A DNA stretch of 64,000 nucleotides from Streptomyces akebiae (GTDB taxonomy: Bacteria > Actinomycetota > Actinomycetes > Streptomycetales > Streptomycetaceae), in the NCBI RefSeq assembly GCF_019599145.1, contig NZ_CP080647.1, forward strand, positions 2,294,001 to 2,358,000, given 5' to 3'. Shown here one piece after another: positions 1 through 64,000 of the stretch; position 1 is the stretch's first letter; every line of letters begins with the position of its first letter. A model generated the notes under the pieces. The model was not told the origin of the DNA and did not search any database. It saw only the letters and a program-made list of their open reading frames with translations. The position numbers were made by a program, and so were the translations under genes.

Positions 1-110
1 TTCTCCAGGCCCAGCGCGGGGCGGCCCCCGTGCGCCTCGGCCGGCGCGGCCGCCAGGACGGTGCCCAGGGTCGCGGCCGCCGTCAGCGCGGCGACGGTGA
101 AACGTCTCAT
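1..110 (-). CDS. Secreted protein, N-terminal fragment
   Basis: Only the first 36 codons are inside the window; the gene continues past base 1. It starts at ATG 110-108 behind a strong GGAGGAG ribosome site. The visible residues form a signal peptide: MRRFT, then an Ala/Leu-rich core, with likely cleavage after AEA just before HGGRP. The mature protein is not visible, so its function is unknown. It is divergent from the PL4 lyase gene and shares its upstream region with it, which fits a secreted carbohydrate enzyme, but that is inference from context only. Confidence 0.75.
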   Translation of the reverse strand, partial: MRRFTVAALTAAATLGTVLAAAPAEAHGGRPALGLE

Positions 111-164
111 TGCGGCTCCTCCGAGGTGATGACATGACCCGGCGGCTGGACGGTACATCGTTTG

Positions 165-176
165 GCAAGCGCTTTC
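165..176. promoter_or_regulatory. LacI-type operator upstream of PL4 gene
   Basis: GCAAGCGCTTTC, with a perfect AAGCGCTT core and the central CG typical of LacI/GalR operators. It lies between the divergent starts at 110 and 305. It matches, with one change, the reverse complement of the site in front of the LacI gene at 34874 (34776-34787). Confidence 0.55.
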
Positions 177-304
177 TAGATGTCCGCCCATTTTCACAAG
201 ATTGTCAACTTCCCCACGGTGAAAGCCCTTTCGCGAAAACGATTCAACTGTCACCCTTCCGAATCACCCGCACTCCCCCCACGCACCTCCGAGGAGGCAC
301 CCCC

Positions 305-1987
305 ATGTCCGGATCCCCCGACCGCACGACGCTCGGCCGACGCGGCTTCGTCGTCGGTACCGCCGCCACCGCCGCCGGCGCCGCGCTCGCCGGGCCGCTG
401 GCCGGCACCGCCCGCGCCGCGACGTTCGGCTACAGCGACGACGGCACCAACTACGTGATCGACACCGGCGCGAACCTGGTGTTCAAGGTCAGGAAGAGCA
501 ACGGCGACCTGTCGTCGCTGGTCTACCGGGGCGTGGAGTACCAGGGCTACGGCGGCATGAACTCGCACATCGAGTCCGGCCTCGGCAGCTCCACCGTCAC
601 CATCAGGCAGTCCGGCTCGACGATCCTCGTCTCCGTCACCTACGGCACGCTGAGGCACTACTACGCGGCCCGCAGCGGCGAGAACAACGTCTACCTGTGG
701 ACCAACAAGGCCGACACCTCGGTCTCCGCGACCCGCTTCATCGTGCGCGTGAAGGCGGGCCTGTTCCTCAACGACCAGCCCGACTCCTACACCTACGCGC
801 CCACCACCATCGAAGCCTCGGACGTGTTCAGGAAGTCCGACGGCCAGACCCGCTCGAAGCACTTCTCCAGACTCCGCGTCATGGACTACGACTACGTCGG
901 CTGGACGACCGGCAGCGTGGGCCTGTGGATGGTGCGCAGCAACCACGAGAAGGCCTCCGGCGGCCCCTTCTACCGCTCCCTGCTGCGCCACCAGAGCGCG
1001 GACGGCGGCGGCCTCTACGAGATCCTGTACTACGGCCAGAACCAGACCGAGGAGCAGCGGTTCGGCCTCCAGGGCCCGTACGTCATCGCCTTCACGGACG
1101 GCGGGGCGCCCTCCTCGTCGCTGTTCCCGGGCACCCTGACCACCTCGTGGGCGGACTCGCTCGGCCTGTCCGGGTACGTCTCCGCGAGCGGCCGGGGCCG
1201 GGTGGCGGGCGTCGGCATCACCGGGCGCGACACGGCGTACGCGTACACGGTGGGGCTCGCCAACTCCGCCGCGCAGTACTGGGGTTCGGCTCGGGCGTCG
1301 GACGGCTACTACGCCATCTCCGGGGTGCTTCCGGGGACGTACACGCTCACGGTCTTCAAGGGTGAGCTGGCGGTGTACACGACCTCGGTGACGGTCACGG
1401 CGGGCGGGACGACGACGCTGAACTCGATCGCGATCCCGTCCACCAACGATCCGTCGAACGCGTCCGCGATCTGGCGGATCAACGACTGGAACGGCACGCC
1501 GAGCGGATTCAAGAACGCCGACCTGATGACGTACGCGCATCCGTCGGACACGCGGGCGGCCGCCTGGACCGGCAATGTGGTGATCGGCAGCGGAAGCGAG
1601 ACCTCGGCCTTTCCCTGCTACCTCTGGAAGGACGTGAACAGCGGTCTCCTCGTCTACTTCCGGCTGACCGCCGCGCAGGCCGCCGCCGCCCACACCCTGC
1701 GCATCGGGGTGACGACGGCCTACGCCAACGGCCGGCCGCAGGTCGTCGTGAACGACACCTGGACCTCGGCGATCCCCTCCCCGCCCACCCAGCCGAACAC
1801 GCGGTCCCTGACCAACGGGTCCTACCGGGGCAACAACCACACGTTCACCTACAGCGTCCCGGCGTCCGCCTGGCTGGCGGACACGAGTCAGTACAACGTG
1901 CTGAGGATCAACGTGGTGAGCGGTTCGGGGACGACCTCCTATCTCAGTGCGGGGACGTCGATCGACGCGATCGACCTGCTGAACTGA
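305..1987 (+). CDS. Rhamnogalacturonan lyase, PL4 family
   Basis: 560-aa secreted enzyme, predicted to cleave the rhamnogalacturonan I backbone by beta-elimination. ATG 305 follows a GGAGG site; an in-frame start further upstream at 110 would bury the signal peptide. Residues 1-38 are a Tat signal (GRRGF, Ala-rich core). Residues about 40-345 form the N-terminal beta-sandwich lyase domain of rhamnogalacturonan lyases. A fibronectin-III-like middle domain follows at about 365-445 (YYAISGVLPGTYTLTVFKG), then a C-terminal CBM-like domain beginning around WRINDWNGTPSGFKNAD. Length and domain order match bacterial and fungal PL4 enzymes. Catalytic residues were not aligned. A LacI-type site lies 129 bp upstream. 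The neighbouring GH43 genes would remove the arabinan and galactan side chains of the same polymer. Confidence 0.85.
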   Translation: MSGSPDRTTLGRRGFVVGTAATAAGAALAGPLAGTARAATFGYSDDGTNYVIDTGANLVFKVRKSNGDLSSLVYRGVEYQGYGGMNSHIESGLGSSTVTIRQSGSTILVSVTYGTLRHYYAARSGENNVYLWTNKADTSVSATRFIVRVKAGLFLNDQPDSYTYAPTTIEASDVFRKSDGQTRSKHFSRLRVMDYDYVGWTTGSVGLWMVRSNHEKASGGPFYRSLLRHQSADGGGLYEILYYGQNQTEEQRFGLQGPYVIAFTDGGAPSSSLFPGTLTTSWADSLGLSGYVSASGRGRVAGVGITGRDTAYAYTVGLANSAAQYWGSARASDGYYAISGVLPGTYTLTVFKGELAVYTTSVTVTAGGTTTLNSIAIPSTNDPSNASAIWRINDWNGTPSGFKNADLMTYAHPSDTRAAAWTGNVVIGSGSETSAFPCYLWKDVNSGLLVYFRLTAAQAAAAHTLRIGVTTAYANGRPQVVVNDTWTSAIPSPPTQPNTRSLTNGSYRGNNHTFTYSVPASAWLADTSQYNVLRINVVSGSGTTSYLSAGTSIDAIDLLN

Positions 1988-1994
1988 TCGTCCG

Positions 1995-3407
1995 TCATGT
2001 TCCGCGCGTCCACTGCTGGTTGGTGCCGCCGTTGCACGCGTACGTGATGACGGCGGCGCCGTCGGCGATGGACGCGCCGTTGACGTCCAGGCATTCGCCG
2101 GTCGCGCGGGACTTGACGTTCACATAGGAGCCGGTGGTGGTGAGCGAGAACTGCTGGGCGGTGGAGGAGGAGTTGCAGTTCTCCTGGGTGACCGTGTTGG
2201 CGTTCTCCTGGACGCACAGGGAGCTGTGCCGGGTCATCAGCTGGTAGTAGCCGCCGCCGACGGACTTGAACCAGTACTTCTGGTTGTTGCCGCCGTTGCA
2301 GGTGTACTGCTTGATCTGGGCTCCCGCCCACTGCGACTGGCTGGTGACGTCGGCGCACTTGGACGAGTGGCGCGCGATCAGCGTGTTGTACGTGGCGCTG
2401 GTACCGCTGATCGTGCCGGTGGCCGTGTCGACGGTGACCTCGGGCGACCAGGACATCGACATGGTGGTCGAGGTCGGGAAGGTCAGCGGCAGCCAGACGT
2501 AGCGGGAGTCGTTGACCGTGCCGCCGAAGGAGTTGCCCCAGCGGTCACCCATGTAGAGGTACGAGGTGGTCGACGTGCCCTGCACGGGCAGGACGTACGC
2601 GGTCTGCGAGCCGAAGGTGGTGGAGTCGCCGACGTTGGCCATGGCGGTCCAGGGGCCCGCGATGTTGGTGGCGGTGGCGTACTGCTGCTGGTTGGGGTTC
2701 CAGCCGGTGGCGCCCGAGGTCAGCATGAAGTAGACGTTGCCCCGCTTGAACAGGGCCGGGGCCTCGCGGTGGCCGCCGTGCCAGGGGTCGGCGACGAGGG
2801 CGGCGATGCCCGTGTAGTCGGCGGTGAGCCGGTAGATCTGGAGGTCGTAGTTCTCGCGGGCCGCCGAGATCATGTAGCCGGTGCCGTCGGTGTCCACGAA
2901 GGTGGTGATGTCACGGGACATGTGGGTGCCGAGCGGGCGGAAGCTGCCCTGCCAGGTGTAGTTCCCGTCGACGGTGTCGGAGACGGCGACGGCCGCGCGG
3001 GCCTCGCTGTAGTCGACGCCGTTCTCCTTGTGCATCCACATCACGTACTTGCCGGTGGCGGCGTTGTACATGACCTTCGGCCGCTCGATGTTGGCGGTCG
3101 CCAGCTCGGGGTCGGTGGCCTCGGTCAGGACGTTGTTGCGGAACTCCCAGCTCTTCAGGTCCGTGGAGCGGTAGGCCGACACGTACCGGAAGGTGTTGTC
3201 GGGGTTCCGGTGCTCACCGAACCAGTAGTAGTACGACCCGACCTTGATGACCCCGCCGCCGTGGGCGTGCAGGGGGTTGCCGGAGGTGTCCGTGAACTGG
3301 GTGCCGTTGGGGACTGTCTGTGGTGCCGCCTGGGCGGGGCCGGCGGTCACGAGGGCGCCGGCCAGCGCCAGACAGAGCGCGAGGAGCATCGCGTACGCAC
3401 GTCTCAT
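1995..3407 (-). CDS. GH43 galactanase-like enzyme with ricin-type lectin domain
   Basis: 470-aa secreted protein. ATG 3407 is preceded by AAGGAGAG. Residues 1-27 are a Sec signal peptide ending AQA. Residues about 30-335 are a five-bladed propeller of the GH43 exo-beta-1,3-galactanase branch, recognisable from HAHGGGVIKVGSYYYWFGEH near the start. Residues about 340-470 are a beta-trefoil carbohydrate-binding domain (CBM13/ricin B), with the Q-x-W block NQQWTRGT at the end and three related repeats. GH43 plus CBM13 is the layout of known Streptomyces exo-beta-1,3-galactanases, so arabinogalactan or galactan side chains are the likely substrate. Exact linkage cannot be fixed from sequence. The start is 11 bases after the stop of the upstream GH43 gene, so the two are one operon. 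Confidence 0.82.
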   Translation of the reverse strand: MRRAYAMLLALCLALAGALVTAGPAQAAPQTVPNGTQFTDTSGNPLHAHGGGVIKVGSYYYWFGEHRNPDNTFRYVSAYRSTDLKSWEFRNNVLTEATDPELATANIERPKVMYNAATGKYVMWMHKENGVDYSEARAAVAVSDTVDGNYTWQGSFRPLGTHMSRDITTFVDTDGTGYMISAARENYDLQIYRLTADYTGIAALVADPWHGGHREAPALFKRGNVYFMLTSGATGWNPNQQQYATATNIAGPWTAMANVGDSTTFGSQTAYVLPVQGTSTTSYLYMGDRWGNSFGGTVNDSRYVWLPLTFPTSTTMSMSWSPEVTVDTATGTISGTSATYNTLIARHSSKCADVTSQSQWAGAQIKQYTCNGGNNQKYWFKSVGGGYYQLMTRHSSLCVQENANTVTQENCNSSSTAQQFSLTTTGSYVNVKSRATGECLDVNGASIADGAAVITYACNGGTNQQWTRGT

Positions 3408-3418
3408 CTCAGCTCTCC

Positions 3419-4492
3419 TTACCGGGTGTTCGAGGTGGGTGAGTCGGCCACGGGAATGCCGAAGTCGGGGGTGCCGTCGGGGTTCCAGCCGAGGCGTTGG
3501 ACGCGGGTGTGGCGGTTGGGGTCGTTGAGGGGGTCGCCGACGATGTCCTTGTACTGGCGGGCGTGGTAGACGAGGACGTCGGTACGGCCGTCCTCGGCGA
3601 CGGTGAAGCTGTTGTGGCCCGGCCCGTACTGCTTGGTGGTGTCGTTGCTGGTGAAGACCGGTGTCGGGGACTTCGACCAGTTGGCCGGGTTCATGAGGTC
3701 GGCGTCCGCGTCGACGGTCAGCAGGCCCATGCAGTAGTTCGAGTCGGTCGCGCTCGCCGAGTAGGTCATGAAGAGCCGGCCGTTGCGCTTGATCACCGAC
3801 GGGCCTTCGTTGACCTTGAAGCCGATGACCTCCCAGTCCAACTCAGGTGTGGTGAGTCGCACCTGAGGTCCCGTCAGGGTCAGCGGGTCGGCCATCCGGG
3901 ACAGCCAGACCGCGGTGTTGTTGTTCATCCCGGGCTCGTGCTGCGCCCACGCGAGATAGCGGGAGCCCCGGTGGGTGAAGGTGGTGGCGTCCAGGGAGAA
4001 GGTCTCCCAGGCCGTCTTCAACTGCCCGCGCTCGACCCAGGTGCCCTTGAAGGGGTTCGGGTGGGAGTTCTCCAGGACCCAGATGCGGATCGCCCAGATG
4101 TCCTCGGCGGGCGCGGAGGCGAAGTAGATGTACCACTTGCCGTCGATGCGGTGGATCTCGGGCGCCCAGATGTGCGCGCCCATCACTCCCGTCTCGTGCT
4201 TGCGCCAGATCACGGACTCGGCCGCCGTCGACAGCCCGCGCAGCGTGCGGGACCTGCGCAGGATGATCCGGTCGTACTCGGGCGCGGTCGCCGTGAAGTA
4301 GTAGAAGCCGTCGGTGTGGCGGTTGATGTGCGGATCGGCGCGGTTGCGGACCAGCGGGTTGACGTAGGGCGGCCGGGAACCGGCCGCGTGGGCGGCGGTC
4401 GCGGGCATCGCCGTGAGGGCGCCGGCGGCCAGGGCGCCCTTCAGGAGCAGACGGCGGTTCGGGGGTTCGGGGACGGTGTGGTCGCGGCCCAT
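3419..4492 (-). CDS. GH43 alpha-L-arabinofuranosidase / arabinanase-like
   Basis: 357-aa secreted glycosidase. The start is taken at ATG 4492, behind GAGAGGAAG, because it begins a clean Tat signal (NRRLLLKG, Ala-rich core, cut near AAHAAG). A longer in-frame start at 4561 adds an unlikely hydrophobic-aromatic extension. The mature region is one GH43 propeller: the early Asp is in NRADPHI, and GVMGAHIWAPEIHRIDGKWY and the KVNEGPSV Glu block are present. The best family resemblance is to exo-1,5-alpha-L-arabinofuranosidases (GH43_26 type). No carbohydrate-binding domain is attached. It is first in an operon with the galactanase-like gene and divergent from the repeat protein at 4700, sharing a 207-bp promoter region. 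Confidence 0.8.
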   Translation of the reverse strand: MGRDHTVPEPPNRRLLLKGALAAGALTAMPATAAHAAGSRPPYVNPLVRNRADPHINRHTDGFYYFTATAPEYDRIILRRSRTLRGLSTAAESVIWRKHETGVMGAHIWAPEIHRIDGKWYIYFASAPAEDIWAIRIWVLENSHPNPFKGTWVERGQLKTAWETFSLDATTFTHRGSRYLAWAQHEPGMNNNTAVWLSRMADPLTLTGPQVRLTTPELDWEVIGFKVNEGPSVIKRNGRLFMTYSASATDSNYCMGLLTVDADADLMNPANWSKSPTPVFTSNDTTKQYGPGHNSFTVAEDGRTDVLVYHARQYKDIVGDPLNDPNRHTRVQRLGWNPDGTPDFGIPVADSPTSNTR

Positions 4493-4699
4493 GCGGCTTC
4501 CTCTCGGAGGGGGGAACAAAAGGAAACAGAAATGTTCGACATATCGCACAAGATCTTTCATTCCGAACGCCGAAAAGGTAAGGGCGTGTTACGGGGAGGT
4601 CAACGGGTTGCGCGAGACCAACACAAGCTCACAGGAGCAGAACCGGGGTCCTCGCGAGATTTCTGTTATCGAGGCGGCCTCCGAACCGTCACCCATGAC

Positions 4700-6817
4700 G
4701 TGCGCACCCCTCTCCACAAGACAGCGTCGGCCGCCGGAGCCCTGGCGGTCACCGCCCTGCTGCTCGGCGCCCCGAACGCGACCGCCGCCGGCCCGCGCGA
4801 TGTGACCGCCGACGTCCTGGCCGGGCGGAACGTCACGCTCGCCGGGGACACCGTGGTGACCGTGCCGTCCGGGACGACCACGTACGACGGTGTGTTCAGC
4901 GGCACCGGCACCCTCACCGTGCGCGGCACCGGGACGCTGGTCCTCACCCGGGACAGCGACTTCACCCTGCCCGAGTCCCGGCGACGGCAGAGCGTGCGGA
5001 TCCTCGGCGGCAACCACCCGTACGTCACCGTCACCCGCCCGGACCCGCCCGCCGTGACCGTCGCCAGGGGCGCGACCCTGCAGTACGGGAACAGCGGCTC
5101 GACCGGCGTGATCGGCCACTACCCGTACGGCACCCCGGCGTTCCGGCTCAACCAGAACAACATCCGGGTCGACGGCACCCTGCGGCTCGCCCTGAAGGAC
5201 GTCGCGTACAACCTCGGCACCATCAGCGGCTCCGGCCTGGTCAGCCAGCCGAGGTTCCTCTGGGCCACCTGGGACCTGTCGGGCACCCACCCCTTCACCG
5301 GGGTCATCGACAACGGCACCCAGGTGAACGCCGGGCGCCCGGAGTTCGCGACCTCGCTGCCGAACGCGCGCAAGGTGCTCAACCAGGGCACCTGGACCGT
5401 CGACACCCCCCTGGGCCGGACGGTGACCCAGGGCATGGACTTCTACCAGCGCGAGTACGGCAGCGACATCAACGTCCAGTCGCGGCCGGGGGGCAAAGTG
5501 ATCCTCACCGGGCAGTACAGCTGGTCGGACCGGGGCGGCGACACCAACCCCTCGCTCAGCGACCCCGCGCTGAACTGGACGCCCGCGCGCAAGAACGTGA
5601 ACAAGCGGGGCACCAACATCAAGGGCGCGAACGTCCAGTGGGGCGACGGGACGACGAACAAGATCTTCATGCCGGGCACGGCCGAGACGGTCTACATCAA
5701 CCTGCTGGCGGCCCGGTCGCGTTCCCTGCTCACGTTCGACTACAACGGGCCCGTCACCCTGGGCGCCCCCATCGGCGGCGGCCGCTTCCACGACACGCTC
5801 TCCGCGCCCGGCGCCGGGGACGTCGTCGTCAAGGGCACCAAGGGCAACGACGTCACCTTCGCCGCCGTGCAGCACTACAACGGCTCGACGACGGTCGAGA
5901 AGGGCGCGGTGCTGCGGCTGGGCAGCGGCAGGCGGGGCGGCGACGGCGGGCTCTACACGAGGGGCGACCTCCACAGGGTCGTCGACGACGGTGCGCTGAT
6001 CGTCCGGAACGTCGCCAGGCCGGTGTCGCTGTCCCGGATCAGCGGCAGCGGCTCGTTCACGCAGTCCGGCACCGCGACGACGACACTGACGGGCAGCCAG
6101 GTGACGTACACCGGGCGGACGACCGTCACGAAGGGCACGCTCGCGCTCCGTGCGGGGGCCACCCTGGCACGCAGCGAGGGAATCCGGCTCACCACACCGG
6201 GGGCGAGGCTCGACGTGGGCACGGCCGGGCTGCGGGTGGACCGCTCCCTGTCCGGCAAGGGCACGGTGGTCGGATCGGTGACCAACGCCGGTACGGTCGT
6301 GGCCGGCCTCCGGGTGACCGGCGGCTACACCCAGACCGGGCGGGGCCAACTGGTGCTGCGACAGGCGCCGTTGAAGGTGGCCGGTGCGGTACGGCTGGCG
6401 GGCGGCCTGGACTTCGCGGCCCTCGGCGCCGTCGGGGGCCCCGGGGACGAGATCACCGTCATCGACCACACCGGCGAGGGCGGCGTCACCGGTACGTTCA
6501 CAGGTCTGCGCGAGGGCACGAAGGTGCGACTGGCGGACAACACGTACCGGATCAGCTACCGGGGCGGCGACGGCAACGACGTCGTCCTGACCGCGACGAA
6601 GGCGGACGCGTCCCCGAAGACCAGGTCCGCGGCGGGCGCCGGCCCGGACGGCCGGGGCGCCGACACGCTGAACACCGGCGCCTCGGCCGACAGCGGCCCC
6701 GGCTGGTGGCCGTACGCCCTGGCCCTCGGCCTGCTCTGCGGCCTCGCCGTACCGATGGGCAGGCGCCGCGCCAGGAACCGCCGACGGGGCGGCGGCCGCC
6801 ACGCGGCGACGGGGTGA
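4700..6817 (+). CDS. Membrane-anchored beta-helix protein with autotransporter-type repeats
   Basis: 705-aa predicted surface protein. GTG 4700 is chosen because it starts a normal Sec signal (basic RTPLHK, hydrophobic core, cut near TAAG); the ribosome site is weak. Long stretches are Gly/Thr/Val-rich with short beta-strand repeats such as YNGSTTVEKGAVLRLGSG and YTGRTTVTKGTLALRAGA. This is the pattern of the autotransporter-associated beta-strand repeat, normally found in Gram-negative passenger domains. There is no beta-barrel here. The C-terminus instead carries TLNTG, about ten residues, one hydrophobic segment (PYALALGLLCGLAVPMG) and an Arg-rich tail, like a wall-sorting or membrane anchor. 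The middle section has no repeat I recognise and could carry enzymatic or binding function. Being divergent from GH43 genes, it may bind or cut plant polymers (inference). Confidence 0.72.
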   Translation: MRTPLHKTASAAGALAVTALLLGAPNATAAGPRDVTADVLAGRNVTLAGDTVVTVPSGTTTYDGVFSGTGTLTVRGTGTLVLTRDSDFTLPESRRRQSVRILGGNHPYVTVTRPDPPAVTVARGATLQYGNSGSTGVIGHYPYGTPAFRLNQNNIRVDGTLRLALKDVAYNLGTISGSGLVSQPRFLWATWDLSGTHPFTGVIDNGTQVNAGRPEFATSLPNARKVLNQGTWTVDTPLGRTVTQGMDFYQREYGSDINVQSRPGGKVILTGQYSWSDRGGDTNPSLSDPALNWTPARKNVNKRGTNIKGANVQWGDGTTNKIFMPGTAETVYINLLAARSRSLLTFDYNGPVTLGAPIGGGRFHDTLSAPGAGDVVVKGTKGNDVTFAAVQHYNGSTTVEKGAVLRLGSGRRGGDGGLYTRGDLHRVVDDGALIVRNVARPVSLSRISGSGSFTQSGTATTTLTGSQVTYTGRTTVTKGTLALRAGATLARSEGIRLTTPGARLDVGTAGLRVDRSLSGKGTVVGSVTNAGTVVAGLRVTGGYTQTGRGQLVLRQAPLKVAGAVRLAGGLDFAALGAVGGPGDEITVIDHTGEGGVTGTFTGLREGTKVRLADNTYRISYRGGDGNDVVLTATKADASPKTRSAAGAGPDGRGADTLNTGASADSGPGWWPYALALGLLCGLAVPMGRRRARNRRRGGGRHAATG

Positions 6818-6824
6818 GCCCGGC

Positions 6825-7181
6825 CTACGGCCGCACGTCGAGACGCACGAGCGCGCCGATCTCCACGAGTTGGTCGGGCAGCGCCAGGTCGGCAACGCCC
6901 ATGACCGTGCTGGTCGGCCGGTGCTCCCCGAAGTACTCGGCGTGCGGCCGTGCCGTCGTGTCGAAGTTCTCCCGCAGGTTCCTCACCAGCACCGTGGTCT
7001 CCACGATCCGGCTGCGCCCGGCCCCGAACTGCTTCAGCACCAGGTCCAGGTTCTCCAGCGTGGTGCGGACCTGCAGTTCGAAGTCGTCCGCACCCACGAA
7101 GTTCCCGTCGCGGTCGTGGGACAGCTGCCCCGACACGTAGACCGTGTCACCGACCTGCAGGATGGGCCCATGAGTCAGCAC
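6825..7181 (-). CDS. RidA (YjgF/YER057c/UK114) family protein
   Basis: About 118 aa from GTG 7181. The RidA signature is clear: DTVYVSGQLSHDRDG near the start, then QVRTTLENLDLVLKQFGAG, and VEIGALVRLD at the end. RidA proteins hydrolyse reactive enamine/imine intermediates from PLP enzymes; some relatives lack this activity. The start is uncertain. GTG 7229 (134 aa, closer to the usual 130) would overlap the divergent acetyltransferase gene by 60 bases; GTG 7181 overlaps it by 12. No in-frame ATG precedes the conserved block. It ends seven bases from the stop of the convergent gene at 4700-6817. Confidence 0.75.
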   Translation of the reverse strand: MLTHGPILQVGDTVYVSGQLSHDRDGNFVGADDFELQVRTTLENLDLVLKQFGAGRSRIVETTVLVRNLRENFDTTARPHAEYFGEHRPTSTVMGVADLALPDQLVEIGALVRLDVRP

Positions 7182-7739
7182 CCGGTGACCCTGACCAGGA
7201 TCACGCTCGATGACTGGAGGGCCGTTCACACGTGGGCCCGCCTGCCGGAGGTCTGCCGCTTCCAGCCCTGGGGGCCCAACACGGAGGAGCAGACACACGC
7301 CTTCGTGAAGGCCGCGGTCGAGGCCTGGTCGAGCACGCCGCAGCAGCGGTTCGCCCATGTGGCGCGCCTGGGTGACGACGTCGTGGGGATGGGCGAGCTG
7401 CAGGTCCGCAGTCACCGGCACAGGCAGGGCGAGATCTCCTACATCGTGCATCCGCGGGCATGGGGAAAGGGCGTCGGCACGGAGATCGGACGCCGGCTCC
7501 TCGCCCACGGCTTTGCCCGGTTGGGGCTGCATCGGATCTTCGCCACCTGCGACCCGCGGAACGTCGGCTCGTCCCGCGTGCTGACCAAGCTCGGCATGAC
7601 GTACGAGGGCCGCCTCCGCCACACCGCGTGGATCCGGGACGGGTGGCGGGACTCGTTGGTGTTCAGCGTGCTCGACGAGGAATGGAGCGCGGAGAACGCG
7701 GAGGAATGCCGCGGGTGGGACACCTGGTCGTCGGCGTGA
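7170..7739 (+). CDS. GNAT N-acetyltransferase (RimJ-like)
   Basis: 189 aa, ATG 7170. It belongs to the RimJ/RimL branch of GNAT acetyltransferases, which transfer acetyl from acetyl-CoA to an amine, often a protein N-terminus, antibiotic or polyamine. Visible features are an LTRITLDDW start, the beta-4 strand EISYIVHPRAWGKGVGTEIG with the Q/RxxGxG/A-type CoA loop, and the C-terminal IFATCDPRNVGSSRVLTKLGM followed by EGRLR. The acceptor cannot be predicted. Its 5' end overlaps the divergent RidA gene, so both promoters must lie inside each other's coding DNA. Confidence 0.85.
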   Translation: MSQHPVTLTRITLDDWRAVHTWARLPEVCRFQPWGPNTEEQTHAFVKAAVEAWSSTPQQRFAHVARLGDDVVGMGELQVRSHRHRQGEISYIVHPRAWGKGVGTEIGRRLLAHGFARLGLHRIFATCDPRNVGSSRVLTKLGMTYEGRLRHTAWIRDGWRDSLVFSVLDEEWSAENAEECRGWDTWSSA

Positions 7740-7971
7740 CGCCGGGACACCGGTCACAGGGGTGATGTCCGGTGCCGGCTCGGGATTGCCGTGAGGGACT
7801 GGCCCCGAGCCCGGCCTCCCACGTGGACGAGCGCCGGATGGACGACCGAGGTGACGACCATCGCGGAGGCAACCCCGCACTGCCGTGGTTCCGAGCGCGG
7901 CAGCCGGGACGCACGTACCCCTCCGTGCGGCTCGGCGCCACCCCCGCCCCCGTCGGCGCACCCGTCCGTGT

Positions 7972-9414
7972 CTAGGCGACGGCGTCGGTGCCGCCCGCCC
8001 CGGTCTCGGCCCGGTCCCCGCTCTCGCCCCCGGTGTCCGTGTCCTCAGGTGATTCCTGCCGCCCCCGCAACCACACGTACACCGGGATGCCGGCGAAGAG
8101 GAACAGGACCCCTTGGTAGACGGCCGCGTAGCCGGCGCCGGCGATCAGCCAGAAGGAGAAGGCGAAGGAGAGGGCGGCGACGATCAGGTCGCGGACCAGG
8201 CCGGCGGGGCGGACCCGCTCCCGGGTGCCGCGTGCCAGCCAGTACAGCTGGGCGGCGGCGGACAGCAGGTACGGAACGCAGCCGGTGAACGTGGTGATGA
8301 GGACGAGGACACGGAACGCGGTGTCCGGGTCGTCCGCGTAGTTGACGACGATGAGGAGCGTGCCGAGGACCGCGGTGGCGAGGACGCCGAAGCCGGGGAC
8401 GCCGCCCTTGCCGACCCGGGCGAACCGCTTCGGGAAGAGGCCGTCGCGGGCGGCGGCGTACGGCATCTGGGCGCTGAGCAGGACCCAGCCGTTGAGGCAG
8501 CCCACGATCGAGGCCACCGCGACCAGCGCGATCACCGTGCCGCCCCAGCTGCCGCCGGCCATCGAGTTCACGGCGTCGGCGAAGGGCGCCCCGGACTCGA
8601 CGAGTTCCTCGTGCGGGACGAGGCCGAACACGGCGACCGTGCCCAGGATGTAGACCAGGGCGGAGGCGAGGGTGCCGAGGACGCTGGCGCGGCCGACGTT
8701 GCGCTCCGGGTCGCGGACCTCGCCGGCGCTGACGGCGGCCGACTCGACGCCCAGGAAGCTGTAGAGGAGGAGCGCGGCCGCGGCCGCGAGAGCGCCGGGG
8801 GCGCTCTCGCCGGAGGCGTTGAACGGGCCGTAGTTGTCGGTGTCGACGAAGAGCAGGCCGATGGTCGCGACCAGCAGCAGCGGCACGAACTTCAGCACGG
8901 TGGAGACGATCTGCACGGCGCCCACGTAACGGGTGCCCGCGAAGTTCGCGGCGGCGGGCAGCCACAGGGCGGCCAGGGCCACCAGCGCCAGGACGGCCTT
9001 GCTGTCGCCCAGGGGTATCAGCACGTCGACGTAGCCGACGACGCCGACGGCGAGCGCGGCGATGCTGACCCAGCACATCGTCCAGTACGACCAGGCCGAC
9101 AGGAAGCCCGCGAAGGGCCCGAAGGCGTCGCGCGGGTACACGTAGAGGCCGCCGGTGACCGGGCTGCGCCGGGCCAGCTTCCCGAAGAGCAGTGCCAGCA
9201 GGACGGCGGCCACGGAGAGGACGACGAAGGCGAGCAGGCTGACCGTGCCGTACGGGGCGACGGCGGCGGGGAGGGTGAAGATGCCGCCGCCGATGATGTT
9301 GCCCATGACGAGGGCGGTGGCCGCGGCGAGCCCGAACTTGCGGCCCGGGGCGCCGGCGCCGGGGGGCGAGGTCGGTTCGGGCTCGGTGGCCTCGGGGGTA
9401 CTGGTCGTGGTCAT
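7972..9414 (-). CDS. APC-family amino acid permease
   Basis: 480-aa integral membrane protein with about 12 TM helices. It has the APC superfamily motif VMGNIIGGGIFTLPAAV in TM1 and the TM6-region block SFLGVESAAVSAGEVRDPERNV, as in basic amino acid/polyamine antiporters and related permeases. A 25-residue Pro/Glu-rich N-terminal tail and an acidic Gly-rich C-terminal tail flank the core. It is divergent from a homocysteine S-methyltransferase gene with 137 bp between. Because that enzyme uses S-methylmethionine as methyl donor, S-methylmethionine or methionine uptake is a reasonable guess, but the sequence alone does not give the substrate. Confidence 0.83.
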   Translation of the reverse strand: MTTTSTPEATEPEPTSPPGAGAPGRKFGLAAATALVMGNIIGGGIFTLPAAVAPYGTVSLLAFVVLSVAAVLLALLFGKLARRSPVTGGLYVYPRDAFGPFAGFLSAWSYWTMCWVSIAALAVGVVGYVDVLIPLGDSKAVLALVALAALWLPAAANFAGTRYVGAVQIVSTVLKFVPLLLVATIGLLFVDTDNYGPFNASGESAPGALAAAAALLLYSFLGVESAAVSAGEVRDPERNVGRASVLGTLASALVYILGTVAVFGLVPHEELVESGAPFADAVNSMAGGSWGGTVIALVAVASIVGCLNGWVLLSAQMPYAAARDGLFPKRFARVGKGGVPGFGVLATAVLGTLLIVVNYADDPDTAFRVLVLITTFTGCVPYLLSAAAQLYWLARGTRERVRPAGLVRDLIVAALSFAFSFWLIAGAGYAAVYQGVLFLFAGIPVYVWLRGRQESPEDTDTGGESGDRAETGAGGTDAVA

Positions 9415-9551
9415 GGCGGTTCCCGGGGGATGCGGCGGGGTGGGGACGGGGAGGGCGTGATCGTACCGCCGCAGTCCACATGGTGGTCAATCTGTTCATT
9501 TGATGGACACACTCGGGGGCCCGCCTGCGTGCCTCGACTACCGTCGTCGGC

Positions 9552-10505
9552 ATGACCAGCAACGCACCCGGCAGCTTCCCCCACGTCCCCGGTCCTCGCG
9601 TCGGCCCCTTCGCGGCGGCCCTCGCCGCCGAAGTCCTCGTCCTCGACGGCGGTATGTCCAACCAGCTGGAGTCGGCCGGCCACGACCTGAGCGACGAACT
9701 GTGGTCGGCGCGGCTGCTCGCGGAGCAGCCGGAGGCGATCACCGAGGCCCATCTCGCCTACTTCGAGGCGGGCGCGAGCGTGGCGATCACCTCCAGCTAC
9801 CAGGCCACCTTCGAGGGCTTCGCGAAGCGCGGCATCGGGCGCGAGCGGGCCGCCGAACTCATGTCGCTGAGCGTCGAGCTGGCCGTCGACGCGGCGGTGG
9901 AGGCCCAGGCGCGGGGCATCACGCGCCCGCTGCTGACGGCCGCCTCGGTCGGCCCGTACGGGGCCATGCTCGCGGACGGCTCCGAGTACCGGGGCCGGTA
10001 CGGGCTGAGCGGGGCCGAGTTGGAGCGGTTCCACCGGCCCCGCCTGGAGGCACTGGCCGCCACCCACCCCGATGTCCTGGCCCTGGAGACGATCCCCGAC
10101 ACGGACGAGGCCGAGGCGCTGCTGCGGGCGGTCCGGGGTCTGGACGTGCCCGCCTGGCTGTCCTACACCGTCGCCGGTGACCGCACCCGCGCCGGGCAGC
10201 CGCTGGAGGAGGCCTTCGCGCTCGCCGCCGACGCCGAGGAGATCGTCGCCGTGGGCGTCAACTGCTGCTCGCCCGACGACGTGGACGGCGCGATCGAGAC
10301 GGCGGTGCGGGTCACCGGCAAGCCCGTCGTGGTGTACCCGAACAGCGGCGAGACCTGGGACGCGTCGGCGCGCGCCTGGACCGGGCGGTCGACGTTCACC
10401 ACCGAGCAGGTGGAGGGGTGGCGGGCGGCCGGGGCCCGGCTGATCGGGGGATGCTGCCGGGTGGGCCCCGAGGCGATCTCCGCCATCGCCAAGTCACTGG
10501 GCTGA
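9552..10505 (+). CDS. mmuM: Homocysteine S-methyltransferase
   Basis: 317 aa, TIM-barrel homocysteine methyltransferase (Pfam S-methyl_trans). It moves a methyl group from S-methylmethionine or S-adenosylmethionine to homocysteine to give methionine. The zinc ligands are visible: one Cys in VGVNCCSPDD (near residue 237) and the pair in IGGCCRVGP near the C-terminus. The N-terminal LDGGMSNQLE strand and ITSSYQATFEGF are also typical. Length matches MmuM (about 310). It has no cobalamin or folate domain, so it is not MetH. The divergent permease may supply its methyl donor. Confidence 0.9.
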   Translation: MTSNAPGSFPHVPGPRVGPFAAALAAEVLVLDGGMSNQLESAGHDLSDELWSARLLAEQPEAITEAHLAYFEAGASVAITSSYQATFEGFAKRGIGRERAAELMSLSVELAVDAAVEAQARGITRPLLTAASVGPYGAMLADGSEYRGRYGLSGAELERFHRPRLEALAATHPDVLALETIPDTDEAEALLRAVRGLDVPAWLSYTVAGDRTRAGQPLEEAFALAADAEEIVAVGVNCCSPDDVDGAIETAVRVTGKPVVVYPNSGETWDASARAWTGRSTFTTEQVEGWRAAGARLIGGCCRVGPEAISAIAKSLG

Positions 10506-10552
10506 CGGATCCGGGGCCTCCACCGTTCACCCGCTGCTAGCCTCCCTCCCGG

Positions 10553-10566
10553 GGAAACCGGTTACC
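10553..10566. promoter_or_regulatory. LacI-type operator, probable autoregulatory site
   Basis: GGAAACCGGTTACC: 7-bp half sites with one mismatch around a central CG. It lies 34 bp before the ATG of the LacI-family gene at 10600, the usual place for autoregulation. Confidence 0.55.
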
Positions 10567-10599
10567 GAGGTGGTGCCGAGAAGTGGGGCGGGGTGGCGC

Positions 10600-11676
10600 A
10601 TGACGAGGAAGAACGCGGACGGCGGCCGCAGCACGATCCGGGACGTCGCCGCGCGGGCCGGCGTCTCGGCGGCCACGGTGTCGCGGGTGCTCGGCGGGGT
10701 CTACCCGGTGAGCGCCACGACCCGCACGCAGGTGCTGCGGGCCGTCCGTGAACTGGACTACGTCGCCGACGCCCGCGCCAAGGCGATCGCCGGTGCCGGC
10801 ACCCCCACCCTCGGCTTCGTCCTCGACGACATCACCGGCCCCTCGTTCGCGCTGATGGCGCACGGTGTGGAGCGCGAGGCGACCCGGCTCGGCCATCTCT
10901 GTCTGGTGTGCAGCACCGACGGGGACGCCGCGCACGAGGCGGACTTCATCGAGACGATGCGGGCGCAGCGGGCCGCCGCCGTCATCCTGGTCGGCGGCGG
11001 CGCGGACACCCCCGAGTACCGGTCGCGCACCGCGCGGGTCGCCGACGGGCTGGCGGCCGCCGGGTCCCGGCTCGTGCTGTGCGGACGGCCGCCGCTGGAC
11101 CCCGGAGCGCCGGTCACCGTCATCGAGTACGACAACGAGGGCGGCGCGTACGCCCTGTGCGCGCATGTCCTGTCCAAGGGGCACCGGCGGATCCTCTTCC
11201 TCGGGGGGAAGCCGGAGCACACGACCGCGCAGGGGCGTGAGCGGGGTTATCTGGCGGCCCATCGGGCGCGGGGAGTGGAGACGGACCCCGCGCTGCGGCT
11301 GGCCGGGGACTTCACCCGGGACTCGGGGTACCGGTCGACGCGGCGGGCGTTGGAGGAGGGGCTCGACTTCACGGCGGTGATGGCGTCGACCGACATGGTC
11401 GCGGCGGGGGCGCTGACCGCGCTGCGCGAGGCGGGGGTGTCGGTGCCGGGGGACGTGTCCCTCGTGGGCTACGACGACATTCCGTTCGCGCGTGATCTGT
11501 ATCCGCCGCTCACGACGGTGCGGGTGCCGTACGAGGAGTTGGGGCGGCTGGCCGTGCGGACGGCGTTGGAGCGGGGGCGCTCCGCTGCCGACGAGCACTT
11601 GCTGCTGGGGACGCATGTCGTGGTGCGTGATTCGGTGGGGGCGGTGGGCGGGGGCGGGGTCGCGCCCGCGGGGTGA
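10600..11676 (+). CDS. LacI-family transcriptional regulator
   Basis: 358 aa. The N-terminal helix-turn-helix is STIRDVAARAGVSAATVSRV followed by a hinge helix ending ARAKAIAG. The periplasmic-binding-protein-like effector domain fills the rest, with VIEYDNEGGAYALCAHVLSKGH and SLVGYDDIPFARDLYPPLTTVR as conserved blocks. ATG 10600 is preferred over GTG 10570 because it puts the HTH at the normal distance from the N-terminus; the ribosome site is only moderate. The effector is probably a sugar, but no transporter or glycosidase is adjacent, so the target genes are unknown apart from likely self-regulation through the palindrome just upstream. Transcription ends at the hairpin at 11721. Confidence 0.88.
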   Translation: MTRKNADGGRSTIRDVAARAGVSAATVSRVLGGVYPVSATTRTQVLRAVRELDYVADARAKAIAGAGTPTLGFVLDDITGPSFALMAHGVEREATRLGHLCLVCSTDGDAAHEADFIETMRAQRAAAVILVGGGADTPEYRSRTARVADGLAAAGSRLVLCGRPPLDPGAPVTVIEYDNEGGAYALCAHVLSKGHRRILFLGGKPEHTTAQGRERGYLAAHRARGVETDPALRLAGDFTRDSGYRSTRRALEEGLDFTAVMASTDMVAAGALTALREAGVSVPGDVSLVGYDDIPFARDLYPPLTTVRVPYEELGRLAVRTALERGRSAADEHLLLGTHVVVRDSVGAVGGGGVAPAG

Positions 11677-11720
11677 GGTGCTCGGCCGGGTGCGGGCGCG
11701 TCGTGGCCTGACGCGCGGTT

Positions 11721-11745
11721 CCCCGCGCCCCTACGGGGCGCGGGG
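11721..11745. terminator. Bidirectional hairpin terminator
   Basis: An 11-bp perfect stem, CCCCGCGCCCC paired with GGGGCGCGGGG, around a 3-base loop, between the convergent LacI and ABC permease genes. There is no U-tract, as usual for Streptomyces terminators. Confidence 0.8.
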
Positions 11746-11762
11746 TGCTGGGCCGGCGGTGT

Positions 11763-12575
11763 CTACTTCGCGTCACTGTCGTACTTCGAGGTCGACCAGA
11801 AGTAACCGAGCACCGCGAGGCCGAGGCACCAGGCGACGGCGAGCCAGCCGTTGTGGCCGATCCCGGTGCCGAGGAGCAGTCCGCGCAGGGTCTCGATGGC
11901 GGGGGTGAAGGGCTGGTACTCGGCGATCGGCCGGAACCAGCCCGGCATCGTGTCGGCCGGGATGAAGGCGCTGGAGATGAGCGGGAGCAGGACAAGCGGC
12001 TGTGCGCTGTTGGCGGCGGCCTCGGCGTTCGGGCTGGACAGACCCATGCCGACCGCGATCCAGGTGAGCGCCAGGGAGAAGAGCGCGAGCAGCCCGAACG
12101 CCGCCAGCCACTCCAGGACCGAGGCGTCGACCGAACGGAAGCCGATGGCGACACCCACGGCGCCGACGAGCACCACGCTGGCCACGCACTGCAGCACGCT
12201 GCCGGCGACATGTCCGACGAGGACGGAGCCGCGGTGGATCGCCATCGTGCGGAAGCGGGCGATGATGCCCTCGTTCATGTCGGTGGCGACCGACACCGCG
12301 GTTCCGACGACGGTGCCGCCGATGGTCATCATCAGGATGCCCGGGACGATGTAGGCGATGTAGTCGGAGCGGTCGCTGCCGCCGATGCCCGCGCTCATCA
12401 CGTCGCCGAAGATGTAGACGAAGAGCAGCAGCAGCATGATCGGGGTCAGCAGCAGGTTGAGGGTGAGGGACGGGTAGCGGCGCGCGTGCAGGAGGTTGCG
12501 GCGCAGCATCGTGGACGAGTCACGGACCGCGAGGGCGACGGGGTTCGGGCGGGCGGGAGCCAGGGGGGCGCTCAT
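11763..12575 (-). CDS. ABC-2 type export permease (DrrB-like)
   Basis: 270 aa with six predicted TM helices, the ABC-2 membrane component of a drug or lipid exporter. A cytoplasmic N-terminal RRNLLHARRYPSLTLNLLLTP precedes TM1, and the conserved segment GIIARFRTMAIHRGSVL lies between TM2 and TM3, as in DrrB-type permeases. ATG 12575 overlaps the stop of the ATPase gene by four bases (ATGA), so the pair is translationally coupled. The substrate is unknown. The third gene of the operon encodes a DUF4097 protein, a combination common in Firmicutes and actinobacteria but of unclear function. Confidence 0.87.
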   Translation of the reverse strand: MSAPLAPARPNPVALAVRDSSTMLRRNLLHARRYPSLTLNLLLTPIMLLLLFVYIFGDVMSAGIGGSDRSDYIAYIVPGILMMTIGGTVVGTAVSVATDMNEGIIARFRTMAIHRGSVLVGHVAGSVLQCVASVVLVGAVGVAIGFRSVDASVLEWLAAFGLLALFSLALTWIAVGMGLSSPNAEAAANSAQPLVLLPLISSAFIPADTMPGWFRPIAEYQPFTPAIETLRGLLLGTGIGHNGWLAVAWCLGLAVLGYFWSTSKYDSDAK

Positions 12576-13540
12576 CGGGCGGTCTCCTTGGACTGGTTCG
12601 GCTGGGTGGGGACGTCGGTGCCGGTCAGGGCGAAGAACACGTCGTCGAGGTCGGGGGTGTGCACGGTGAGTTCGTCGGCCTCGATGCCGGCGGAGTCCAA
12701 CTGGTCGAGGACGGCGCGCAGTTCGCGCTGGGTGCCGCCGCTGGGGAGTTGCAGGGCGAGGGCCTCGTCGTCCCGGGTGACCTCGCGCAGCGCCGAGGCG
12801 GCGGAGCGGTAGGCGGCGGGGTCGGTGAAGCGGAGGCGGACGTGCCCGCCGGGTATCTGCCGCTTCAGTTGGTCGGCGGTGCCCTCGGCCGCGATCCGGC
12901 CGTCGTTCAACACGGCGATGCGGTCGGCGAGTTCGTCCGCCTCCTCCAGGTACTGGGTGGTGAGGAAGACGGTGACGCCGTCGGAGACCAGCTCACGGAT
13001 GATCTGCCACATGTTGTGGCGGCTGCGCGGGTCCAGCCCGGTGGTCGGCTCGTCGAGGAAGATGATCCGCGGGGCGCCGACCAGGGTCATGGCGATGTCG
13101 AGCCGGCGCTTCATGCCGCCCGAGTAGGTGGAGGCGGGCTTCCTGGCGGCCTCGGTGAGGTCGAAGCGCTCCAGCAGGCCGGCGGCGACCCGCCGCCCCT
13201 CCTTCCTGCTCAGGTGGTGCAGGTCAGCCATGAGGAGCATGTTCTCCTCGCCGGTGATCAGCCCGTCGACGGCGGAGAACTGCCCGGTGACGCCGATCGC
13301 GGCGCGGACCGCCTGCGGGTCGGCGGCGAGGTCGTGGCCGCCGACCCGGATCCCGCCGGAGCCGGGGCCCGGCGGGACGAGGGTGGAGAGGATCTTGACG
13401 GCGGTGGTCTTGCCGGCGCCGTTCGGGCCGAGCAGGGAGAAGATCGTCCCCTCGGGGACGGTCAGGTCGATGCCGTCGAGCACGACCTTGTCTCCGTAGG
13501 ACTTGCGCAGTCCGTTCGCCGCGATGGCCGGGGTGGTCAT
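12572..13540 (-). CDS. ABC exporter ATPase (DrrA-like)
   Basis: 322 aa. It has Walker A GPNGAGKTT, signature YSGGMKRRLD, Walker B IIFLDEPTTGLD and the switch His in TVFLTTQYLEEAD. The C-terminal extension of about 90 residues (VHTPDLDDVFFALTG) is the DrrA/NodI-type regulatory tail that closes ATPases of this subfamily. It pairs with the overlapping permease gene to form a drug- or lipid-exporting ABC transporter. ATG 13540 is preceded by GAAGGAG. The gene lies 42 bases downstream of the DUF4097 gene in the same orientation, so all three are likely transcribed from the promoter near 14293-14321. Confidence 0.9.
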   Translation of the reverse strand: MTTPAIAANGLRKSYGDKVVLDGIDLTVPEGTIFSLLGPNGAGKTTAVKILSTLVPPGPGSGGIRVGGHDLAADPQAVRAAIGVTGQFSAVDGLITGEENMLLMADLHHLSRKEGRRVAAGLLERFDLTEAARKPASTYSGGMKRRLDIAMTLVGAPRIIFLDEPTTGLDPRSRHNMWQIIRELVSDGVTVFLTTQYLEEADELADRIAVLNDGRIAAEGTADQLKRQIPGGHVRLRFTDPAAYRSAASALREVTRDDEALALQLPSGGTQRELRAVLDQLDSAGIEADELTVHTPDLDDVFFALTGTDVPTQPNQSKETAR

Positions 13541-13582
13541 GGTGGGAGTGCTCCTTCAGGGCTGCGGGGCAAGGGGCGTGGG

Positions 13583-14254
13583 TCAGAGGCTGCGGGCGGT
13601 GATGTCGCCGTAGCCGGTGGTGGCGTGGATGTCGAGCCGGGCGTCGGCGTCCCCGCTGTTCCTGAGCGCGTTGTGGATCCGGCCGTGGGAGGTGCCGGCG
13701 TCCAGGGAGGCCGAGGCGCCGGCGGCGGCGCCGACGGAGATCTCGCCGTACCCGGTGTGCAGGGTGACGGTGCCGCGGACGGCCTCGGTGATGCGCAGGT
13801 CGCCCTTGCCGCTGGTGATGTCGGCGGGGCCGGCCAGGCGGCCGACCAGTGCGTCGCCGGCCAGCAGGTTCAGCTGGGCGCTGGCCGCCTCGTCGAGCTT
13901 GACCTGGCCGTGCGCGCCGTCGATGGCCACGTCGCCCAGCCGCCCGACGCCGCGGAACTCGGCGGCGGCGGCCTTGGCCTGGACGTGGGAGCCGGTGGGC
14001 AGTTGGACGGTCACCTCCAGGCTGCCGGAGGGGCCGAAGAGCTCGCTCTTCGCCTCCGGGGCCTGGATCCGCAGCACCCCGTCGCGGTAGTCGACCGTGG
14101 TCCGCTCGGCGGCCCTGACGTCCCGGCCCTTGGCGGCGTCGGCGGGCCGGACGTCGACGGTGGTGTCGGCCCGGTCGGCGGCGATGAACCGCACGCGCCC
14201 GGCGGGGATGTTCAGGACGGCGGAGATGGGGGCGGGGGTCTCGAACTTCTGCAT
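13583..14254 (-). CDS. DUF4097 family beta-strand repeat protein
   Basis: 223 aa, ATG 14254 behind GAAGGAGAG. It is built from repeating short beta strands of the DUF4097 (putative adhesin) type: LNIPAGRVRFIAADR near the start, then alternating GDLRIT, GEISVGA and GYGDITARS elements, which predict a right-handed beta-solenoid. There is no signal peptide and no TM segment, so it looks cytoplasmic, although many relatives are membrane proteins. It is first in an operon with a DrrAB-type exporter. Function is unknown; the operon order suggests an accessory or sensory role in export or cell-envelope stress (inference). Confidence 0.8.
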   Translation of the reverse strand: MQKFETPAPISAVLNIPAGRVRFIAADRADTTVDVRPADAAKGRDVRAAERTTVDYRDGVLRIQAPEAKSELFGPSGSLEVTVQLPTGSHVQAKAAAAEFRGVGRLGDVAIDGAHGQVKLDEAASAQLNLLAGDALVGRLAGPADITSGKGDLRITEAVRGTVTLHTGYGEISVGAAAGASASLDAGTSHGRIHNALRNSGDADARLDIHATTGYGDITARSL

Positions 14255-14292
14255 GGTGTCTCTCCTTCGGCTCTTCGTTTCCGACAACGGAA

Positions 14293-14321
14293 AAGCTACG
14301 TTGCGTTCGAAGATTGAGCAA
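14293..14321 (-). promoter_or_regulatory. Predicted promoter for DUF4097-ABC operon
   Basis: Minus strand: -35 TTGCTC (14321-14316), 17-bp spacer, -10 TAGCTT (14298-14293). The -35 box overlaps one GCAAC half site. Confidence 0.45.
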
Positions 14322-14420
14322 CATACTCGTTGCGCAGTAATGCCATACACGCAGGTGAGAGCCTGGAAATCATTGCAACGGCCGTGAAGGTAACGCAACA
14401 ACGTCGACGGGTCACGTTGC
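14300..14420. promoter_or_regulatory. Cluster of GTTGC/GCAAC half sites in divergent promoter
   Basis: Six copies of the pentamer occur in 121 bp: GTTGC at 14300, 14329 and 14416; GCAAC at 14318, 14375 and 14395. The pair at 14318-14333 is a perfect inverted repeat, GCAAC-N6-GTTGC. They overlap both predicted divergent promoters, so they are probably operators for the regulator encoded at 14478. Confidence 0.55.
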
Positions 14421-14446
14421 AATGGATTGAATGTGAACGCTAGAGT
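14417..14446 (+). promoter_or_regulatory. Predicted promoter for the 14478 regulator gene
   Basis: -35 TTGCAA (14417-14422), 18-bp spacer, -10 TAGAGT (14441-14446), 31 bp before the start codon. The -35 box is part of a GTTGC half site. Confidence 0.5.
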
Positions 14447-14477
14447 GGGCGCACCACGGAGTACGAAGGAGACAGCG

Positions 14478-15233
14478 ATGCCGGGAGGCAGGCTCACCCA
14501 GCAGGAACGCCAGCAGATCGCGCTAGGGCTGGCCGACGGCCTCGCCTACGCGGAGATCGCCCGACGCCTCGAGCGCCCCACCTCGACGATCACACGTGAG
14601 GTCATGCGCAACGGCGGCCCCACCGCCTACCGCGCCGACCTGGCCCACCGCGCCACCGAACGCCGCGCCCACCGGCGCCGCCGGACCACTCCCCCGGCGG
14701 CACAGACCCCCGAGCAGGCCCACGGCCGCGACGCCGATGCCGTACGCGAGTACGAGGAGACGTTCACGAACGTCATGATGGCCTCGGGCATGCCCACGAT
14801 GATGGCCCGGGTGATGGCCTGTCTCACCCTCACCGACAGCGGCAGCCTCACCGCGTCCGAACTGGCCGAGCGGCTCCAGGTCAGCCCGGCGTCCGTCTCG
14901 AAGGCGATCGCGTTCCTGGACGGCCAGGGCATGGTCCGCCGGGAGCAGGGCGAGCGCCGCCGGGAGCGCTACATCGTCGACGACGACGTCTGGTACCAGT
15001 CGATGATCGCCAGCGCCCGCGCCATCGCCCAGATCGTGGAGACCGCCCGCCAGGGCGTCGGCGTCCTCGGCACCGGCACTCCCGCCGCCGCCCGCCTGGA
15101 GAACGTCGCCCGCTTCCTCGACTTCGTCAGCGAGAACACCACCCGCGCCGCCGAGCAGGCCCGCGAGATCCTCCACACCAGACCACCGACGCCCACGGAC
15201 GGCACCGCCGGACCCGGCGCGGACCACGGATAG
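14478..15233 (+). CDS. Double-HTH transcriptional regulator (GbsR/MarR-like)
   Basis: 251 aa, ATG 14478 behind GAAGGAGAC. Two DNA-binding regions are visible. Residues about 5-45 (LTQQERQQIALGLADG, YAEIARRLERPTSTITREVM) resemble the IS30-type/Trp-like HTH of transposases. Residues about 110-185 are a winged helix of the GbsR/MarR type (TASELAERLQVSPASVSKAIAFLDGQG followed by a basic wing RREQGERRRERY). The C-terminal part is helical and probably mediates dimerisation. The gene is divergent from the DUF4097-DrrAB operon, and the intervening 223 bp holds repeated GTTGC sites over both promoters, so it most likely represses itself and the exporter operon. The ligand is unknown. Confidence 0.82.
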   Translation: MPGGRLTQQERQQIALGLADGLAYAEIARRLERPTSTITREVMRNGGPTAYRADLAHRATERRAHRRRRTTPPAAQTPEQAHGRDADAVREYEETFTNVMMASGMPTMMARVMACLTLTDSGSLTASELAERLQVSPASVSKAIAFLDGQGMVRREQGERRRERYIVDDDVWYQSMIASARAIAQIVETARQGVGVLGTGTPAAARLENVARFLDFVSENTTRAAEQAREILHTRPPTPTDGTAGPGADHG

Positions 15234-15259
15234 GGACGGCACCGGCAGGACAGCGGGCC

Positions 15260-16843
15260 TCAGGGACTCCGGCGGAAGCGGCGCAGCGCCGGCAGTGGGC
15301 CTCCGCCGGAGGTGACGAAGGTGCCGCCGCCCTGGACCCTGCGCGGTCGCCGCGCGTCCGCGGCCCACAGGGCGAGTTCGGGGTCGTAGGGGCCGAAGGC
15401 GAGGGGCTCGGCGTCCGGGGAGTCGAAGACGCGGACCGGATGGGTGTGGTCCCACACCGGCCAGCCGGGGGTGCCCTCCGCCACGAAGCCGACCCAGGCG
15501 GAGTGCAGGGCGGTGGCCAGGTCGCGTGGGGCGTGTTCGCCGGCGAGCTTGGCGGAGGCGGGGGTGTCGCCGGTGTCGAAGACGAAGCCGAGTTCGAGGG
15601 CGTGGCAGGAACCGAGGGCCGGGAGGCCGGAGGACCAGGCGAACTCGTAGACGTAGGACCGGGCCTGGTCGACGCGGGCGTCCGCCACCCGGTGCAGGGG
15701 GACCCGCAGGAGGTGGTCGGTGACAAGCCGGCCGACCAGGTCGGCGATGCCCTTGTCCGGGTGGAGTTCGCGGTAGGCGCGCGGGATCTCGGGGCCGCAG
15801 TGACAGCGGGCGCGGGCGCCGGCCAGTGCGACCGTCCCGAGGCGGTCGACGCGTTCCTGGAGGCCGCCGGGGACGAGCCAGAGCCGATGCTCGTCGCGGG
15901 TCCAGCCCATGAGGAGGTCGATCCCCGGTGCCGCGCCGTGCTCGGTCAGCGCCTCCAGCGGGTCGGTGGGCAGCAGGTCGCCGTCGACGACGATGCCGAA
16001 GGCGGGACCGCCGAGCACGGGGCTGCTGAGCCGGCCGGCCTCGGCCTGCGCCTCGGCGAGCGCGGACCGGTCCACGGCGGCGAAGGCCTCGGCGGTCGCC
16101 GGGACCTTGAGCCGGTTCGCCATCCGGCGGACCATACGGCGCACCTTGTCCCGGTCCAGCGCCTCCGGCGGCCCGCTCTGCAGCACGGCCCGTCGGAACA
16201 GGCCCCGGGCGCGGGGCATGGCCAGCAGCGCGCCGACGCTGATGGCGCCGGCCGACTGGCCGGCCAGGGTCACCCGGTCCGGATCACCGCCGAACCCCGC
16301 GATCGACTCCCGCACCCACTCCAGCGCGGCCAGCTGGTCACGCAGCCCGAGGTTGGGCGGGGCGTCCGGGAAGAGGCCGTAACCCTCCACGCCCAGACGG
16401 TAGTTGAGAGAGACCAGCACCACCCCGTCACGGGCGAAGGCGGCGCCGTCGTAGACCGGGACCGCCGAGGAGCCCCGGGTGAGGGCGCCGCCGTGGATCC
16501 AGACCATGACCGGCAGCCGGGCCCCGTGACCCGGCTCCGGCGTCCACACGTTCAGGTTGAGGCAGTCGTCGCCCGGGACGACGGGGTCCGACAGATAGCG
16601 GGCGAACGCCTCCGAGTACGGCGGTTTCGGAGGCGTCGGCCCGAAGGCGACGGTGTCCCGCACCCCCGACCAGGGCTCGGGCGGGGAGGGCGGGCGGAAC
16701 CGGCGGGGGCCGAAGGGCGGGGCCGCGTACGGGATGCCCCGGAACACCGCGATCCGGTCCCCGGGGCCGTCCCCGTACTCGTACGTGCCGCGTACGTCCC
16801 CGTAGGGCGTCCTGACCACGGGGTCCCGCCGGTCTGCCGTCAT
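15260..16843 (-). CDS. Type-B carboxylesterase
   Basis: 527 aa, alpha/beta-hydrolase of the carboxylesterase/lipase (COesterase) family, which hydrolyses carboxylic esters. The N-terminal FRGIPYAAPPFGPRRF and EDCLNLN-like GDDCLNLNVWTP blocks are typical. The oxyanion hole is in VWIHGGALTRGS. The nucleophile elbow is GQSAG rather than the more common GESAG, with Ser near residue 194. A catalytic His is likely in the LGSCHALELGFVF region. There is no signal peptide, so it is cytoplasmic. ATG 16843 is used. The natural substrate cannot be inferred from the neighbours. Confidence 0.86.
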   Translation of the reverse strand: MTADRRDPVVRTPYGDVRGTYEYGDGPGDRIAVFRGIPYAAPPFGPRRFRPPSPPEPWSGVRDTVAFGPTPPKPPYSEAFARYLSDPVVPGDDCLNLNVWTPEPGHGARLPVMVWIHGGALTRGSSAVPVYDGAAFARDGVVLVSLNYRLGVEGYGLFPDAPPNLGLRDQLAALEWVRESIAGFGGDPDRVTLAGQSAGAISVGALLAMPRARGLFRRAVLQSGPPEALDRDKVRRMVRRMANRLKVPATAEAFAAVDRSALAEAQAEAGRLSSPVLGGPAFGIVVDGDLLPTDPLEALTEHGAAPGIDLLMGWTRDEHRLWLVPGGLQERVDRLGTVALAGARARCHCGPEIPRAYRELHPDKGIADLVGRLVTDHLLRVPLHRVADARVDQARSYVYEFAWSSGLPALGSCHALELGFVFDTGDTPASAKLAGEHAPRDLATALHSAWVGFVAEGTPGWPVWDHTHPVRVFDSPDAEPLAFGPYDPELALWAADARRPRRVQGGGTFVTSGGGPLPALRRFRRSP

Positions 16844-16976
16844 CCGCGCACCAGCTCCTCACGCCGCCCGCTCGTGAACCGTCGTCCACCTCAGAGCACC
16901 ACATCCCTTCGCGGTATTCCGGTCGTGCGGGGTCCCGAGCCGCCGTTCGGGCGACGGGGGCCGATCCGGGGCGTGG

Positions 16977-18230
16977 CTACTTGGCGTACATCAGGGTGCC
17001 GAAGCCCAGCTGGTCGTAGCCGCCGCTGTTGGGGCCGTAGTCCCCGCCGCCGCCCTCGGGACGGACGCTCTCCGCCATACGGGTGATGTACGGGACGGAC
17101 AGGCCCCGTCGCCGCGCGTAGTGGTAGTGGAGGAGGTCCCACACGGGGCGGAGCTGGCCCCGGCCGCTGGACGAGATCACGGTGTGGGTCTGCTGGGCGC
17201 AGTTCTGGCCGGTGCCCCAGGTGTAGGCGGTGAAGGGCACGTTCTCGCCGAGGTTGTACTTGGCGACGTACTGGGCGGCCTTCATGAACCGGTTGTTGTC
17301 GTAGCCGTAGAGGTCCTCGCCCTGGGACCAGGCCATCTCGCAGAAGGCTCCCATCTGGCCCATGCCCATCATCGTGTGCCCCTGGTCGCGGCCCGACTCC
17401 TGCCACTGCGCGAGGCCCTGGCTGTCGTACAGGAACGGCACGGCCCTGCGGATCGCGCCGTTGCCCGCGCCGTTCTTGAAGTAGTTCACGGCCTGGTCGT
17501 ACTTGGCGCCGTCGTCGCACAGGATCCCGATCGCGAGGATCGAGTTCATGGTGCACAGGTCCCAGTTGGCCCAGTAGTTGGTGATGCAGGCGTCGTTGTG
17601 GTTGTTCAGGAACTGGTTGTTGAGCGGGTAGAAGACGTTGAGCATCATCGTCTTGAACCGCTCCAGGTCGAACCCGCCGTAGCCGCGCATCAGCTCGGCG
17701 ACGTTCGCGAACTGGTAGCCGTAGATCCCGGCGGCCAGGAACCGGTCCGCGTTGCCGGTGACGGTGGTGAGCGTCGACGACCAGGCGTTGAGGATACGGA
17801 CGGCCGCGTCGCCGTGGGCGGTGGTACCGGCGATCTTCCAGCGCAGCGCGTTCTGGTAGGCGGCGTGGATGTCGTTGTAGAGGATGCCGTAGTTCTCGCC
17901 GGTGCCGCCGCGGATGACGGTGGCCTGCGGGTTGGGCGTCCAGGTGCTCGCGGAGTGGGAGTTGGCGGTCAGGCGGTTCCAGCCGGACAGCCACGGGTCG
18001 TCGCCGGCGGCCACGCGCACCTTGGCGCGGTTGAGTTCGCCGTAGGCGTGCAGCATGCCGGGATGGGTGAAGGCGGCCGGGGCCGCCTCCGCCGTCGTCA
18101 CTACGGAGGAGGCGGCGCCCAGCGCGAGGGCGGCGGTGAGACCGCCGGCGGTCCGCAGCAGACCTCTGCGGCTCAACTCGCCCTCGGGAGCGAGCCCTTC
18201 AGGGCTCGTGTGGGGGGAAGTGCGGCTCAT
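16977..18230 (-). CDS. Alginate-lyase-fold polysaccharide lyase
   Basis: 417-aa secreted protein. ATG 18230 is preferred over ATG 18248 because a GGAGAC site precedes it. Residues 1-46 are a Tat signal (LSRRGLLRTAGG, cut near AEAAPAA). The remainder is an alpha/alpha-toroid of the alginate-lyase superfamily (PF05426): FTHPGMLH at the mature start, a NWDLC block, QESGRDQGHTMMGMGQ carrying the conserved Arg/His cluster, and a C-terminal HYHYARRRG. It is closely related in layout to the N-terminal domain of the gene just upstream. Whether the substrate is alginate, glucuronan or another uronan is open; the pectin-like context favours a plant uronide. It is the last gene of the operon that starts at 26900. 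Confidence 0.78.
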   Translation of the reverse strand: MSRTSPHTSPEGLAPEGELSRRGLLRTAGGLTAALALGAASSVVTTAEAAPAAFTHPGMLHAYGELNRAKVRVAAGDDPWLSGWNRLTANSHSASTWTPNPQATVIRGGTGENYGILYNDIHAAYQNALRWKIAGTTAHGDAAVRILNAWSSTLTTVTGNADRFLAAGIYGYQFANVAELMRGYGGFDLERFKTMMLNVFYPLNNQFLNNHNDACITNYWANWDLCTMNSILAIGILCDDGAKYDQAVNYFKNGAGNGAIRRAVPFLYDSQGLAQWQESGRDQGHTMMGMGQMGAFCEMAWSQGEDLYGYDNNRFMKAAQYVAKYNLGENVPFTAYTWGTGQNCAQQTHTVISSSGRGQLRPVWDLLHYHYARRRGLSVPYITRMAESVRPEGGGGDYGPNSGGYDQLGFGTLMYAK

Positions 18231-18285
18231 TGCTTGTCTCCATTCCATGGAGGTGCCTCGCGGGCCCCGAGGGACCCGCCAGGCA

Positions 18286-21200
18286 CTAGAGGGGGGTGAT
18301 GCTCACCTCGCTGAATCGCGCGGTGACGTGGGCCAGGGGGTCGCGGGAGCAGACCACCAGGCCCACGTGGTAGGGGGCGTCACCGAAGCCGGGGATCTCT
18401 CCGTCGGCGAGGGGGGTGAAGGTGACTCCTCCGTCTGTGGACACCGCCGCGGAGAACGCGGTCCCGACGCGTCTCAACCGCAGCAGGCAGGGGGCGGCGA
18501 CGGTGGCACCGCCCGTGAACGCCGACCGTCCGGCCACGGTCGTCCGGAGCATCAGCTGGGCGCTCGTCCCGCCGCTGACGATCGCCCCGGCCGCCTGGTC
18601 GAACGGCGACAGCGACTTGGTCATCAACAACCCGACCCGGTCGGCGACGGCGCCGGTACGGGAGACCAGCCGGGCGGTGACCTCACAGTCGCCGGTGACC
18701 GGCCGCCGCACGAACTGCCCGGTCATGCCTTGGTTGTTGACGGAAAGGTCGACGCCGGCGCCCCGTACGACGAAGGTCCCGTCCTCCTCGTACGCCGTAT
18801 GGCCGGGGGTACGGATCGCGACCACGCCCAGGGTCCCGAAGGCGCGCTCGTCGAGGACGACGTCGCCGAGATCGCCGTACGACCAGGGGGCGGGCGGCGG
18901 TGTGCCTACGGTCAGGGTGAGCGTGCCGGAGGCCTCGCCCGCCGCGTTGCCCGCGGTGGTGGTGACGGTGAACTCGCCGGTCCGGGTGGGGGTTCCGGAG
19001 ATCAGACCACTGCGTTCGTCGACGCGGAGGCCCTCGGGGAGTCCGCTCGCGCCGAAGCGTACGGGGGTGTGCGAGGCACGGATCAGGTACTGGAAGGGGA
19101 CGCCCCTGCCGGCGAACGCCGTGAGGACGGAGGTGAGTCGAGGGGCGGTCGGGGACGGCATCCGTGCGGAGGCCGGCTTCGAACGGGGGCCGTGCCCGGC
19201 CTCGTTGGTCTTCGTGACGACGTAGTGGTACGTCGTGCCGGGGTTGCCGGTGGCGTCCGCGTACCGGAGGCGGGCGCCGAAGCCGACCGGGGCGACGCCG
19301 GTCGCGATCGTCCGGTAGGTGCCGTCGACGCCGGTGGCACGCCGCACCCGGTAGCGGGCGGAGAGGTCGGGATCGGTCCAGGTCAGTTCGACGGCGTCGG
19401 CCCCCGTGGTGGCCCTGAGGTCGGTGACCTGTCGGGCGGGGCGGGCCACGGACCAGACCCCTCCCCCGGCGGCGGAGGTCACGGTGACGTTGTCGAAGGC
19501 GCCGGTGCCGGAGTCGGCGTACTCCTCGTCCACGCCCAGACAGGACGTGAGGACCAGTCCGGCGTGCACGGTCCGCCCCAGGTCGACCTCGGAGCTGCCT
19601 ACATCGGTCCAGCGGACGCCGTCCGGCGAGATCGCCCCGGTGCAGCGGCGGCCCTCGCGGGTCACCCGCACCCAGTACGGCGCCCGCAGCCGGTAGCCGT
19701 CGCCCGCGCCCTCGACGTACGGGGCTTCCAGCGGGGTCGCCGACTCCGGGAGCGTCCCCAGGCCGGAGATCGGAAACGCGGCGGCCGTGGTGATGGCCTG
19801 CTGTTGGGCGGGCGGCACGGGTGTGCTGCCGGTCGCCGAGAGGTCGGCCCCGGCCGCCTTCCGGACGGTCCACACCCCGCTCCAGGTGTGCAGCGGGAGA
19901 CCCTGGATCAGCATCGAGGCGTGCGCGGCGTCCGCGTCGAGGGCGTCGTGCAGAGTGACGCCGATCTTGGAGTACTGGGAGCTGAGCGGCCACACGATCC
20001 GGGCGGTGACCGTGCCGTCGCCCCGCAGGGGCAGATGGGCCAGGTGGTACGTGTCCGCCGTACCGCTCGCCCGGAGCACGAACCGCTCGCCGTCGAACAG
20101 GGCCGATCCCGGGATCCGCGCCGTCCCCAGGTCCCGGGCGCCCCAGGGCCCGGGGAGGCCCGCGGAGGCGGCGGCAGGGCTGGAAAAACCGCTGCTCCCA
20201 CGTGAGTTGGCGGCGGCGACGGTGTAGTAGTACGTCCGTCCCCGGCGCACCTCCCCGTCGGTGTACGTCGGCTCGTGGAGGCCGGTGGCGACCTCCTCGT
20301 ACGGGCCCTCGGGGCGGGTGGACCGCCGGACGGTGTACCCGGTGGCCCAGGCCGACGGCAGCCAGGCCACGGTCACCGCCTCGGGGGCGCCCACCGCCGT
20401 GACCCCGGCCGGGGGCTCCGGTGCGGGTGTCGACGCGGGGGCCGTCGCCCCGGCGTAGGCGAAGGTGCCGAAGCTCGGGAGGTCGTCGTTGGTGCCCTCG
20501 ACGAAGCGGGCGCCCCCCGTGCCCCGGAAGACCGCCGCCTTCGTCGCGGGGGTGTCGAGGCCGCGCACCCCGGCGTAGTGGGCGAGGTACATCTCGTAGA
20601 CCGGCGGGAGATTGCCGCGGCCGACGGCCGAGACGGTCTTCTTGATGTACTTGCCGGTGCGGTCCAGGTCGGGAGTGAAGGGGACGTCGCCGCCGAGGTT
20701 GTAGCGGGCGGCGTACTCGGCGTTCGCCAGGAGACGGTTGCCGTCGAAGCCCCACAGGTCCACGCCCTGGTTCCAGGCCACCTGCGCCGCGTCGCCCATC
20801 AGGCCGACCGCGAGCTGCTCGTGCCCCTGGTCGCGGCCGGACTCCTGGCCCTGGCCGGCCGCCGTGACGATCCGACCGCGGACGCTGCCGTTGCCGGCGC
20901 CCGCGGCGGCGAACCGCAGCGCGTCCTCGAAGAGGACGGGCTCCTCGCAGAACACGCCGATGGCCAGGATGGTCTGCAGGGCCGTCAGGTCCCAGTTGCC
21001 GTTGGCGTAGAGCATGTAGCCGGAGACCGCCGGGTACCAGACGTCGAGGAACGACCGCTCGCAGCGGGCGATGTCCGCCTCCGCCCAGCCGTCGTACCCG
21101 GTGTGCCGCAGCAGCTCGGCGGCGTTGACGAACTTGAAGGCCTGCAGTCCCGCGCCGAGCGGACCGTCGGCGCCCGTGATCATGGTGAGCGAGGAGGACC

Positions 21201-21639
21201 AGGCGTCGAGGATGTCCCGCGCCTTGTCGGCGTGGGCCCGCTCGCCCGTCACGCACCACATCAGCGCGTTCTGGTACGCGGCGGCGGAGTCGGCGACGGC
21301 CTGGCTCATGAAGTTGGTGGGGCCGCGCCCCCAGGAGGTGATCTGCCCCGTGTTCTGCACGGTGTACGTCGCCTTGGACCGGGCGTGGGCCGCGAGGACG
21401 AGATAGCCGTCGTGGATCGGCGACTCCTTCGCCGCGACCGCACGCTTCAGCCGGTCCAGATCGGCCGCGCCGTGCAGGAGGCCCGGGTGGCTGAAGGTGC
21501 GGGTCGCCTCGGCGGAGCGCGCCCACGCGGCAGAGGCCGAGGCGGCGGAGGCGGCGGAGGCGGCGGACAGGATTCCGGCGCCGGCCGCGGCCGTGAAGGT
21601 GGCCGCGCCGAGGAACGACCGTCTGCTGAGGGGAAGCAC
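18286..21639 (-). CDS. Large multidomain secreted polysaccharide lyase
   Basis: 1117 aa from GTG 21639, behind AGGAGAG; there is no in-frame ATG nearby. The Tat signal is LSRRSFLGAA with an Ala/Ser-rich core. Domains in order: an alginate-lyase-fold catalytic region at about 45-395 (FSHPGLLHGAADL, GNWDLTALQTI, GQESGRDQGHEQ), a fibronectin-III domain at about 415-500, a concanavalin-like beta-sandwich (DUF1349 type) at about 505-695, a second FnIII at about 700-790, a putative Ig domain at about 795-885 (GLPEGLRVDERSGLISGTPT) and a second beta-sandwich at about 890-1117. The accessory domains suggest binding to insoluble or complex uronides. It is 55 bp upstream of a single-domain paralogue and 17 bp downstream of the GH28-like gene. 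Confidence 0.8.
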   Translation of the reverse strand: MLPLSRRSFLGAATFTAAAGAGILSAASAASAASASAAWARSAEATRTFSHPGLLHGAADLDRLKRAVAAKESPIHDGYLVLAAHARSKATYTVQNTGQITSWGRGPTNFMSQAVADSAAAYQNALMWCVTGERAHADKARDILDAWSSSLTMITGADGPLGAGLQAFKFVNAAELLRHTGYDGWAEADIARCERSFLDVWYPAVSGYMLYANGNWDLTALQTILAIGVFCEEPVLFEDALRFAAAGAGNGSVRGRIVTAAGQGQESGRDQGHEQLAVGLMGDAAQVAWNQGVDLWGFDGNRLLANAEYAARYNLGGDVPFTPDLDRTGKYIKKTVSAVGRGNLPPVYEMYLAHYAGVRGLDTPATKAAVFRGTGGARFVEGTNDDLPSFGTFAYAGATAPASTPAPEPPAGVTAVGAPEAVTVAWLPSAWATGYTVRRSTRPEGPYEEVATGLHEPTYTDGEVRRGRTYYYTVAAANSRGSSGFSSPAAASAGLPGPWGARDLGTARIPGSALFDGERFVLRASGTADTYHLAHLPLRGDGTVTARIVWPLSSQYSKIGVTLHDALDADAAHASMLIQGLPLHTWSGVWTVRKAAGADLSATGSTPVPPAQQQAITTAAAFPISGLGTLPESATPLEAPYVEGAGDGYRLRAPYWVRVTREGRRCTGAISPDGVRWTDVGSSEVDLGRTVHAGLVLTSCLGVDEEYADSGTGAFDNVTVTSAAGGGVWSVARPARQVTDLRATTGADAVELTWTDPDLSARYRVRRATGVDGTYRTIATGVAPVGFGARLRYADATGNPGTTYHYVVTKTNEAGHGPRSKPASARMPSPTAPRLTSVLTAFAGRGVPFQYLIRASHTPVRFGASGLPEGLRVDERSGLISGTPTRTGEFTVTTTAGNAAGEASGTLTLTVGTPPPAPWSYGDLGDVVLDERAFGTLGVVAIRTPGHTAYEEDGTFVVRGAGVDLSVNNQGMTGQFVRRPVTGDCEVTARLVSRTGAVADRVGLLMTKSLSPFDQAAGAIVSGGTSAQLMLRTTVAGRSAFTGGATVAAPCLLRLRRVGTAFSAAVSTDGGVTFTPLADGEIPGFGDAPYHVGLVVCSRDPLAHVTARFSEVSITPL

Positions 21640-21656
21640 GGATGTCTCTCCTGGTC

Positions 21657-23492
21657 CTACGGGTGCCGCACGGTGAGCGTGAGGGACTGGGTGGCCGTAC
21701 CGGCGCTGTTGGTGGCCGAGACGGTGACCGTCCAGGAGCCGGGGCGGAACGGGACACCGGAGATCAGGCCCGTTCTCGTGTCGAACGACAGACCCCCGGG
21801 CAGTCCCTCCGCGGCGAACGACGTGGGCAGCCCGCTCGCCGTGACCAGGTGGTTGAAGACCCGCTTGGCGACGGCCGTGACCTCGCCCGCGCTGGTGATC
21901 TCCGGCGCGGTGGTGGCGGCCGCCGTGTCGGCGTCGAGGAAGCGGAGGTTCTTGACGTGCTCGTTGGCGAACATCGGGACCATGTCGGTCGTCAGGTACC
22001 AGCCGGGCTTCTTCATCTTGTCGTGGACGACCGTGCCGTTGACCGACAGGTTCTGGAAGGTCAGGTTCTTGATCGGGCGGTCCGCGTCGTAGCCGGTCAG
22101 GATCGCCATGGAGGCGTGCGTCCCGTTGTAGGTCAGGTTGCGGACGTACACGTCCTCGATGCCGCGCCCCGGGGAGGCGTTGTACCGGTTGGCCATCACC
22201 CGCATGTTGAGCAACTGGCCCCAGGTGAAGTCCTCCACACGGACGTCCTGGATACGGACGTTGCGTATGAGGTTGCTGTCGCCGGGGTTGAGGGCGAAAC
22301 AGCCCTGGTAGAGGACCTGTGGCTCGCGGTGCTGGAGCACGTCGATGCCGCTGAAGACGATGTTCTCGATCGTCTCGGGCTTCTCGGGGTTGCCGTGGGT
22401 GCCCATGTTGACGGGGTGGGCGACATCGGCCCAGAGGGTGGAGTCGCGGACGGTGATGTTGCGGCAGTCGCCGTAGTAGTCCCAGCGGTGGGCGTAGATG
22501 GCTATGCAGTCGTCGCTGTTGCGCATGAAGACGCCCTCGATGAGCACGTCCTCGCTGCTGAAGACGTCGATGCCGTCGCCCCACTGGCCGAAGCTGTAGG
22601 AGTGCAGGTTGCGGACGGTGACCTGCTGCGACTGGCCGATGGTGCAGGAGTAACCGGTCTTCGGGTTGAGGGCGAGGATGCCGTCGATCTCGATGTTCTT
22701 GGAGAAGGCGACCAGCGTGGCGGCGTCCGAGTCGTAGATGATGCCCCGGCCGAGCAGCCGGGCGTTCTCCACGTGACTGAACTCCACGCGGGCCTTGAGG
22801 ACCGCGCCGCCGGCCAGGTACACGGTCTTGCCGCTGGGCACCTTGACCACGTTGTCGGGGACGGTGTGGATGCCCGGTCCGAAGTAGATGACGTCCGGGT
22901 CGTCCTCCTCGGGCCGCCACTTCTCGATCGGGTTGGCGTGCAGCTGGAGGTTGTCGTAGAGGTCGAAGGCGCCTGCGTCGGCGTCGCCGAGTTCGATGGA
23001 GAGGTTGCGCGGCTCGGTGAGGCTGAAGGTGACGGTGTCGCCGCTCACCTCGTGGGCGATGTCGTACGACAGGGGGCGGATCCGCGCGGAGGGGATGGCG
23101 CCCTTGGAGGAGGTGACCTGGACCTCCACGGTGCCGCGGAAGTCGAGGTTGGCCACCGAGGAGCTGCGGACGACGCCCGCGCCGGTCTTCTCGTTGATGG
23201 TCTTGGTGCGCGCCCGGATGACGGGCACCGGCTGCCACTCGCCGTCCGGCGTGCGGGCCTTGACCGAGAAGCTGGTGTTCAGGGGCAGCCCGGTCGGGAC
23301 GGGGTGCACCACCAGCCGGTCGGTTCTCGGTCCGTCGGCCGCGCTCGCGGTGCCGGTGTCCGCGCTCGCGGTGCCGGTGTCCGCGCTCGCGGTGCCGGTG
23401 GCCGTTCCGAGCAGGGTGTAGGCCGCGGCCGCGGCGCCGGCGGTCTGGAGGAGGGTGCGTCGGGACAGACCCGGGCCCTGGGTTTCGTTCAT
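21657..23492 (-). CDS. GH28-like polygalacturonase-type beta-helix enzyme with Ig domain
   Basis: 611-aa secreted protein, ATG 23492 with AAGGA upstream. It has a Tat signal (LSRRTLLQTAG) followed by three 7-residue repeats of TGTASAD type that look like a linker. Residues about 50-155 are a beta-sandwich. Residues about 160-500 are a right-handed beta-helix related to GH28: FGPGIHTVP, GKTVYLAGGAVLKA, WGDGIDVFSSEDV and the aspartate pair in RNSDDCIAIY (near residue 322). The classic GH28 GHG and RIK motifs are not clear, so chemistry may differ from standard endo-polygalacturonases. A putative Ig domain (LPGGLSFDTRTGLISGVPF) ends the protein. It lies between the ABC permease and lyase genes of the same operon. 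Confidence 0.75.
   Translation of the reverse strand: MNETQGPGLSRRTLLQTAGAAAAAYTLLGTATGTASADTGTASADTGTASAADGPRTDRLVVHPVPTGLPLNTSFSVKARTPDGEWQPVPVIRARTKTINEKTGAGVVRSSSVANLDFRGTVEVQVTSSKGAIPSARIRPLSYDIAHEVSGDTVTFSLTEPRNLSIELGDADAGAFDLYDNLQLHANPIEKWRPEEDDPDVIYFGPGIHTVPDNVVKVPSGKTVYLAGGAVLKARVEFSHVENARLLGRGIIYDSDAATLVAFSKNIEIDGILALNPKTGYSCTIGQSQQVTVRNLHSYSFGQWGDGIDVFSSEDVLIEGVFMRNSDDCIAIYAHRWDYYGDCRNITVRDSTLWADVAHPVNMGTHGNPEKPETIENIVFSGIDVLQHREPQVLYQGCFALNPGDSNLIRNVRIQDVRVEDFTWGQLLNMRVMANRYNASPGRGIEDVYVRNLTYNGTHASMAILTGYDADRPIKNLTFQNLSVNGTVVHDKMKKPGWYLTTDMVPMFANEHVKNLRFLDADTAAATTAPEITSAGEVTAVAKRVFNHLVTASGLPTSFAAEGLPGGLSFDTRTGLISGVPFRPGSWTVTVSATNSAGTATQSLTLTVRHP
23341..23403. repeat. Three tandem copies of a 21-bp unit
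   Basis: Three 21-bp copies, the first two identical and the third with one change, encode the TGTASAD heptapeptide repeats just after the signal peptide of the GH28-like enzyme. They are in frame and so can expand or contract without breaking the gene. Confidence 0.85.
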
Positions 23493-23560
23493 GATCAACG
23501 TCCTTGCGTGCGAGGGGAGTCGAGGGGATCGGTGGGCGACCGCGGTGACGGGGGCGGGAC

Positions 23561-24547
23561 TTACTTCAGTCCGGAGGTGGACATCCCGGCGACGAAGCCG
23601 CGTTGGGCGACGAGGAAGATCAGCAGGATGGGGACGACGTACATCACCGAGGCGGCGGCCTGGAGGTGGGTGACGGGCGTCCCGGCGGAGGTGACGTAGG
23701 TGGACATCACGGCGACCGCGAGGGTGGAACGGTCCGTGGACAGCAGGAGCTGGGGTGCGATGTAGTCGCCCCAGGTCCAGGTGAAGGCGATCACGAAGCT
23801 GGCGGAGAGCACCGGCCAGGACTGCGGCAGGAAGATCCGCCAGAAGATCGTGGCGTAGCCGCAGCCGTCGACGATCGCCGCCTCCTCCAGCTCCCGGGGC
23901 AGCCCGGCGAAGAACTGCCGGAAGAGGAAGACGAGATACGGCGCCGCCGCGAGGCCCCACAGCACCCATGGCCAGTAGGTGTCGACCATGCCGAGTCGGG
24001 CGAAGATCAGATAGGTCGGCAGCAGCGTGATCATCTGGGGCAGCATCATCGAGCCGAGCAGCACGCCGAACAGCGTCTTCTTCCCGGGTGCGTCCAGACG
24101 GGCGAAGCCGTAGCCGACCCAGGCCGAGCTCAGGGTGACCAGGGTGGCGTAGAGGAAGGCGATGATCAGGGAGTTGCGGGCGTAGCCGAGGAAGTCGATC
24201 AGGTGGAACGCGTCGGCGAAGTTGTGCCACTGGAAGTCCGCGGGCAGCCAGTGCACCGGCGCCGCGGCCGTCTCTGCGGAGGTCTTCAGCCCGGTGAGGA
24301 CCAGCCAGCCGAAGGGGCCGAGGAACAGCCCGGTGACGACGACGAGCACGGTGTAGAGAACGAGCCGGCCGGTACGCAGCCGTACGGCGGCCGGAGGGGA
24401 GCCGCCCGGGGAGCCGGACGGTCGGCGGGACCGGCCGGTGGCGGCGGTGCCGCGCACGACGGCGGAACCGGAGGTGCGGGCGGAATCCGAGGTGCCGGGG
24501 GTGCCGGGAGTGTCGGACGTGCCGGCGGTGTCGCTGGTGACGGTCAC
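23561..24547 (-). CDS. Sugar ABC importer permease (MalG-like, CUT1)
   Basis: 328 aa. GTG 24547 overlaps the previous stop (GTGA), so it is translationally coupled. The N-terminal 65 residues are a disordered Ser/Thr/Gly/Pro tail. The membrane domain has six TM helices and the EAA loop ELEEAAIVDGCGYATIFWRIFLP, which contacts the ATPase. The C-terminus ends QRGFVAGMSTSGLK, the usual MalG-type ending. With the MalF-like partner and binding protein it forms a CUT1 oligosaccharide importer. No ATPase gene is present; a shared MsiK-type ATPase encoded elsewhere is the known solution in Streptomyces. Confidence 0.88.
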   Translation of the reverse strand: MTVTSDTAGTSDTPGTPGTSDSARTSGSAVVRGTAATGRSRRPSGSPGGSPPAAVRLRTGRLVLYTVLVVVTGLFLGPFGWLVLTGLKTSAETAAAPVHWLPADFQWHNFADAFHLIDFLGYARNSLIIAFLYATLVTLSSAWVGYGFARLDAPGKKTLFGVLLGSMMLPQMITLLPTYLIFARLGMVDTYWPWVLWGLAAAPYLVFLFRQFFAGLPRELEEAAIVDGCGYATIFWRIFLPQSWPVLSASFVIAFTWTWGDYIAPQLLLSTDRSTLAVAVMSTYVTSAGTPVTHLQAAASVMYVVPILLIFLVAQRGFVAGMSTSGLK

Positions 24548-25554
24548 TTCTTCGCCTCCGGATCGACGTTGTAGAACACCACGCCCGACGTGAACCGGAA
24601 GATGAGACCGGTGACGACGAGGATCAGGACGAAGAGCACCCACAGCAGCGCGGAGGCGTAGCCGTAACGGCCGAGCGCGAAGTACTCGGCGAACACATGC
24701 ATCATGTACATGTAGTTGGACTGCGGGATCGCGGTGACGCCGCCCGTGGTGGGCTCGGCGGCCAGCAGCAGCGGCATGATGGTCTGCACCGAGGCGATCA
24801 CCCCGGTCACCGTCTGGAACAGCAGCACCGGCGACAGCAGCGGCACGGTGACACTGCGGAAGGTCCGCCAGGCGCCGGCTCCGTCGATCCGGGCCGCTTC
24901 GTGGAGTTCACGGGGCACGTCCTGGAGCCCGGCCAGCGAGATGATCATGACGTTGCCCGCGGCCCACAGCACCGTCATCAGCAGGACGTAGCGGGCGTAC
25001 GGATCCGCGAGCCAGCCGAGGGCGTCGATGCCGAAGATGTTCAGCACCCCGTTGGCCGCGCCGGAGTTCTGGTCGAACAGCGACTTGAAGGCGAGGCCGG
25101 CGCCCACCGGCGGTACGACGGCCGGCAGATAGAGCAGAGTGCGGAACAGTGCCCGTGCCCTGAGCGGCCGGTTGATCAGGACGGCGAGCCCGAGTCCGGC
25201 GACGATCGACAGCGGCACCGAGGTCAGCGCGAACAGCCCGGCACGGCCGAGGGCGTCCCACGTCACCGGGTCGGCGAACAGCTCGCGGTAGTTGGCGAGC
25301 CCGATGAACCGCCAGTGCGGCGAGATCCCGTCGTAGGTGGTGAGGCTCAGCCACAGCGCGTACACCATCGGGACGATCGTGAGCAGCAGGAAGCCGATGA
25401 TCCAGGGCGAGGCGAACATGTAGAACGCCCGGTGCCTGCGGGTGGACATCGAGGTGGGCGGCCGGTCTCCGGCCGGCCGGGCGGCTGCCGCCGGTGCCAC
25501 CCGGACGCCGGTCGCCCCGCGCGTCGCCGCGGAGGGTGTTCCCTCGGCCCTCAT
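24544..25554 (-). CDS. Sugar ABC importer permease (MalF-like, CUT1)
   Basis: 336 aa. ATG 25554 overlaps the stop of the binding-protein gene (ATGA). A 40-residue Ala/Arg/Pro-rich tail precedes six TM helices (first at AFYMFASPWIIGFLLLTIVP). The EAA loop is PRELHEAARIDGAGAWRTFRSVTVP. It is the MalF-type half of the importer whose other half is encoded at 23561-24547. Genes downstream encode a GH28-like enzyme and two lyases, so the cargo is probably an oligouronide released outside the cell (inference). Confidence 0.88.
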   Translation of the reverse strand: MRAEGTPSAATRGATGVRVAPAAAARPAGDRPPTSMSTRRHRAFYMFASPWIIGFLLLTIVPMVYALWLSLTTYDGISPHWRFIGLANYRELFADPVTWDALGRAGLFALTSVPLSIVAGLGLAVLINRPLRARALFRTLLYLPAVVPPVGAGLAFKSLFDQNSGAANGVLNIFGIDALGWLADPYARYVLLMTVLWAAGNVMIISLAGLQDVPRELHEAARIDGAGAWRTFRSVTVPLLSPVLLFQTVTGVIASVQTIMPLLLAAEPTTGGVTAIPQSNYMYMMHVFAEYFALGRYGYASALLWVLFVLILVVTGLIFRFTSGVVFYNVDPEAKK

Positions 25555-26900
25555 CCGACCTGCTCCTTCCCGCGGTCGAGCTGTTCGTTGATGGTGGAGT
25601 TGAGGCGCCCGGCGAGGGTGTCGACGGAGATCTCGCCCTTCATCGCCGCCGGTGCCACCTGGTTGAAGAGGGCCTTGAAGCCCTCCGCCGTGATGTAGGG
25701 GGTGAAGGAGATCACCGAGAAGTGCTCCAGCTCGGCCTCCTGTGCCGCCAGCACCCGGCGCTGGTGGTCGTGTTCGGCCGGCATCAGCGGCCGCAGCGAC
25801 TTCAGGCTCGGGATGCCCCAGCCGCCGCCCGCGCGGGCCTTGGCCGGCGCCTCGCCGAAGAACCACTCGAAGACCCGCCAGGCGGCGTCCTTGTTCCGTG
25901 CCTTCCTCGGCATCCAGAAACCGGTACCGCCCTGGCAGGGGCTGACCCGGGCGCCGCCCGCGAAGACCGGGGCGGGGGCCAGCCGGGACACCTTCGCCAG
26001 CTTCTCGTCGGTGTTGATCATCCCGCCGAGCCAGTAGCCGCTGTTGCTCATGGCCATGCGGCCCGCCTGGTAGGTGGGCCCGTCCCAGGCGTTGGGGTCG
26101 GGCTGGATCGCGCTCGGGCCCACCCTGGTCCGGCAGTAGTCGATGTACCAGCCCAGTGCCTTACGGGCCTCCGGGGTGGTGAAGTCGATCCGGGCGAGGT
26201 CGTCGTCGAAGAGACTGCCACCGGCGGCCGCCGTCAGGGTCGAGAGGTTGGTGGCCTCGTAGAGACCGTTGTAGCTGCCGCCGAAGACGATGGTCTGACC
26301 GTTCCTCCGCCGGGTGAGCCGCTCGGCCCGGTCCAGCCACTCCTCGTAGGTGACCGGCTCGGACGTGGGCGGGTACGCGATGCCCGCCTCGTCGAAGTGC
26401 GCGGTGTTGTACCAGTACATGGAGTCCTGGGAGAAGTCCTTCACCATCCCGTAGCGCGGCCCCTTCCCCTGGGTGCGGCCGTCGTAGCGCCACAGGTCGT
26501 TGACCGGGTCGAGGTCGTCGGCCTTCAGCACGGTGCTCGCGGCGAAGTACGGGTCCAGTTCCTCGGCCACGTCACGCGCCGCGTAGTACGGCGTGTCCAC
26601 GGCGCCCACGCCGCGCACCAGATCGGGCGGGTTCCCGCTGGTCAGCATCGCGATCAGCTTGGTGATGTCGTACCTCACCGTGACGATGCGGATGCCGAGG
26701 CCACGCTGGGCCTGCCTGATCAGTTCCGGGGAGATGTCCTCGGCCTTCACCATCAGCGTGACGGTCTCGCCCGAACCGCCGACACCACCGGCCACGGGGA
26801 GCGCACAGCCGTTCAGAGCCGCCCCAGCGGCCGTGACACCGGCCGCCGAGAGGGCGAGGAATCGACGGCGGCTCAGGGGACCATCGGCACGGGTATGCAT
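25551..26900 (-). CDS. Sugar ABC importer substrate-binding lipoprotein (Tat type)
   Basis: 449 aa. ATG 26900 follows GGAGGTGAGG at good spacing; longer starts only add shadow sequence. The signal peptide combines a twin-arginine motif (LSRRRFLAL) with a lipobox (ALNGC), so the protein is probably exported folded and lipid-anchored. The mature domain is a family-1 extracellular binding protein: DPYFAASTVLKADDLDP, MVKDFSQDSMYWYNTAHFDEAG and GTGFWMPRKARNKDAAWRVFEWF. It heads the operon SBP-MalF-MalG-GH28-lyase-lyase. Palindromes at 26942 and 27011 flank a predicted promoter. Confidence 0.88.
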   Translation of the reverse strand: MHTRADGPLSRRRFLALSAAGVTAAGAALNGCALPVAGGVGGSGETVTLMVKAEDISPELIRQAQRGLGIRIVTVRYDITKLIAMLTSGNPPDLVRGVGAVDTPYYAARDVAEELDPYFAASTVLKADDLDPVNDLWRYDGRTQGKGPRYGMVKDFSQDSMYWYNTAHFDEAGIAYPPTSEPVTYEEWLDRAERLTRRRNGQTIVFGGSYNGLYEATNLSTLTAAAGGSLFDDDLARIDFTTPEARKALGWYIDYCRTRVGPSAIQPDPNAWDGPTYQAGRMAMSNSGYWLGGMINTDEKLAKVSRLAPAPVFAGGARVSPCQGGTGFWMPRKARNKDAAWRVFEWFFGEAPAKARAGGGWGIPSLKSLRPLMPAEHDHQRRVLAAQEAELEHFSVISFTPYITAEGFKALFNQVAPAAMKGEISVDTLAGRLNSTINEQLDRGKEQVG

Positions 26901-26941
26901 GGACACCTCACCTCCACGAGCAGTGACCACCTCTCGACAAC

Positions 26942-26949
26942 AACCGGTT
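26942..26949. promoter_or_regulatory. AACCGGTT operator-like palindrome
   Basis: Perfect 8-bp palindrome with central CG, about 20 bp downstream of the predicted -10 of the 26900 operon, where a repressor would block transcription. Confidence 0.4.
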
Positions 26950-26969
26950 TCTACCGGCCGACGGGGCAG

Positions 26970-26998
26970 AGCTTGTTCCTGACCGCAAACCGCGTCAA
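26970..26998 (-). promoter_or_regulatory. Predicted promoter of the lyase/ABC operon
   Basis: Minus strand: -35 TTGACG (26998-26993), 17-bp spacer, -10 CAAGCT (26975-26970), weak in the -10 box. Confidence 0.35.
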
Positions 26999-27010
26999 GA
27001 GGCTCGACCA

Positions 27011-27022
27011 GTTTTCGAAAAC
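27011..27022. promoter_or_regulatory. GTTTTCGAAAAC perfect palindrome
   Basis: 12-bp perfect palindrome with central CG, just upstream of the predicted -35 box of the 26900 operon; a good LacI-family operator candidate. Confidence 0.5.
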
Positions 27023-27165
27023 TCCGCGTAACCCCCGGGACATGGCCGGATGCCACTCCGGGCGGGGGCGGACCCCCGTGCGACCAGGGCAAATTCGCCG
27101 AATCGGCTACGGTTTCCGGTCACCACGCGAGTCAGGTCACGAGCTCGAACTGCGTCACCTGCTGG

Positions 27166-27173
27166 AACCGGTT
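27166..27173. promoter_or_regulatory. Second AACCGGTT palindrome
   Basis: Same 8-bp core as at 26942, within GGAACCGGTTGTC. The repeat of the core in one spacer suggests one regulator binding twice. Confidence 0.35.
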
Positions 27174-27244
27174 GTCGTGCGGCCGAGATCCTGATCCACT
27201 TCCGGAGCCGTATCGCCTACACCTCGACCGTTTCGGCAACCGGC

Positions 27245-27311
27245 CACATGACCACCTGGCACATGACCACCTGGCACACGGCCACCTGACACATGGCCAC
27301 CTGACACATGG
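27245..27311. repeat. 15-bp tandem repeat, about 4.5 copies
   Basis: Units start at 27245, 27260, 27275 and 27290, with a partial copy at 27305. The first two, CACATGACCACCTGG, are identical; later ones differ at two to four positions. The repeat ends two bases before the palindrome at 27313. No reading frame through it looks like a gene. Confidence 0.85.
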
Positions 27312-27312
27312 A

Positions 27313-27324
27313 GTAATCGATTAC
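27313..27324. promoter_or_regulatory. GTAATCGATTAC perfect palindrome
   Basis: 12-bp perfect palindrome fitting the general LacI/GalR consensus GTAAnCGnTTAC. It sits directly next to the 15-bp repeat array and mid-way between the divergent genes. Confidence 0.5.
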
Positions 27325-27495
27325 GCCACATCGGGACATCAACCACCCCTTCTGTCGCGGCAGACACCCCTCACCCCCCGGAGCTGGCCGACATCTTCCG
27401 GCCGCCCACCCCACGTCCCCTCCCGTAGCCGCACGACCTGCGCATACGCAGACGACCTCAGGCGAGCCACGGAGTGCGACACCCGATCGCGACGA

Positions 27496-27525
27496 TTGAC
27501 CGTCCGCCGGAACCGGATCTACGGT
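27496..27525 (+). promoter_or_regulatory. Predicted promoter of the 27595 dehydrogenase gene
   Basis: -35 TTGACC (27496-27501), 18-bp spacer, -10 TACGGT (27520-27525). The operator-like palindrome at 27540 lies where transcription should start. Confidence 0.5.
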
Positions 27526-27539
27526 AGAAGACGTTTTCT

Positions 27540-27550
27540 GAAACTGTTTC
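27540..27550. promoter_or_regulatory. GAAACTGTTTC inverted repeat
   Basis: Perfect 5-1-5 inverted repeat, 15 bp after the predicted -10 box and 45 bp before the start codon at 27595; likely repressor site. Confidence 0.5.
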
Positions 27551-27594
27551 CCGCAGCAGCCCCTGCGTCCACCCCCCTGCTCTCCAGGAGAGTC

Positions 27595-28608
27595 ATGCCC
27601 AGCGCCCAGTCGACGCGAGCCGTGTTCGCCATGGATCCGGTGCATCTGCCCCTGCTCTTCCCGCCTCCGCTCATGGCACGGCTCCGGGAGGTGATCGAGA
27701 TCGATCCCGAGGTCGTGGTGCGGGACTTCACGGATCCGGTGGCCACCTCCGCACTGGCCGGCGCCGAGGTGCTGATCACCGGCTGGGGCTGTCCGCACCT
27801 CGACGCGGAGGTACTGGCGGCGGCGCCCCGGCTGCGTACCGTCCTGCATGCCGCCGGCTCGGTCCGCGCGCTGGTCGGCGAAGCCCTCTGGCAGCGCGGG
27901 GTCACCGTCTCCAGCGCGGTGGCCGGCAACGCGCTGCCGGTCGCCGAGTACACCCTGGCGATGATCCTGCTGGCCGGAAAGGACGCCTTCGACCAGCGCG
28001 AACGCTTCCGCAGGACACACACCTACCCCTCCCCCGCCGAGACCGCGGCCATCGGCAACGTCGGCCGCCGGGTCGGAGTCATCGGGGCCTCGCGCGTCGG
28101 CCGCCGACTCCTGGAACTGCTGAAGCCGTTCGACTTCGCCGTCTCGCTGTACGACCCCTACGTCGACACGGCGGGGGCCGCCGCACTGGGCGCCGAGCCG
28201 ATGGCGCTGGACGACCTGCTGCGGACCAGCGACATCGTCAGCCTGCACGCCCCCGACATCCCCGAGACCTATCGCATGCTCGACCGCGGCAGACTCGCGC
28301 TCATCCGGGACGGCGGTGTGCTCATCAACACCTCACGGGGCGCCCTCGTCGACCCCGAGGCGCTCACCGACGAGTTGCTCTCCGGCCGGCTCAGCGCGGT
28401 CCTGGACGTGACCGAACCCGAACCGCTGCCCGTCGGTTCCCCGCTCTACCGCCTCCCCAACGTCTTCCTCACCCCGCACATCGCGGGCTCCCTCGGCAAC
28501 GAGCTGGAGCGCCTCGGCCGTACCGTCGTCGAGGAGCTGGAGCGTCTCGCCTCGGGGCTGCCACCGGCCCACGAGGTACGGCACACGGATCTGGCCAGGG
28601 TCGCCTGA
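27595..28608 (+). CDS. D-isomer 2-hydroxyacid dehydrogenase family protein
   Basis: 337 aa. ATG 27595 follows CCAGGAG. The C-terminal two thirds are the NAD(P)-binding domain (VGVIGASRVGRRLLELL, with Asp in LYDPYVD selecting NAD). The catalytic triad is partly visible: Arg in LINTSRGALVD and His in TPHIAGSLGNE; the Glu is probably in LDVTEPEPL. Such enzymes interconvert 2-keto and 2-hydroxy acids. Next to uronide-degrading genes it might reduce a keto-acid from uronic acid or rhamnose breakdown, but the substrate is not predictable. Transcribed alone from its own promoter, divergent from the lyase operon. Confidence 0.82.
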   Translation: MPSAQSTRAVFAMDPVHLPLLFPPPLMARLREVIEIDPEVVVRDFTDPVATSALAGAEVLITGWGCPHLDAEVLAAAPRLRTVLHAAGSVRALVGEALWQRGVTVSSAVAGNALPVAEYTLAMILLAGKDAFDQRERFRRTHTYPSPAETAAIGNVGRRVGVIGASRVGRRLLELLKPFDFAVSLYDPYVDTAGAAALGAEPMALDDLLRTSDIVSLHAPDIPETYRMLDRGRLALIRDGGVLINTSRGALVDPEALTDELLSGRLSAVLDVTEPEPLPVGSPLYRLPNVFLTPHIAGSLGNELERLGRTVVEELERLASGLPPAHEVRHTDLARVA

Positions 28609-28671
28609 CCCGTGCCCCCACGCGTCCTCGCACCTCACGCCGCGGCCGTCCCGCGGGAAGGACACGATGCG

Positions 28672-28757
28672 GTGAGCCGGCGCAGGGCGTCGGGCGGGCC
28701 GGGCCGGGCGACCATCCGCAACGTGGCCCGACGGGCGGGGTCTCGGTGGCCGTCGCG
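28672..28757 (+). pseudogene. Decayed LacI-family regulator, N-terminal remnant
   Basis: GTG 28672 with AAGGA upstream opens a frame reading SRRRASGGPGRATIRNVARRAG, the start of a LacI HTH. One missing G in the run at 28737-28740 shifts the frame; restoring it continues GVSVAVA and then stop. After that nothing resembles the rest of a LacI protein. The break is next to the 16-bp palindrome at 28755. The downstream 330 bp to the next gene has no other gene. Confidence 0.6.
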
Positions 28758-28770
28758 TAAACGTTTTCGC
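28755..28770. promoter_or_regulatory. 16-bp operator-like palindrome GCGTAAACGTTTTCGC
   Basis: A nearly perfect inverted repeat (a single mismatched pair) around AAACGTTT, typical of LacI-family operators, located where the LacI remnant breaks off. Confidence 0.5.
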
Positions 28771-28921
28771 GCCACCGATCGCCGCGCGCACCCGCTCCAC
28801 CATGGCCGCATCCTGATCGACGCGTCTCTGACCTGCGCACTCACCGTAACCCGGCGGCCACCGGACGACAGCTTCCGGCAACCCCGACGACCATCCGGCG
28901 TAACAATTTGCCGTCGCGCTC

Positions 28922-28951
28922 TTGCGTGGAGCCGATCAGGCGACCTACGTT
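28922..28951 (+). promoter_or_regulatory. Predicted promoter of the second sugar ABC operon
   Basis: -35 TTGCGT (28922-28927), 18-bp spacer, -10 TACGTT (28946-28951). Two operator-like pieces follow, AACCGTTTAC near 28959 and AACGTT at 28972. Confidence 0.35.
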
Positions 28952-29089
28952 TCACAGCAACCGTTTACTACAACGTTCCGCAGGGGTCCCGAGACCCGAG
29001 CTGACGGTCCGCCTCGCTCGCAGTCGCCCCACCGAGCCGCCCCTCGCTCCCCCTTCCGCGATCGTCTACGTCTCGAAGGATGCCGTTCG

Positions 29090-30430
29090 ATGAACTCCAG
29101 CAGCCCCCGGAGAAGGTTCGCCCGCATCGCCGTCGCGAGTGTGGCGCTGACAGGTCTGCTCGCCGCGTGCGGTGGTTCGGGCTCGGGCGACGACGGCTCC
29201 TCCGGAGCCACCGGCCCGGTCACCCTCCCGTTCTGGGGCTGGGCCAACGGCCAGGAAGCCCTCGTCAAGTCGTTCAACGCCGCCCACAAGGACGTCCAGC
29301 TCAAGTACACCAAGGTCACCGACCAGCTGACCATGCAGAAGCAGCTCAGCAACGCGGTGAAGGCGGGCAACGCGCCCTGTCTGGTGCAGAACACCGCCGA
29401 GTACGTGACGACCTGGGTGTCGCAGGGCGCGCTCGCCGACATCACCGAGTACGTCGGGTCGAGCGCGGACAAGTTCAACGCCGGCGCGTGGGCCGGTGTC
29501 CAGGTGCAGGGCAAGGTCTACGGCGTGCCCACCAGCTCGGCGCCCGCGTTCACGATCTATCGCACCGACGTCTTCGAGAAGTACGGCCTGAAGGCCCCGG
29601 CCACCTGGGACGACTTCATAGCCGCCGGCAAGGTTCTGAAGAAGCACGGCATCCACATCACCAACTACGCCGGTGAGGACCCGAGCACCCTGGAGGTGCT
29701 GGCCATGCAGGCCGGCGCCCACTGGTACGCGATCGACGGCGACTCCTGGAAGGTGGACTTCCAGGACGAGGGCAGCCTGAAGGCGGCCGACGTGATCCAG
29801 CAGATCATCGACGGCGACCTCAACTCCAAGCTCTCGTTCGCCGACTACGCGGCCGTGCAGCGCAACTACGACAAGGGCGGCACGGTCACCCGGCAGATCT
29901 CCACCTGGCAGATGGCCGGCATGGTGCAGAACTTCACCGACTCCTTCGGCGACTGGGCGCTCACCCCGTGGCCGACGTACAAGGGGGAGGCGGCGAAGAC
30001 TCCGGCCGGCACCAACCAGAGCGGTGGCATGAACCTGGTCACCGAGCAGTGCGAGCACAAGAAGCAGGCGGCGGAGGCGGCCCTGTGGCTGTCCACGGAC
30101 CCCGGCGCGGTGAAGTCGATGGCGAGCCCCGAGACCGGCAGCGGTGTGATGCCCGGACTGGCCGACAGCGACTCGTTCGTCGCCGAGGCGATCTCCGAGA
30201 AGCTGCTGGGCGACAACTACGAGCCGGCCAAGAAGATCGTCACGGACAGCCTGGGCACCGTCACCACCGACTGGGTCTACGGCCCGAACTGGACCGCCAT
30301 GTTCACCGAGCTGCAGAGCGAGTGGGGCAAGGTAGTCAGCAAGGAGCAGAAGGTCACCGACCTGCTCGCCCACATGCAGGAGTGGACGGTCGAGGACCTG
30401 AAGTCGCGCGGCATCAACGTCAAGGGCTGA
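29090..30430 (+). CDS. Sugar ABC importer substrate-binding lipoprotein
   Basis: 446 aa. ATG 29090 with AAGGA nine bases upstream. Sec lipoprotein signal with lipobox LLAAC, then a Gly/Ser linker. The mature part is a family-1 extracellular solute-binding protein: LPFWGWANGQEALVKSFNAAHKD at the start, QGKVYGVPTSSAPAFTIYRTDVF, and TWDDFIAAGKVLKKHGI. It heads a four-gene operon with two permeases and a GH43 enzyme, so it likely captures an arabinose- or xylose-containing oligosaccharide. Unlike the binding protein at 25551 it uses a Sec, not Tat, lipoprotein signal. Confidence 0.9.
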   Translation: MNSSSPRRRFARIAVASVALTGLLAACGGSGSGDDGSSGATGPVTLPFWGWANGQEALVKSFNAAHKDVQLKYTKVTDQLTMQKQLSNAVKAGNAPCLVQNTAEYVTTWVSQGALADITEYVGSSADKFNAGAWAGVQVQGKVYGVPTSSAPAFTIYRTDVFEKYGLKAPATWDDFIAAGKVLKKHGIHITNYAGEDPSTLEVLAMQAGAHWYAIDGDSWKVDFQDEGSLKAADVIQQIIDGDLNSKLSFADYAAVQRNYDKGGTVTRQISTWQMAGMVQNFTDSFGDWALTPWPTYKGEAAKTPAGTNQSGGMNLVTEQCEHKKQAAEAALWLSTDPGAVKSMASPETGSGVMPGLADSDSFVAEAISEKLLGDNYEPAKKIVTDSLGTVTTDWVYGPNWTAMFTELQSEWGKVVSKEQKVTDLLAHMQEWTVEDLKSRGINVKG

Positions 30431-30441
30431 GGCATCTTTCG

Positions 30442-31326
30442 ATGATTCGCTCCCAACGCTGGAAGGGTGCCGCGTTCACGGTGCCCTTCCAGCTCGGATT
30501 CGTCTTCCTCTATCTGCTGCCCATCGCCTACGCGGTCTACGAGTCGCTGTTCCAGGAGAAGCGGTCCGGGCTCGGCCTCGGTGGCGCGACCCGGGAGTTC
30601 ACCGGGTTCGACAACTACCAGCTGGGGCTGACCGACTCGGCGTTCATGGGCTCGATCCTGCGGGTGGTGCTGTTCGCCTGCGTGCAGATCCCGTTCATGC
30701 TGCTGGTCAGCCTCGTCCTGGCGCTGTTCCTGGACGCGCTCACCGCGAAGGCCGCGAACCGGTTCCGGATCGTGCTGCTGGTCCCGTACATGATCCCCGG
30801 TGTGGTCGCGGCGATCGTGTGGATCAACCTGTACAGCCCGGCCGTGGGCCCGCTGACCCCGATGGGCGACTTCCTCGGGTTCGACTGGAACTTCTTCGCG
30901 CCCTCCATGGTGTGGCCGTCCATCGGCAATCTGCTCACCTGGCACGGCATCGGCTACAACATGGTGATCATCTACTCGGCGCTCCAAGGGGTGCCCCGCG
31001 AGCTGTTCGAGGCGGCCCGTCTCGACGGCGCCTCCGAGATCCGGATCGCCCTGAGCATCAAGATCCCGTTCGTGCGCGCGGCGCTGGTGCTGACCGGCCT
31101 GCTGTCGATCATCCAGATGCTGCAGCTCTTCAACGAGCCGGCGCTGTTCCGGAACATCACCCCCGAGACCGTCGACGGCAGCTTCACCCCCATCATGATC
31201 ATCTACAACCAGGCGTTCAACGCGGGCAACTACCAGTACGCCGCCGCCCTGTCGGTGCTCCTCGCCCTGATCCTCGGTGTCGCCTCCCTCCTCTTCTACC
31301 GGCTGACCTCGAAGGAGGTCGACTGA
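30442..31326 (+). CDS. Sugar ABC importer permease (MalF-like, CUT1)
   Basis: 294 aa, six TM helices. The EAA loop reads PRELFEAARLDGASEIRIALSIKIP. It starts 11 bases after the binding-protein stop, and its own stop overlaps the next ATG by one base (TGATG). Forms the heteromeric membrane channel with the product of 31326-32267. Confidence 0.9.
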   Translation: MIRSQRWKGAAFTVPFQLGFVFLYLLPIAYAVYESLFQEKRSGLGLGGATREFTGFDNYQLGLTDSAFMGSILRVVLFACVQIPFMLLVSLVLALFLDALTAKAANRFRIVLLVPYMIPGVVAAIVWINLYSPAVGPLTPMGDFLGFDWNFFAPSMVWPSIGNLLTWHGIGYNMVIIYSALQGVPRELFEAARLDGASEIRIALSIKIPFVRAALVLTGLLSIIQMLQLFNEPALFRNITPETVDGSFTPIMIIYNQAFNAGNYQYAAALSVLLALILGVASLLFYRLTSKEVD

Positions 31327-32267
31327 TGGCCACGACCACCGACTCCCCCAGCACCCCGGCGAAGTCCGCCGAGTCGGGGAGGTCAGGCTCGCCCCCCGTA
31401 CGGCGGATCGCCGGCCCCGACCCCGCCTCGCGCGGGCGCGGCGGCCAGCGCTTCATCCTGCTCGGCCTGATCCTGGCCAGTGTCTACAGCCTGTTCCCCG
31501 TGTGGTGGCTGATCGTCGCCGCCACGAAGGACCAGGTCGGGCTGTATCAGAGCAACGGCCTGTGGTTCTCCGGCATGCACCTCTGGGACAACCTGCACCA
31601 GCTGTTCACCTACGAGGACGGCATCTTCCTGCGCTGGACGGCCAACTCGTTCCTGTACGCCGGTGTCGGCTCCCTCGGCGGCACGTTCATCGCGCTGGCA
31701 ACCGGTTACGGCCTGGCCCGCTTCGACTTCCCCGGCCGGGGCGTGGTGTTCGCGGCCGTGGTGGGCTCCTTCCTGATCCCCATCGCCCTGCTCACGCTTC
31801 CGCTGTATCTGATGTTCTCGAAGATCGGCCTGGTCGACACACCCTGGGCGATGCTGATCCCCTGCCTCATCAACCCCTTCAGCGTGTATCTGGCGAAGGT
31901 CTACACCGAGGCGACGATCCCCTTCGAACTGCTGGAGGCGGCGCGGATCGACGGCGCCGGTGAGCTGCGGATCTTCTTCAGCATCGTGCTGCGGATGATG
32001 ACCACGGGCGGCGCGACGGTCTTCCTGCTGGCCTTCGTCAACACCTGGAACGCCTTCTTCCTGCCCCTCACCGTCCTGCGCGGCGAGGAGAACTGGACCC
32101 TCAACCTCGGCCTCTACAACTGGACGGGCAAGCGCGCCGAGTCCGGCATCGACGTGACCAGCCTCGTCCTGACCGGCGCCCTCCTCTCCATCGTCCCGCT
32201 GGCGATCATGATGACCGCGATGCGCCGCTACTGGCGGACGGGCGTCACGCTGGGGGCGCTCAAGTGA
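31326..32267 (+). CDS. Sugar ABC importer permease (MalG-like, CUT1)
   Basis: 313 aa. An N-terminal Ser/Pro-rich tail of 40 residues precedes six TM helices. The EAA loop is PFELLEAARIDGAGELRIFFSIVL. The C-terminal YWRTGVTLGALK is typical of MalG-type subunits. The stop overlaps the GH43 start (GTGA), so enzyme and transporter are made together. No ATPase gene is in this operon either. Confidence 0.9.
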   Translation: MATTTDSPSTPAKSAESGRSGSPPVRRIAGPDPASRGRGGQRFILLGLILASVYSLFPVWWLIVAATKDQVGLYQSNGLWFSGMHLWDNLHQLFTYEDGIFLRWTANSFLYAGVGSLGGTFIALATGYGLARFDFPGRGVVFAAVVGSFLIPIALLTLPLYLMFSKIGLVDTPWAMLIPCLINPFSVYLAKVYTEATIPFELLEAARIDGAGELRIFFSIVLRMMTTGGATVFLLAFVNTWNAFFLPLTVLRGEENWTLNLGLYNWTGKRAESGIDVTSLVLTGALLSIVPLAIMMTAMRRYWRTGVTLGALK

Positions 32268-33922
32268 CCGCCGACGCGCGGCGGGCCGTGACCGTCGCCC
32301 GCAACCCGGTCATCCGTGGCTTCGCCCCCGACCCCTCCCTGATCAGGGTCGGCGAGTGGTACTACGTGGCGACCAGTTCGTTCGAGTGGTTCCCGACGAT
32401 CCCCCTGCACCGGTCCAGAGACCTGGCGCACTGGGAGTACGCCGGTCATGTGCGCGGAGCGGCCCCCGGCGGCTCGCTGCGGGGGGTCCCCGACTCGGCG
32501 GGCATCTGGGCGCCCTCACTGAGCTGGGACGGTGAGCGCTTCTGGGTGGTCTACACGATCGTGCGGTCGGTCGGCACGCGCTACTTCGACCTGGACACGT
32601 ACGTCAGTACGGCCACGGCGGTGGACGGGGAGTGGACCGCGCCGCGGCGGGTCGTGAGCCATGGCTTCGACCCCGCCCTGTTCCACCACGAGGGCCGGCT
32701 CTGGCTCCTCAACATGCAGAGCGACCACCGTCCCGGCGGCCGGCGGTTCGCCGGCATCGTCCTGACCGAGCTGGACCGCTCCACCCTGCGTCCCCTCGGC
32801 GACACCCATCTCCTGCTCCAGCACGACCGGTTGATCGAGGGTCCCAAGCTCCTGATCCGCGACGGCTGGTACTACCTGATCCTCGCCGAGGGCGGCACCG
32901 GGGTCGAACACGGGGTGCGGGTGGCGCGCAGCCGCACCCTGACCGGACCGTACGAACTCGACGAGCTGCCCCTGCTGACGACCCGGGACGACCCGAAGGT
33001 GCCGTTGCAGAAGGCCGGGCACGCCGAACTGGTCCGGACGCCCTCCGGCGAGTGGTTCCTGAGCCACCTCACCGCCCGCCCCCTGCACACCGCACACGGC
33101 ATCCGCTGCACCTTGGGCCGCGAGACCGCCGTCCAGGCGGTCACCTGGGACAGCGAGGGCTGGCCCCGGCTGCGGCAGGGGGGTTGGCATCCGGCGGTGG
33201 AGGTGGAGGTACCGGCTGCCGGGGCGCCGACTTCAGGGGTGCCTGACGGGGCGGGTCCCCCCGCGACCCCCGAGACCGTGCGTGCCTCGTCCGAAGGACT
33301 GCCGACCTGGCCCTGGAGCAGTCCGCGGGCCGCACCGGACGCCTCGTGGGTCGACACGACCACCCGCCCCGGCTGGATACGGCTGCGGGGCCGGCAGGGG
33401 CCCGAGTCGCTGTGGGACCAGAGCGTGCTGGCGCAGCGGATCACCGAGCACCGGGCGGAGGTGGAGGTCACCGTGGAGGCCCGGCCGCGCACCTTCGGCG
33501 AGGCCGCGGGGCTGACCCTGCGGTACAACACCGCCTCCTACCTCAGCCTCGATCTGACCTGGGCCGAGCCCGAGGGCGAACCGCAGCGCGGCCAGCAGTG
33601 GCGGGGCGAGGGCCGTACGGTGCTCAGCCTCCTGGAGCGCGACGGCGACGGCGCCCGGCAGGTGGCCGTCGTCGAGGTAGAGCCGGGCCAGCCGATCACC
33701 CTGGGGGCGAGCATCGACGGTGAGGAGGCTCGCTTCTGGTACCTCCACGACGGTCTCCGCACCCCCGTCGGCCCGCCCCTGGACTTCACCCACCTCTCGG
33801 ACGACTACGGCCCCAGACTCCGCTTCACCGGAACCCTGGCCGGCATCCACGCCCAGGACCTCGTCGCGGCGGAGTTCACGGCGGACTTCAGCGGGTTCCG
33901 ATTGGTGTGCGGGGCGGAGTGA
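32264..33922 (+). CDS. GH43 beta-xylosidase / arabinofuranosidase
   Basis: 552 aa from GTG 32264, coupled to the permease gene. There is no signal peptide, so it acts in the cytoplasm on imported oligosaccharides. Residues about 10-310 form the GH43 propeller: catalytic-base Asp in GFAPDPSLIRVGEWYYVATS, pKa-modulating Asp near GFDPALFHHEGR, and catalytic-acid Glu in DRLIEGPKLLIRDGWYYL. Residues about 360-552 are the C-terminal beta-sandwich found in GH43 beta-xylosidases (RQGPESLWDQSVLAQRITEHRAE). GH43 members of this length cut beta-1,4-xylose or alpha-L-arabinofuranose ends, often both. The substrate of the cognate transporter should be the same glycan. Confidence 0.88.
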   Translation: MTADARRAVTVARNPVIRGFAPDPSLIRVGEWYYVATSSFEWFPTIPLHRSRDLAHWEYAGHVRGAAPGGSLRGVPDSAGIWAPSLSWDGERFWVVYTIVRSVGTRYFDLDTYVSTATAVDGEWTAPRRVVSHGFDPALFHHEGRLWLLNMQSDHRPGGRRFAGIVLTELDRSTLRPLGDTHLLLQHDRLIEGPKLLIRDGWYYLILAEGGTGVEHGVRVARSRTLTGPYELDELPLLTTRDDPKVPLQKAGHAELVRTPSGEWFLSHLTARPLHTAHGIRCTLGRETAVQAVTWDSEGWPRLRQGGWHPAVEVEVPAAGAPTSGVPDGAGPPATPETVRASSEGLPTWPWSSPRAAPDASWVDTTTRPGWIRLRGRQGPESLWDQSVLAQRITEHRAEVEVTVEARPRTFGEAAGLTLRYNTASYLSLDLTWAEPEGEPQRGQQWRGEGRTVLSLLERDGDGARQVAVVEVEPGQPITLGASIDGEEARFWYLHDGLRTPVGPPLDFTHLSDDYGPRLRFTGTLAGIHAQDLVAAEFTADFSGFRLVCGAE

Positions 33923-34106
33923 GGTGACGGCGCGGGGCGACCGCGACGTTCCGGCGCGACCGGCCCCGTTCGCCGCTCGGACAGCCTCGTGCGCTGCTCG
34001 CCGCCGAGGGCACCGCCGGTGGCACCGAGTCCTCGCGGAGTCCCCCGGGGCCGTAAGCTCGCGGGGCAGTTGGTGCGAACGGTTCCATTTCGGGGCGCGG
34101 AGCGGC

Positions 34107-34352
34107 ATGGCGGACGAGATCAAGTACGAGCACAAGACCGTGCGGACGGTTCGCGGCACCGACGGCTTGGTGATCTCGAAGATGCGGAAGGACGGCTGGG
34201 AGCTCGTGGAGCAGTCCCAGGGGACCCTTCGCTCCGCCCTCCACTTCCGTCGGCCGAAGAAGCCTCTGCCATGGCTCCTGATCGGCTTGGCGGCCGCCGT
34301 CCTCGTGATCCTGGCCCTCGTCATCGGCGCCGCCTCCGGAAGTCATGCGTGA
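34107..34352 (+). CDS. Small membrane protein with DUF4177-like N-terminus
   Basis: 81 aa. The first 45 residues (KYEHKTVRTVRGTDG, MRKDGWELVEQ) resemble DUF4177-type small proteins; residues about 55-76 are one TM helix (WLLIGLAAAVLVILALVIGAA). The last codons and the stop overlap the start of the transposase remnant at 34345, so the natural C-terminus may have been replaced when the IS remnant arrived. Function unknown. Confidence 0.6.
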   Translation: MADEIKYEHKTVRTVRGTDGLVISKMRKDGWELVEQSQGTLRSALHFRRPKKPLPWLLIGLAAAVLVILALVIGAASGSHA

Positions 34353-34632
34353 CGTGTGCGCGGACTTCAACACCGAGCTGGTGGAGTTCAACGGGGAGAG
34401 GGACCACGTCCACCTGCTGGTGCACTACCCGCCCAAAGTCGCCTTGTCCCGGCTGGTCGGCTCCCTCAAGGGTGTCTCCGCCCGGCGGCTCCGTCAGGAG
34501 TTCCCAGCCCATATCCGCAAGTATCTGTGGGGTGACCACTTCTGGTCGCCTTCGTACTTCGCCGCCTCGTGCGGCGGAGCACCGCTGGAGATCATCGAGG
34601 AGTACATCGAGAACCAGAAGCGACCTGGCTGA
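34345..34632 (+). pseudogene. tnpA: IS200/IS605 transposase TnpA, 5'-truncated
   Basis: 95 residues of a Y1-type single-strand transposase. The HUH motif is present as HVH in ERDHVHLLVHYPP, and the catalytic Tyr is the one in IIEEYIENQ. The first roughly 40 residues of a normal TnpA (LHVHLVFVTKYR-type block) are missing. The frame opens directly at MRDVCADFNTEL, the sequence that normally follows. No TnpB gene is present. It is probably inactive. Confidence 0.75.
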
Positions 34633-34692
34633 GGTCAACAGTGCAGGCCCGTGGACACCTGCGGGTCAGAGCGATCCAGAGAAGCGCTTCCT

Positions 34693-34712
34693 CCCGGGCG
34701 TGAACGCCCGGG
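34693..34712 (+). other. IS right-end hairpin
   Basis: Perfect 8-bp stem CCCGGGCG/CGCCCGGG with TGAA loop, 60 bp after tnpA, as expected for the IS200/IS605 right-end recognition hairpin. Confidence 0.6.
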
Positions 34713-34775
34713 GTTCCGCGCTAGATCAAGCTGAAGCCCCGCTTCTTCCCGCCGTGTTGAGTTGGGCTTAACGTA

Positions 34776-34787
34776 GGAAGCGCTTGC
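34776..34787. promoter_or_regulatory. LacI-type operator before the 34874 LacI gene
   Basis: GGAAGCGCTTGC; its reverse complement GCAAGCGCTTCC differs by one base from the site at 165-176. A second A/T-rich palindrome, GAAAATTTC, lies about 40 bp further downstream near 34828. Confidence 0.55.
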
Positions 34788-34873
34788 TACGCGGCTCGGG
34801 ATCCGGCCGTGTGCGTAGCTCTGTTCGAAAATTTCACCGGCCCTCGGGACGGGCCCTGAGAGGTGGAGTCGCG

Positions 34874-35914
34874 ATGGTGCGTGGCGGGAGCGCGACGGCC
34901 GGGCCGACGCTGGCGGTGGTGGCGCGCGAGGCCGGGGTGTCCGTGCCCACGGCCTCGAAGGTGGTCAACGGCCGGGAGGACGTGGCCCCCGAGACCAGGC
35001 GCCGGGTCACGGAGGCGTTGGACCGGCTCGGCTATGTCCGCAGACCCCGGTTCGAGGCGCCGAAGCCGCCGCGCATGGTCGACCTGGTGGTGCACTCCCT
35101 GGAGAGCTCCTGGTCGGGCGCCGTACTGCACGGCGTCGAACAGGCCGCCCACGACGCCGGCCTGGAGGTCGTCGTCTCGGCCGGTCTGACCCGTACCCGG
35201 GGTGCCCGCCCCGAACGCGGCTGGTTCGACAAGCTGACCGCCCGCGGCTCGGCGGGCGTGCTCTTCAACCTGGCCGAACTGTCCCCCGCCCAGTACTCCT
35301 GGCTCACCCAGCACCGCATCCCGTTCGTGCTGATCGACCCGGTTCTGGAGCCGCCGCCCGGCGTGGTGTCCGTGGGCGCGGCCAACTGGCAGGGCGGAAC
35401 GACCGCCACCGACCATCTGCTGTCCCTGGGCCACGAGCGGATCGCCGTGATCGCCGGGTACCGGCGCAAGATGTGCAGCAGCGCCCGGGTCGCGGGCTAC
35501 CGCTCGGCGCTGACGGCCGCGGGCATCCCGTACCGGGCGGACTACGTCCGTTACGGCAACTTCATGGAGACCACCGCCCGGCACCGTATGCTCCAGCTGC
35601 TCGACCTCCCCGAGCCGCCGACCGCCGTGTTCGTCTGCTCGGACAAGATGGCCCTCGGTGTCTATGAGGCGCTGGCGGAGCGGGGGCTGCGGGTGCCGGA
35701 CGACATCAGCGTGGTCGGTTTCGACGACCTGCCCGAGGCCCGCTGGGCCACCCCCGGCCTGACCACCGTCCGCCAGCCGCTCTCGGAGATGGCCCAGACC
35801 GCGCTACGGCTGCTGGTGCGGATGATGGAGGGCGACCAACCGGAGGGCACGCGCACCGAGTTGTCGACCCGGCTGGTGGAACGGGCCAGCACGGGGGCGC
35901 TGGGCCCGGCCTGA
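34874..35914 (+). CDS. LacI-family transcriptional regulator
   Basis: 346 aa, ATG 34874 behind GAGGTGGAG. HTH: TLAVVAREAGVSVPTASKVVNG; hinge region to RRPRFEAPK. The effector domain has LIDPVLEPPPGVVSVGAANWQGG, ATDHLLSLGHERIAVIAG and ISVVGFDDLPEARWATPGLTTVRQP. It follows the sugar ABC/GH43 operon in the same orientation and probably controls the island. The operator at 34776 indicates autoregulation; matching sites lie before the PL4 gene and the 39.0-39.1 kb pair. Confidence 0.9.
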   Translation: MVRGGSATAGPTLAVVAREAGVSVPTASKVVNGREDVAPETRRRVTEALDRLGYVRRPRFEAPKPPRMVDLVVHSLESSWSGAVLHGVEQAAHDAGLEVVVSAGLTRTRGARPERGWFDKLTARGSAGVLFNLAELSPAQYSWLTQHRIPFVLIDPVLEPPPGVVSVGAANWQGGTTATDHLLSLGHERIAVIAGYRRKMCSSARVAGYRSALTAAGIPYRADYVRYGNFMETTARHRMLQLLDLPEPPTAVFVCSDKMALGVYEALAERGLRVPDDISVVGFDDLPEARWATPGLTTVRQPLSEMAQTALRLLVRMMEGDQPEGTRTELSTRLVERASTGALGPA

Positions 35915-36095
35915 GCCGGTGCGGCGTGGTTCGGTGAGGTGGTTGCGGAGGCCCTGAGTTCGGGTGAACGGTCGGCGTCGTGGGACCGTACGCATAGGGA
36001 TGGCCAATCGGGTGTCCCGGCGGTCCCGCGGCCCCCGGCCCACTCCGCTCCACCAGCACTGAGCTCCACATGCTCCACAGGGAAGGACCTTCGGG

Positions 36096-38309
36096 TTGTC
36101 GCACATACGCTCTCCGCAGCTTCCGGGACCGACTCCGGCTCCGGACGACGACAAGGCCCCGGAGGACGCCGCCCCTCCGAAGCGGGACGCGGTCGCGGTG
36201 ACCGAGCCGGCGGAGGCGAAGGCGGGGGCGGAGGCCGCGAGGGAGGAACCCGAGGGGGGAACGCCCGGCGCCGGGGCCGCGATCGAGGAACCCGAGCAGC
36301 GCCCGTCCGCACCGGCTCGGACCGGGGCCAAGACCCAAGCCGAGGCAGAAACACCCGAGGCGGCAACGGCCAAGACCCAAGCCGAGGCAGAAACACCCGA
36401 AGCGGCGACGGCCGAGACCGAGGCCGAGACGGAAAAGTCCGAGCCGGTCATGGCCGAGGCCCAAGCCGAGGCGGAGACACCCGAGGAGCGTGAGCCCGGC
36501 CTCAAGGCACGCCCGGAGAGCCCCGACCCGACCGCCAAACCCGGACCGGCCACCCCCGCACCCGAGGCGGACACCTCGGACCCCGGAACGGCCACCCCCG
36601 AATCCCCCTCGGCCCCGGAGTCCGGTCCCGAGCCCGCCGCATCCCCCTCCCCCGGCCGGCTCACGAGGCACCCCCGGGCCGCGCGTGCCGTCGCCTGGGC
36701 CGGGACGGGGCTTGCCCTCGTGCTCGTCCTGTTCGCGCTCGTCGTGCCGAACGACATCACGGAGCTGGACCTCGGCCGGTTCCTGCGGATCCCGGCGGAG
36801 GGCATCCTCGTTGCCGGACTGCTGCTGGTGCTGCCCGCGAAGGCGCGCCGCGTGGCGGTCGTGGTGGTCGGCGTGGTGCTCGGTCTCCTGGTGATCGTCA
36901 AGGTGCTGGACATGGGGTCGTACTGGACCCTGGACCGCCCGTTCGACCTGGTGCTGGACTGGATCCTGCTGGACGACGCGCAGTCGTTCATGAAGGACTC
37001 GCTCGGCGGGGCGGCCGCCCAGGCCGCGACCGTCGGGGTGATCGCGCTCGCGCTGGCGCTGCCCGTGCTGATGACGCTCGCGGTCGTACGACTGAGCAGG
37101 CTGATGGTGCGCAACCGGCACACGGCGAGCCGTACGCTCCTCGTCCTGGGCACCGCGTGGATCACCTGCTCGACGCTGACGCTGGAGATATCCGACGTAC
37201 CGGTGGCCTCGCACAGCGCCGCCACCCTCGTGGAGAACCGGATCGAGGCGGTGAGCGAGGGCCTGAAGGACGGCGAGGCGTTCCGCAAGCAGGCCGCGGT
37301 GGACGCCTTCGCCGACGTGCCGCCCGACCAGCTGCTGACGGGGCTGCGCGGCAAGGACGTGCTGATCACGTTCATCGAGAGCTACGGCCGTTCCGCGATC
37401 GACGACCCGCGGATGGGCGAACCGCTCGGTGAGACCCTCACACAGAAGACGCGGGAGCTGAAGGACGCCGGATACGCCTCGCGGAGCGGCTGGCTGCGCT
37501 CCCCCATCACGGGCGCCGGCAGCTGGCTGGGGCACTCCACGTTCCTGTCCGGTCTGTGGATCAAGAACCAGTCGCGGTACAACAACCTCGTCGCGAGCGA
37601 CCGGCTCACCCTCACCGAGGCGTTCCGCCGCACGGGCGCCTGGCGCACGGTCGGTATCGTGCCGGGCACCCAGAAGACCTGGCCCGAGGGCAAGTACTTC
37701 GGGCTGGACCACATCTACGACTCCGACCAACTGGGCTACCAGGGGCCGAAGTTCAGCTGGTCCACCATGCCCGACCAGTACACGCTGAAGGCCTTCCAGG
37801 AGCTGGAGCACGGCAGGAAGGACCGGGAGCCGATGATGGCGGAGATCATCCTGACCTCCAGCCACAACCCGTGGGCGCCGATCCCGAGCACGATCCCCGA
37901 GGAGGAGATCGGCGACGGCTCGGTCTACCACTCCCTCCAGAAGGCCGAGGGCAAGGACCCGACGGAGGTCTGGAAGGACCCGCTGGCCGTCCGGGACGAG
38001 TACCGCAAGTCCATCCAGTACTCGGTGACCAGCCTCGTCGACTTCGTCGCGAAGTACGGCTCCGAGGACACCGTGCTGGTCTTCCTCGGCGACCACCAGC
38101 CGAACAAGACGGTCACCGGCGACAACCCCAGCCACGACGTGCCGGTGTCGATCGTGGCCCAGGACCCCGAGGTGCTGGAGAAGATCTCCGACTGGGGCTG
38201 GACGGACGGGCTCAAGCCCGCCGACTCCACGCCGACATGGCGGATGGACAAGTTCCGTGACCGCTTCATGACGGCGTTCGGGCCGCGGCAGGCGGGCGGT
38301 ACGTCCTGA
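36096..38309 (+). CDS. Membrane sulfatase-superfamily protein
   Basis: 737 aa from TTG 36096, which has GGAAGGA at proper spacing; no ATG or GTG fits better. Residues 1-190 are a disordered Glu/Ala/Pro/Thr tail with two exact 14-residue repeats. Four or five TM helices follow at about 200-365. The extracellular part is an alkaline phosphatase/sulfatase fold: metal-site Glu in LITFIESYGRS, likely nucleophile Ser/Thr in GAGSWLGHSTFLSG, and the Asp-His metal pair in VFLGDHQPNK. The topology resembles LtaS or phosphoethanolamine transferases, so transfer of a phospho group to a wall polymer or lipid is possible, but hydrolysis of sulfate or phosphate esters cannot be excluded. Confidence 0.78.
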   Translation: MSHIRSPQLPGPTPAPDDDKAPEDAAPPKRDAVAVTEPAEAKAGAEAAREEPEGGTPGAGAAIEEPEQRPSAPARTGAKTQAEAETPEAATAKTQAEAETPEAATAETEAETEKSEPVMAEAQAEAETPEEREPGLKARPESPDPTAKPGPATPAPEADTSDPGTATPESPSAPESGPEPAASPSPGRLTRHPRAARAVAWAGTGLALVLVLFALVVPNDITELDLGRFLRIPAEGILVAGLLLVLPAKARRVAVVVVGVVLGLLVIVKVLDMGSYWTLDRPFDLVLDWILLDDAQSFMKDSLGGAAAQAATVGVIALALALPVLMTLAVVRLSRLMVRNRHTASRTLLVLGTAWITCSTLTLEISDVPVASHSAATLVENRIEAVSEGLKDGEAFRKQAAVDAFADVPPDQLLTGLRGKDVLITFIESYGRSAIDDPRMGEPLGETLTQKTRELKDAGYASRSGWLRSPITGAGSWLGHSTFLSGLWIKNQSRYNNLVASDRLTLTEAFRRTGAWRTVGIVPGTQKTWPEGKYFGLDHIYDSDQLGYQGPKFSWSTMPDQYTLKAFQELEHGRKDREPMMAEIILTSSHNPWAPIPSTIPEEEIGDGSVYHSLQKAEGKDPTEVWKDPLAVRDEYRKSIQYSVTSLVDFVAKYGSEDTVLVFLGDHQPNKTVTGDNPSHDVPVSIVAQDPEVLEKISDWGWTDGLKPADSTPTWRMDKFRDRFMTAFGPRQAGGTS
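36327..36410 (+). repeat. Two tandem copies of a 42-bp unit
   Basis: Nearly identical 42-bp units at 36327-36368 and 36369-36410 encode AKTQAEAETPEAAT twice in the disordered N-terminal tail of the sulfatase-like protein; a third degenerate copy follows. Confidence 0.85.
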
Positions 38310-38346
38310 TCGCCCGCCCCGCGCCGGTGGCCGCTTCACCCGAGGC

Positions 38347-39000
38347 TCAGCCCGAGGCGCCCACCTCGTCGCGCGGGGCCCCGTCGCCCGCCGGGGGCAG
38401 GTCGCCGCGTTCGGCCGGCATGCCGTGGGGCGGGGGCTTGTCGCGGTGACGGTGCGGGAGGAGGAAGGCCAGTTCGGCGTCGGTGGGGCGGTGGGCGGCG
38501 AGGGCGGCGGCCCGCAGGGTGGCGCGGTCGACGGCGGTCTCGGCGGCGCTGATCCGGACGAGGTGGCCGTCCTCCGGTACGACGTACTCGTGCTGTCCCG
38601 CCGAGGCCCGGTACCAGGTGGCCCCGTCACGCGCGCAGCTGACCGCCTCGCCCGTGCCCTGGCCCACCGGCTGCTCGGGGCAGCTCCCGGCGGTCATCGT
38701 GCCGCGGTCGACGAGGAGCAGGAGCTGGGCGCTGTTCCTGCGGGACCAGTAGGCGGCGGAGAACCCGTCGGCGCCGTACACGCCCACGGACTGCCGGGCC
38801 AGCGTGAACCCGGGGGACTCGGTGACGTAGACGAGCCCTGGGGCAAGGCCCAACGCCTCGGCACGGGCGTGCAGTTCGGCCCGGTCGGGGGGCGGTGCCA
38901 GGGGCTCCCGGTCCGCGACCACGACCTTCTCGGTGCCGCAGGCGGTGAGCAGCGACGGCAGCAACGCCAGGGGCAGCAGAACACGCGCGGTACGGAGCAT
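38347..39000 (-). CDS. Lipoprotein of unknown function
   Basis: 217 aa. ATG 39000 is chosen because GGAGG lies eight bases upstream; ATG 39006, 39015 and 39036 are alternatives. Lipoprotein signal MLRTARVLLPLALLPSLLTAC, truncated after C into a mature domain starting GTEKVVVADREPL. The body has Cys pairs (SCPEQP, VSCARD) that may form a disulfide, and a His/Pro-rich C-terminus. It converges on the sulfatase-like gene. No family is recognised. Confidence 0.75.
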   Translation of the reverse strand: MLRTARVLLPLALLPSLLTACGTEKVVVADREPLAPPPDRAELHARAEALGLAPGLVYVTESPGFTLARQSVGVYGADGFSAAYWSRRNSAQLLLLVDRGTMTAGSCPEQPVGQGTGEAVSCARDGATWYRASAGQHEYVVPEDGHLVRISAAETAVDRATLRAAALAAHRPTDAELAFLLPHRHRDKPPPHGMPAERGDLPPAGDGAPRDEVGASG

Positions 39001-39061
39001 GGACATGACCTCCATCCTGCCGCACAGATGTTCCACAGGTGAGCCAAAGAGTCCGTTCCGT

Positions 39062-39073
39062 GAGAGCGCTTGC
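39062..39073. promoter_or_regulatory. LacI-type operator between divergent 39.0/39.1 kb genes
   Basis: GAGAGCGCTTGC; reverse complement GCAAGCGCTCTC resembles the sites at 165 and 34776. Lies 57 bp before the VOC gene and 62 bp before the lipoprotein gene. Confidence 0.4.
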
Positions 39074-39129
39074 CCCGATGTCCGATTCCTTCAAGACCGG
39101 CCGTCGCCACCCGCCCTACGGTGGCTCGC

Positions 39130-39534
39130 ATGACTCCACGACTCGACGCGATCGGGATGGTGGCCTCGGACATGGCCGCCTCCGTCACCTTCTACCGCCG
39201 GCTCGGTTTCGCCTTCCCCGAGGGTGCCGAGAATCTGCCGCACGCCGAGGCCCGACTGCCGGGCGGGCTGCGGCTGTTGCTCGACACCGAGGAGACCGTC
39301 CGGTCCTTCCGTCCGGAGTACCGCCCGGGGACCGGTGGCGGCGCCGGGCTGGCCCTGCTCTGCGACAGTCCGGCCGAAGTCGACGCGCTGTACGAGGAGT
39401 TGGTCGGCGCCGGGTACGACGGTGAACTCAAGCCGTGGGACGCGGTGTGGGGCCAGCGCTACGCCGTGGTCCTCGACCCCGACGGCAACGGCGTCGACCT
39501 CTTCGCGCCGCTGCCGACGCCCGCCGGCGAGTAG
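39130..39534 (+). CDS. VOC (glyoxalase/bleomycin-resistance) family protein
   Basis: 134 aa, one VOC module with two beta-alpha-beta-beta-beta units: LDAIGMVASDMAASVTFYRR and the C-terminal YAVVLDPDGNGVDLFAPL. Members bind a metal or ligand and include glyoxalases, dioxygenases and drug-binding proteins. No activity can be assigned. Confidence 0.82.
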   Translation: MTPRLDAIGMVASDMAASVTFYRRLGFAFPEGAENLPHAEARLPGGLRLLLDTEETVRSFRPEYRPGTGGGAGLALLCDSPAEVDALYEELVGAGYDGELKPWDAVWGQRYAVVLDPDGNGVDLFAPLPTPAGE

Positions 39535-39601
39535 CCGTCCGTCGCGGGCGGCGCCCGGCCCGGAGTGCCCGCGCCACCCAGCCCCGGCCACCGTCCGCCG
39601 G

Positions 39602-40288
39602 CTACCGTCCGCCGAGCAGTTCTCCGAGCGGCAGTCCAACCAACTCCCGTACGTCACGGGCGAGATGAGCCTGGTCGGCGTAGCCGGTCCGAGCCGCCGT
39701 CTCGGCGAAGGGCACACCGGCCCGGGCGAGCGCGAGCGCCCGCTGCAGCCGCAGCACACGGGCCAGCGTCTTCGGTCCGTATCCGAACGCGGCAAGTGAT
39801 CGCCGGTGCAACTGCCGTGCTCCGATCCCCAGTTCGTCGGCGGTCGCCGCGACGGGCCGGCCCGCGTCGAGGGCGTCGACGACCTGCCGCAGCAGCGCGT
39901 CGGGCCGCCCCGCCTCTGCCGCCCGCTCCAGGACCACCTCTTCGAGTCCGCTCGCCGGATCGTCCGCCGCGTTCACCCGGGCGGTGAGCCGCCGCACGAG
40001 TGTCAGCGACCACAGCTCGGCCAGGTCCACCCGCCGGTCCCGCAACTCGTGCGCGGGCACCCCCAGAAAGCCGGGCGCCTGACCGGGGAAGAACCGAAGC
40101 CCCGCCCAACTGCTGGACGCCCCCTCGGTGACATACGCCCGGGTGTCGGGACCGGCCACCATCAGCCGCCCGTCGTTCCACAACAGGTCCATGCACCCGT
40201 CGGGCAGGACCCGCCCCGCGCCCGGCCGACTCGGGCTGTTGGTCCACACCACGGCCCCGCTCAGCCGAGAGGCCCTTTCGACATACAC
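39602..40288 (-). CDS. AraC-family regulator with DUF6597-type N-terminus
   Basis: 228 aa from GTG 40288; no ATG fits and the ribosome site is weak, so the start is uncertain. The N-terminal 110 residues ([42 protein letters not shown]) are the sensor type often seen with AraC HTHs in actinobacteria. The C-terminal 100 residues contain the double [37 protein letters not shown] and [20 protein letters not shown]. Target unknown; convergent with the VOC gene. Confidence 0.82.
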
Positions 40289-40773
40289 GACAAGAAGGCT
40301 ACGCCGGTGGCCACCGTGCCCTCCAAGGGGCGGGTGACCTGCGCGAGCAACCACGGACCACCCGCAGACCACCCTCGGACCACAGACCACCTCGCCTCCA
40401 CGGCGTCCCGCGGCGCTCACGGCCCACGCGGACGGCCGGTGCTCCTGAGGACTCGCGTACACCCCCGCCCCCCTCCGCCCTCGTCGGGGACGATCCAGGC
40501 GTCACCCCGGACCATGAGCATGACGGTGGGTGAGGGGGGCCTCGGGGCGTACGGGCAGCCGGGGCCGCGAAGGCCGCGCGGGCCGTCGGCCTCACGGTGC
40601 GGGCGGCGTGCCGGGCGACCGGGTTCGACTGGCTGGACGGGCCCACCTGGGTCCCGGCGCTGCGCGGGGCGGACACGGCGCGCCTGGTGCACCCGTCGGA
40701 CATCAGGGCGCGGGGGCCGCCGCGGCGATCGGCGGGTGGCCCGGGGCTGCGCCCGCGCACGCCCCCAGGCCCC
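40289..40773. other. Non-coding stretch with possible gene debris
   Basis: 485 bp without a supported gene. In the plus frame starting near 40561, codons with normal G/C third positions read AVGLTVRAACRATGF then WLDGPTWVPALRGAD then LVHPSD, which loosely resembles the C-terminal Asp-x-x-His block of SGNH hydrolases. A frameshift and a stop at 40531 interrupt it. It may be the decayed end of a hydrolase gene. Confidence 0.3.
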
Positions 40774-41898
40774 TTACTCCTCCCCCTTCTTCACCGGAGA
40801 CCGCAGCCTCGACGTGACGTCCTCCGGCGGCAGGAAGCGGGACCAGCGTTCGGGGAACTCGGAGGGCATGTCGGGGTCCTCCGGGTCGTGGGAGCGGGCG
40901 GCGGCGGCGCGGGCGACGTACTCGGCGGCCTGCTCCTCGCGCAGGCGCTCGTTGGCGGCACGGGCGGCGGCCGTGGCGGCGGCGGGCCAGACACGGTCGA
41001 TCGCGGCGTTGACGGCGGCGCCGACGAGGACGGCGAAGGCGCCCACGCCGATCCAGAGCAGGACGGCGACGGCGGCCGCCAGGGAGCCGTAGATCGTCGC
41101 GCCCTCGACCGTGTTCGTCAGGTAGATGCGGAGCAGGAAGCTGCCCAGTACCCACATGGCGAGGGCGACCAGGGCGCCGGGGACGTCCTCGACCCAGGGG
41201 GAGCGGACCGGCACCGAGACGTGGTAGAGCGTGGTCAGGAAGACGATGGACAGGACGATCACGACGGGCCAGTAGAGGACCTGGACCACGGTCGCCGACC
41301 ACGGGACGATCCGGACCACGGCGTCGGGCCCGGCGACCATCAGCGGCAGGGCGATCGAGCCGATCAGCAGGGCCACGATGAACAGCAGGAACGCCATGAG
41401 GCGGGTCTTGACGATGCCGCGGACCCCGTCGAGGCCGTACATGACGGTGATGGTGTCGATGAAGACGTTCACCGCGCGGGAGCCGGACCACAGGGCGAAC
41501 AGGAAGCCTATGGAGATGACGTCGGGGCGACCGCCCCTCATCACGTCGTCCAGGATGGGCTGCGCGATCTGCGCGACGCCCTTCTCGGACAGGACGGTGC
41601 GCGACGCCTCCAGGAGGTTGAGCTCCAGGCTGGCGATGGTGTCGGCGCCGGTCCAGTCGTCGACGTAGCCGAGCAGGCCGATCATGCTGAGCAGCAGCGG
41701 CGGCACGGAGAGCAGCGTGAAGAACGCCGCCTCGGCCGCGAGGCCCAGGATGCGGTACTCGATGCAGGAGTTGACGGTGTCCTTCAGGAGCAGCCAGGCG
41801 GTCCTGCGCTTGGAGACGTCCCGGTAGAGGGCGCGGGCACGGTGGAGACGCCCATGGGGGCTCTCGGACGGTGGGGGTGACTGACTTGCTGGCTGCAC
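40774..41898 (-). CDS. YihY/BrkB-family inner membrane protein
   Basis: 374 aa with six TM helices. Family blocks are LGLAAEAAFFTLLSVPPLLLSM in TM1, GFLFALWSGSRAVNVFIDTITVMYG, PGALVALAMWVLGSFLLRIY and YGSLAAAVAVLLWIGVGAFAVL. A charged, Ala/Arg-rich coiled-coil-like tail of about 70 residues ends in PVKKGEE. BrkB/YihY proteins are widespread; once called ribonuclease BN, they are now thought to be transporters or envelope proteins of unknown substrate. Transcribed away from the NRPS cluster. Confidence 0.88.
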   Translation of the reverse strand: MQPASQSPPPSESPHGRLHRARALYRDVSKRRTAWLLLKDTVNSCIEYRILGLAAEAAFFTLLSVPPLLLSMIGLLGYVDDWTGADTIASLELNLLEASRTVLSEKGVAQIAQPILDDVMRGGRPDVISIGFLFALWSGSRAVNVFIDTITVMYGLDGVRGIVKTRLMAFLLFIVALLIGSIALPLMVAGPDAVVRIVPWSATVVQVLYWPVVIVLSIVFLTTLYHVSVPVRSPWVEDVPGALVALAMWVLGSFLLRIYLTNTVEGATIYGSLAAAVAVLLWIGVGAFAVLVGAAVNAAIDRVWPAAATAAARAANERLREEQAAEYVARAAAARSHDPEDPDMPSEFPERWSRFLPPEDVTSRLRSPVKKGEE

Positions 41899-42467
41899 GC
41901 CCTAAAGGTATCCGCCTGCGCGTGCCGCCCTCACCTCCCGGTGCCGCCTGCCGCGACAGGGTCCGCGTGCGACGCACGGTCCCCTCCGGTCGCGTCACGG
42001 GGCAGCAAACAAAGGGAAACCCAGCAGAAACCAAAGGTGATTCCGAATCGCCTTTTCTGTCATGAACGTGCTGGCTGAATCATCGAGGGGCCGAAAGCGG
42101 AGCGTGCGAGCGCGTTTGTGCCGTCCTTTTGGAAAGTTCCCCGCTGGAACGGTGCGGGGGCTCAGGTCCGACAGGCCGGACGAGATCGCAAAAGGGGCGG
42201 GAAAGAGTCATTTACCCGACCTCCCTTGACCGGTTCACGAATGTACCGAAAGAATCCGGATTGCATTCCGCTGCGCCTCTCTGGACCAGATGCCGGCCCA
42301 GCGCACACCAGGGAATCAGTCCAGGATCCGACCAGGCCTGATCAATTCCGCCACACCCGTCACCGCTTTCCGTTCCCGTCACCCTCCCCCCTCCTTCTGT
42401 CATTCCGCGCGCCGCCCCGTTCACCCCCGGGCGCCTTCCATCGCAATACCTGTCGCGGAGAAATTCA
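41899..42467. promoter_or_regulatory. Upstream region of the diaminopropionate NRPS operon
   Basis: 569 bp with no gene seen. Base composition is clearly lower in G+C than the surrounding genes, with several A-rich tracts. A perfect inverted repeat GATTCCGAATC lies at 42039-42049. A TTGACC box occurs near 42228, followed after 17 bp by AAAGAA, a weak promoter candidate about 215 bp before the start codon. The long leader suggests regulated expression of the operon at 42468. Confidence 0.45.
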
Positions 42468-44975
42468 ATGACATTGCCAGCGCCACGACCCGTGGCGGAA
42501 ATACCGGGCGAGGTCCAGGGGGCCGAGCCGGACGCGGCGGAATCGTACACCGCCGTCGAGCGACTCCTCGCCGAAGTTCTGGCCGGCGTCGCACACATCG
42601 AACACGTGCCCGCAGAAAGCCATTTCTTCGACGACCTCGGTGCCAACTCACTGACGATGGCGCATTTCTGTGCCCGCGTCAGAAAACACCCCGATCTGCC
42701 GTCGGTGTCCATCCGGGACGTCTACGGCCACCCGACGATCCGCGGCCTCGCCGCCGCGCTGACCCGGGCACCGGCGCCGGCCGCCCCGCCCGAGCCCGCC
42801 GAGACCGTGCCCCCGGGCAGCACGTTCCGCTATGTCCTGTGCGGTGTGCTGCAATTGCTCCTCTTCGCCGGATACTGTCTGCTCGCCACCTCCGGATACG
42901 TACAGGGGTACGAGTGGGTGGCGGACGGCTCCGGGACGTTCGGGATCTATCTGCGCTCGACCGTCTTCGGGATGCTCGCCTTCCTCGCCCTGTGCACCCT
43001 GCCCGTCGCCGCGAAGTGGCTGCTGATCGGTCGGTGGAAACCACGGGAGTTCCCCGTGTGGGGCCCGACGTACCTGCGGTTCTGGCTTGTCAAGGCACTG
43101 CTGCGCACCAGCCCGATGGCCCTGTTCGTCGGCAACCCGCTGTACGTGCTGTACCTGCGGGCCCTCGGCGCCCGCATCGGACCGGGCGTCACGATCCTCA
43201 GCCGCACCCTCCCGGTCTGCACCGACCTGCTGACCATCGGCGCGGGCACGGTGATCCGCAAGGACTGCTCCTTCCTCTGCTACCGGGCGCGCGCCGGACG
43301 CATCCGCACCGGCACCGTCACCCTCGGCCGGGACGCCTTCGTCGGCGAGCACACCGTCCTCGACATCGACACCGCCCTGGGCGACGGCTCCCAGCTCGGC
43401 CACTCCTCCGCGCTGCGCGCCGGCGAGTCCGTCCCGGCCGGAGAGAGCTGGCACGGCTCACCGGCCCGCCCGACGGACGTGGACCACATCCGGGTCCCCC
43501 CGCTCCCCCGCGGCACGCTGCGCCGGGCCGGGTACGGACTCGCCACCCTGCTCCAGACCCTGCTGCTCCACGTGCCGCTGACCATAGGCGGCGCCTATCT
43601 GCTGCTGACCGCCGCGCCCGAGCTGGACACCCTGCTCGACCGGACGTCGCGGCACACCACCTCGGCGCGTTTCTACGTCGAGGCGATGGCCCTGTCGCTC
43701 ACGCTGTTCGTGGCCTCGATCGTCGTCGGAGCCGTCGTGGTGTTCGTCGTACCGCGGCTGCTGCGCCCGCTGGTGAAGCCCGACCGCGTCTATCCGCTCT
43801 ACGGCTTCCACTACTCGGTGCACCGCACGATCGCCCGCCTGACGAACATCAAGTTCTTCACGTGGCTGTGCGGCGACAGCTCGTACATCGTCCCCTGCCT
43901 CACAGCCCTCGGATACGACCTCTCGCGCGTCGAGCAGACCGGGTCCAACTTCGGCACCGCGGTGCGGCACGAGACGCCGTACCTGGTGAAGGTCGGCAGC
44001 GGCACGATGGTCGCCGACGGCCTCTCGGTCATGAACGCCGACTACTCCGGCACCTCCTTCAGGGTCTCCCGGACGGCGATCGGCGGGCACAACTTCCTGG
44101 GCAACGCCATCGCCTACCCGGTCGGCGGCCGGACCGGCGAGAACTGTCTGCTGGCCACCAAGGTGCTGGTGCCCCTGGACGGCGAGATCCGCGAAGGGGT
44201 CGGACTGCTCGGCTCACCGCCCTTCGAGATACCCCGCTCGGTCGAGCGGGACAGTCGCTTCGACCATCTGCGCGAGGGCGCGGAACTGCGCCGCAGGCTC
44301 AGCGCGAAGAACCGCTTCAACCTGCGCTCGATGGCACTGTTCCTGTTCCTGCGCTGGCTGCACGCCTTCGCACTCACCGTCCTCGGCTTCGCGGCCTTCG
44401 ACCTCTACGGCCACGGCGACGGCCCGGCGGCACCGCTCGCACTCGCCGCGCTGCCCCTGGCGGCACTCGTCTTCAACGCCCTCTACTACGCGCTGGTGGA
44501 ACGGACACTGACCGGCTTCCGTCCCCTGCGCCCCCGGCTGTGCTCCATCTACGACCCCGTCTTCTGGCGGCAGGAGCGGCTGTGGAAGCTGCCCGACACG
44601 CATCTGCAGGTCCTCAACGGCACGCCGTACAAGAACCTCGTCTGGCGGCTGCTCGGGGTCCGGATCGGGCGCCGGGTCTTCGACGACGGGGCGTACATCA
44701 CCGAGCGGACGCTGACAGCCGTCGGGGACGACTGCACGCTCGCCGCCGGCAGCAAGATCCAGGCACATTCGCAGGAGGACGGCACCTACAAGTCCGACCA
44801 CGTCACGATCGGCACCGGCTGCACGCTGGAGGTCCAGGCGTTCGTCCACTACGGCGTGACGCTGGGCGAGGGTGCCGTGCTGGCGCCCGACTCCTTCCTG
44901 ATGAAGGGCGAGGAGGTGCCGCCGCACGCACGCTGGGGCGGGAACCCGGCGACGGAGACCACCGGAACACGGTGA
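42468..44975 (+). CDS. Carrier domain fused to Pls/PosA-type NRPS terminal membrane domain
   Basis: 835 aa. Residues about 28-100 are a phosphopantetheine carrier domain; the modified Ser is Ser61 in FFDDLGANSL. The rest has about six TM helices (first two near 118-145 and 160-190) alternating with soluble left-handed beta-helix (hexapeptide-repeat) segments: GARIGPGVTILSRTLP with LTIGAGTVIRKDCSF, the central SNFGTAVRHETPYLVKVGSG, and the C-terminal LGVRIGRRVFDDGAYITERT with GTGCTLEVQAFVHYG. This matches the terminal domain (TIGR02353 type) of epsilon-polylysine synthetase Pls and relatives, which join monomers without a normal condensation domain. Here no adenylation domain is attached; it is supplied by the next gene, 14 bp downstream. 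Predicted membrane-bound polymerising subunit. Confidence 0.85.
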   Translation: MTLPAPRPVAEIPGEVQGAEPDAAESYTAVERLLAEVLAGVAHIEHVPAESHFFDDLGANSLTMAHFCARVRKHPDLPSVSIRDVYGHPTIRGLAAALTRAPAPAAPPEPAETVPPGSTFRYVLCGVLQLLLFAGYCLLATSGYVQGYEWVADGSGTFGIYLRSTVFGMLAFLALCTLPVAAKWLLIGRWKPREFPVWGPTYLRFWLVKALLRTSPMALFVGNPLYVLYLRALGARIGPGVTILSRTLPVCTDLLTIGAGTVIRKDCSFLCYRARAGRIRTGTVTLGRDAFVGEHTVLDIDTALGDGSQLGHSSALRAGESVPAGESWHGSPARPTDVDHIRVPPLPRGTLRRAGYGLATLLQTLLLHVPLTIGGAYLLLTAAPELDTLLDRTSRHTTSARFYVEAMALSLTLFVASIVVGAVVVFVVPRLLRPLVKPDRVYPLYGFHYSVHRTIARLTNIKFFTWLCGDSSYIVPCLTALGYDLSRVEQTGSNFGTAVRHETPYLVKVGSGTMVADGLSVMNADYSGTSFRVSRTAIGGHNFLGNAIAYPVGGRTGENCLLATKVLVPLDGEIREGVGLLGSPPFEIPRSVERDSRFDHLREGAELRRRLSAKNRFNLRSMALFLFLRWLHAFALTVLGFAAFDLYGHGDGPAAPLALAALPLAALVFNALYYALVERTLTGFRPLRPRLCSIYDPVFWRQERLWKLPDTHLQVLNGTPYKNLVWRLLGVRIGRRVFDDGAYITERTLTAVGDDCTLAAGSKIQAHSQEDGTYKSDHVTIGTGCTLEVQAFVHYGVTLGEGAVLAPDSFLMKGEEVPPHARWGGNPATETTGTR

Positions 44976-44989
44976 ATCGGGGGAAGAAC

Positions 44990-47485
44990 ATGGGACGGTT
45001 GGAGCCGGGCGACGCTGCCCGGAAGTACTGGCACGAGATGCTCACCGCCGGGGGGCGGACCGTGATACCGCGGTGGAGTCCCTTCCCGGCGAAAGGGGTA
45101 GCCGCCCACGAAGTACCGCTGCCGGAGGGCCTGTTGACGGCTGCTGACGGCACGGCCGCGCTGCTCGCCGCGCACGCCAAGGTGCTCTCCGCGCTGTCGG
45201 GCGAGGCCGAGATCACCACCGGCTGGCTGGAGGACGGCCGGCTGCTGCCCTGCCGGCTCACCACCGCGCCCGGCGGCACCTGGCGCGCCCTGCTGGAGCA
45301 GACCCGACGGGCCACCGCCGAGCTGCTGACGCACGCCACGTTCCCGGTGGCCGCCCTGCGGCACGAACTCCGCCTGAACGAGTCGCCGTTCGAGACCGTG
45401 CTCGACACGAGCGGGGGCGACGGCGACCTCGACGAGGAGGTGGTCCTGCGGGTGGGCCTGGTGCACCGGGACGACGGTCCGGCACTGCGGCTGCGGTACC
45501 GCACGGACGTGCTCAACGAGGACGCCGCGGCCCGCGTCGCCGGGTACCACGTCACCGCGCTGACCCTGCTCGCCACCGAACCGGCCGCCGAGCACGGGCG
45601 GCGGAGTCTGGTCGCGGACGACGAACTCCGCCTCCAGCTCGACGGGTTGGCCGGGCCACGGCGCGAACTGCCCGACCGCCGGGTGCACGAGCTGTTCGAG
45701 CAGCGGGTGGCGGCACACCCGGACGCGGTCGCCGCCGTGCACGGCGACCGGCGCTGGACCTACCGCGAACTCAACTCCCGCGCCAACCAGCTCAGTCGGG
45801 CCCTGCTGGTCCGGGGCCTCGGCCACGAGGGCGTCGTCGCCGTGGTGACCGAACGCAACCTGGACTGGATGGCGGCCGTGCTCGCGGTGTTCAAGGCCGG
45901 CGGCGCCTACCTGCCTGTCGAACCGCACTTCCCCGCCGAGCGCGTCGCCACCACCCTCGCCCGCGCCGGCTGCGAGCTGGTGCTCACCGAGCGGGGCAGC
46001 ACGGCCACGCTGGACCGGGCCCTGGCCGCCCTGCCCGGGGTGCGGCGGCTGCTGGTCGAGGACGCCTACGACGAGGCCCATCCGGACTCCGACCTCGGCA
46101 TGGACATCGGGCCGGACCGGCTGGCGTACATCTACTTCACGTCCGGTTCCACGGGCGAGCCCAAGGGCGCGATGTGCGAGCACGCCGGGATGGTCAACCA
46201 CCTCCACGCCAAGCTCGACGACCTCGGCATCGGCGAGGGGGACGTGGTCGCGCAGACCGCGCCCCAGTGCTTCGACATCTCCCTGTGGCAGCTGCTGGCC
46301 GCGCCCCTGGTCGGCGGGCGGACGCTGCTCGTGGAGCAGGAGGTGATCCTGGACGCCGGGCGGTTCGTCGACCGGATCGCGGACGGCCGGGCGAACGTGG
46401 TCCAGGTGGTGCCGTCGTACCTCGAAGCGGTCCTCGCCCATCTGGAGCAGCACCCCCGTGAACTGCCCGACCTGCGCCGGGTGTCGGTCACCGGCGAGGC
46501 GCTGAAGAAGGAGCTGGCGGAGCGCTGGTTCGCCACCGAGCCGCGCATACCGCTGGTCAACGCCTACGGGCTGACCGAGACCTCCGACGACACCAATCAC
46601 GAGGTGATGGACCGCGCTCCGGAGGGGGACCGGGTGCCGCTGGGCCGTCCCGTCCAGAACGTCCGGGTGTACGTCGTCGACGAGCACCTCGCCCTCGTGC
46701 CGCTGGGCGCGCCGGGCGAGATCGTCTTCTCCGGGGTGTGCGTGGGGCGCGGGTACGTCAACGATCCCGAACGCACCGCGCGGGCGTTCACCACCGATCC
46801 GTACCGGCCCGGTGAGCGGCTCTACCGCAGCGGGGACCACGGGCGCTGGCGGCCCGACGGCAAACTGGAGTTCCTGGGCCGCCGGGACACCCAGGTCAAG
46901 GTGCGGGGGTTCCGCATCGAGATCGGCGAGGTGGAGAACGCCCTGCTCAAGGTGGCGGGCGTACGGGACGGCGCGGTGGTGGTCGCCCGGGGCGCGCGTC
47001 TGGTGGCCTTCCACTCGGGCCGGCCGCTCGCGGGCGAGGAGCTGCGGGACCGGCTGGCGGCGTCGCTGCCGGCGTACATGGTGCCGTCGGTGTTCCACTG
47101 GCGGGAGAGCCTGCCGCTGACCGCCAACGGCAAGACCGACCGGCGGACGCTGACCGCGCTGGCCGAGGAACTCGACGTGGTGCGGGGCGAGTCGGACGAG
47201 CCGCCGGCCACGCCGACCGAGGAGCGGCTGGCCGCCGTCTGGGCCGAGGTGCTCGGCGTGCCGCGGGACCGGATCGGCCGGCACGACCACTTCTTCGACC
47301 GGGGCGGCACCTCGCTGTCGGCGGTGAAGCTGGCGATCGCCCTGGACCGGGCGGTGTCCCCCAAGGACGTGACCGCGCATCCGACCCTGGCCGGGCTGGC
47401 CGGGCTGATCGACACGAGGGCCGGCGCGGCGGCCGCCGACGCGACGCCGCGCGCCGCCGCCGAGACCGTGGGGAGGCCGTCGTGA
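44990..47485 (+). CDS. NRPS: partial condensation, adenylation and carrier domains
   Basis: 831 aa, ATG 44990 behind GGGGGAAG. Residues about 1-215 resemble only the C-terminal half of a condensation domain (FPVAALRHELRLNESPFETVL, LRLRYRTDVLNED); the HHxxxDG catalytic motif is absent. Residues about 225-725 are the adenylation domain: A3 IYFTSGSTGEPKGAM, A4/A5 FDISLWQLL and NAYGLTETSDDTNHE, A7 YRSGDHGRW, A8 RRDTQVKVRGFRIEIGEVE, A10 LPLTANGKTDRR. Residues about 740-810 are a carrier domain with Ser in DRGGTSLSAVKL. It should activate an amino acid, most likely 2,3-diaminopropionate given the downstream genes. There is no thioesterase. The stop overlaps the oxygenase start (GTGA). Confidence 0.88.
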   Translation: MGRLEPGDAARKYWHEMLTAGGRTVIPRWSPFPAKGVAAHEVPLPEGLLTAADGTAALLAAHAKVLSALSGEAEITTGWLEDGRLLPCRLTTAPGGTWRALLEQTRRATAELLTHATFPVAALRHELRLNESPFETVLDTSGGDGDLDEEVVLRVGLVHRDDGPALRLRYRTDVLNEDAAARVAGYHVTALTLLATEPAAEHGRRSLVADDELRLQLDGLAGPRRELPDRRVHELFEQRVAAHPDAVAAVHGDRRWTYRELNSRANQLSRALLVRGLGHEGVVAVVTERNLDWMAAVLAVFKAGGAYLPVEPHFPAERVATTLARAGCELVLTERGSTATLDRALAALPGVRRLLVEDAYDEAHPDSDLGMDIGPDRLAYIYFTSGSTGEPKGAMCEHAGMVNHLHAKLDDLGIGEGDVVAQTAPQCFDISLWQLLAAPLVGGRTLLVEQEVILDAGRFVDRIADGRANVVQVVPSYLEAVLAHLEQHPRELPDLRRVSVTGEALKKELAERWFATEPRIPLVNAYGLTETSDDTNHEVMDRAPEGDRVPLGRPVQNVRVYVVDEHLALVPLGAPGEIVFSGVCVGRGYVNDPERTARAFTTDPYRPGERLYRSGDHGRWRPDGKLEFLGRRDTQVKVRGFRIEIGEVENALLKVAGVRDGAVVVARGARLVAFHSGRPLAGEELRDRLAASLPAYMVPSVFHWRESLPLTANGKTDRRTLTALAEELDVVRGESDEPPATPTEERLAAVWAEVLGVPRDRIGRHDHFFDRGGTSLSAVKLAIALDRAVSPKDVTAHPTLAGLAGLIDTRAGAAAADATPRAAAETVGRPS

Positions 47486-48564
47486 GCTTTCTGAGCCGTC
47501 GACGCGGCGGAGCGCGCCGCCGCCGCGGGGACACGGACCCCTCGACGCCGTCCCCGGCCGCCCTCGCCCTGCCGGACGTCGAGCTCTCGACCGACAAGCC
47601 ACCGCTGCTCACCGTCCGCCCCGCCGAGTCCGCCGCCCGCTGGGCGGCGGGACACCGCGGCGCTCTGCGGGCCGCCGTCGCCGAGCACGGCTCACTGCTC
47701 GTGCGCGGGCTCGGACTGCGCGACGCGCCCGAGGCCGGCGCGGTCTTCCACGAGGTGGCGGCCACGCTGACGACCGAGAAGGAGGCGTTCGCGCCACGCC
47801 GGACGTACGCGGACGGCGTGTACTCCCCGACGGCCTGGCCGCCGAACCAGCCGATGTGCATGCACCACGAGTCGAGCTATGCGCTGGAGTTCCCCGGCCT
47901 GATGCTCTTCGCCTGTCTGGGGGCCGCCGAGCGGGGCGGGGCGACCGGTGTCGCGGACGCCGAGGCCGTCCTCGCGGCGCTGCCGACCGAGTTGACCGAG
48001 CGGTTCGAGCGGGAGGGCTGGCTGCTCACCCGCTCGTACAACGACGAGATCGGCGCGTCGGTCGCCGAGGCGTTCGGCACCGCCGACCGGACGGTCGTCG
48101 AGGCGTACTGCCGGGCGCACGCCATCGAGTTCGCCTGGCAGCCCGACGGGTCGCTGCACACCCGGCAGCGGCGGGCCGCCGTGCTCCGGCATCCGGTGAC
48201 CGGCCGGCGCTGCTGGTTCAACCAGATCGCGTTCCTCAACGAATGGACCATGGACCCGGAGGTTCGCGAGTACCTGGTGGACCTGTACGGGGCCGACGGT
48301 CTGCCCTTCAACACGCGCTACGGCGAAGGCGATCCGATCGGCGCCGATGTCGTCTCGACGCTCAACGAGGTCTACGAGCGGCACACCGTCCGCACCCCGT
48401 GGCGACCGGGCGACCTGCTGCTCGTCGACAACATCCGCTGCGCCCACAGCCGTGAGCCCTTCGAGGGGCCGCGCGAGGTGCTGGTGGGACTCGCGGATCC
48501 GGTACGGCCGCAGGAATCCCTTGCACACCACTCCGACGTGAAGGACGAGGTGAGCTTCCGATGA
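47482..48564 (+). CDS. TauD/TfdA-family Fe(II)/2-oxoglutarate oxygenase (SyrP-like)
   Basis: 360 aa from GTG 47482, coupled to the NRPS gene. The first 40 residues are Arg- and Pro-rich and probably disordered. The metal site is visible as His128-x-Glu130 in QPMCMHHESSYALEFPG, with the distal His in NIRCAHSREPFEGPREVLVGLADP and its Arg for 2-oxoglutarate. HxE in place of HxD, and the surrounding sequence, match amino-acid hydroxylases such as SyrP and the dapdiamide enzyme DdaC, which act on amino acids held on a carrier protein. I infer beta-hydroxylation or epoxidation of carrier-bound or free diaminopropionate. Not required for simple poly-Dap, so it points to a modified product. Confidence 0.85.
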   Translation: MSFLSRRRGGARRRRGDTDPSTPSPAALALPDVELSTDKPPLLTVRPAESAARWAAGHRGALRAAVAEHGSLLVRGLGLRDAPEAGAVFHEVAATLTTEKEAFAPRRTYADGVYSPTAWPPNQPMCMHHESSYALEFPGLMLFACLGAAERGGATGVADAEAVLAALPTELTERFEREGWLLTRSYNDEIGASVAEAFGTADRTVVEAYCRAHAIEFAWQPDGSLHTRQRRAAVLRHPVTGRRCWFNQIAFLNEWTMDPEVREYLVDLYGADGLPFNTRYGEGDPIGADVVSTLNEVYERHTVRTPWRPGDLLLVDNIRCAHSREPFEGPREVLVGLADPVRPQESLAHHSDVKDEVSFR

Positions 48565-49601
48565 CCGAGGTTCCGGGTTTCGCCGTGATCTCCGGCGCCC
48601 AGGTGCAGCAGGCCCTGCGGGGCCGGGAACGGGAGATCGTCGAACTGGTCGAGTCCGCCTATCTGTTGCACGGCGACGGGGAGACGGGCGACACGGTCAA
48701 CCCGCCGTCGTACTTCCTCCGCTTCCCCGACCGCCCCACCTCGCGGATCATCGCGCTGCCCGCCTCACTGGGCGGGAGGTTCCAGGTGGACGGGTTGAAG
48801 TGGATCTCCAGCTTCCCGGAGAACACGGCGTCCGGGCTGCCGCGCGCGTCCGCCGTGCTGATCCTCAACGACCACGCCACCGGGTATCCGTTCGCGTGTC
48901 TGGAGGCCTCGGTCATCAGCGCGACGCGGACCGCCGCGTCGGCGGCGCTGGCGGCCGACCGGCTGAGCGCGCGCCGGGGGGCGCCGCGCCCGGCCCGGGT
49001 CGGCTTCCTCGGCACCGGCCTGATCGCCCGGTACGTCCACACGTACCTCGCGGCGACCGGCTTCGGCTTCGAGGAGGTGGGGGTGCACGACCTGGCCGCG
49101 GACAGCGCGACCGGGTTCCGGGGGTACCTGGAGCGGTCCGGCGCGGCCGGGCGGGTGACCGTGCACGACAGCGCCGAGGACGTGATCCGGGCGAGCGACC
49201 TGGTGGTCTTCGCGACGATCGCGGGCGAACCGCACATCCACGAACCGAAGTGGTTCGCCCACAACCCACTGGTGCTGCACGTGTCGCTGCGCGATCTCGC
49301 GCCCGAGGTGCTGCTCTCGTCGGCGAACTTCGTCGACGACGTCGAGCACTGCCTCAAGGCGAACACGTCACCGCACCTGACCGAACAGCTCACCGGCGCA
49401 CGGGACTTCCTCGACGGAACGCTCCACGACGTCCTCACCGGCCGGGCGACCGTGCCGGCGGACCGTCCGGTGGTCTTCTCGCCCTTCGGCCTCGGGGTCC
49501 TGGACCTCGCGGTCGGCGCACATGTCCACGAGGAGGTGGCCCGCTCCGGCGGACTACGGCTCGTGGACGACTTCTTCCACGAGCTGCGCCGCCACGGCTG
49601 A
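48561..49601 (+). CDS. sbnB: 2,3-diaminopropionate biosynthesis oxidoreductase, SbnB-like
   Basis: 346 aa, ATG 48561 coupled by ATGA. Ornithine cyclodeaminase/mu-crystallin fold. The N-terminal half has NPPSYFLRFPDRPTSRIIALPA and DGLKWISSFPENT (Lys in the substrate site). The NAD-binding region begins ARVGFLGTGLIARYVHTYL. In staphyloferrin B biosynthesis SbnB oxidises N-(1-amino-1-carboxyethyl)glutamate to L-2,3-diaminopropionate and 2-oxoglutarate; the sequence blocks and pairing with an SbnA-like gene next door support the same reaction here. The released 2-oxoglutarate could feed the adjacent oxygenase. Confidence 0.87.
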   Translation: MTEVPGFAVISGAQVQQALRGREREIVELVESAYLLHGDGETGDTVNPPSYFLRFPDRPTSRIIALPASLGGRFQVDGLKWISSFPENTASGLPRASAVLILNDHATGYPFACLEASVISATRTAASAALAADRLSARRGAPRPARVGFLGTGLIARYVHTYLAATGFGFEEVGVHDLAADSATGFRGYLERSGAAGRVTVHDSAEDVIRASDLVVFATIAGEPHIHEPKWFAHNPLVLHVSLRDLAPEVLLSSANFVDDVEHCLKANTSPHLTEQLTGARDFLDGTLHDVLTGRATVPADRPVVFSPFGLGVLDLAVGAHVHEEVARSGGLRLVDDFFHELRRHG

Positions 49602-49647
49602 CCGCCGGGCACAGCGAGTACGACATCGCACAACCAGGGGGGCAGCG

Positions 49648-50658
49648 GTGCCAGTCATATCCGTTCCCACGGACTTCAACGAGGAGGAGCTGTACGTCGA
49701 TCTGCGCCAGGTCGTCGGACACGGGCTCTTCCTGAAGTGCGAGGGGTTCAACTTCGCCGGCTCGATCAAGCTCAAGGCCGCGTCCGAGATGGTGCGGGCC
49801 GCCGAACGGGAGGGCCGTCTCGGGCCGGGCTCGACGCTCGTCGAATCGTCGTCCGGCAATCTGGGCGTCGCGCTGAGCATGATCGCGGCGAGCCGGGGCT
49901 ACCGGTTTCTGTGCGTGACCGATTCCCGGTGCAATCCGCAGACCCGGCGCGTGATCGAGGCGCTGGGCAGCCGGGTGCACGTCATCTCCGAGCCGGACCC
50001 GCACGGCGGTTTCCTGGGGGCGCGGATCTCGTACGTCCGCGCGCTGTGCGCCACGGATCCGCGGTACGTGTGGCTCGACCAGTACACCAACGAGGCGAAC
50101 TGGCAGGCGCACTACCGCACCACCGCGCCCGCCGTCGCCCGGCAGTTCCCGCGACTGGACGTGCTGTTCGTGGGGGTCGGCACCTCCGGGACGCTGATGG
50201 GCTGCGCCCAGTGGTTCTGGGAGCGGCGGCGCCGGGTGCGGATCGTCGCCGTGGACAGTGTGGGGTCGGTCGCGTTCGGCGGGGCGCCGGGTCGCCGGAT
50301 GATCCCGGGGCTCGGCACGAGCGTGACGCCGGCGCTCCTCGACGCGTCCTACGTCGACGACGTCGTCCGGGTGGAGGAGATCGACACCGTACGGGCCTGT
50401 CACCGCATGGCCCGCCGGGGCTTCCTCTTCGGGGGCTCCACGGGCACGGTCGTCAGTGGTGCCGGCGCGTGGCTGGCCCGCAACGGCTCGCCCGACACCA
50501 CGGCGGTGGCGATCTCCCCGGACCTCGGCGAACGCTACCTCGACACCGTCTACCGGCCGGGCTGGCCGCTGGAGCAGTACGGGGAGGCCGCGCTCGAACG
50601 GGAGGAGGAGTTCGGTACGGGCGGCCTGGGGACGGGCGAGCTCGCGGCGCCCGTCTGA
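49648..50658 (+). CDS. sbnA: 2,3-diaminopropionate biosynthesis PLP enzyme, SbnA-like
   Basis: 336 aa from GTG 49648, behind AGGGGGG. Fold type II PLP enzyme of the cysteine synthase family: PLP Lys in FNFAGSIKLKAASEM, phosphate-binding SSSGNLGVALSMIAASRG, the GVGTSGTLMG loop and GGSTGTVVSGAG near the C-terminus. SbnA joins O-phospho-L-serine and L-glutamate to make the substrate of SbnB. The gene follows the SbnB-like gene by 46 bases. Last gene of the cluster. Confidence 0.87.
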   Translation: MPVISVPTDFNEEELYVDLRQVVGHGLFLKCEGFNFAGSIKLKAASEMVRAAEREGRLGPGSTLVESSSGNLGVALSMIAASRGYRFLCVTDSRCNPQTRRVIEALGSRVHVISEPDPHGGFLGARISYVRALCATDPRYVWLDQYTNEANWQAHYRTTAPAVARQFPRLDVLFVGVGTSGTLMGCAQWFWERRRRVRIVAVDSVGSVAFGGAPGRRMIPGLGTSVTPALLDASYVDDVVRVEEIDTVRACHRMARRGFLFGGSTGTVVSGAGAWLARNGSPDTTAVAISPDLGERYLDTVYRPGWPLEQYGEAALEREEEFGTGGLGTGELAAPV

Positions 50659-50772
50659 GCCGGCCTCCGCGCTCCGGCGCCGGAGCGGTCCCGGTCCGGC
50701 GCCGGACACCTGCCCGCCGGATACTGGTGGGCGTCGCCGTGACGACGCGATACCGACGGGTAGGTTCCGGAC

Positions 50773-52416
50773 ATGGCATCCAGCACGCACGAAGTGACCA
50801 ATCAGGCTCCGCCCCTGGTGGACTACGACGTCTTCGCCGCCGACAGGGTCCTGACGGAGGCGGTCGAGCGGCATCTGGCGCCGGAGACGCTGGAGGAGGC
50901 GCGGAGCGAGCTGTCCGGCTTCGGCCGTACGGCCGGCTCCGCGCAGGTGCAGGAGTGGGGGCGGCTCGCGAACGAGAACCCGCCGAAGCTGCGGGCGTAC
51001 GACCGGTACGGGAACCGGGTGGACGAGGTCGAGTTCCATCCGTCCTGGCACCGGCTGCTCGGCAAGGGGGTCTCGGCGGGGCTGACGGCGGCCTGGACAC
51101 GGCCCGGCGGTCACGTGCGGCGGGCGGCGGCGTTCGTCGTGTGGACCCAGGTCGAGGCCGGCAACGGCTGCCCGCTGTCCATGACCCACGCGGCGGTGCC
51201 CGCCCTGCGGACGGACCCCGCGCTCGCCGCGGAGTGGGAGCCGCGGCTGACGTCGCGGCTCTACGACTGGGACATGCGCCCCGCCGACCGCAAGGCCGGC
51301 GCCCTCTTCGGGATGGGCATGACCGAGAAGCAGGGCGGCAGCGACGTACGCGCCAACACCAGCGCGGCGCGGCCGCTGGCCGAGGACGGGACGTACGAGC
51401 TGACGGGCCACAAGTGGTTCTGCTCGGCGCCGATGTCGGACGGGTTCCTGGTGCTGGCACGGGCTCCGGGCGGGCTGACGTGCTTCCTGGTGCCCCGGGT
51501 GCTGGCGGACGGCTCGCGGAACGTGTTCCGCATCCAGCGGCTGAAGGAGAAGCTGGGCAACCGGTCCAACGCCTCCGCCGAGGTCGAGTTCGACGGGACG
51601 TGGGCGCGCCGCGTCGGGGACGAGGGGCGCGGCGTGCGCACGATCATCGGGATGGTGGCGGCCACCCGGCTGGACTGCGCGCTGGGCGCGGCCTCGTTGA
51701 TGCGGCAGGCGGTGGCGCAGGCGGTGCATCACTGCACGTACCGGGAGGCGTTCGGCGGGCGGCTGGTCGACAAGCCGCTGATGCGGAACGTGCTGGCCGA
51801 TCTGGCGCTGGAGTCCGAGGCGGCGACGACGCTGGCGATGCGGCTGGCCTCGGCGTACGACGCGGCCGAGGCGGGCGACGAGAACGAACGCTCGTTCCTG
51901 CGGCTCGCGGTCCCGGTCGCCAAGTACTGGGTCACCAAGCGCTGCGCCCCGCTCGTGGTGGAGGCCTCCGAGTGCCTGGGCGGGAACGGCTACGTCGAGG
52001 AGTCGGGCATGCCACGCCTGCTGCGCGAGTCTCCGCTCAACTCCATCTGGGAGGGCGCCGGGAACGTACAGGCGCTCGATGTGCTGCGCGCCCTGCAGCG
52101 CGAACCGGGGGCCCTCGACGCCTACTTGCGGGAGGTGGGCCGGGCACGCGGCGCCGACCACCGTCTCGACGGCGCGATCAGGGCGCTACTGACCGAACTC
52201 GCCGATCTGGCCGGCGTCGAGGCCCGCGCGCGCCGGCTCGTGGAACGGCTCGCGCTCGTCCTCCAGGGCGCGCTGCTCACGCGGTACGCGCCCCCTGCGG
52301 TCGCCGACGCCTTCTGCGCCTCCCGGCTCGGCGGCGACTGGGGCACGGCCTTCGGCACACTGCCGCACACCCTGGATCTGGCCTCGGTGGTGGAACGGGC
52401 ACGTCCCGTCAGCTGA
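50773..52416 (+). CDS. AidB-like acyl-CoA dehydrogenase
   Basis: 547 aa, longer than ordinary acyl-CoA dehydrogenases (about 380) and matching the AidB/isovaleryl-type subfamily. FAD-binding blocks: GMGMTEKQGGSDVRANTSAA and GHKWFCSAPMSDGFLVLAR; later RLDCALGAASLMRQAV, CLGGNGYVEESGMPRLLRESPLNSIWEGAGNVQALDVLR. The C-terminal 110-residue extension is AidB-like. Relatives act on acyl-CoA or in alkylation protection. Own start 114 bp after the Dap cluster, so probably a separate unit. Confidence 0.88.
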   Translation: MASSTHEVTNQAPPLVDYDVFAADRVLTEAVERHLAPETLEEARSELSGFGRTAGSAQVQEWGRLANENPPKLRAYDRYGNRVDEVEFHPSWHRLLGKGVSAGLTAAWTRPGGHVRRAAAFVVWTQVEAGNGCPLSMTHAAVPALRTDPALAAEWEPRLTSRLYDWDMRPADRKAGALFGMGMTEKQGGSDVRANTSAARPLAEDGTYELTGHKWFCSAPMSDGFLVLARAPGGLTCFLVPRVLADGSRNVFRIQRLKEKLGNRSNASAEVEFDGTWARRVGDEGRGVRTIIGMVAATRLDCALGAASLMRQAVAQAVHHCTYREAFGGRLVDKPLMRNVLADLALESEAATTLAMRLASAYDAAEAGDENERSFLRLAVPVAKYWVTKRCAPLVVEASECLGGNGYVEESGMPRLLRESPLNSIWEGAGNVQALDVLRALQREPGALDAYLREVGRARGADHRLDGAIRALLTELADLAGVEARARRLVERLALVLQGALLTRYAPPAVADAFCASRLGGDWGTAFGTLPHTLDLASVVERARPVS

Positions 52417-52777
52417 GCCGCAGCCGTACGGGGGACGTCCCTCCGCGCGGTGGGTGCCCGCTCTTTCGAGTGGTGCGACCGGGCCGTCCGGCACGGGGGT
52501 GGCGCTGCGCCGACACGGCACCACCCCCGCTTCTGTGGCCCCTCGGAGCGGAGCGCGGACGCCGCACCGGGCGACGTTGAACAAGTTTCAAGGAGCACGG
52601 GCCGGTCCGCCAGGGTTGCAGGGGGTTGCAAGTCGTCCGCGCTCTGTGGCCGGAGGCCGCCCCTCCGTGGCCGAAGAACGGCACACTAGGAGACCCGCAG
52701 TCGACGCCGTCGCGCGGATCCGGACTTCCACGGCCACCAGGGGCCGTGGGGCGGACCGGCCGGCCGGGGAGGAACGT
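52417..52777. promoter_or_regulatory. Upstream region of the GAF regulator
   Basis: 361 bp with no gene. Contains an inverted repeat TTGAACAAGTTTCAA (52577-52591, perfect 5-bp arms) and two GGGTTGCA repeats near 52613-52630. A possible -10 TAGGAG lies near 52687. Likely operators for the regulator downstream. Confidence 0.4.
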
Positions 52778-54121
52778 GTGCCGCACTCGCCGATGGAAGT
52801 CACGCGGCTGACCGCCACGGACGCCGCCCGAGCCGCCCGGGTCCTCGGCGAGGTACGCGCCTCCACTCTCGACGGGCGGCCCTCGAAACCCGCCCCGCGC
52901 CCCGCGATCCGGGAGTCCTGGGGCCGCGCGGTGCGCGGCGGCGTCGACCCCGACCACGACTTCCGGTCCGACCTCCTCGGCCGGGACGAGGTCGAGCGCC
53001 GTCGTCGGACCTCGCGGCTGCGCCATGTCCTGCCGGTGCTCCGCGAGGGGCTGCTGTCGCTGGCGGACACCACGCAGCACATCATGATGGTCGCGGACGC
53101 GGACGCCCGGGTGCTGTGGCGGGAGGGCAGTACGGCCGTCCTCCGCAAGGCCGACGGGCACGGGCTCGGAATCGGCTCGGACTGGCGCGAGGAGACCGTC
53201 GGCACGAACGGCGTCGGCACGCCCCTGGTCTCCCGCCGCGCCGTGCAGGTGTTCTCCGCCGAGCACTTCGTGCGCGCCCTGCACCCCTGGACCTGCACCG
53301 GCGCCCCCATCGTCGATCCGCGCGACGGCCGTCTCCTCGGCGCGGTCGACATCAGCGGCCCCCTGGAGACGCTGCACCCCTCCACGCTCGCGCTCGTCGA
53401 CTCGGTGGCCAAACTCGCCCAGGCCCACCTCCGGGAGCTGCACCTCACCTCGCTCGAACAGCTGCGCGCGGTGGCGGCCCCGGTGCTCGCCCGGGTCGGC
53501 GGCCGCGCGATCGCCGTCGACCGGGACGGCTGGACCGCCGCGGTCACCGGCATGCCGTACACCAGCCGGGTCGCCCTGCCCAAGTCCCTCTCCCCCGGCC
53601 GCTGTCTGCTGCCCGCGTTCGGCCCGTGCACCGTCGAGCCGCTGCCCGCGGGCTGGCTGATACGCCCGGTGGCGGAGCCCGCGTCCGCCCCGACCGCCAC
53701 GCACATCACCCTCGACGTCTCCCACCCGCGCGGCTGGACCGTCACCGTCGCCGGCTTCACGGGCTCCTGGACCCATGAACTCACCCCCCGCCACGCCGAA
53801 CTCCTGTACCTGCTCGCCCTCCACCGGGGTGGGCGCAGCGCCTCCGCGCTCGCCGACGACATGTTCGGCGACCCCGCGCGCACCGTCACGGTCCGTGCCG
53901 AGATGTCCCGTGTACGCCGCTATCTCGGCGCCTACCTCGACCACCGGCCGTACCGTTTCACCGAGCGCGCCGACGTCGAAGTCCTGCTCCCGGAGACCCC
54001 GTTGGACCTGCTGCCGCACTCGGTGGCGCCGGGGGTGGTGCGCGCGCGGGGTGGTGCGCCGGGTGGCCTCCTCGGGACGGACGGGTCTTCGGGGCACGAG
54101 CGGGCCGGGCCGAACCTCTGA
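52778..54121 (+). CDS. GAF-domain transcriptional regulator (AcoR-like)
   Basis: 447 aa. GTG 52778 is preferred because GGGGAGG lies just upstream; ATG 52793 is possible. Residues about 85-215 are a GAF sensor domain (HIMMVADADARVLWREGS, GSDWREETVGTNGVGTPL, GAPIVDPRDGRLLGAVDISG), the form that precedes AcoR-type activators. The usual AAA+ sigma-54 domain is missing. The C-terminal 110 residues contain a winged-HTH-like segment (LTPRHAELLYLLALHRGGRSASALADDMFGDPARTVTVRAEMSRVRRYLG). Such proteins in Streptomyces sit beside aldehyde or acyl-CoA dehydrogenases; here an AidB-like dehydrogenase is upstream. Confidence 0.85.
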   Translation: MPHSPMEVTRLTATDAARAARVLGEVRASTLDGRPSKPAPRPAIRESWGRAVRGGVDPDHDFRSDLLGRDEVERRRRTSRLRHVLPVLREGLLSLADTTQHIMMVADADARVLWREGSTAVLRKADGHGLGIGSDWREETVGTNGVGTPLVSRRAVQVFSAEHFVRALHPWTCTGAPIVDPRDGRLLGAVDISGPLETLHPSTLALVDSVAKLAQAHLRELHLTSLEQLRAVAAPVLARVGGRAIAVDRDGWTAAVTGMPYTSRVALPKSLSPGRCLLPAFGPCTVEPLPAGWLIRPVAEPASAPTATHITLDVSHPRGWTVTVAGFTGSWTHELTPRHAELLYLLALHRGGRSASALADDMFGDPARTVTVRAEMSRVRRYLGAYLDHRPYRFTERADVEVLLPETPLDLLPHSVAPGVVRARGGAPGGLLGTDGSSGHERAGPNL

Positions 54122-54210
54122 GCCCACGCCGAACATCTCAACCTCGTACCGGTGAACGGATCATGGCGTCGAGGTGAGGGATCTCCCGGTATTTCCCGGG
54201 ACCTCGGCGT

Positions 54211-54220
54211 GACACGTGTC
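54211..54220. promoter_or_regulatory. GACACGTGTC palindrome before 54313 gene
   Basis: Perfect 10-bp palindrome 92 bp before the start codon, followed by a possible -10 TAGCAT at 54230-54235. Function unknown. Confidence 0.35.
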
Positions 54221-54312
54221 CCACTGGCGTAGCATCGCTGCCAGGCCGCCCCACCTGCCTCTCCGTCAAGATCTTGTTTTCGCTGGGCAGTTGGCCTTCC
54301 CCGGGAGGTTTT

Positions 54313-55695
54313 ATGAAGCACCGCGGCAGGCACCGCCGACGCAGAAGGGGGCGTGCGCTGCGCGCGTCCCTGGCGGGGACCGCGCTGGCGCTCACGGCGG
54401 CGGCCACCCTGATCAGCACGTCGCAGGCGGCGGGCGCCGGGACGCCGGGCGCCCTCTCCTCGATCACCTCGGCCGGTGAGCTGCGCGCGCTCCAGCTCCG
54501 GGAGACCCTGACCGACAGGGCCGGGCTGCGGACCCTCGCCGACGAAATGGGCGGCGGGGTCGGTCTCGACGAGGTGCTGGGCAGCACGAACCACGCGATG
54601 CGCGCCGAGGCCGACTGTTTCAGCACCGAGAAGGACAATCTCCCCGTCGAGCCGGCCGCCGCCCGGGCGTACTGCTGGGAACCCGGTGACGCGGTCGACG
54701 ACAGGTGGGTCCCCCGCTCGGTCACCACGTCCCGCGACAACCGGGTCATCGCGTCCGGCTGGTCGCACAGCGGCGCCGGGAGCGGCACACCCGACGGCAC
54801 CGTCTCCGCCGGCGCCGACGACGAGGGGCTCGCCAGGGTCGCGTTCGTCGACGCCAGTGACCCGTCGAACCTCAGGTACCGGTGGGTGCTGCTGGTCGTG
54901 CCGACGGCCGGCGAGCGGGGCTTCGACGGTCTGCGCGCCCGGCTCGGCGGTATGGCCTGGTACGACGACAAGCTGATCGTCACCGCGCGGGGACCGCGGA
55001 GCCGGGGCGGGCAGGACGACTCCCTGTACGTGTTCGACCTGGCCCGTTTCCTGCGCGCCGACGTGACCGACAGCGAGGCGATCGGCAGGTCCGGCGACGG
55101 CTGGTCGGCCCACCACTACCGGTACGCGCTGCCGGCGGTCGCCTCCTACACCCCGCCGACGGGCGGCGGCTGTGATCCGCGGGACGACGACGGGGTGCCC
55201 TGCCTGGGCTCTCTCTCCCTCGACCGGACGTCGACCCCGCCGAGCGTCGTCGCGAGCGAGCGGTCCCGGCCGGGCGGCGAGCGGCCCGCCCGCGTCTGGC
55301 GCTACGCCCTCGACTTCACCGCCGACCGCACCGGACTGCTCACCACCACGGGCCGCCGGAGCGACGTCGTCGCCACCGAGGCGTACGAGACGGAGGCCTC
55401 CGGTGTCGGGGGTGTCCTCTCCCACCAGGGGAACTGGTATGTCGACCAGGCCGCCGAGGAGCGCGAGAACCGCGGCACGCTCTGGCGGCAGGACGAGGAC
55501 GGCGCCGAGGCCGCCAAGTGCGCGGACGAGGCCGACGAGAAGCCGGGCGTCCGCTCGTACGGCTGCTGGGGACGGCACACCGCCTCTCTCTCCTACTCAC
55601 CGGAGACCGACGAGGTCTGGACGCTCACCGACCCCATCCCCGAGCGGGTCCTGTACGCGGTGAGACTGTCGGACGTCGACGGCACGCTCGACTAG
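54313..55695 (+). CDS. Secreted protein of unknown function
   Basis: 460 aa, ATG 54313 behind GGGAGG. Long basic signal peptide (MKHRGRHRRRRRGRALRASL, then an Ala/Leu/Thr core, cut near TSQAAGAG). The mature protein is acidic, with Cys residues in DCFSTEKD, YCWEPGD, CDPRDDDGVPCLG and YGCWGRHTASLSYSPETDEVW that may form disulfides. Repeated W-x-Y and DxS turns suggest a beta-propeller. No catalytic motif recognised. Monocistronic. Confidence 0.82.
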   Translation: MKHRGRHRRRRRGRALRASLAGTALALTAAATLISTSQAAGAGTPGALSSITSAGELRALQLRETLTDRAGLRTLADEMGGGVGLDEVLGSTNHAMRAEADCFSTEKDNLPVEPAAARAYCWEPGDAVDDRWVPRSVTTSRDNRVIASGWSHSGAGSGTPDGTVSAGADDEGLARVAFVDASDPSNLRYRWVLLVVPTAGERGFDGLRARLGGMAWYDDKLIVTARGPRSRGGQDDSLYVFDLARFLRADVTDSEAIGRSGDGWSAHHYRYALPAVASYTPPTGGGCDPRDDDGVPCLGSLSLDRTSTPPSVVASERSRPGGERPARVWRYALDFTADRTGLLTTTGRRSDVVATEAYETEASGVGGVLSHQGNWYVDQAAEERENRGTLWRQDEDGAEAAKCADEADEKPGVRSYGCWGRHTASLSYSPETDEVWTLTDPIPERVLYAVRLSDVDGTLD

Positions 55696-55752
55696 GACCG
55701 GGGACCCGGCCCGACCTTGGAGGCGGGTCGGGTCGCGTGATTCCCTGGGCCC

Positions 55753-56334
55753 ATGAGCAGCAGTCCCGTCACCACCTGGTCCCTGGAGCAGAACTCGCCG
55801 AGCGATCTGCTTCCCGCGGCGGCGCCCGAGGGCGACGGCGTCCGCATCGTGCGCGCCGAGGTCCCCTCCCCCGAGTTCAGCCGCTTCCTGTACGCCTCGG
55901 TCGGCGGGGACGTCCTCTGGATCGACCGGCTGTCGTGGTCGTACGAGCGGTGGCGGGAGCATCTGGAGCGGCCCGGTGTGGAGACCTGGGTCGCCTACGA
56001 CCGGGGCACGCCCGCCGGTTATGTGGAGATGGAGCCGCAGGACGGCGGGGTCGTGGAGATCGTCTACTTCGGGCTGATCCCGGGGTTCCGGGGGCGCCGC
56101 ATCGGCGGGCATCTGCTGTCGTACGGCACCGCCCGCGCCTGGGACCTCGCCGAACGGTGGCCGGGGCTGCCGCCGACCAAGCGCGTCTGGCTGCACACCT
56201 GCTCCCGGGACGGGGAGCACGCCATGGGGAACTACCTTCGGCGGGGTTTCACCCTGTTCGACACGAAGGTGACGGAGGAGGCCGACGCAACGGCTCCCGG
56301 GCCTTGGCCCGGCGCAATCCCGTCCACACCATGA
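55753..56334 (+). CDS. GNAT N-acetyltransferase
   Basis: 193 aa. Acetyl-CoA loop in VEIVYFGLIPGFRGRRIGGHLLSYG (R-x-x-R-I-G-G type), preceded by WVAYDRGTPAGYVEME. C-terminal region ends NYLRRGFTLFDTK. Acceptor unknown. It precedes the sulfur operon but has its own start, separated from sirA by 347 bp of control region. Confidence 0.85.
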   Translation: MSSSPVTTWSLEQNSPSDLLPAAAPEGDGVRIVRAEVPSPEFSRFLYASVGGDVLWIDRLSWSYERWREHLERPGVETWVAYDRGTPAGYVEMEPQDGGVVEIVYFGLIPGFRGRRIGGHLLSYGTARAWDLAERWPGLPPTKRVWLHTCSRDGEHAMGNYLRRGFTLFDTKVTEEADATAPGPWPGAIPSTP

Positions 56335-56346
56335 CTCACATCACAC

Positions 56347-56365
56347 TGTCTCGCGATGCGAGACA
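56347..56365. promoter_or_regulatory. 19-bp inverted repeat upstream of sulfur operon
   Basis: TGTCTCGCGATGCGAGACA: perfect 8-bp arms around GAT, 80 bp upstream of the leader-peptide start. A strong candidate operator for a regulator of sulfate assimilation. Confidence 0.55.
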
Positions 56366-56426
56366 ACCTTGTCCGGAATGTGGATGACGGTGGACTCGGT
56401 CTAAAGAGGCGTGCCACGCTTCCGTC

Positions 56427-56510
56427 ATGTCTGGAACTGGAATTGCCTTGGTGAGTCGGCGGCACGTCGACCTCGGCCGCATGTCCAGCGCCATCTGTCC
56501 GGTGAGCTGA
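56427..56510 (+). CDS. Leader peptide of the sulfur assimilation operon
   Basis: 27 codons plus stop, in the untranslated leader of the sirA operon: MSGTGIALVSRR then HVDLGRMSSAICPVS. The RRHVDL...SSAxC pattern is that of short putative leader peptides annotated upstream of sulfur-metabolism genes in Streptomyces. The single Cys codon near the end fits cysteine-sensing attenuation: a slow ribosome there would alter folding of the downstream leader RNA (inference). Ribosome site is weak. Confidence 0.65.
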   Translation: MSGTGIALVSRRHVDLGRMSSAICPVS

Positions 56511-56523
56511 GCCCGACCCGCGA

Positions 56524-56539
56524 GGGGTTGGACGACCCC
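56524..56539 (+). promoter_or_regulatory. Hairpin after the leader peptide
   Basis: Short stem GGGGT/ACCCC with six-base loop, 14 bases after the leader stop. It could be part of an attenuator; the remaining 140 nt before sirA are also G/C-rich and foldable. Confidence 0.35.
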
Positions 56540-56681
56540 GGGCGACAGCGCCGTACCCTCCTCTGTTTCAGCCCGCGCAAGGACGCGCAGGCGCCGCACA
56601 CGCTGCCCGCGTGTGCCCGCATGCGCGCGCAAGCGCGGGTCAGAGCCGATTCCCACGCCTTTCCCGAAGGACATACACACC

Positions 56682-58373
56682 ATGGCCGCCACCCCGCAGA
56701 ACCCCGCCACGCCCCGCCGCAAGGTGAGCCGTCACCGTGGTGAGGGCCAGTGGGCCGCGGGGCACTTCACCCCGCTGAACGGCAACGAGCAGTTCAAGAA
56801 GGACGACGACGGTCTCAATGTGCGGACACGCATTGAGACGATCTACTCGAAGCGCGGCTTCGACTCCATCGACCCCAACGACCTGCGCGGCCGCATGCGC
56901 TGGTGGGGCCTCTACACCCAGCGCAAGCCCGGGATCGACGGCGGCAAGACCGCGATCCTGGAGCCGGAGGAGCTGGACGACAAGTACTTCATGCTGCGGG
57001 TGCGGATCGACGGCGGTCGGCTCACCACCCAGCAGCTGCGGGTGATCGGCGAGATCTCGCAGGAGTTCGCGCGGGGCACGGCCGACATCACCGACCGGCA
57101 GAACGTCCAGTACCACTGGATCCGGGTCGAGGACGTCCCCGAGATCTGGGAGCGGCTGGAGGCCGTCGGCCTGTCCACCACCGAGGCCTGCGGCGACACT
57201 CCTCGTGTGATCATCGGCTCACCCGTTGCCGGGATCGCCGCCGACGAGATCATCGACGGCACGCCCGCGATGGAGGAGATCAGCCGGCGGATCATCGGCA
57301 ACCCGGACTTCTCGAACCTGCCCCGCAAGTTCAAGTCCGCGATCTCCGGCTCGCCGCTGCTCGACGTGGCGCACGAGATCAACGACATCGCCTTCGTCGG
57401 TGTCCGCCACCCCGAGCACGGCCCCGGCTTCGACCTCTGGGTCGGCGGCGGTCTGTCCACCAACCCCAAGATCGGGCAGCGGCTCGGCGCCTGGGTGCCG
57501 CTGGACGAGGTCGCGGACGTGTACGAGGGCGTCATCTCGATCTTCCGTGACTACGGCTACCGGCGACTGCGCACCCGCGCCCGGCTGAAGTTCCTGCTCG
57601 CCGACTGGGGCACGGAGAAGTTCCGTCAGGTCCTGGAGGACGAGTACCTCAAGCGCAAGCTCGTCGACGGTCCCGCGCCCGACCAGCCGGTGGCCCGCTG
57701 GCGCGACCACGTGGGTGTCCACCAGCAGAACGACGGCCGCTACTACGTGGGGTTCGCCCCGCGCGTGGGCCGGGTGGACGGCACCACGCTGACGAAGATC
57801 GCCGACCTCGCCGAGGCGCACGGTTCCGGACGGGTCCGGACCACCGTCGAGCAGAAGATGATCGTGCTCGACGTCACCGAGGAGCAGGTCGACTCGCTCG
57901 TCGCCGGCCTGGAGGCCCTGGACCTCACCGTGCACCCGTCGCCGTTCCGGCGCGGCACGATGGCCTGCACCGGCATCGAGTACTGCAAGCTCGCCATCGT
58001 CGAGACGAAGGCGCGCGGCTCCCTGCTGATCGACGAACTCGAGCGCCGGATCCCGGAGTTCGACGAGCCGATCACCATCAACATCAACGGCTGCCCGAAC
58101 GCCTGTGCGCGTATCCAGGTGGCGGACATCGGTCTCAAGGGACAGCTCGTCCTGAACGACGAGGGCGAGCAGGTCGAGGGCTACCAGGTGCACCTGGGCG
58201 GCGCGCTCGGCCTGGAGGCCGGTTTCGGCCGCAAGGTGCGCGGCCTGAAGGTCACCGCCGACGACCTGCCCGACTACGTGGAGCGCGTGCTCAAGCGCTT
58301 CCAGGAGGAGCGCGAGGACGGCGAGCGGTTCGCCGCATGGGTCACGCGCGCTTCCGAGGAGGCGCTGTCGTGA
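56682..58373 (+). CDS. sirA: Ferredoxin-type sulfite reductase
   Basis: 563 aa, siroheme/[4Fe-4S] enzyme that reduces sulfite to sulfide. ATG 56682 with GAAGGA upstream. Two ferredoxin-like half domains (GRLTTQQLRVIGEIS with TDRQNVQYHWI) and two siroheme-binding regions. The four cluster Cys are in MACTGIEYCKLA and NGCPNACARIQVAD. Nitrite reductases share the fold, but the following cys genes identify it as the assimilatory sulfite reductase. Its stop overlaps the next start (GTGA). Confidence 0.92.
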   Translation: MAATPQNPATPRRKVSRHRGEGQWAAGHFTPLNGNEQFKKDDDGLNVRTRIETIYSKRGFDSIDPNDLRGRMRWWGLYTQRKPGIDGGKTAILEPEELDDKYFMLRVRIDGGRLTTQQLRVIGEISQEFARGTADITDRQNVQYHWIRVEDVPEIWERLEAVGLSTTEACGDTPRVIIGSPVAGIAADEIIDGTPAMEEISRRIIGNPDFSNLPRKFKSAISGSPLLDVAHEINDIAFVGVRHPEHGPGFDLWVGGGLSTNPKIGQRLGAWVPLDEVADVYEGVISIFRDYGYRRLRTRARLKFLLADWGTEKFRQVLEDEYLKRKLVDGPAPDQPVARWRDHVGVHQQNDGRYYVGFAPRVGRVDGTTLTKIADLAEAHGSGRVRTTVEQKMIVLDVTEEQVDSLVAGLEALDLTVHPSPFRRGTMACTGIEYCKLAIVETKARGSLLIDELERRIPEFDEPITININGCPNACARIQVADIGLKGQLVLNDEGEQVEGYQVHLGGALGLEAGFGRKVRGLKVTADDLPDYVERVLKRFQEEREDGERFAAWVTRASEEALS

Positions 58374-58549
58374 GCGAGCGAGCCGCGCCCTTCTACTGCC
58401 CCTACTGCGGTGACGAGGACCTGCGCCCGAACGAAGAAGGTCACGGGGCGTGGGAATGCGGGGCGTGCAATCGAGCCTTCCAGTTGAAGTTCCTGGGGCT
58501 GTTGTCCCGGGGGCTGCAACGAGCCGACAGCGGAGGGGATCAGATATGA
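58370..58549 (+). CDS. Small zinc-ribbon protein in sulfur operon
   Basis: 59 aa from GTG 58370, coupled at both ends (GTGA to sirA, ATGA to cysH). Two Cys pairs, FYCPYCGDED and WECGACNRAF, form a zinc-ribbon or rubredoxin-like knuckle; the tail is FQLKFLGLLSRGLQR. This position between sirA and cysH is conserved in Streptomyces as far as I recall. Its role is unknown; a metal-bound assembly or electron-transfer helper for sulfite reductase or CysH is plausible (inference). Confidence 0.8.
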   Translation: MSERAAPFYCPYCGDEDLRPNEEGHGAWECGACNRAFQLKFLGLLSRGLQRADSGGDQI

Positions 58550-59301
58550 CTGCCGTTCAGGCGGATTCCGATACATCCGCGTCCCAGGCGGACGCGGCCG
58601 ACCCGGACGCGGCCGAGCGCGCCGAGCTCAAGGCGCTCGCCGAGCAGGCCGGCCGTGACCTGGAGGACGCCTCGGCCCTGGAGATCCTCCAATGGGCCGT
58701 GGACACCTTCGGCAAGCGCTTCTGCGTGACCTCCTCCATGGAGGACGCGGTCGTCGCGCACCTCGCCTCCCGGGCCAGGCCCGGCGTCGACGTCGTGTTC
58801 CTGGACACCGGCTACCACTTCCCGGAGACCATCGGCACCCGGGACGCCGTCGAGGCCGTGATGGACGTCAACGTCATCACGATCACCCCGCGGCAGACGG
58901 TCGCCGAGCAGGACGCCGAGTACGGCCCCAAGCTGCACGACCGCGACCCCGACCTCTGCTGCTTCCTGCGGAAGGTCAAGCCGCTCGAAGAGGGCCTGAC
59001 CCGCTTCGACGCCTGGGCGACCGGACTGCGCCGCGACGAGTCCGAGAGCCGGGCCAACACCCCGGTCGTCGGCTGGGACGACAAGCGCGGCAAGGTCAAG
59101 ATCTCCCCGATCGCCCGCTGGACACAGGACGACGTGGACGCGTACGTGGCCGAACACGGCGTGCTCACCAACCCCCTGCTCATGGACGGCTACACCTCCG
59201 TGGGCTGCGCCCCCTGCACCCGGCGGGTGGCCCCCGGCGAGGACGCGCGGGCGGGCCGCTGGGCGGGCAACGCCAAGACCGAGTGCGGGCTGCACCTGTG
59301 A
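58546..59301 (+). CDS. cysH: Adenylylsulfate/phosphoadenylylsulfate reductase
   Basis: 251 aa, PAPS/APS reductase family. ATG 58546 overlaps the preceding stop. The PP-loop-like ITSSxxD region is CVTSSMEDAVVAHLA, and the C-terminal catalytic Cys is in KTECGLHL. Two further Cys pairs (DLCCFLRK and VGCAPCTRR) are the iron-sulfur ligands that mark the APS-reductase type, so adenylylsulfate may be used directly. Produces sulfite for SirA. Confidence 0.92.
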   Translation: MTAVQADSDTSASQADAADPDAAERAELKALAEQAGRDLEDASALEILQWAVDTFGKRFCVTSSMEDAVVAHLASRARPGVDVVFLDTGYHFPETIGTRDAVEAVMDVNVITITPRQTVAEQDAEYGPKLHDRDPDLCCFLRKVKPLEEGLTRFDAWATGLRRDESESRANTPVVGWDDKRGKVKISPIARWTQDDVDAYVAEHGVLTNPLLMDGYTSVGCAPCTRRVAPGEDARAGRWAGNAKTECGLHL

Positions 59302-59390
59302 CCGCCGCAGCGCGTGCCGAGACCACTGACACCACCGAGAACACCGTCCCCGTGACGGCCCCCGTTCCTGTGACGAACCAGGAGAACCCA

Positions 59391-59936
59391 GTGACGACCG
59401 GAGCCACCGGAGCCACCGTCTGGCTCACGGGTCTGCCGAGCGCCGGCAAGACCACCATCGCCTACGAGCTCGCGGCCCGCCTGCGCGAGGACGGCCACCT
59501 CGTGGAGGTCCTCGACGGCGACGAGATCCGTGAGTTCCTCACCGCGGACCTCGGCTTCAGCCGCGCCGACCGGCACACCAACGTGCAGCGCATCGGCTTC
59601 CTCGCCGATCTGCTCGCCCGCAACGGCGTCAAGGCGCTCGTACCGGTCATCGCGCCGTACGCCGACAGCCGCGAGGCGGTCCGCAAGCGCCACGCGGCGA
59701 GCGGTGCCGCGTATGTCGAGGTGCATGTGGCGACGCCGGTCGAGGTGTGCTCCGTACGCGATGTGAAGGGGCTGTACGCCAAGCAGGCGGCCGGTGAGAT
59801 CTCCGGGCTGACCGGCGTGGACGACCCCTACGAGGCTCCCGAGACCCCGGATCTGCGCATCGAGTCGCAGGACCAGACGGTCCAGGAGTCCGCGGCGCTG
59901 GTCCACAAGCTGCTCACCGAGAGGGGTCTGGCATGA
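59391..59936 (+). CDS. cysC: Adenylylsulfate kinase
   Basis: 181 aa. Phosphorylates APS to PAPS. P-loop GLPSAGKTT, then the conserved LDGDEIREFLTADLGFSRADRHTNVQRIGFLADLL and DVKGLYAKQAAGEI. GTG 59391 is chosen because AGGAG lies at good spacing and the length is normal; the coupled GTG at 59298 would add a 31-residue Thr/Val-rich tail. Since CysH looks APS-type, PAPS made here may serve other sulfotransferases. Confidence 0.88.
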   Translation: MTTGATGATVWLTGLPSAGKTTIAYELAARLREDGHLVEVLDGDEIREFLTADLGFSRADRHTNVQRIGFLADLLARNGVKALVPVIAPYADSREAVRKRHAASGAAYVEVHVATPVEVCSVRDVKGLYAKQAAGEISGLTGVDDPYEAPETPDLRIESQDQTVQESAALVHKLLTERGLA

Positions 59937-60871
59937 CGACGACCGTCGCCGCCGTCTCCGGGGAGACCGGCACCCCGTACACCCTGTCGCACCTGGACGC
60001 GCTGGAGTCCGAGGCGGTGCACATCTTCCGCGAGGTGGCGGGCGAGTTCGAACGGCCGGTGGTCCTCTTCTCCGGCGGCAAGGACTCCATCGTCATGCTG
60101 CACCTGGCGCTGAAGGCCTTCGCGCCCGCGGCGGTCCCCTTCTCGCTGCTGCACGTGGACACCGGACACAACTTCCCCGAGGTCCTCGACTACCGCGACC
60201 GCACCGTGGCCCGCCACGGGCTGCGGCTGCACGTGGCCTCCGTCCAGGACTACATCGACCGCGGGGTCCTGCGCGAGCGCCCCGACGGCACCCGCAACCC
60301 CCTGCAGACCGTGCCGCTGACCGAGAAGATCCAGGCGGAGAAGTTCGACGCCGTCTTCGGCGGTGGCCGCCGGGACGAGGAGAAGGCGCGCGCCAAGGAG
60401 CGGGTGTTCTCGCTGCGGGACGAGTTCTCCCAGTGGGACCCGCGCCGTCAGCGCCCCGAGCTGTGGAACCTCTACAACGGCCGCCACGCGCCCGGCGAGC
60501 ACGTCCGCGTCTTCCCGCTCTCCAACTGGACCGAGCTGGACGTCTGGCAGTACATCGCCCGCGAGGGCATCGAACTGCCGGAGATCTACTTCGCCCACGA
60601 GCGCGAGGTGTTCCGGCGGGCCGGGATGTGGCTGACCGCCGGCGAGTGGGGCGGCCCCAAGGACGGCGAGACCGTCGAGAAGCGTCTCGTCCGCTACCGG
60701 ACCGTGGGTGACATGTCCTGCACGGGTGCCGTCGACTCCGACGCGACCACGCTGGACGCCGTGATCACCGAGATCGCCGCCTCCCGGCTCACCGAGCGGG
60801 GTGCGACCCGTGCCGACGACAAGATGTCCGAGGCCGCGATGGAAGACCGTAAGCGCGAGGGGTACTTCTAG
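59933..60871 (+). CDS. cysD: Sulfate adenylyltransferase small subunit
   Basis: 312 aa, ATGA overlap with cysC. PP-loop ATPase motif FSGGKDSIVMLHLALKAF; other blocks FGGGRRDEEKARAKERVFSLRD and MSCTGAVDSDATTLDAVI. Uses ATP and sulfate to make APS together with CysN. Two bases separate it from cysN. Confidence 0.95.
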   Translation: MTTTVAAVSGETGTPYTLSHLDALESEAVHIFREVAGEFERPVVLFSGGKDSIVMLHLALKAFAPAAVPFSLLHVDTGHNFPEVLDYRDRTVARHGLRLHVASVQDYIDRGVLRERPDGTRNPLQTVPLTEKIQAEKFDAVFGGGRRDEEKARAKERVFSLRDEFSQWDPRRQRPELWNLYNGRHAPGEHVRVFPLSNWTELDVWQYIAREGIELPEIYFAHEREVFRRAGMWLTAGEWGGPKDGETVEKRLVRYRTVGDMSCTGAVDSDATTLDAVITEIAASRLTERGATRADDKMSEAAMEDRKREGYF

Positions 60872-60873
60872 GC

Positions 60874-62208
60874 ATGAGCACCATCACCGCCGAGGAGCTC
60901 TCGGCCACCACGCTGCTGCGGTTCGCGACCGCGGGTTCCGTCGACGACGGCAAGTCCACCCTGGTGGGCCGGCTGCTGCACGACTCCAAGTCGATCCTCA
61001 CCGATCAACTGGAGGCCGTGGAACGGGTATCGGCCGACCGCGGCCAGGAAGGCCCCGACCTCGCGCTGCTCACCGACGGCCTGCGGGCCGAACGCGAACA
61101 GGGCATCACCATCGACGTGGCCTACCGCTACTTCGCCACCACCCGCCGCCGCTTCATCCTCGCCGACACCCCCGGCCACGTGCAGTACACCCGCAACATG
61201 GTCACCGGCGCCTCCACCGCCGAACTGACGGTGATCCTGGTCGACGCGCGCAACGGCGTCGTCGAGCAGACCCGGCGGCACGCCGCGATCGCCGCGCTCC
61301 TGCGGGTCCCGCACGTCGTGCTGGCCGTCAACAAGATGGACCTCGTCGCGTACGAGGAGCAGGTCTTCGCGGGGATCGCCGAGGAGTTCACGGCGTACGC
61401 GTCCGAGCTGGGCGTCCCGGAGATCACCGCCATCCCGATCTCGGCGCTGGCCGGTGACAACGTGGTGGAGCCGTCCGCGAACATGGACTGGTACGGCGGT
61501 CCGACCGTCCTGGAGCACCTGGAGACGGTCCCGGTCGCGCACGACCTGAGTCACTGCCACGCCCGTCTGCCCGTGCAGTACGTGATCCGGCCACAGACCG
61601 CCGAGCACCCCGACTACCGTGGTTACGCGGGCCAGATCGCCGCCGGTTCGTTCCGCGTCGGCGAGTCGGTGACCGTGCTGCCGTCGGGCCGGACGTCGAA
61701 GATCTCCGGCATCGACCTGCTGGGCGAGCCGGTCGACGTCGCCTGGACCACCCAGTCGGTGACCGTCCTGCTGGAGGACGACATCGACATCTCGCGCGGC
61801 GACCTCATCGTGCCCAGCAAGGACGCGCCCGCGACCACGCAGGACATCGAGGCGACCGTCTGCCATGTGGCCGACCTGCCGCTCACGGTGGGCCACCGGG
61901 TGCTGCTCAAGCACGGCACCCGCACGGTCAAGGCGATCGTCAAGGACATCCCCTCCCGGCTGACGCTCGACGACCTGTCCCTGCACCCGCACCCGGGACA
62001 GCTCGTCGCCAACGACATCGGACGGGTGAAGGTCCGTACGGCGGAGGCGCTGCCGGTCGACTCCTACGCCGACTCCCGCCGCACCGGTTCCTTCATCCTG
62101 ATCGACCCGTCCGACGGCACCACGCTGACGGCCGGCATGGTCGGCGAGTCGTTCGCCTCCCCGGAGCCCGTCAAGGACGAGGCCGAGGACGACGGGTGGG
62201 ACTTCTGA
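60874..62208 (+). CDS. cysN: Sulfate adenylyltransferase GTPase subunit
   Basis: 444 aa, elongation-factor-type GTPase that drives sulfate activation by CysD. G1 SVDDGKST, G3 DTPGHVQYTRN, G4 NKMDL. Beta-barrel domains follow (QYVIRPQTAEHPDYRGYAGQI). There is no fused APS kinase domain, consistent with a separate cysC upstream. Confidence 0.94.
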   Translation: MSTITAEELSATTLLRFATAGSVDDGKSTLVGRLLHDSKSILTDQLEAVERVSADRGQEGPDLALLTDGLRAEREQGITIDVAYRYFATTRRRFILADTPGHVQYTRNMVTGASTAELTVILVDARNGVVEQTRRHAAIAALLRVPHVVLAVNKMDLVAYEEQVFAGIAEEFTAYASELGVPEITAIPISALAGDNVVEPSANMDWYGGPTVLEHLETVPVAHDLSHCHARLPVQYVIRPQTAEHPDYRGYAGQIAAGSFRVGESVTVLPSGRTSKISGIDLLGEPVDVAWTTQSVTVLLEDDIDISRGDLIVPSKDAPATTQDIEATVCHVADLPLTVGHRVLLKHGTRTVKAIVKDIPSRLTLDDLSLHPHPGQLVANDIGRVKVRTAEALPVDSYADSRRTGSFILIDPSDGTTLTAGMVGESFASPEPVKDEAEDDGWDF

Positions 62209-62209
62209 C

Positions 62210-62314
62210 ATGAACCCTCAGGACTACTACGCGACGTTCGCGAAGGAGGGCGGCCGTGTGGGCAGCGGCGCCCTCGGAAGCGGGCAGGGCGGAGTGGCGC
62301 GATGTGTGCGATGA
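62210..62314 (+). CDS. Possible short protein between cysN and transporter genes
   Basis: 34 codons (MNPQDYYATFAKEGGRV, Gly/Ser-rich tail), starting one base after the cysN stop. No homologue recognised and no clear ribosome site. Could be a gene remnant or chance frame. The 80 bp that follow to 62394 show nothing else. Confidence 0.25.
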   Translation: MNPQDYYATFAKEGGRVGSGALGSGQGGVARCVR

Positions 62315-62427
62315 CGTACGCGCACCGCATGCGCGCCCTCACCCCCCACCGCCGTAGACGAAAACCCGACCTCCCGGCCACGACCTGAGAGACCGTGACC
62401 GCCGGGCCTCCGAGAGGAACACCTCCC

Positions 62428-63540
62428 GTGCCTGCACTTCGCCGCTCCGCCGCCTTCCGGCGCACGTTCGCGGCCCTCACCGCTCTTCCTCTGCTCACTC
62501 TCGCCGCCTGCGGTTACGGCTCCCAGGCCAAGGACGACGACACCGTCGAGGTCGCCGCCGGGGCCAAGAAGATCGAGGGTCTCGACACCGTCAAGATCGG
62601 CTACTTCGGCAACCTGACCCACGCCACCGCCCTGGTCGGGCGGCAGGAGGGCATCTTCCAGAAGGAGCTCGGCGCCACGAAGGCCGAGTACGCGGTCTTC
62701 AACGCCGGGCCCTCCGAGATCGAGGCGCTCAACTCGAAGTCGATCGACATCGGCTGGATCGGCCCCTCCCCGGCGATCAACGGCTACACCAAGTCCGCCG
62801 GCAAGGGTCTGCGCATCATCGGCGGTTCGGCCTCCGGTGGCGTGAAGCTCGTCGTCAACCCGGACAAGATCAAGTCCCTGAAGGACGTCAAGGGCAAGAA
62901 CATCGCGACGCCGCAGCTCGGGAACACGCAGGACGTGGCGTTCCTCAACTGGATCGCCGAGCAGGGCTGGAAGGTCGACGCCGAGAGCGGCAAGGGCGAC
63001 GTCTCCGTGGTCCGTACGGACAACAAGATCGTCCCGGACGCCTACAAGTCGGGCTCGATCGACGGTGCCTGGGTGCCGGAGCCGACCGCGTCCAAGCTGG
63101 TCGCCGAGGGCGCCAAGGTGCTGCTGGACGAGGCCGACCTGTGGCCGGACAAGAAGTTCGTGATCACGAACATCATCGTGCGGCAGGACTTCCTCAAGGA
63201 GCACCCCAAGGTCGTCGAGGCCGTGCTGCGGGGCGCGGTCAGGACCAACGCCTTCATCGACTCCGATCCGGAGAAGGCGAAGGAGGCGGCCAACGCCCGG
63301 CTGAAGGAGGACTCCGGCAAGGCGCTGGACGCCAAGGTCCTCGACCCGGCGTGGAAGTCGATCCAGTTCACCAACGACCCGCTGGCCGCCACCCTCAACA
63401 CCGAGGCGGAGCACGCCGTCAAGGCCGGTCTGCTGGAGAACCCGCTGCTCGACGGCATCTACGACCTGTCGATCCTCAACAAGGTCCTGAAGTCCGAGGG
63501 CGAGTCCGAGGTCGACGACGCCGGTCTCGGCGTCAAGTAA
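62428..63540 (+). CDS. Sulfonate/sulfate-ester ABC transporter binding lipoprotein (SsuA-like)
   Basis: 370 aa. GTG 62428 begins a lipoprotein signal with lipobox TLAAC; GTG 62395 is an alternative. Mature part: TVKIGYFGNLTHATALVGRQEGIFQKELGATK, GPSEIEALNSKSIDIGWIGPSPAINGY and DGAWVPEPTASKLVAEG, the NMT1/SsuA-like fold that binds taurine, alkanesulfonates or similar. Followed by an ATPase gene. Supplies organosulfur to the adjacent sulfite reductase pathway. Confidence 0.9.
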   Translation: MPALRRSAAFRRTFAALTALPLLTLAACGYGSQAKDDDTVEVAAGAKKIEGLDTVKIGYFGNLTHATALVGRQEGIFQKELGATKAEYAVFNAGPSEIEALNSKSIDIGWIGPSPAINGYTKSAGKGLRIIGGSASGGVKLVVNPDKIKSLKDVKGKNIATPQLGNTQDVAFLNWIAEQGWKVDAESGKGDVSVVRTDNKIVPDAYKSGSIDGAWVPEPTASKLVAEGAKVLLDEADLWPDKKFVITNIIVRQDFLKEHPKVVEAVLRGAVRTNAFIDSDPEKAKEAANARLKEDSGKALDAKVLDPAWKSIQFTNDPLAATLNTEAEHAVKAGLLENPLLDGIYDLSILNKVLKSEGESEVDDAGLGVK

Positions 63541-63576
63541 CCCCGCAGTCCGCCACGTTCCCAGGAGGTGACGACC

Positions 63577-64000
63577 ATGGCCACCGCACTCGCCAAGGCC
63601 GCCGACGGCACCGAGGCCGTCGAGCACGCCGCCCGTATCGAGCACGTATCGAAGTCCTTCGCCGGGCCGACCGGGCAGCAGCTGGTGCTCGACGACATCA
63701 CCCTCGATGTCGCTCCGGGCGAGTTCGTCACCCTTCTGGGGGCCTCGGGCTGTGGCAAGTCCACCCTGCTGAACCTGGTGGCGGGGCTCGACGCCCCGTC
63801 CCAGGGCAGCATCACGACCGACGGGCGCCCCGCGCTGATGTTCCAGGAGCACGCCCTGTTCCCGTGGCTGACCGCGGGCAAGAACATCGAACTCGCCCTG
63901 AAACTCAGGGGGGTCCCGAAGAACGAGCGGCGCGAGCGCGCCGAGGACCTGCTCTCGCTGGTCCGGCTGAAGGGCGCGTACGGCAAGCGGGTGCACGAGT
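63577..64000 (+). CDS. ABC transporter ATPase (SsuB/TauB-like), 3' end missing
   Basis: First 141 codons of the gene; cut by the window end. ATG 63577 with a perfect AGGAGGTGA site. Walker A LLGASGCGKSTLLNL and Q-loop ALMFQEHALFPWLTAGKNIELAL are visible. Nitrate/sulfonate/taurine-type ATPase partner of the binding protein 36 bp upstream; a permease gene should follow outside the window. Confidence 0.9.
   Translation, partial: MATALAKAADGTEAVEHAARIEHVSKSFAGPTGQQLVLDDITLDVAPGEFVTLLGASGCGKSTLLNLVAGLDAPSQGSITTDGRPALMFQEHALFPWLTAGKNIELALKLRGVPKNERRERAEDLLSLVRLKGAYGKRVHE

Follow-up and report, generated by a model that had tools for sequence, protein, structure and literature searches.

A conserved five-gene Streptomyces cassette suggests a Pls-type synthetase that loads, modifies and transfers L-2,3-diaminopropionate over two carriers

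A five-gene cassette in a 64,000-nucleotide stretch of Streptomyces akebiae DNA, hereafter the window, may encode a variant Pls-type synthetase in which L-2,3-diaminopropionate (Dap) is loaded on one of two carriers, modified and transferred to the other (load-modify-transfer), a reading to which we give about half of our confidence. The relative Pls makes the food preservative poly-lysine, and the cationic homopolymer synthetases of the literature cited below are single chains with their own adenylation (A) domain. In the window, the A domain, carrier (PCP) and terminal domain are not on one chain and separate genes are found. The five open reading frames, TERM, A-PCP, TauD, SbnB and SbnA, lie in this order on one strand between positions 42468 and 50658, all where the initial annotation had placed them. 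TERM and A-PCP are separated by 14 nt, and the A-PCP/TauD and TauD/SbnB pairs each overlap by 4 nt.

Table 1 Features of the cassette and of its upstream region (positions in the window).
Feature	Position	Strand	Basis
Promoter-like block (TTGACC, 18 nt, AAGAAT)	42226..42255	+	upstream of TERM; alignment
TERM gene, 835 aa	42468..44975	+	TIGR02353, PF00550
PCP1 carrier of TERM	42564-42761	+	PF00550, residues 33-98
Pls/PosA terminal domain of TERM	42837-44951	+	TIGR02353, residues 124-828
A-PCP gene, 831 aa	44990..47485	+	PF00501, PF00550, hhalign
Condensation domain, C-terminal half	about 45008-45640	+	hhalign to same-genome condensation domains
Adenylation domain	45695-46756	+	PF00501, 269.9 bits; code DIWQSTADDK
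PCP2 carrier	47222-47410	+	PF00550, 43 bits
TauD-type Fe(II)/2-oxoglutarate oxygenase, 360 aa	47482..48564	+	PF02668, 143.9 bits
SbnB-type enzyme, 346 aa, Dap synthesis	48561..49601	+	TIGR03944
SbnA-type PLP enzyme, 336 aa from GTG, Dap synthesis	49648..50658	+	TIGR03945; ORF opens at 49522

Other loci with TERM and A on separate genes, which the initial annotation had proposed to look for, are common. The complete five-gene set is present in 77 of 90 related places (G-loci) and in every one of the 24 named Streptomyces loci, so the co-occurrence is not due to chance, the counts being biased in that loci were located through TERM. The gene order is kept in 74 of the 77 full G-loci and in all 24 named loci; in the remaining 3, SbnA is found upstream on the opposite strand. 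A split TERM occurs in 79 of the 394 family genomes sampled, about one fifth (hand count, with the window's genome included). The pairwise distances of the five proteins co-vary across 99 loci, with A/TauD at the top of the ten pairs (r 0.833), and 0 of 500 permutations reached the observed r for any pair, species kinship still being inside these statistics. A locus apparently devoid of A (L046) lies at the edge of its stretch and is no real exception, because L072 covers the same TERM together with the entire cassette. In L069, TERM, TauD, SbnB and SbnA are present and an A protein of this family is absent from the genome. AidB-like and BrkB genes were rejected as members of the cassette, since they flank a subset of loci only.

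TERM is composed of PCP1 and a Pls/PosA-type terminal domain. It scores 778.4 bits against the curated model TIGR02353 (cut-off 423.1), which upholds the Pls-type assignment made initially and excludes, by sequence, an ordinary acyltransferase unrelated to Pls. The putative active-site motif is intact: residues H767, E770, D771, K775, K813 and E815 are identical in 120 of 120 aligned terminal domains (114 split, 4 canonical fused and the 2 of L051 and L052). Around three soluble repeats the protein shows seven hydrophobic peaks, of which two overlap. Repeats C1 and C3 are clearly related in sequence (30% identity, E 9e-15), while the middle repeat is weakly supported because its alignments gave E 0.003 (C1/C2) and 0.24 (C2/C3). 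The structure model of TERM was poor (mean pLDDT 48.7), and the search of solved structures gave 6 matches, all of them carrier or hexapeptide proteins. The fused L051 and L052, with the Dap/Dab-like code DFECLSVVTK, branch with the split proteins in the tree, which suggests that TERM descends from a fused enzyme. Among 115 TERM and 101 A frames, none contained both TERM and this A domain. Nine solo TERM genes have no A gene nearby, and 8 of them are in genomes that also encode the A protein; the genome with the solo TERM of L116 lacks this protein. In L191, TERM/A-PCP units are repeated.

The second gene encodes a half-condensation/adenylation/carrier protein, as first proposed. By hhalign (probability 98.5), residues 7-217 align with the C-terminal lobe of condensation domains encoded elsewhere in this genome; the other two domains match PF00501 and PF00550. 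The early remark that HHxxxDG and a thioesterase are absent was borne out: the motif was found in none of the N-terminal regions of the 100 A proteins examined, that of the window included, and the profile search of the window's own A protein gave no thioesterase match. A thioesterase-type domain is present on A-PCP in 39 of the 77 full G-loci and in 12 of the 24 full named loci. GHSxG is found in 50 of these 51 domains, and in L099 and L105 the match spans part of the domain only. About half of the relatives, like the window's protein, have no such domain, which leaves no enzyme to assign there to the shuttle step described below and counts against it. The GGTS carrier motif was found by pattern in at least 94 of 102 A frames.

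The A code DIWQSTADDK is common to the window and 99 relatives; one relative has DIWQCTADDK and one is cut. Extra A copies carry the same code in L159 and L160, and DIWQSTTDDK in L161. Position 3 is Trp in the window and in 101 of 101 aligned relatives; all 12 fused enzymes have Glu there, and their codes (DFE... or DAE...) are unlike that of the window. Passages of PMC10522769 report Glu at this position as conserved in Pls-type synthetases. The A protein belongs to another lineage and shares about 32-38% identity with a fused A domain. Its code has 6 of 10 positions in common with DVWQMIGDDK, which is said to be linked to beta-OH in a paragraph on 2,4-diaminobutyrate (Dab) of PMC12283262, and 4 of 10 with the serine code DVWHFSLVDK, derived here from E. 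coli EntF. A binding pocket of the diamino-acid type is a well-supported prediction. In the open-access literature searched, neither the string DIWQSTADDK nor a split Pls was found. The initial view of a two-subunit Pls holds for the separate genes, for the Pls/PosA-type terminal domain and for the fused ancestry suggested by L051 and L052. It is not supported for the A protein, which is of the other lineage, lacks Glu at position 3, and has its own carrier, a half-condensation domain and often a thioesterase-type domain.

The supply of Dap by SbnA and SbnB, also proposed from the start, and the use of Dap as the substrate are well supported as predictions. Both proteins exceed the NCBIfam equivalog cut-offs (SbnB, 401.5 bits against 326.9; SbnA, 388.3 bits against 349.95), in which they resemble SbnA and SbnB of staphyloferrin B. 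The window's genome has one SbnB match. SbnA likely starts at GTG 49648 and not at ATG 49522, because the family match begins at residue 52, a purine-rich stretch precedes the GTG, and the match begins at residues 38-43 in many relatives. This start is not settled, since the match runs back to residues 1-6 in other relatives.

In TauD, residues H128, E130, H322 and R331 are invariant in 25 sequences; the alignment to 1y0z, together with knowledge of the family, leads us to read them as the metal and 2OG ligands. The nearest solved relative is 1y0z, both by sequence and in the fold search with the model, in which TauD-type enzymes came next and 9yut was not among the best 50 matches listed. The model itself was poor (mean pLDDT 63.9). 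In 5 of 101 loci the A-PCP frame reads straight through into TauD (L048, L105, L107, L110 and L122; L048 by Pfam too). In the plasmid locus L182, an A homologue (code DIWQATCDDK) is directly followed by a TauD 53% identical to that of the window. This pair adjoins ordinary condensation domains, and no TERM was found in the stretch. The plasmid relative L181 has A and neither TauD nor TERM. All 101 loci of L035-L158 that hold an A frame have an oxygenase frame as well, and for this reason the unmodified Dap homopolymer put forward initially is not favoured. A point against the reading preferred below is that two extra A copies have no oxygenase nearby: the 18.5-kb stretch of L161 contains TERM and A and lacks TauD, SbnB and SbnA, and in L159 the A gene is accompanied by SbnA, with TauD, SbnB and TERM all missing. 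L181, L069 and the solo TERM of L116 likewise count against it.

According to the reading that we prefer, SbnA and SbnB would synthesise Dap, and the A domain of the A-PCP protein would adenylate it and load PCP2 on the same chain. TauD would oxidise the tethered Dap, most likely at C-beta, by hydroxylation or desaturation; what this oxidation yields is uncertain, since beta-hydroxylated Dap, being an aminol, would be chemically unstable. A transfer step needs explaining because TERM and A-PCP each keep their own carrier. We infer that the oxidised residue would move from PCP2 to PCP1 through the thioesterase-type domain, acting as an aminoacyl shuttle, where it is present, and by some other route in the clade that includes the window. 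These residues would be linked through the side-chain or alpha amine by the membrane terminal domain, and a short polymer, oligomer or amide would be handed across the membrane. By analogy, our best reading is that the logic of SyrB1/SyrC or CysH/CysJ/CysB may here feed a poly-amino-acid synthetase domain. As in SyrB1/CysH-type systems, A-T stands alone and PCP1, the candidate acceptor, is a separate carrier with no A domain of its own.

We consider it unlikely that the cassette is a plain split Pls, in which the A domain would load Dap straight onto the TERM carrier to give unmodified poly-Dap, and the oxygenase would tailor the finished chain or be a side activity. This would fit the true TIGR02353 domain accompanied by Dap genes, the position of the fused Dap/Dab-type L051 and L052 in the tree, the TERM/A pair of L161, which lacks an oxygenase, and the fact that poly-Dap is a known Streptomyces polymer (PMC4668381). 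However, the A protein retains its own carrier (GGTS, as above), the oxygenase shares the A frame in five loci and adjoins A in the TERM-less L182, and the A code is unlike those of the fused Dap-type enzymes. Two carriers and an oxygenase would also fit a defined small molecule, with TERM forming an amide and exporting once or a few times to give a small Dap dipeptide, amide or metal-binding molecule. The repeated units of L191 hint at one unit per residue, and the A/TauD pair next to ordinary condensation domains in L182 points the same way, as does the S. scabies SbnB homologue, reported among the proteins detected with potato microtubers in work that found siderophore proteins too (PMC11479980).

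Such a non-polymer product is nevertheless somewhat improbable, since the characterised enzymes with this terminal domain that PMC4668381 and PMC10522769 describe make polymers, the best iron box in 41500-51000 matches 11 of 19 positions, and the annotated neighbours, unlike those in staphyloferrin B, include no siderophore synthetase. On these last two grounds an iron-regulated siderophore operon was rejected as a reading of its own and is retained only within the small-molecule alternative. It is very doubtful that the A domain activates serine or Dab, leaving Dap as the acceptor only. The four code positions matching EntF and the published code in the Dab paragraph (PMC12283262) would agree with it, but a charged side chain would fit the second acidic residue in the pocket, and 77 of the 78 G-loci with TERM and A also have SbnA and SbnB, the other one being cut at a contig edge.

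Like Pls, PosA and the PDAP synthetase, TERM has a carrier followed by a membrane terminal domain, with a common invariant C-terminal motif and a cationic amino acid theme. Unlike them, its chain has no A domain, and the cassette has an A protein of other lineage and code, a second carrier and an oxygenase. The poly-Dap pathway of S. albulus (PDAPs, NjxA/NjxB), as described in the available part of PMC4668381, also has two Dap enzymes of the SbnA/SbnB kind and a Pls-type terminal domain; there, one 4,338-bp gene holds the A, PCP and terminal domains, the Dap genes do not lie near it, and the term 'dioxygenase' does not occur in that part. Stand-alone A-T modules with an alpha/beta-hydrolase shuttle to a second carrier are described for CysH/CysJ/CysB (cystobactamid), SyrB1/SyrB2/SyrC and LgnB/LgnA in sections of PMC7966384, PMC8949500 and PMC8748450, the first of which likens on-carrier oxidation by the Fe/2OG enzyme CysJ to SyrP. 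In those systems a condensation-domain assembly line serves as acceptor, whereas here this would be a Pls-type membrane domain. If the load-modify-transfer reading is true, a Pls-type terminal domain would be separable from its A domain and fed a modified monomer in trans, pointing to a new group of polymers or oligomers, and the cassette would be a natural parts set for how this domain accepts its donor. More tentatively, it could represent a new class of membrane polymer synthetases. In these, one carrier would hold the amino acid during loading and oxidation, and one or several Pls-type terminal proteins, solo and repeated TERM included, would then receive it in trans, giving undescribed oxidised Dap polymers or oligomers.

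Upstream of the cassette, a small ORF (42118-42471) was rejected as a sixth gene and is probably non-coding, because its three codon positions diverge equally. The TTGACC-18-AAGAAT block is promoter-like by consensus, a match that alone is no proof of function, and in the alignment it is conserved, with some bases differing, in the window and 9 named relatives.

The five open reading frames claimed by the initial annotation were all found in the window, on the + strand and tightly packed. The first encodes TERM, a carrier (PCP1) followed by a membrane domain that was rightly placed in the Pls/PosA terminal family, its TIGR02353 score lying well above the cut-off. The second encodes the A protein (A-PCP), which has a half-condensation region, an adenylation domain and a carrier of its own (PCP2). 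Aligned by hhalign with condensation domains of this genome, residues 7-217 of the protein match their C-terminal lobe at a probability of 98.5, and the HHxxxDG motif was found in none of the 100 A-protein N-terminal regions examined, which bears out the proposed half-condensation domain lacking this motif. The other three genes encode TauD, an Fe(II)/2-oxoglutarate-type oxygenase, and SbnB and SbnA, enzymes of L-2,3-diaminopropionate (Dap) synthesis. The SbnA gene more likely starts at 49648 than at the upstream start of its frame. An ORF at 42118-42471 was set aside as probably non-coding. Downstream of the cassette, positions 56613-60871 may hold a set for sulfate assimilation: two proteins with PAPS-reductase domains and one of nitrite/sulfite reductase type.

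Table. Proteins of the cassette (window positions 42468-50658), with domain boundaries in residues.
Protein	Length	Domains	Basis
TERM	835 aa	carrier 33-98; Pls/PosA terminal domain 124-828	TIGR02353, 778.4 bits (cut-off 423.1)
A-PCP	831 aa	AMP-binding 236-589; carrier 745-807	
TauD			PF02668
SbnB			TIGR03944
SbnA			TIGR03945

With TERM as query, the stronger matches in 394 genomes of the family were of two sorts. Members of a close group have 52-89% identity to TERM and open frames mostly of 810-1200 aa, while fused Pls-type enzymes, in which A, PCP and terminal domain lie on one chain, have about 30% identity and frames of roughly 1300 aa at least. From the close group, 90 distinct places were taken, L046 being dropped as a duplicate of L072 and a broken copy in genome G338 being left out; by hand count these represent 80 genomes, 78 with the split form, the window's own being extra. 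The full five-gene set is present at 77 of the 90 places. Eleven have TERM alone by the probes used, namely two fused enzymes (L051 and L052) and nine solo TERMs. A contig edge cuts L066, leaving TERM and part of A, and L069 lacks A and has SbnA and SbnB. In a scan of named genomes, the cassette was complete at all 24 loci, which include S. scabiei 87.22, other scab-group species, S. atratus, S. achromogenes and S. gelaticus. The named loci cannot be counted as independent of the family set, as some probably come from genomes already in it (L068 and L147 lie on contigs of the same length). In a phylum sample of 396 genomes, 6 had a match at 1e-100; four of these, counting the window's genome, belong to this genus. 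In genome G402, from another family (L191, 1-7716, and L192), one short contig repeats the TERM, A-PCP and TauD units, and on another contig further TERM pieces adjoin an SbnA gene.

The initial annotation took the split to be Pls in two subunits. This was wrong, as the A protein is of another lineage and code. At 32-38% identity with the A domain of a fused enzyme, the cassette A proteins belong to a different lineage. The window and 99 relatives share the ten-residue specificity code DIWQSTADDK, one other A protein has DIWQCTADDK and in one the code is cut off; Glu occupies position 3 in 12/12 fused A domains, as is likewise stated for the fused enzyme family in a passage of PMC10522769. TERM and a cassette A domain were never found in one frame (115 TERM and 101 A frames). 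A fused enzyme is also encoded in the window's own genome; we read its code, DAESIGTVVK, as Lys-type from the statement in PMC10522769 that Ala at position 2 goes with Lys. A terminal-domain tree of 48 rows (29 split rows outside the other groups, window included, 9 solo, 8 fused, and L051 and L052) has a branch with 100/100 support separating the 8 fused rows from the split rows, L051 and L052; the tree, which gave long-branch warnings, does not fix the position of these two within the split side. Both are fused A-PCP-TERM enzymes with the code DFECLSVVTK, which is like that for Dap or 2,4-diaminobutyrate (Dab), and because they group on the split side, the split TERM may well derive from a fused enzyme. 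Directly after the L051 enzyme lies a class-III aminotransferase gene (10009-11268), possibly for Dab supply. The genome of L046 (45-4247 and 17466-19994; its TERM is the same as that of L072) encodes, besides a complete split cassette, a fused synthetase some 13 kb away that bears the code DFEYVGTVTK.

The proposed supply of Dap by SbnA and SbnB was right: it is supported by both TIGR models, and the two genes are present at 77 of the 78 family loci with TERM and A, the one exception being truncated at the end of its contig. Dap equals Ser in size and carries a charge on its side chain; the pocket expected for it would therefore be Ser-like with an additional Asp. The cassette code shares 4/10 positions with the Ser code of E. 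coli EntF, DVWHFSLVDK, and 6/10 with DVWQMIGDDK, which appears in a paragraph on Dab in PMC12283262. Two plasmid relatives, L181 and L182, retain the code (DIWQSTADDK and DIWQATCDDK); in their clusters a member of this A-protein family occurs alongside an ATP-grasp gene and genes for a PLP enzyme, a lyase and a GHMP kinase, and these last three may provide an alternative Dap route. As to expression, PMC11479980 mentions C9YUJ1, the SbnB homologue of S. scabies, together with an sbnA and an NRPS gene when it discusses the proteins of secondary metabolism detected with potato microtubers. S. scabiei 87.22 has a single SbnB above the curated cut-off, inside this cassette, and we infer that C9YUJ1 is this protein. 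Its detection suggests that the cassette is expressed, with no bearing on any role in disease.

A TauD frame is present at 101/101 loci with an A frame (L035-L158, selected via TERM), and at five of them (L048, L105, L107, L110 and L122) A-PCP and TauD are in a single unbroken frame. Across 99 loci, the A/TauD distance correlation was the highest of ten pairs (r 0.833); on permutation of these loci, 0/500 were as high for A/TauD, and the same was true of every pair. In L182, from a Kitasatospora plasmid, the gene directly after that for an A homologue (57% over the aligned part) encodes a TauD 53% identical to that of the window, and TERM was not found within the 26-kb stretch. No TauD was found in the stretches examined of L161, where just TERM and A are present, of L159, which has just A and SbnA, or of L181; these exceptions apart, the oxygenase goes with the A protein. 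L159, L160 and L161 are extra A-protein copies. The L159 copy and its SbnA adjoin an ion-channel-like gene, and L160 is another complete cassette, in which SbnA lies on the opposite strand. The cassette TauD, which may be of the SyrP type, has putative iron ligands that are invariant in 25 sequences, and its nearest solved relative, both in sequence and in a model of mediocre quality, is At3g21360.

In the best reading, the A protein would load Dap on its own carrier, TauD would oxidise the loaded residue, the oxidised residue would be transferred to the TERM carrier, and the terminal domain would then form amides in the Pls manner. No description of such a load-oxidise-transfer system feeding a Pls-type domain was found in the open-access papers searched. 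The product first proposed, a Dap homopolymer or Dap-rich peptide, is unproven; a comb-like Dap polymer (Takehara 2021) is cited in PMC10522769. The presence of two carriers implies a transfer between them or, alternatively, two loadings. At 39/77 family loci and 12/24 named loci, the A-protein carrier is followed by a thioesterase-type domain; 50 of these 51 domains contain GHSSG or GHSAG, and the A protein of the window's clade has no such domain. Proteins of this type can shift aminoacyl groups from carrier to carrier, as described for LgnA (PMC8748450), CysB (PMC7966384) and SyrC (PMC8949500). Eight of the nine solo TERM genes, which have no A gene nearby, are in genomes that also encode a cassette A protein, a distribution consistent with loading in trans, whereas neither L069 nor the remaining solo TERM, L116, fits this. 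Among the solo TERMs, the L053 protein (6101-9271) has three consecutive carrier domains and no A gene nearby, and that of L041 (6631-8816 and 9941-12610) has an encapsulin-type shell protein and a DyP-type peroxidase encoded in its vicinity.
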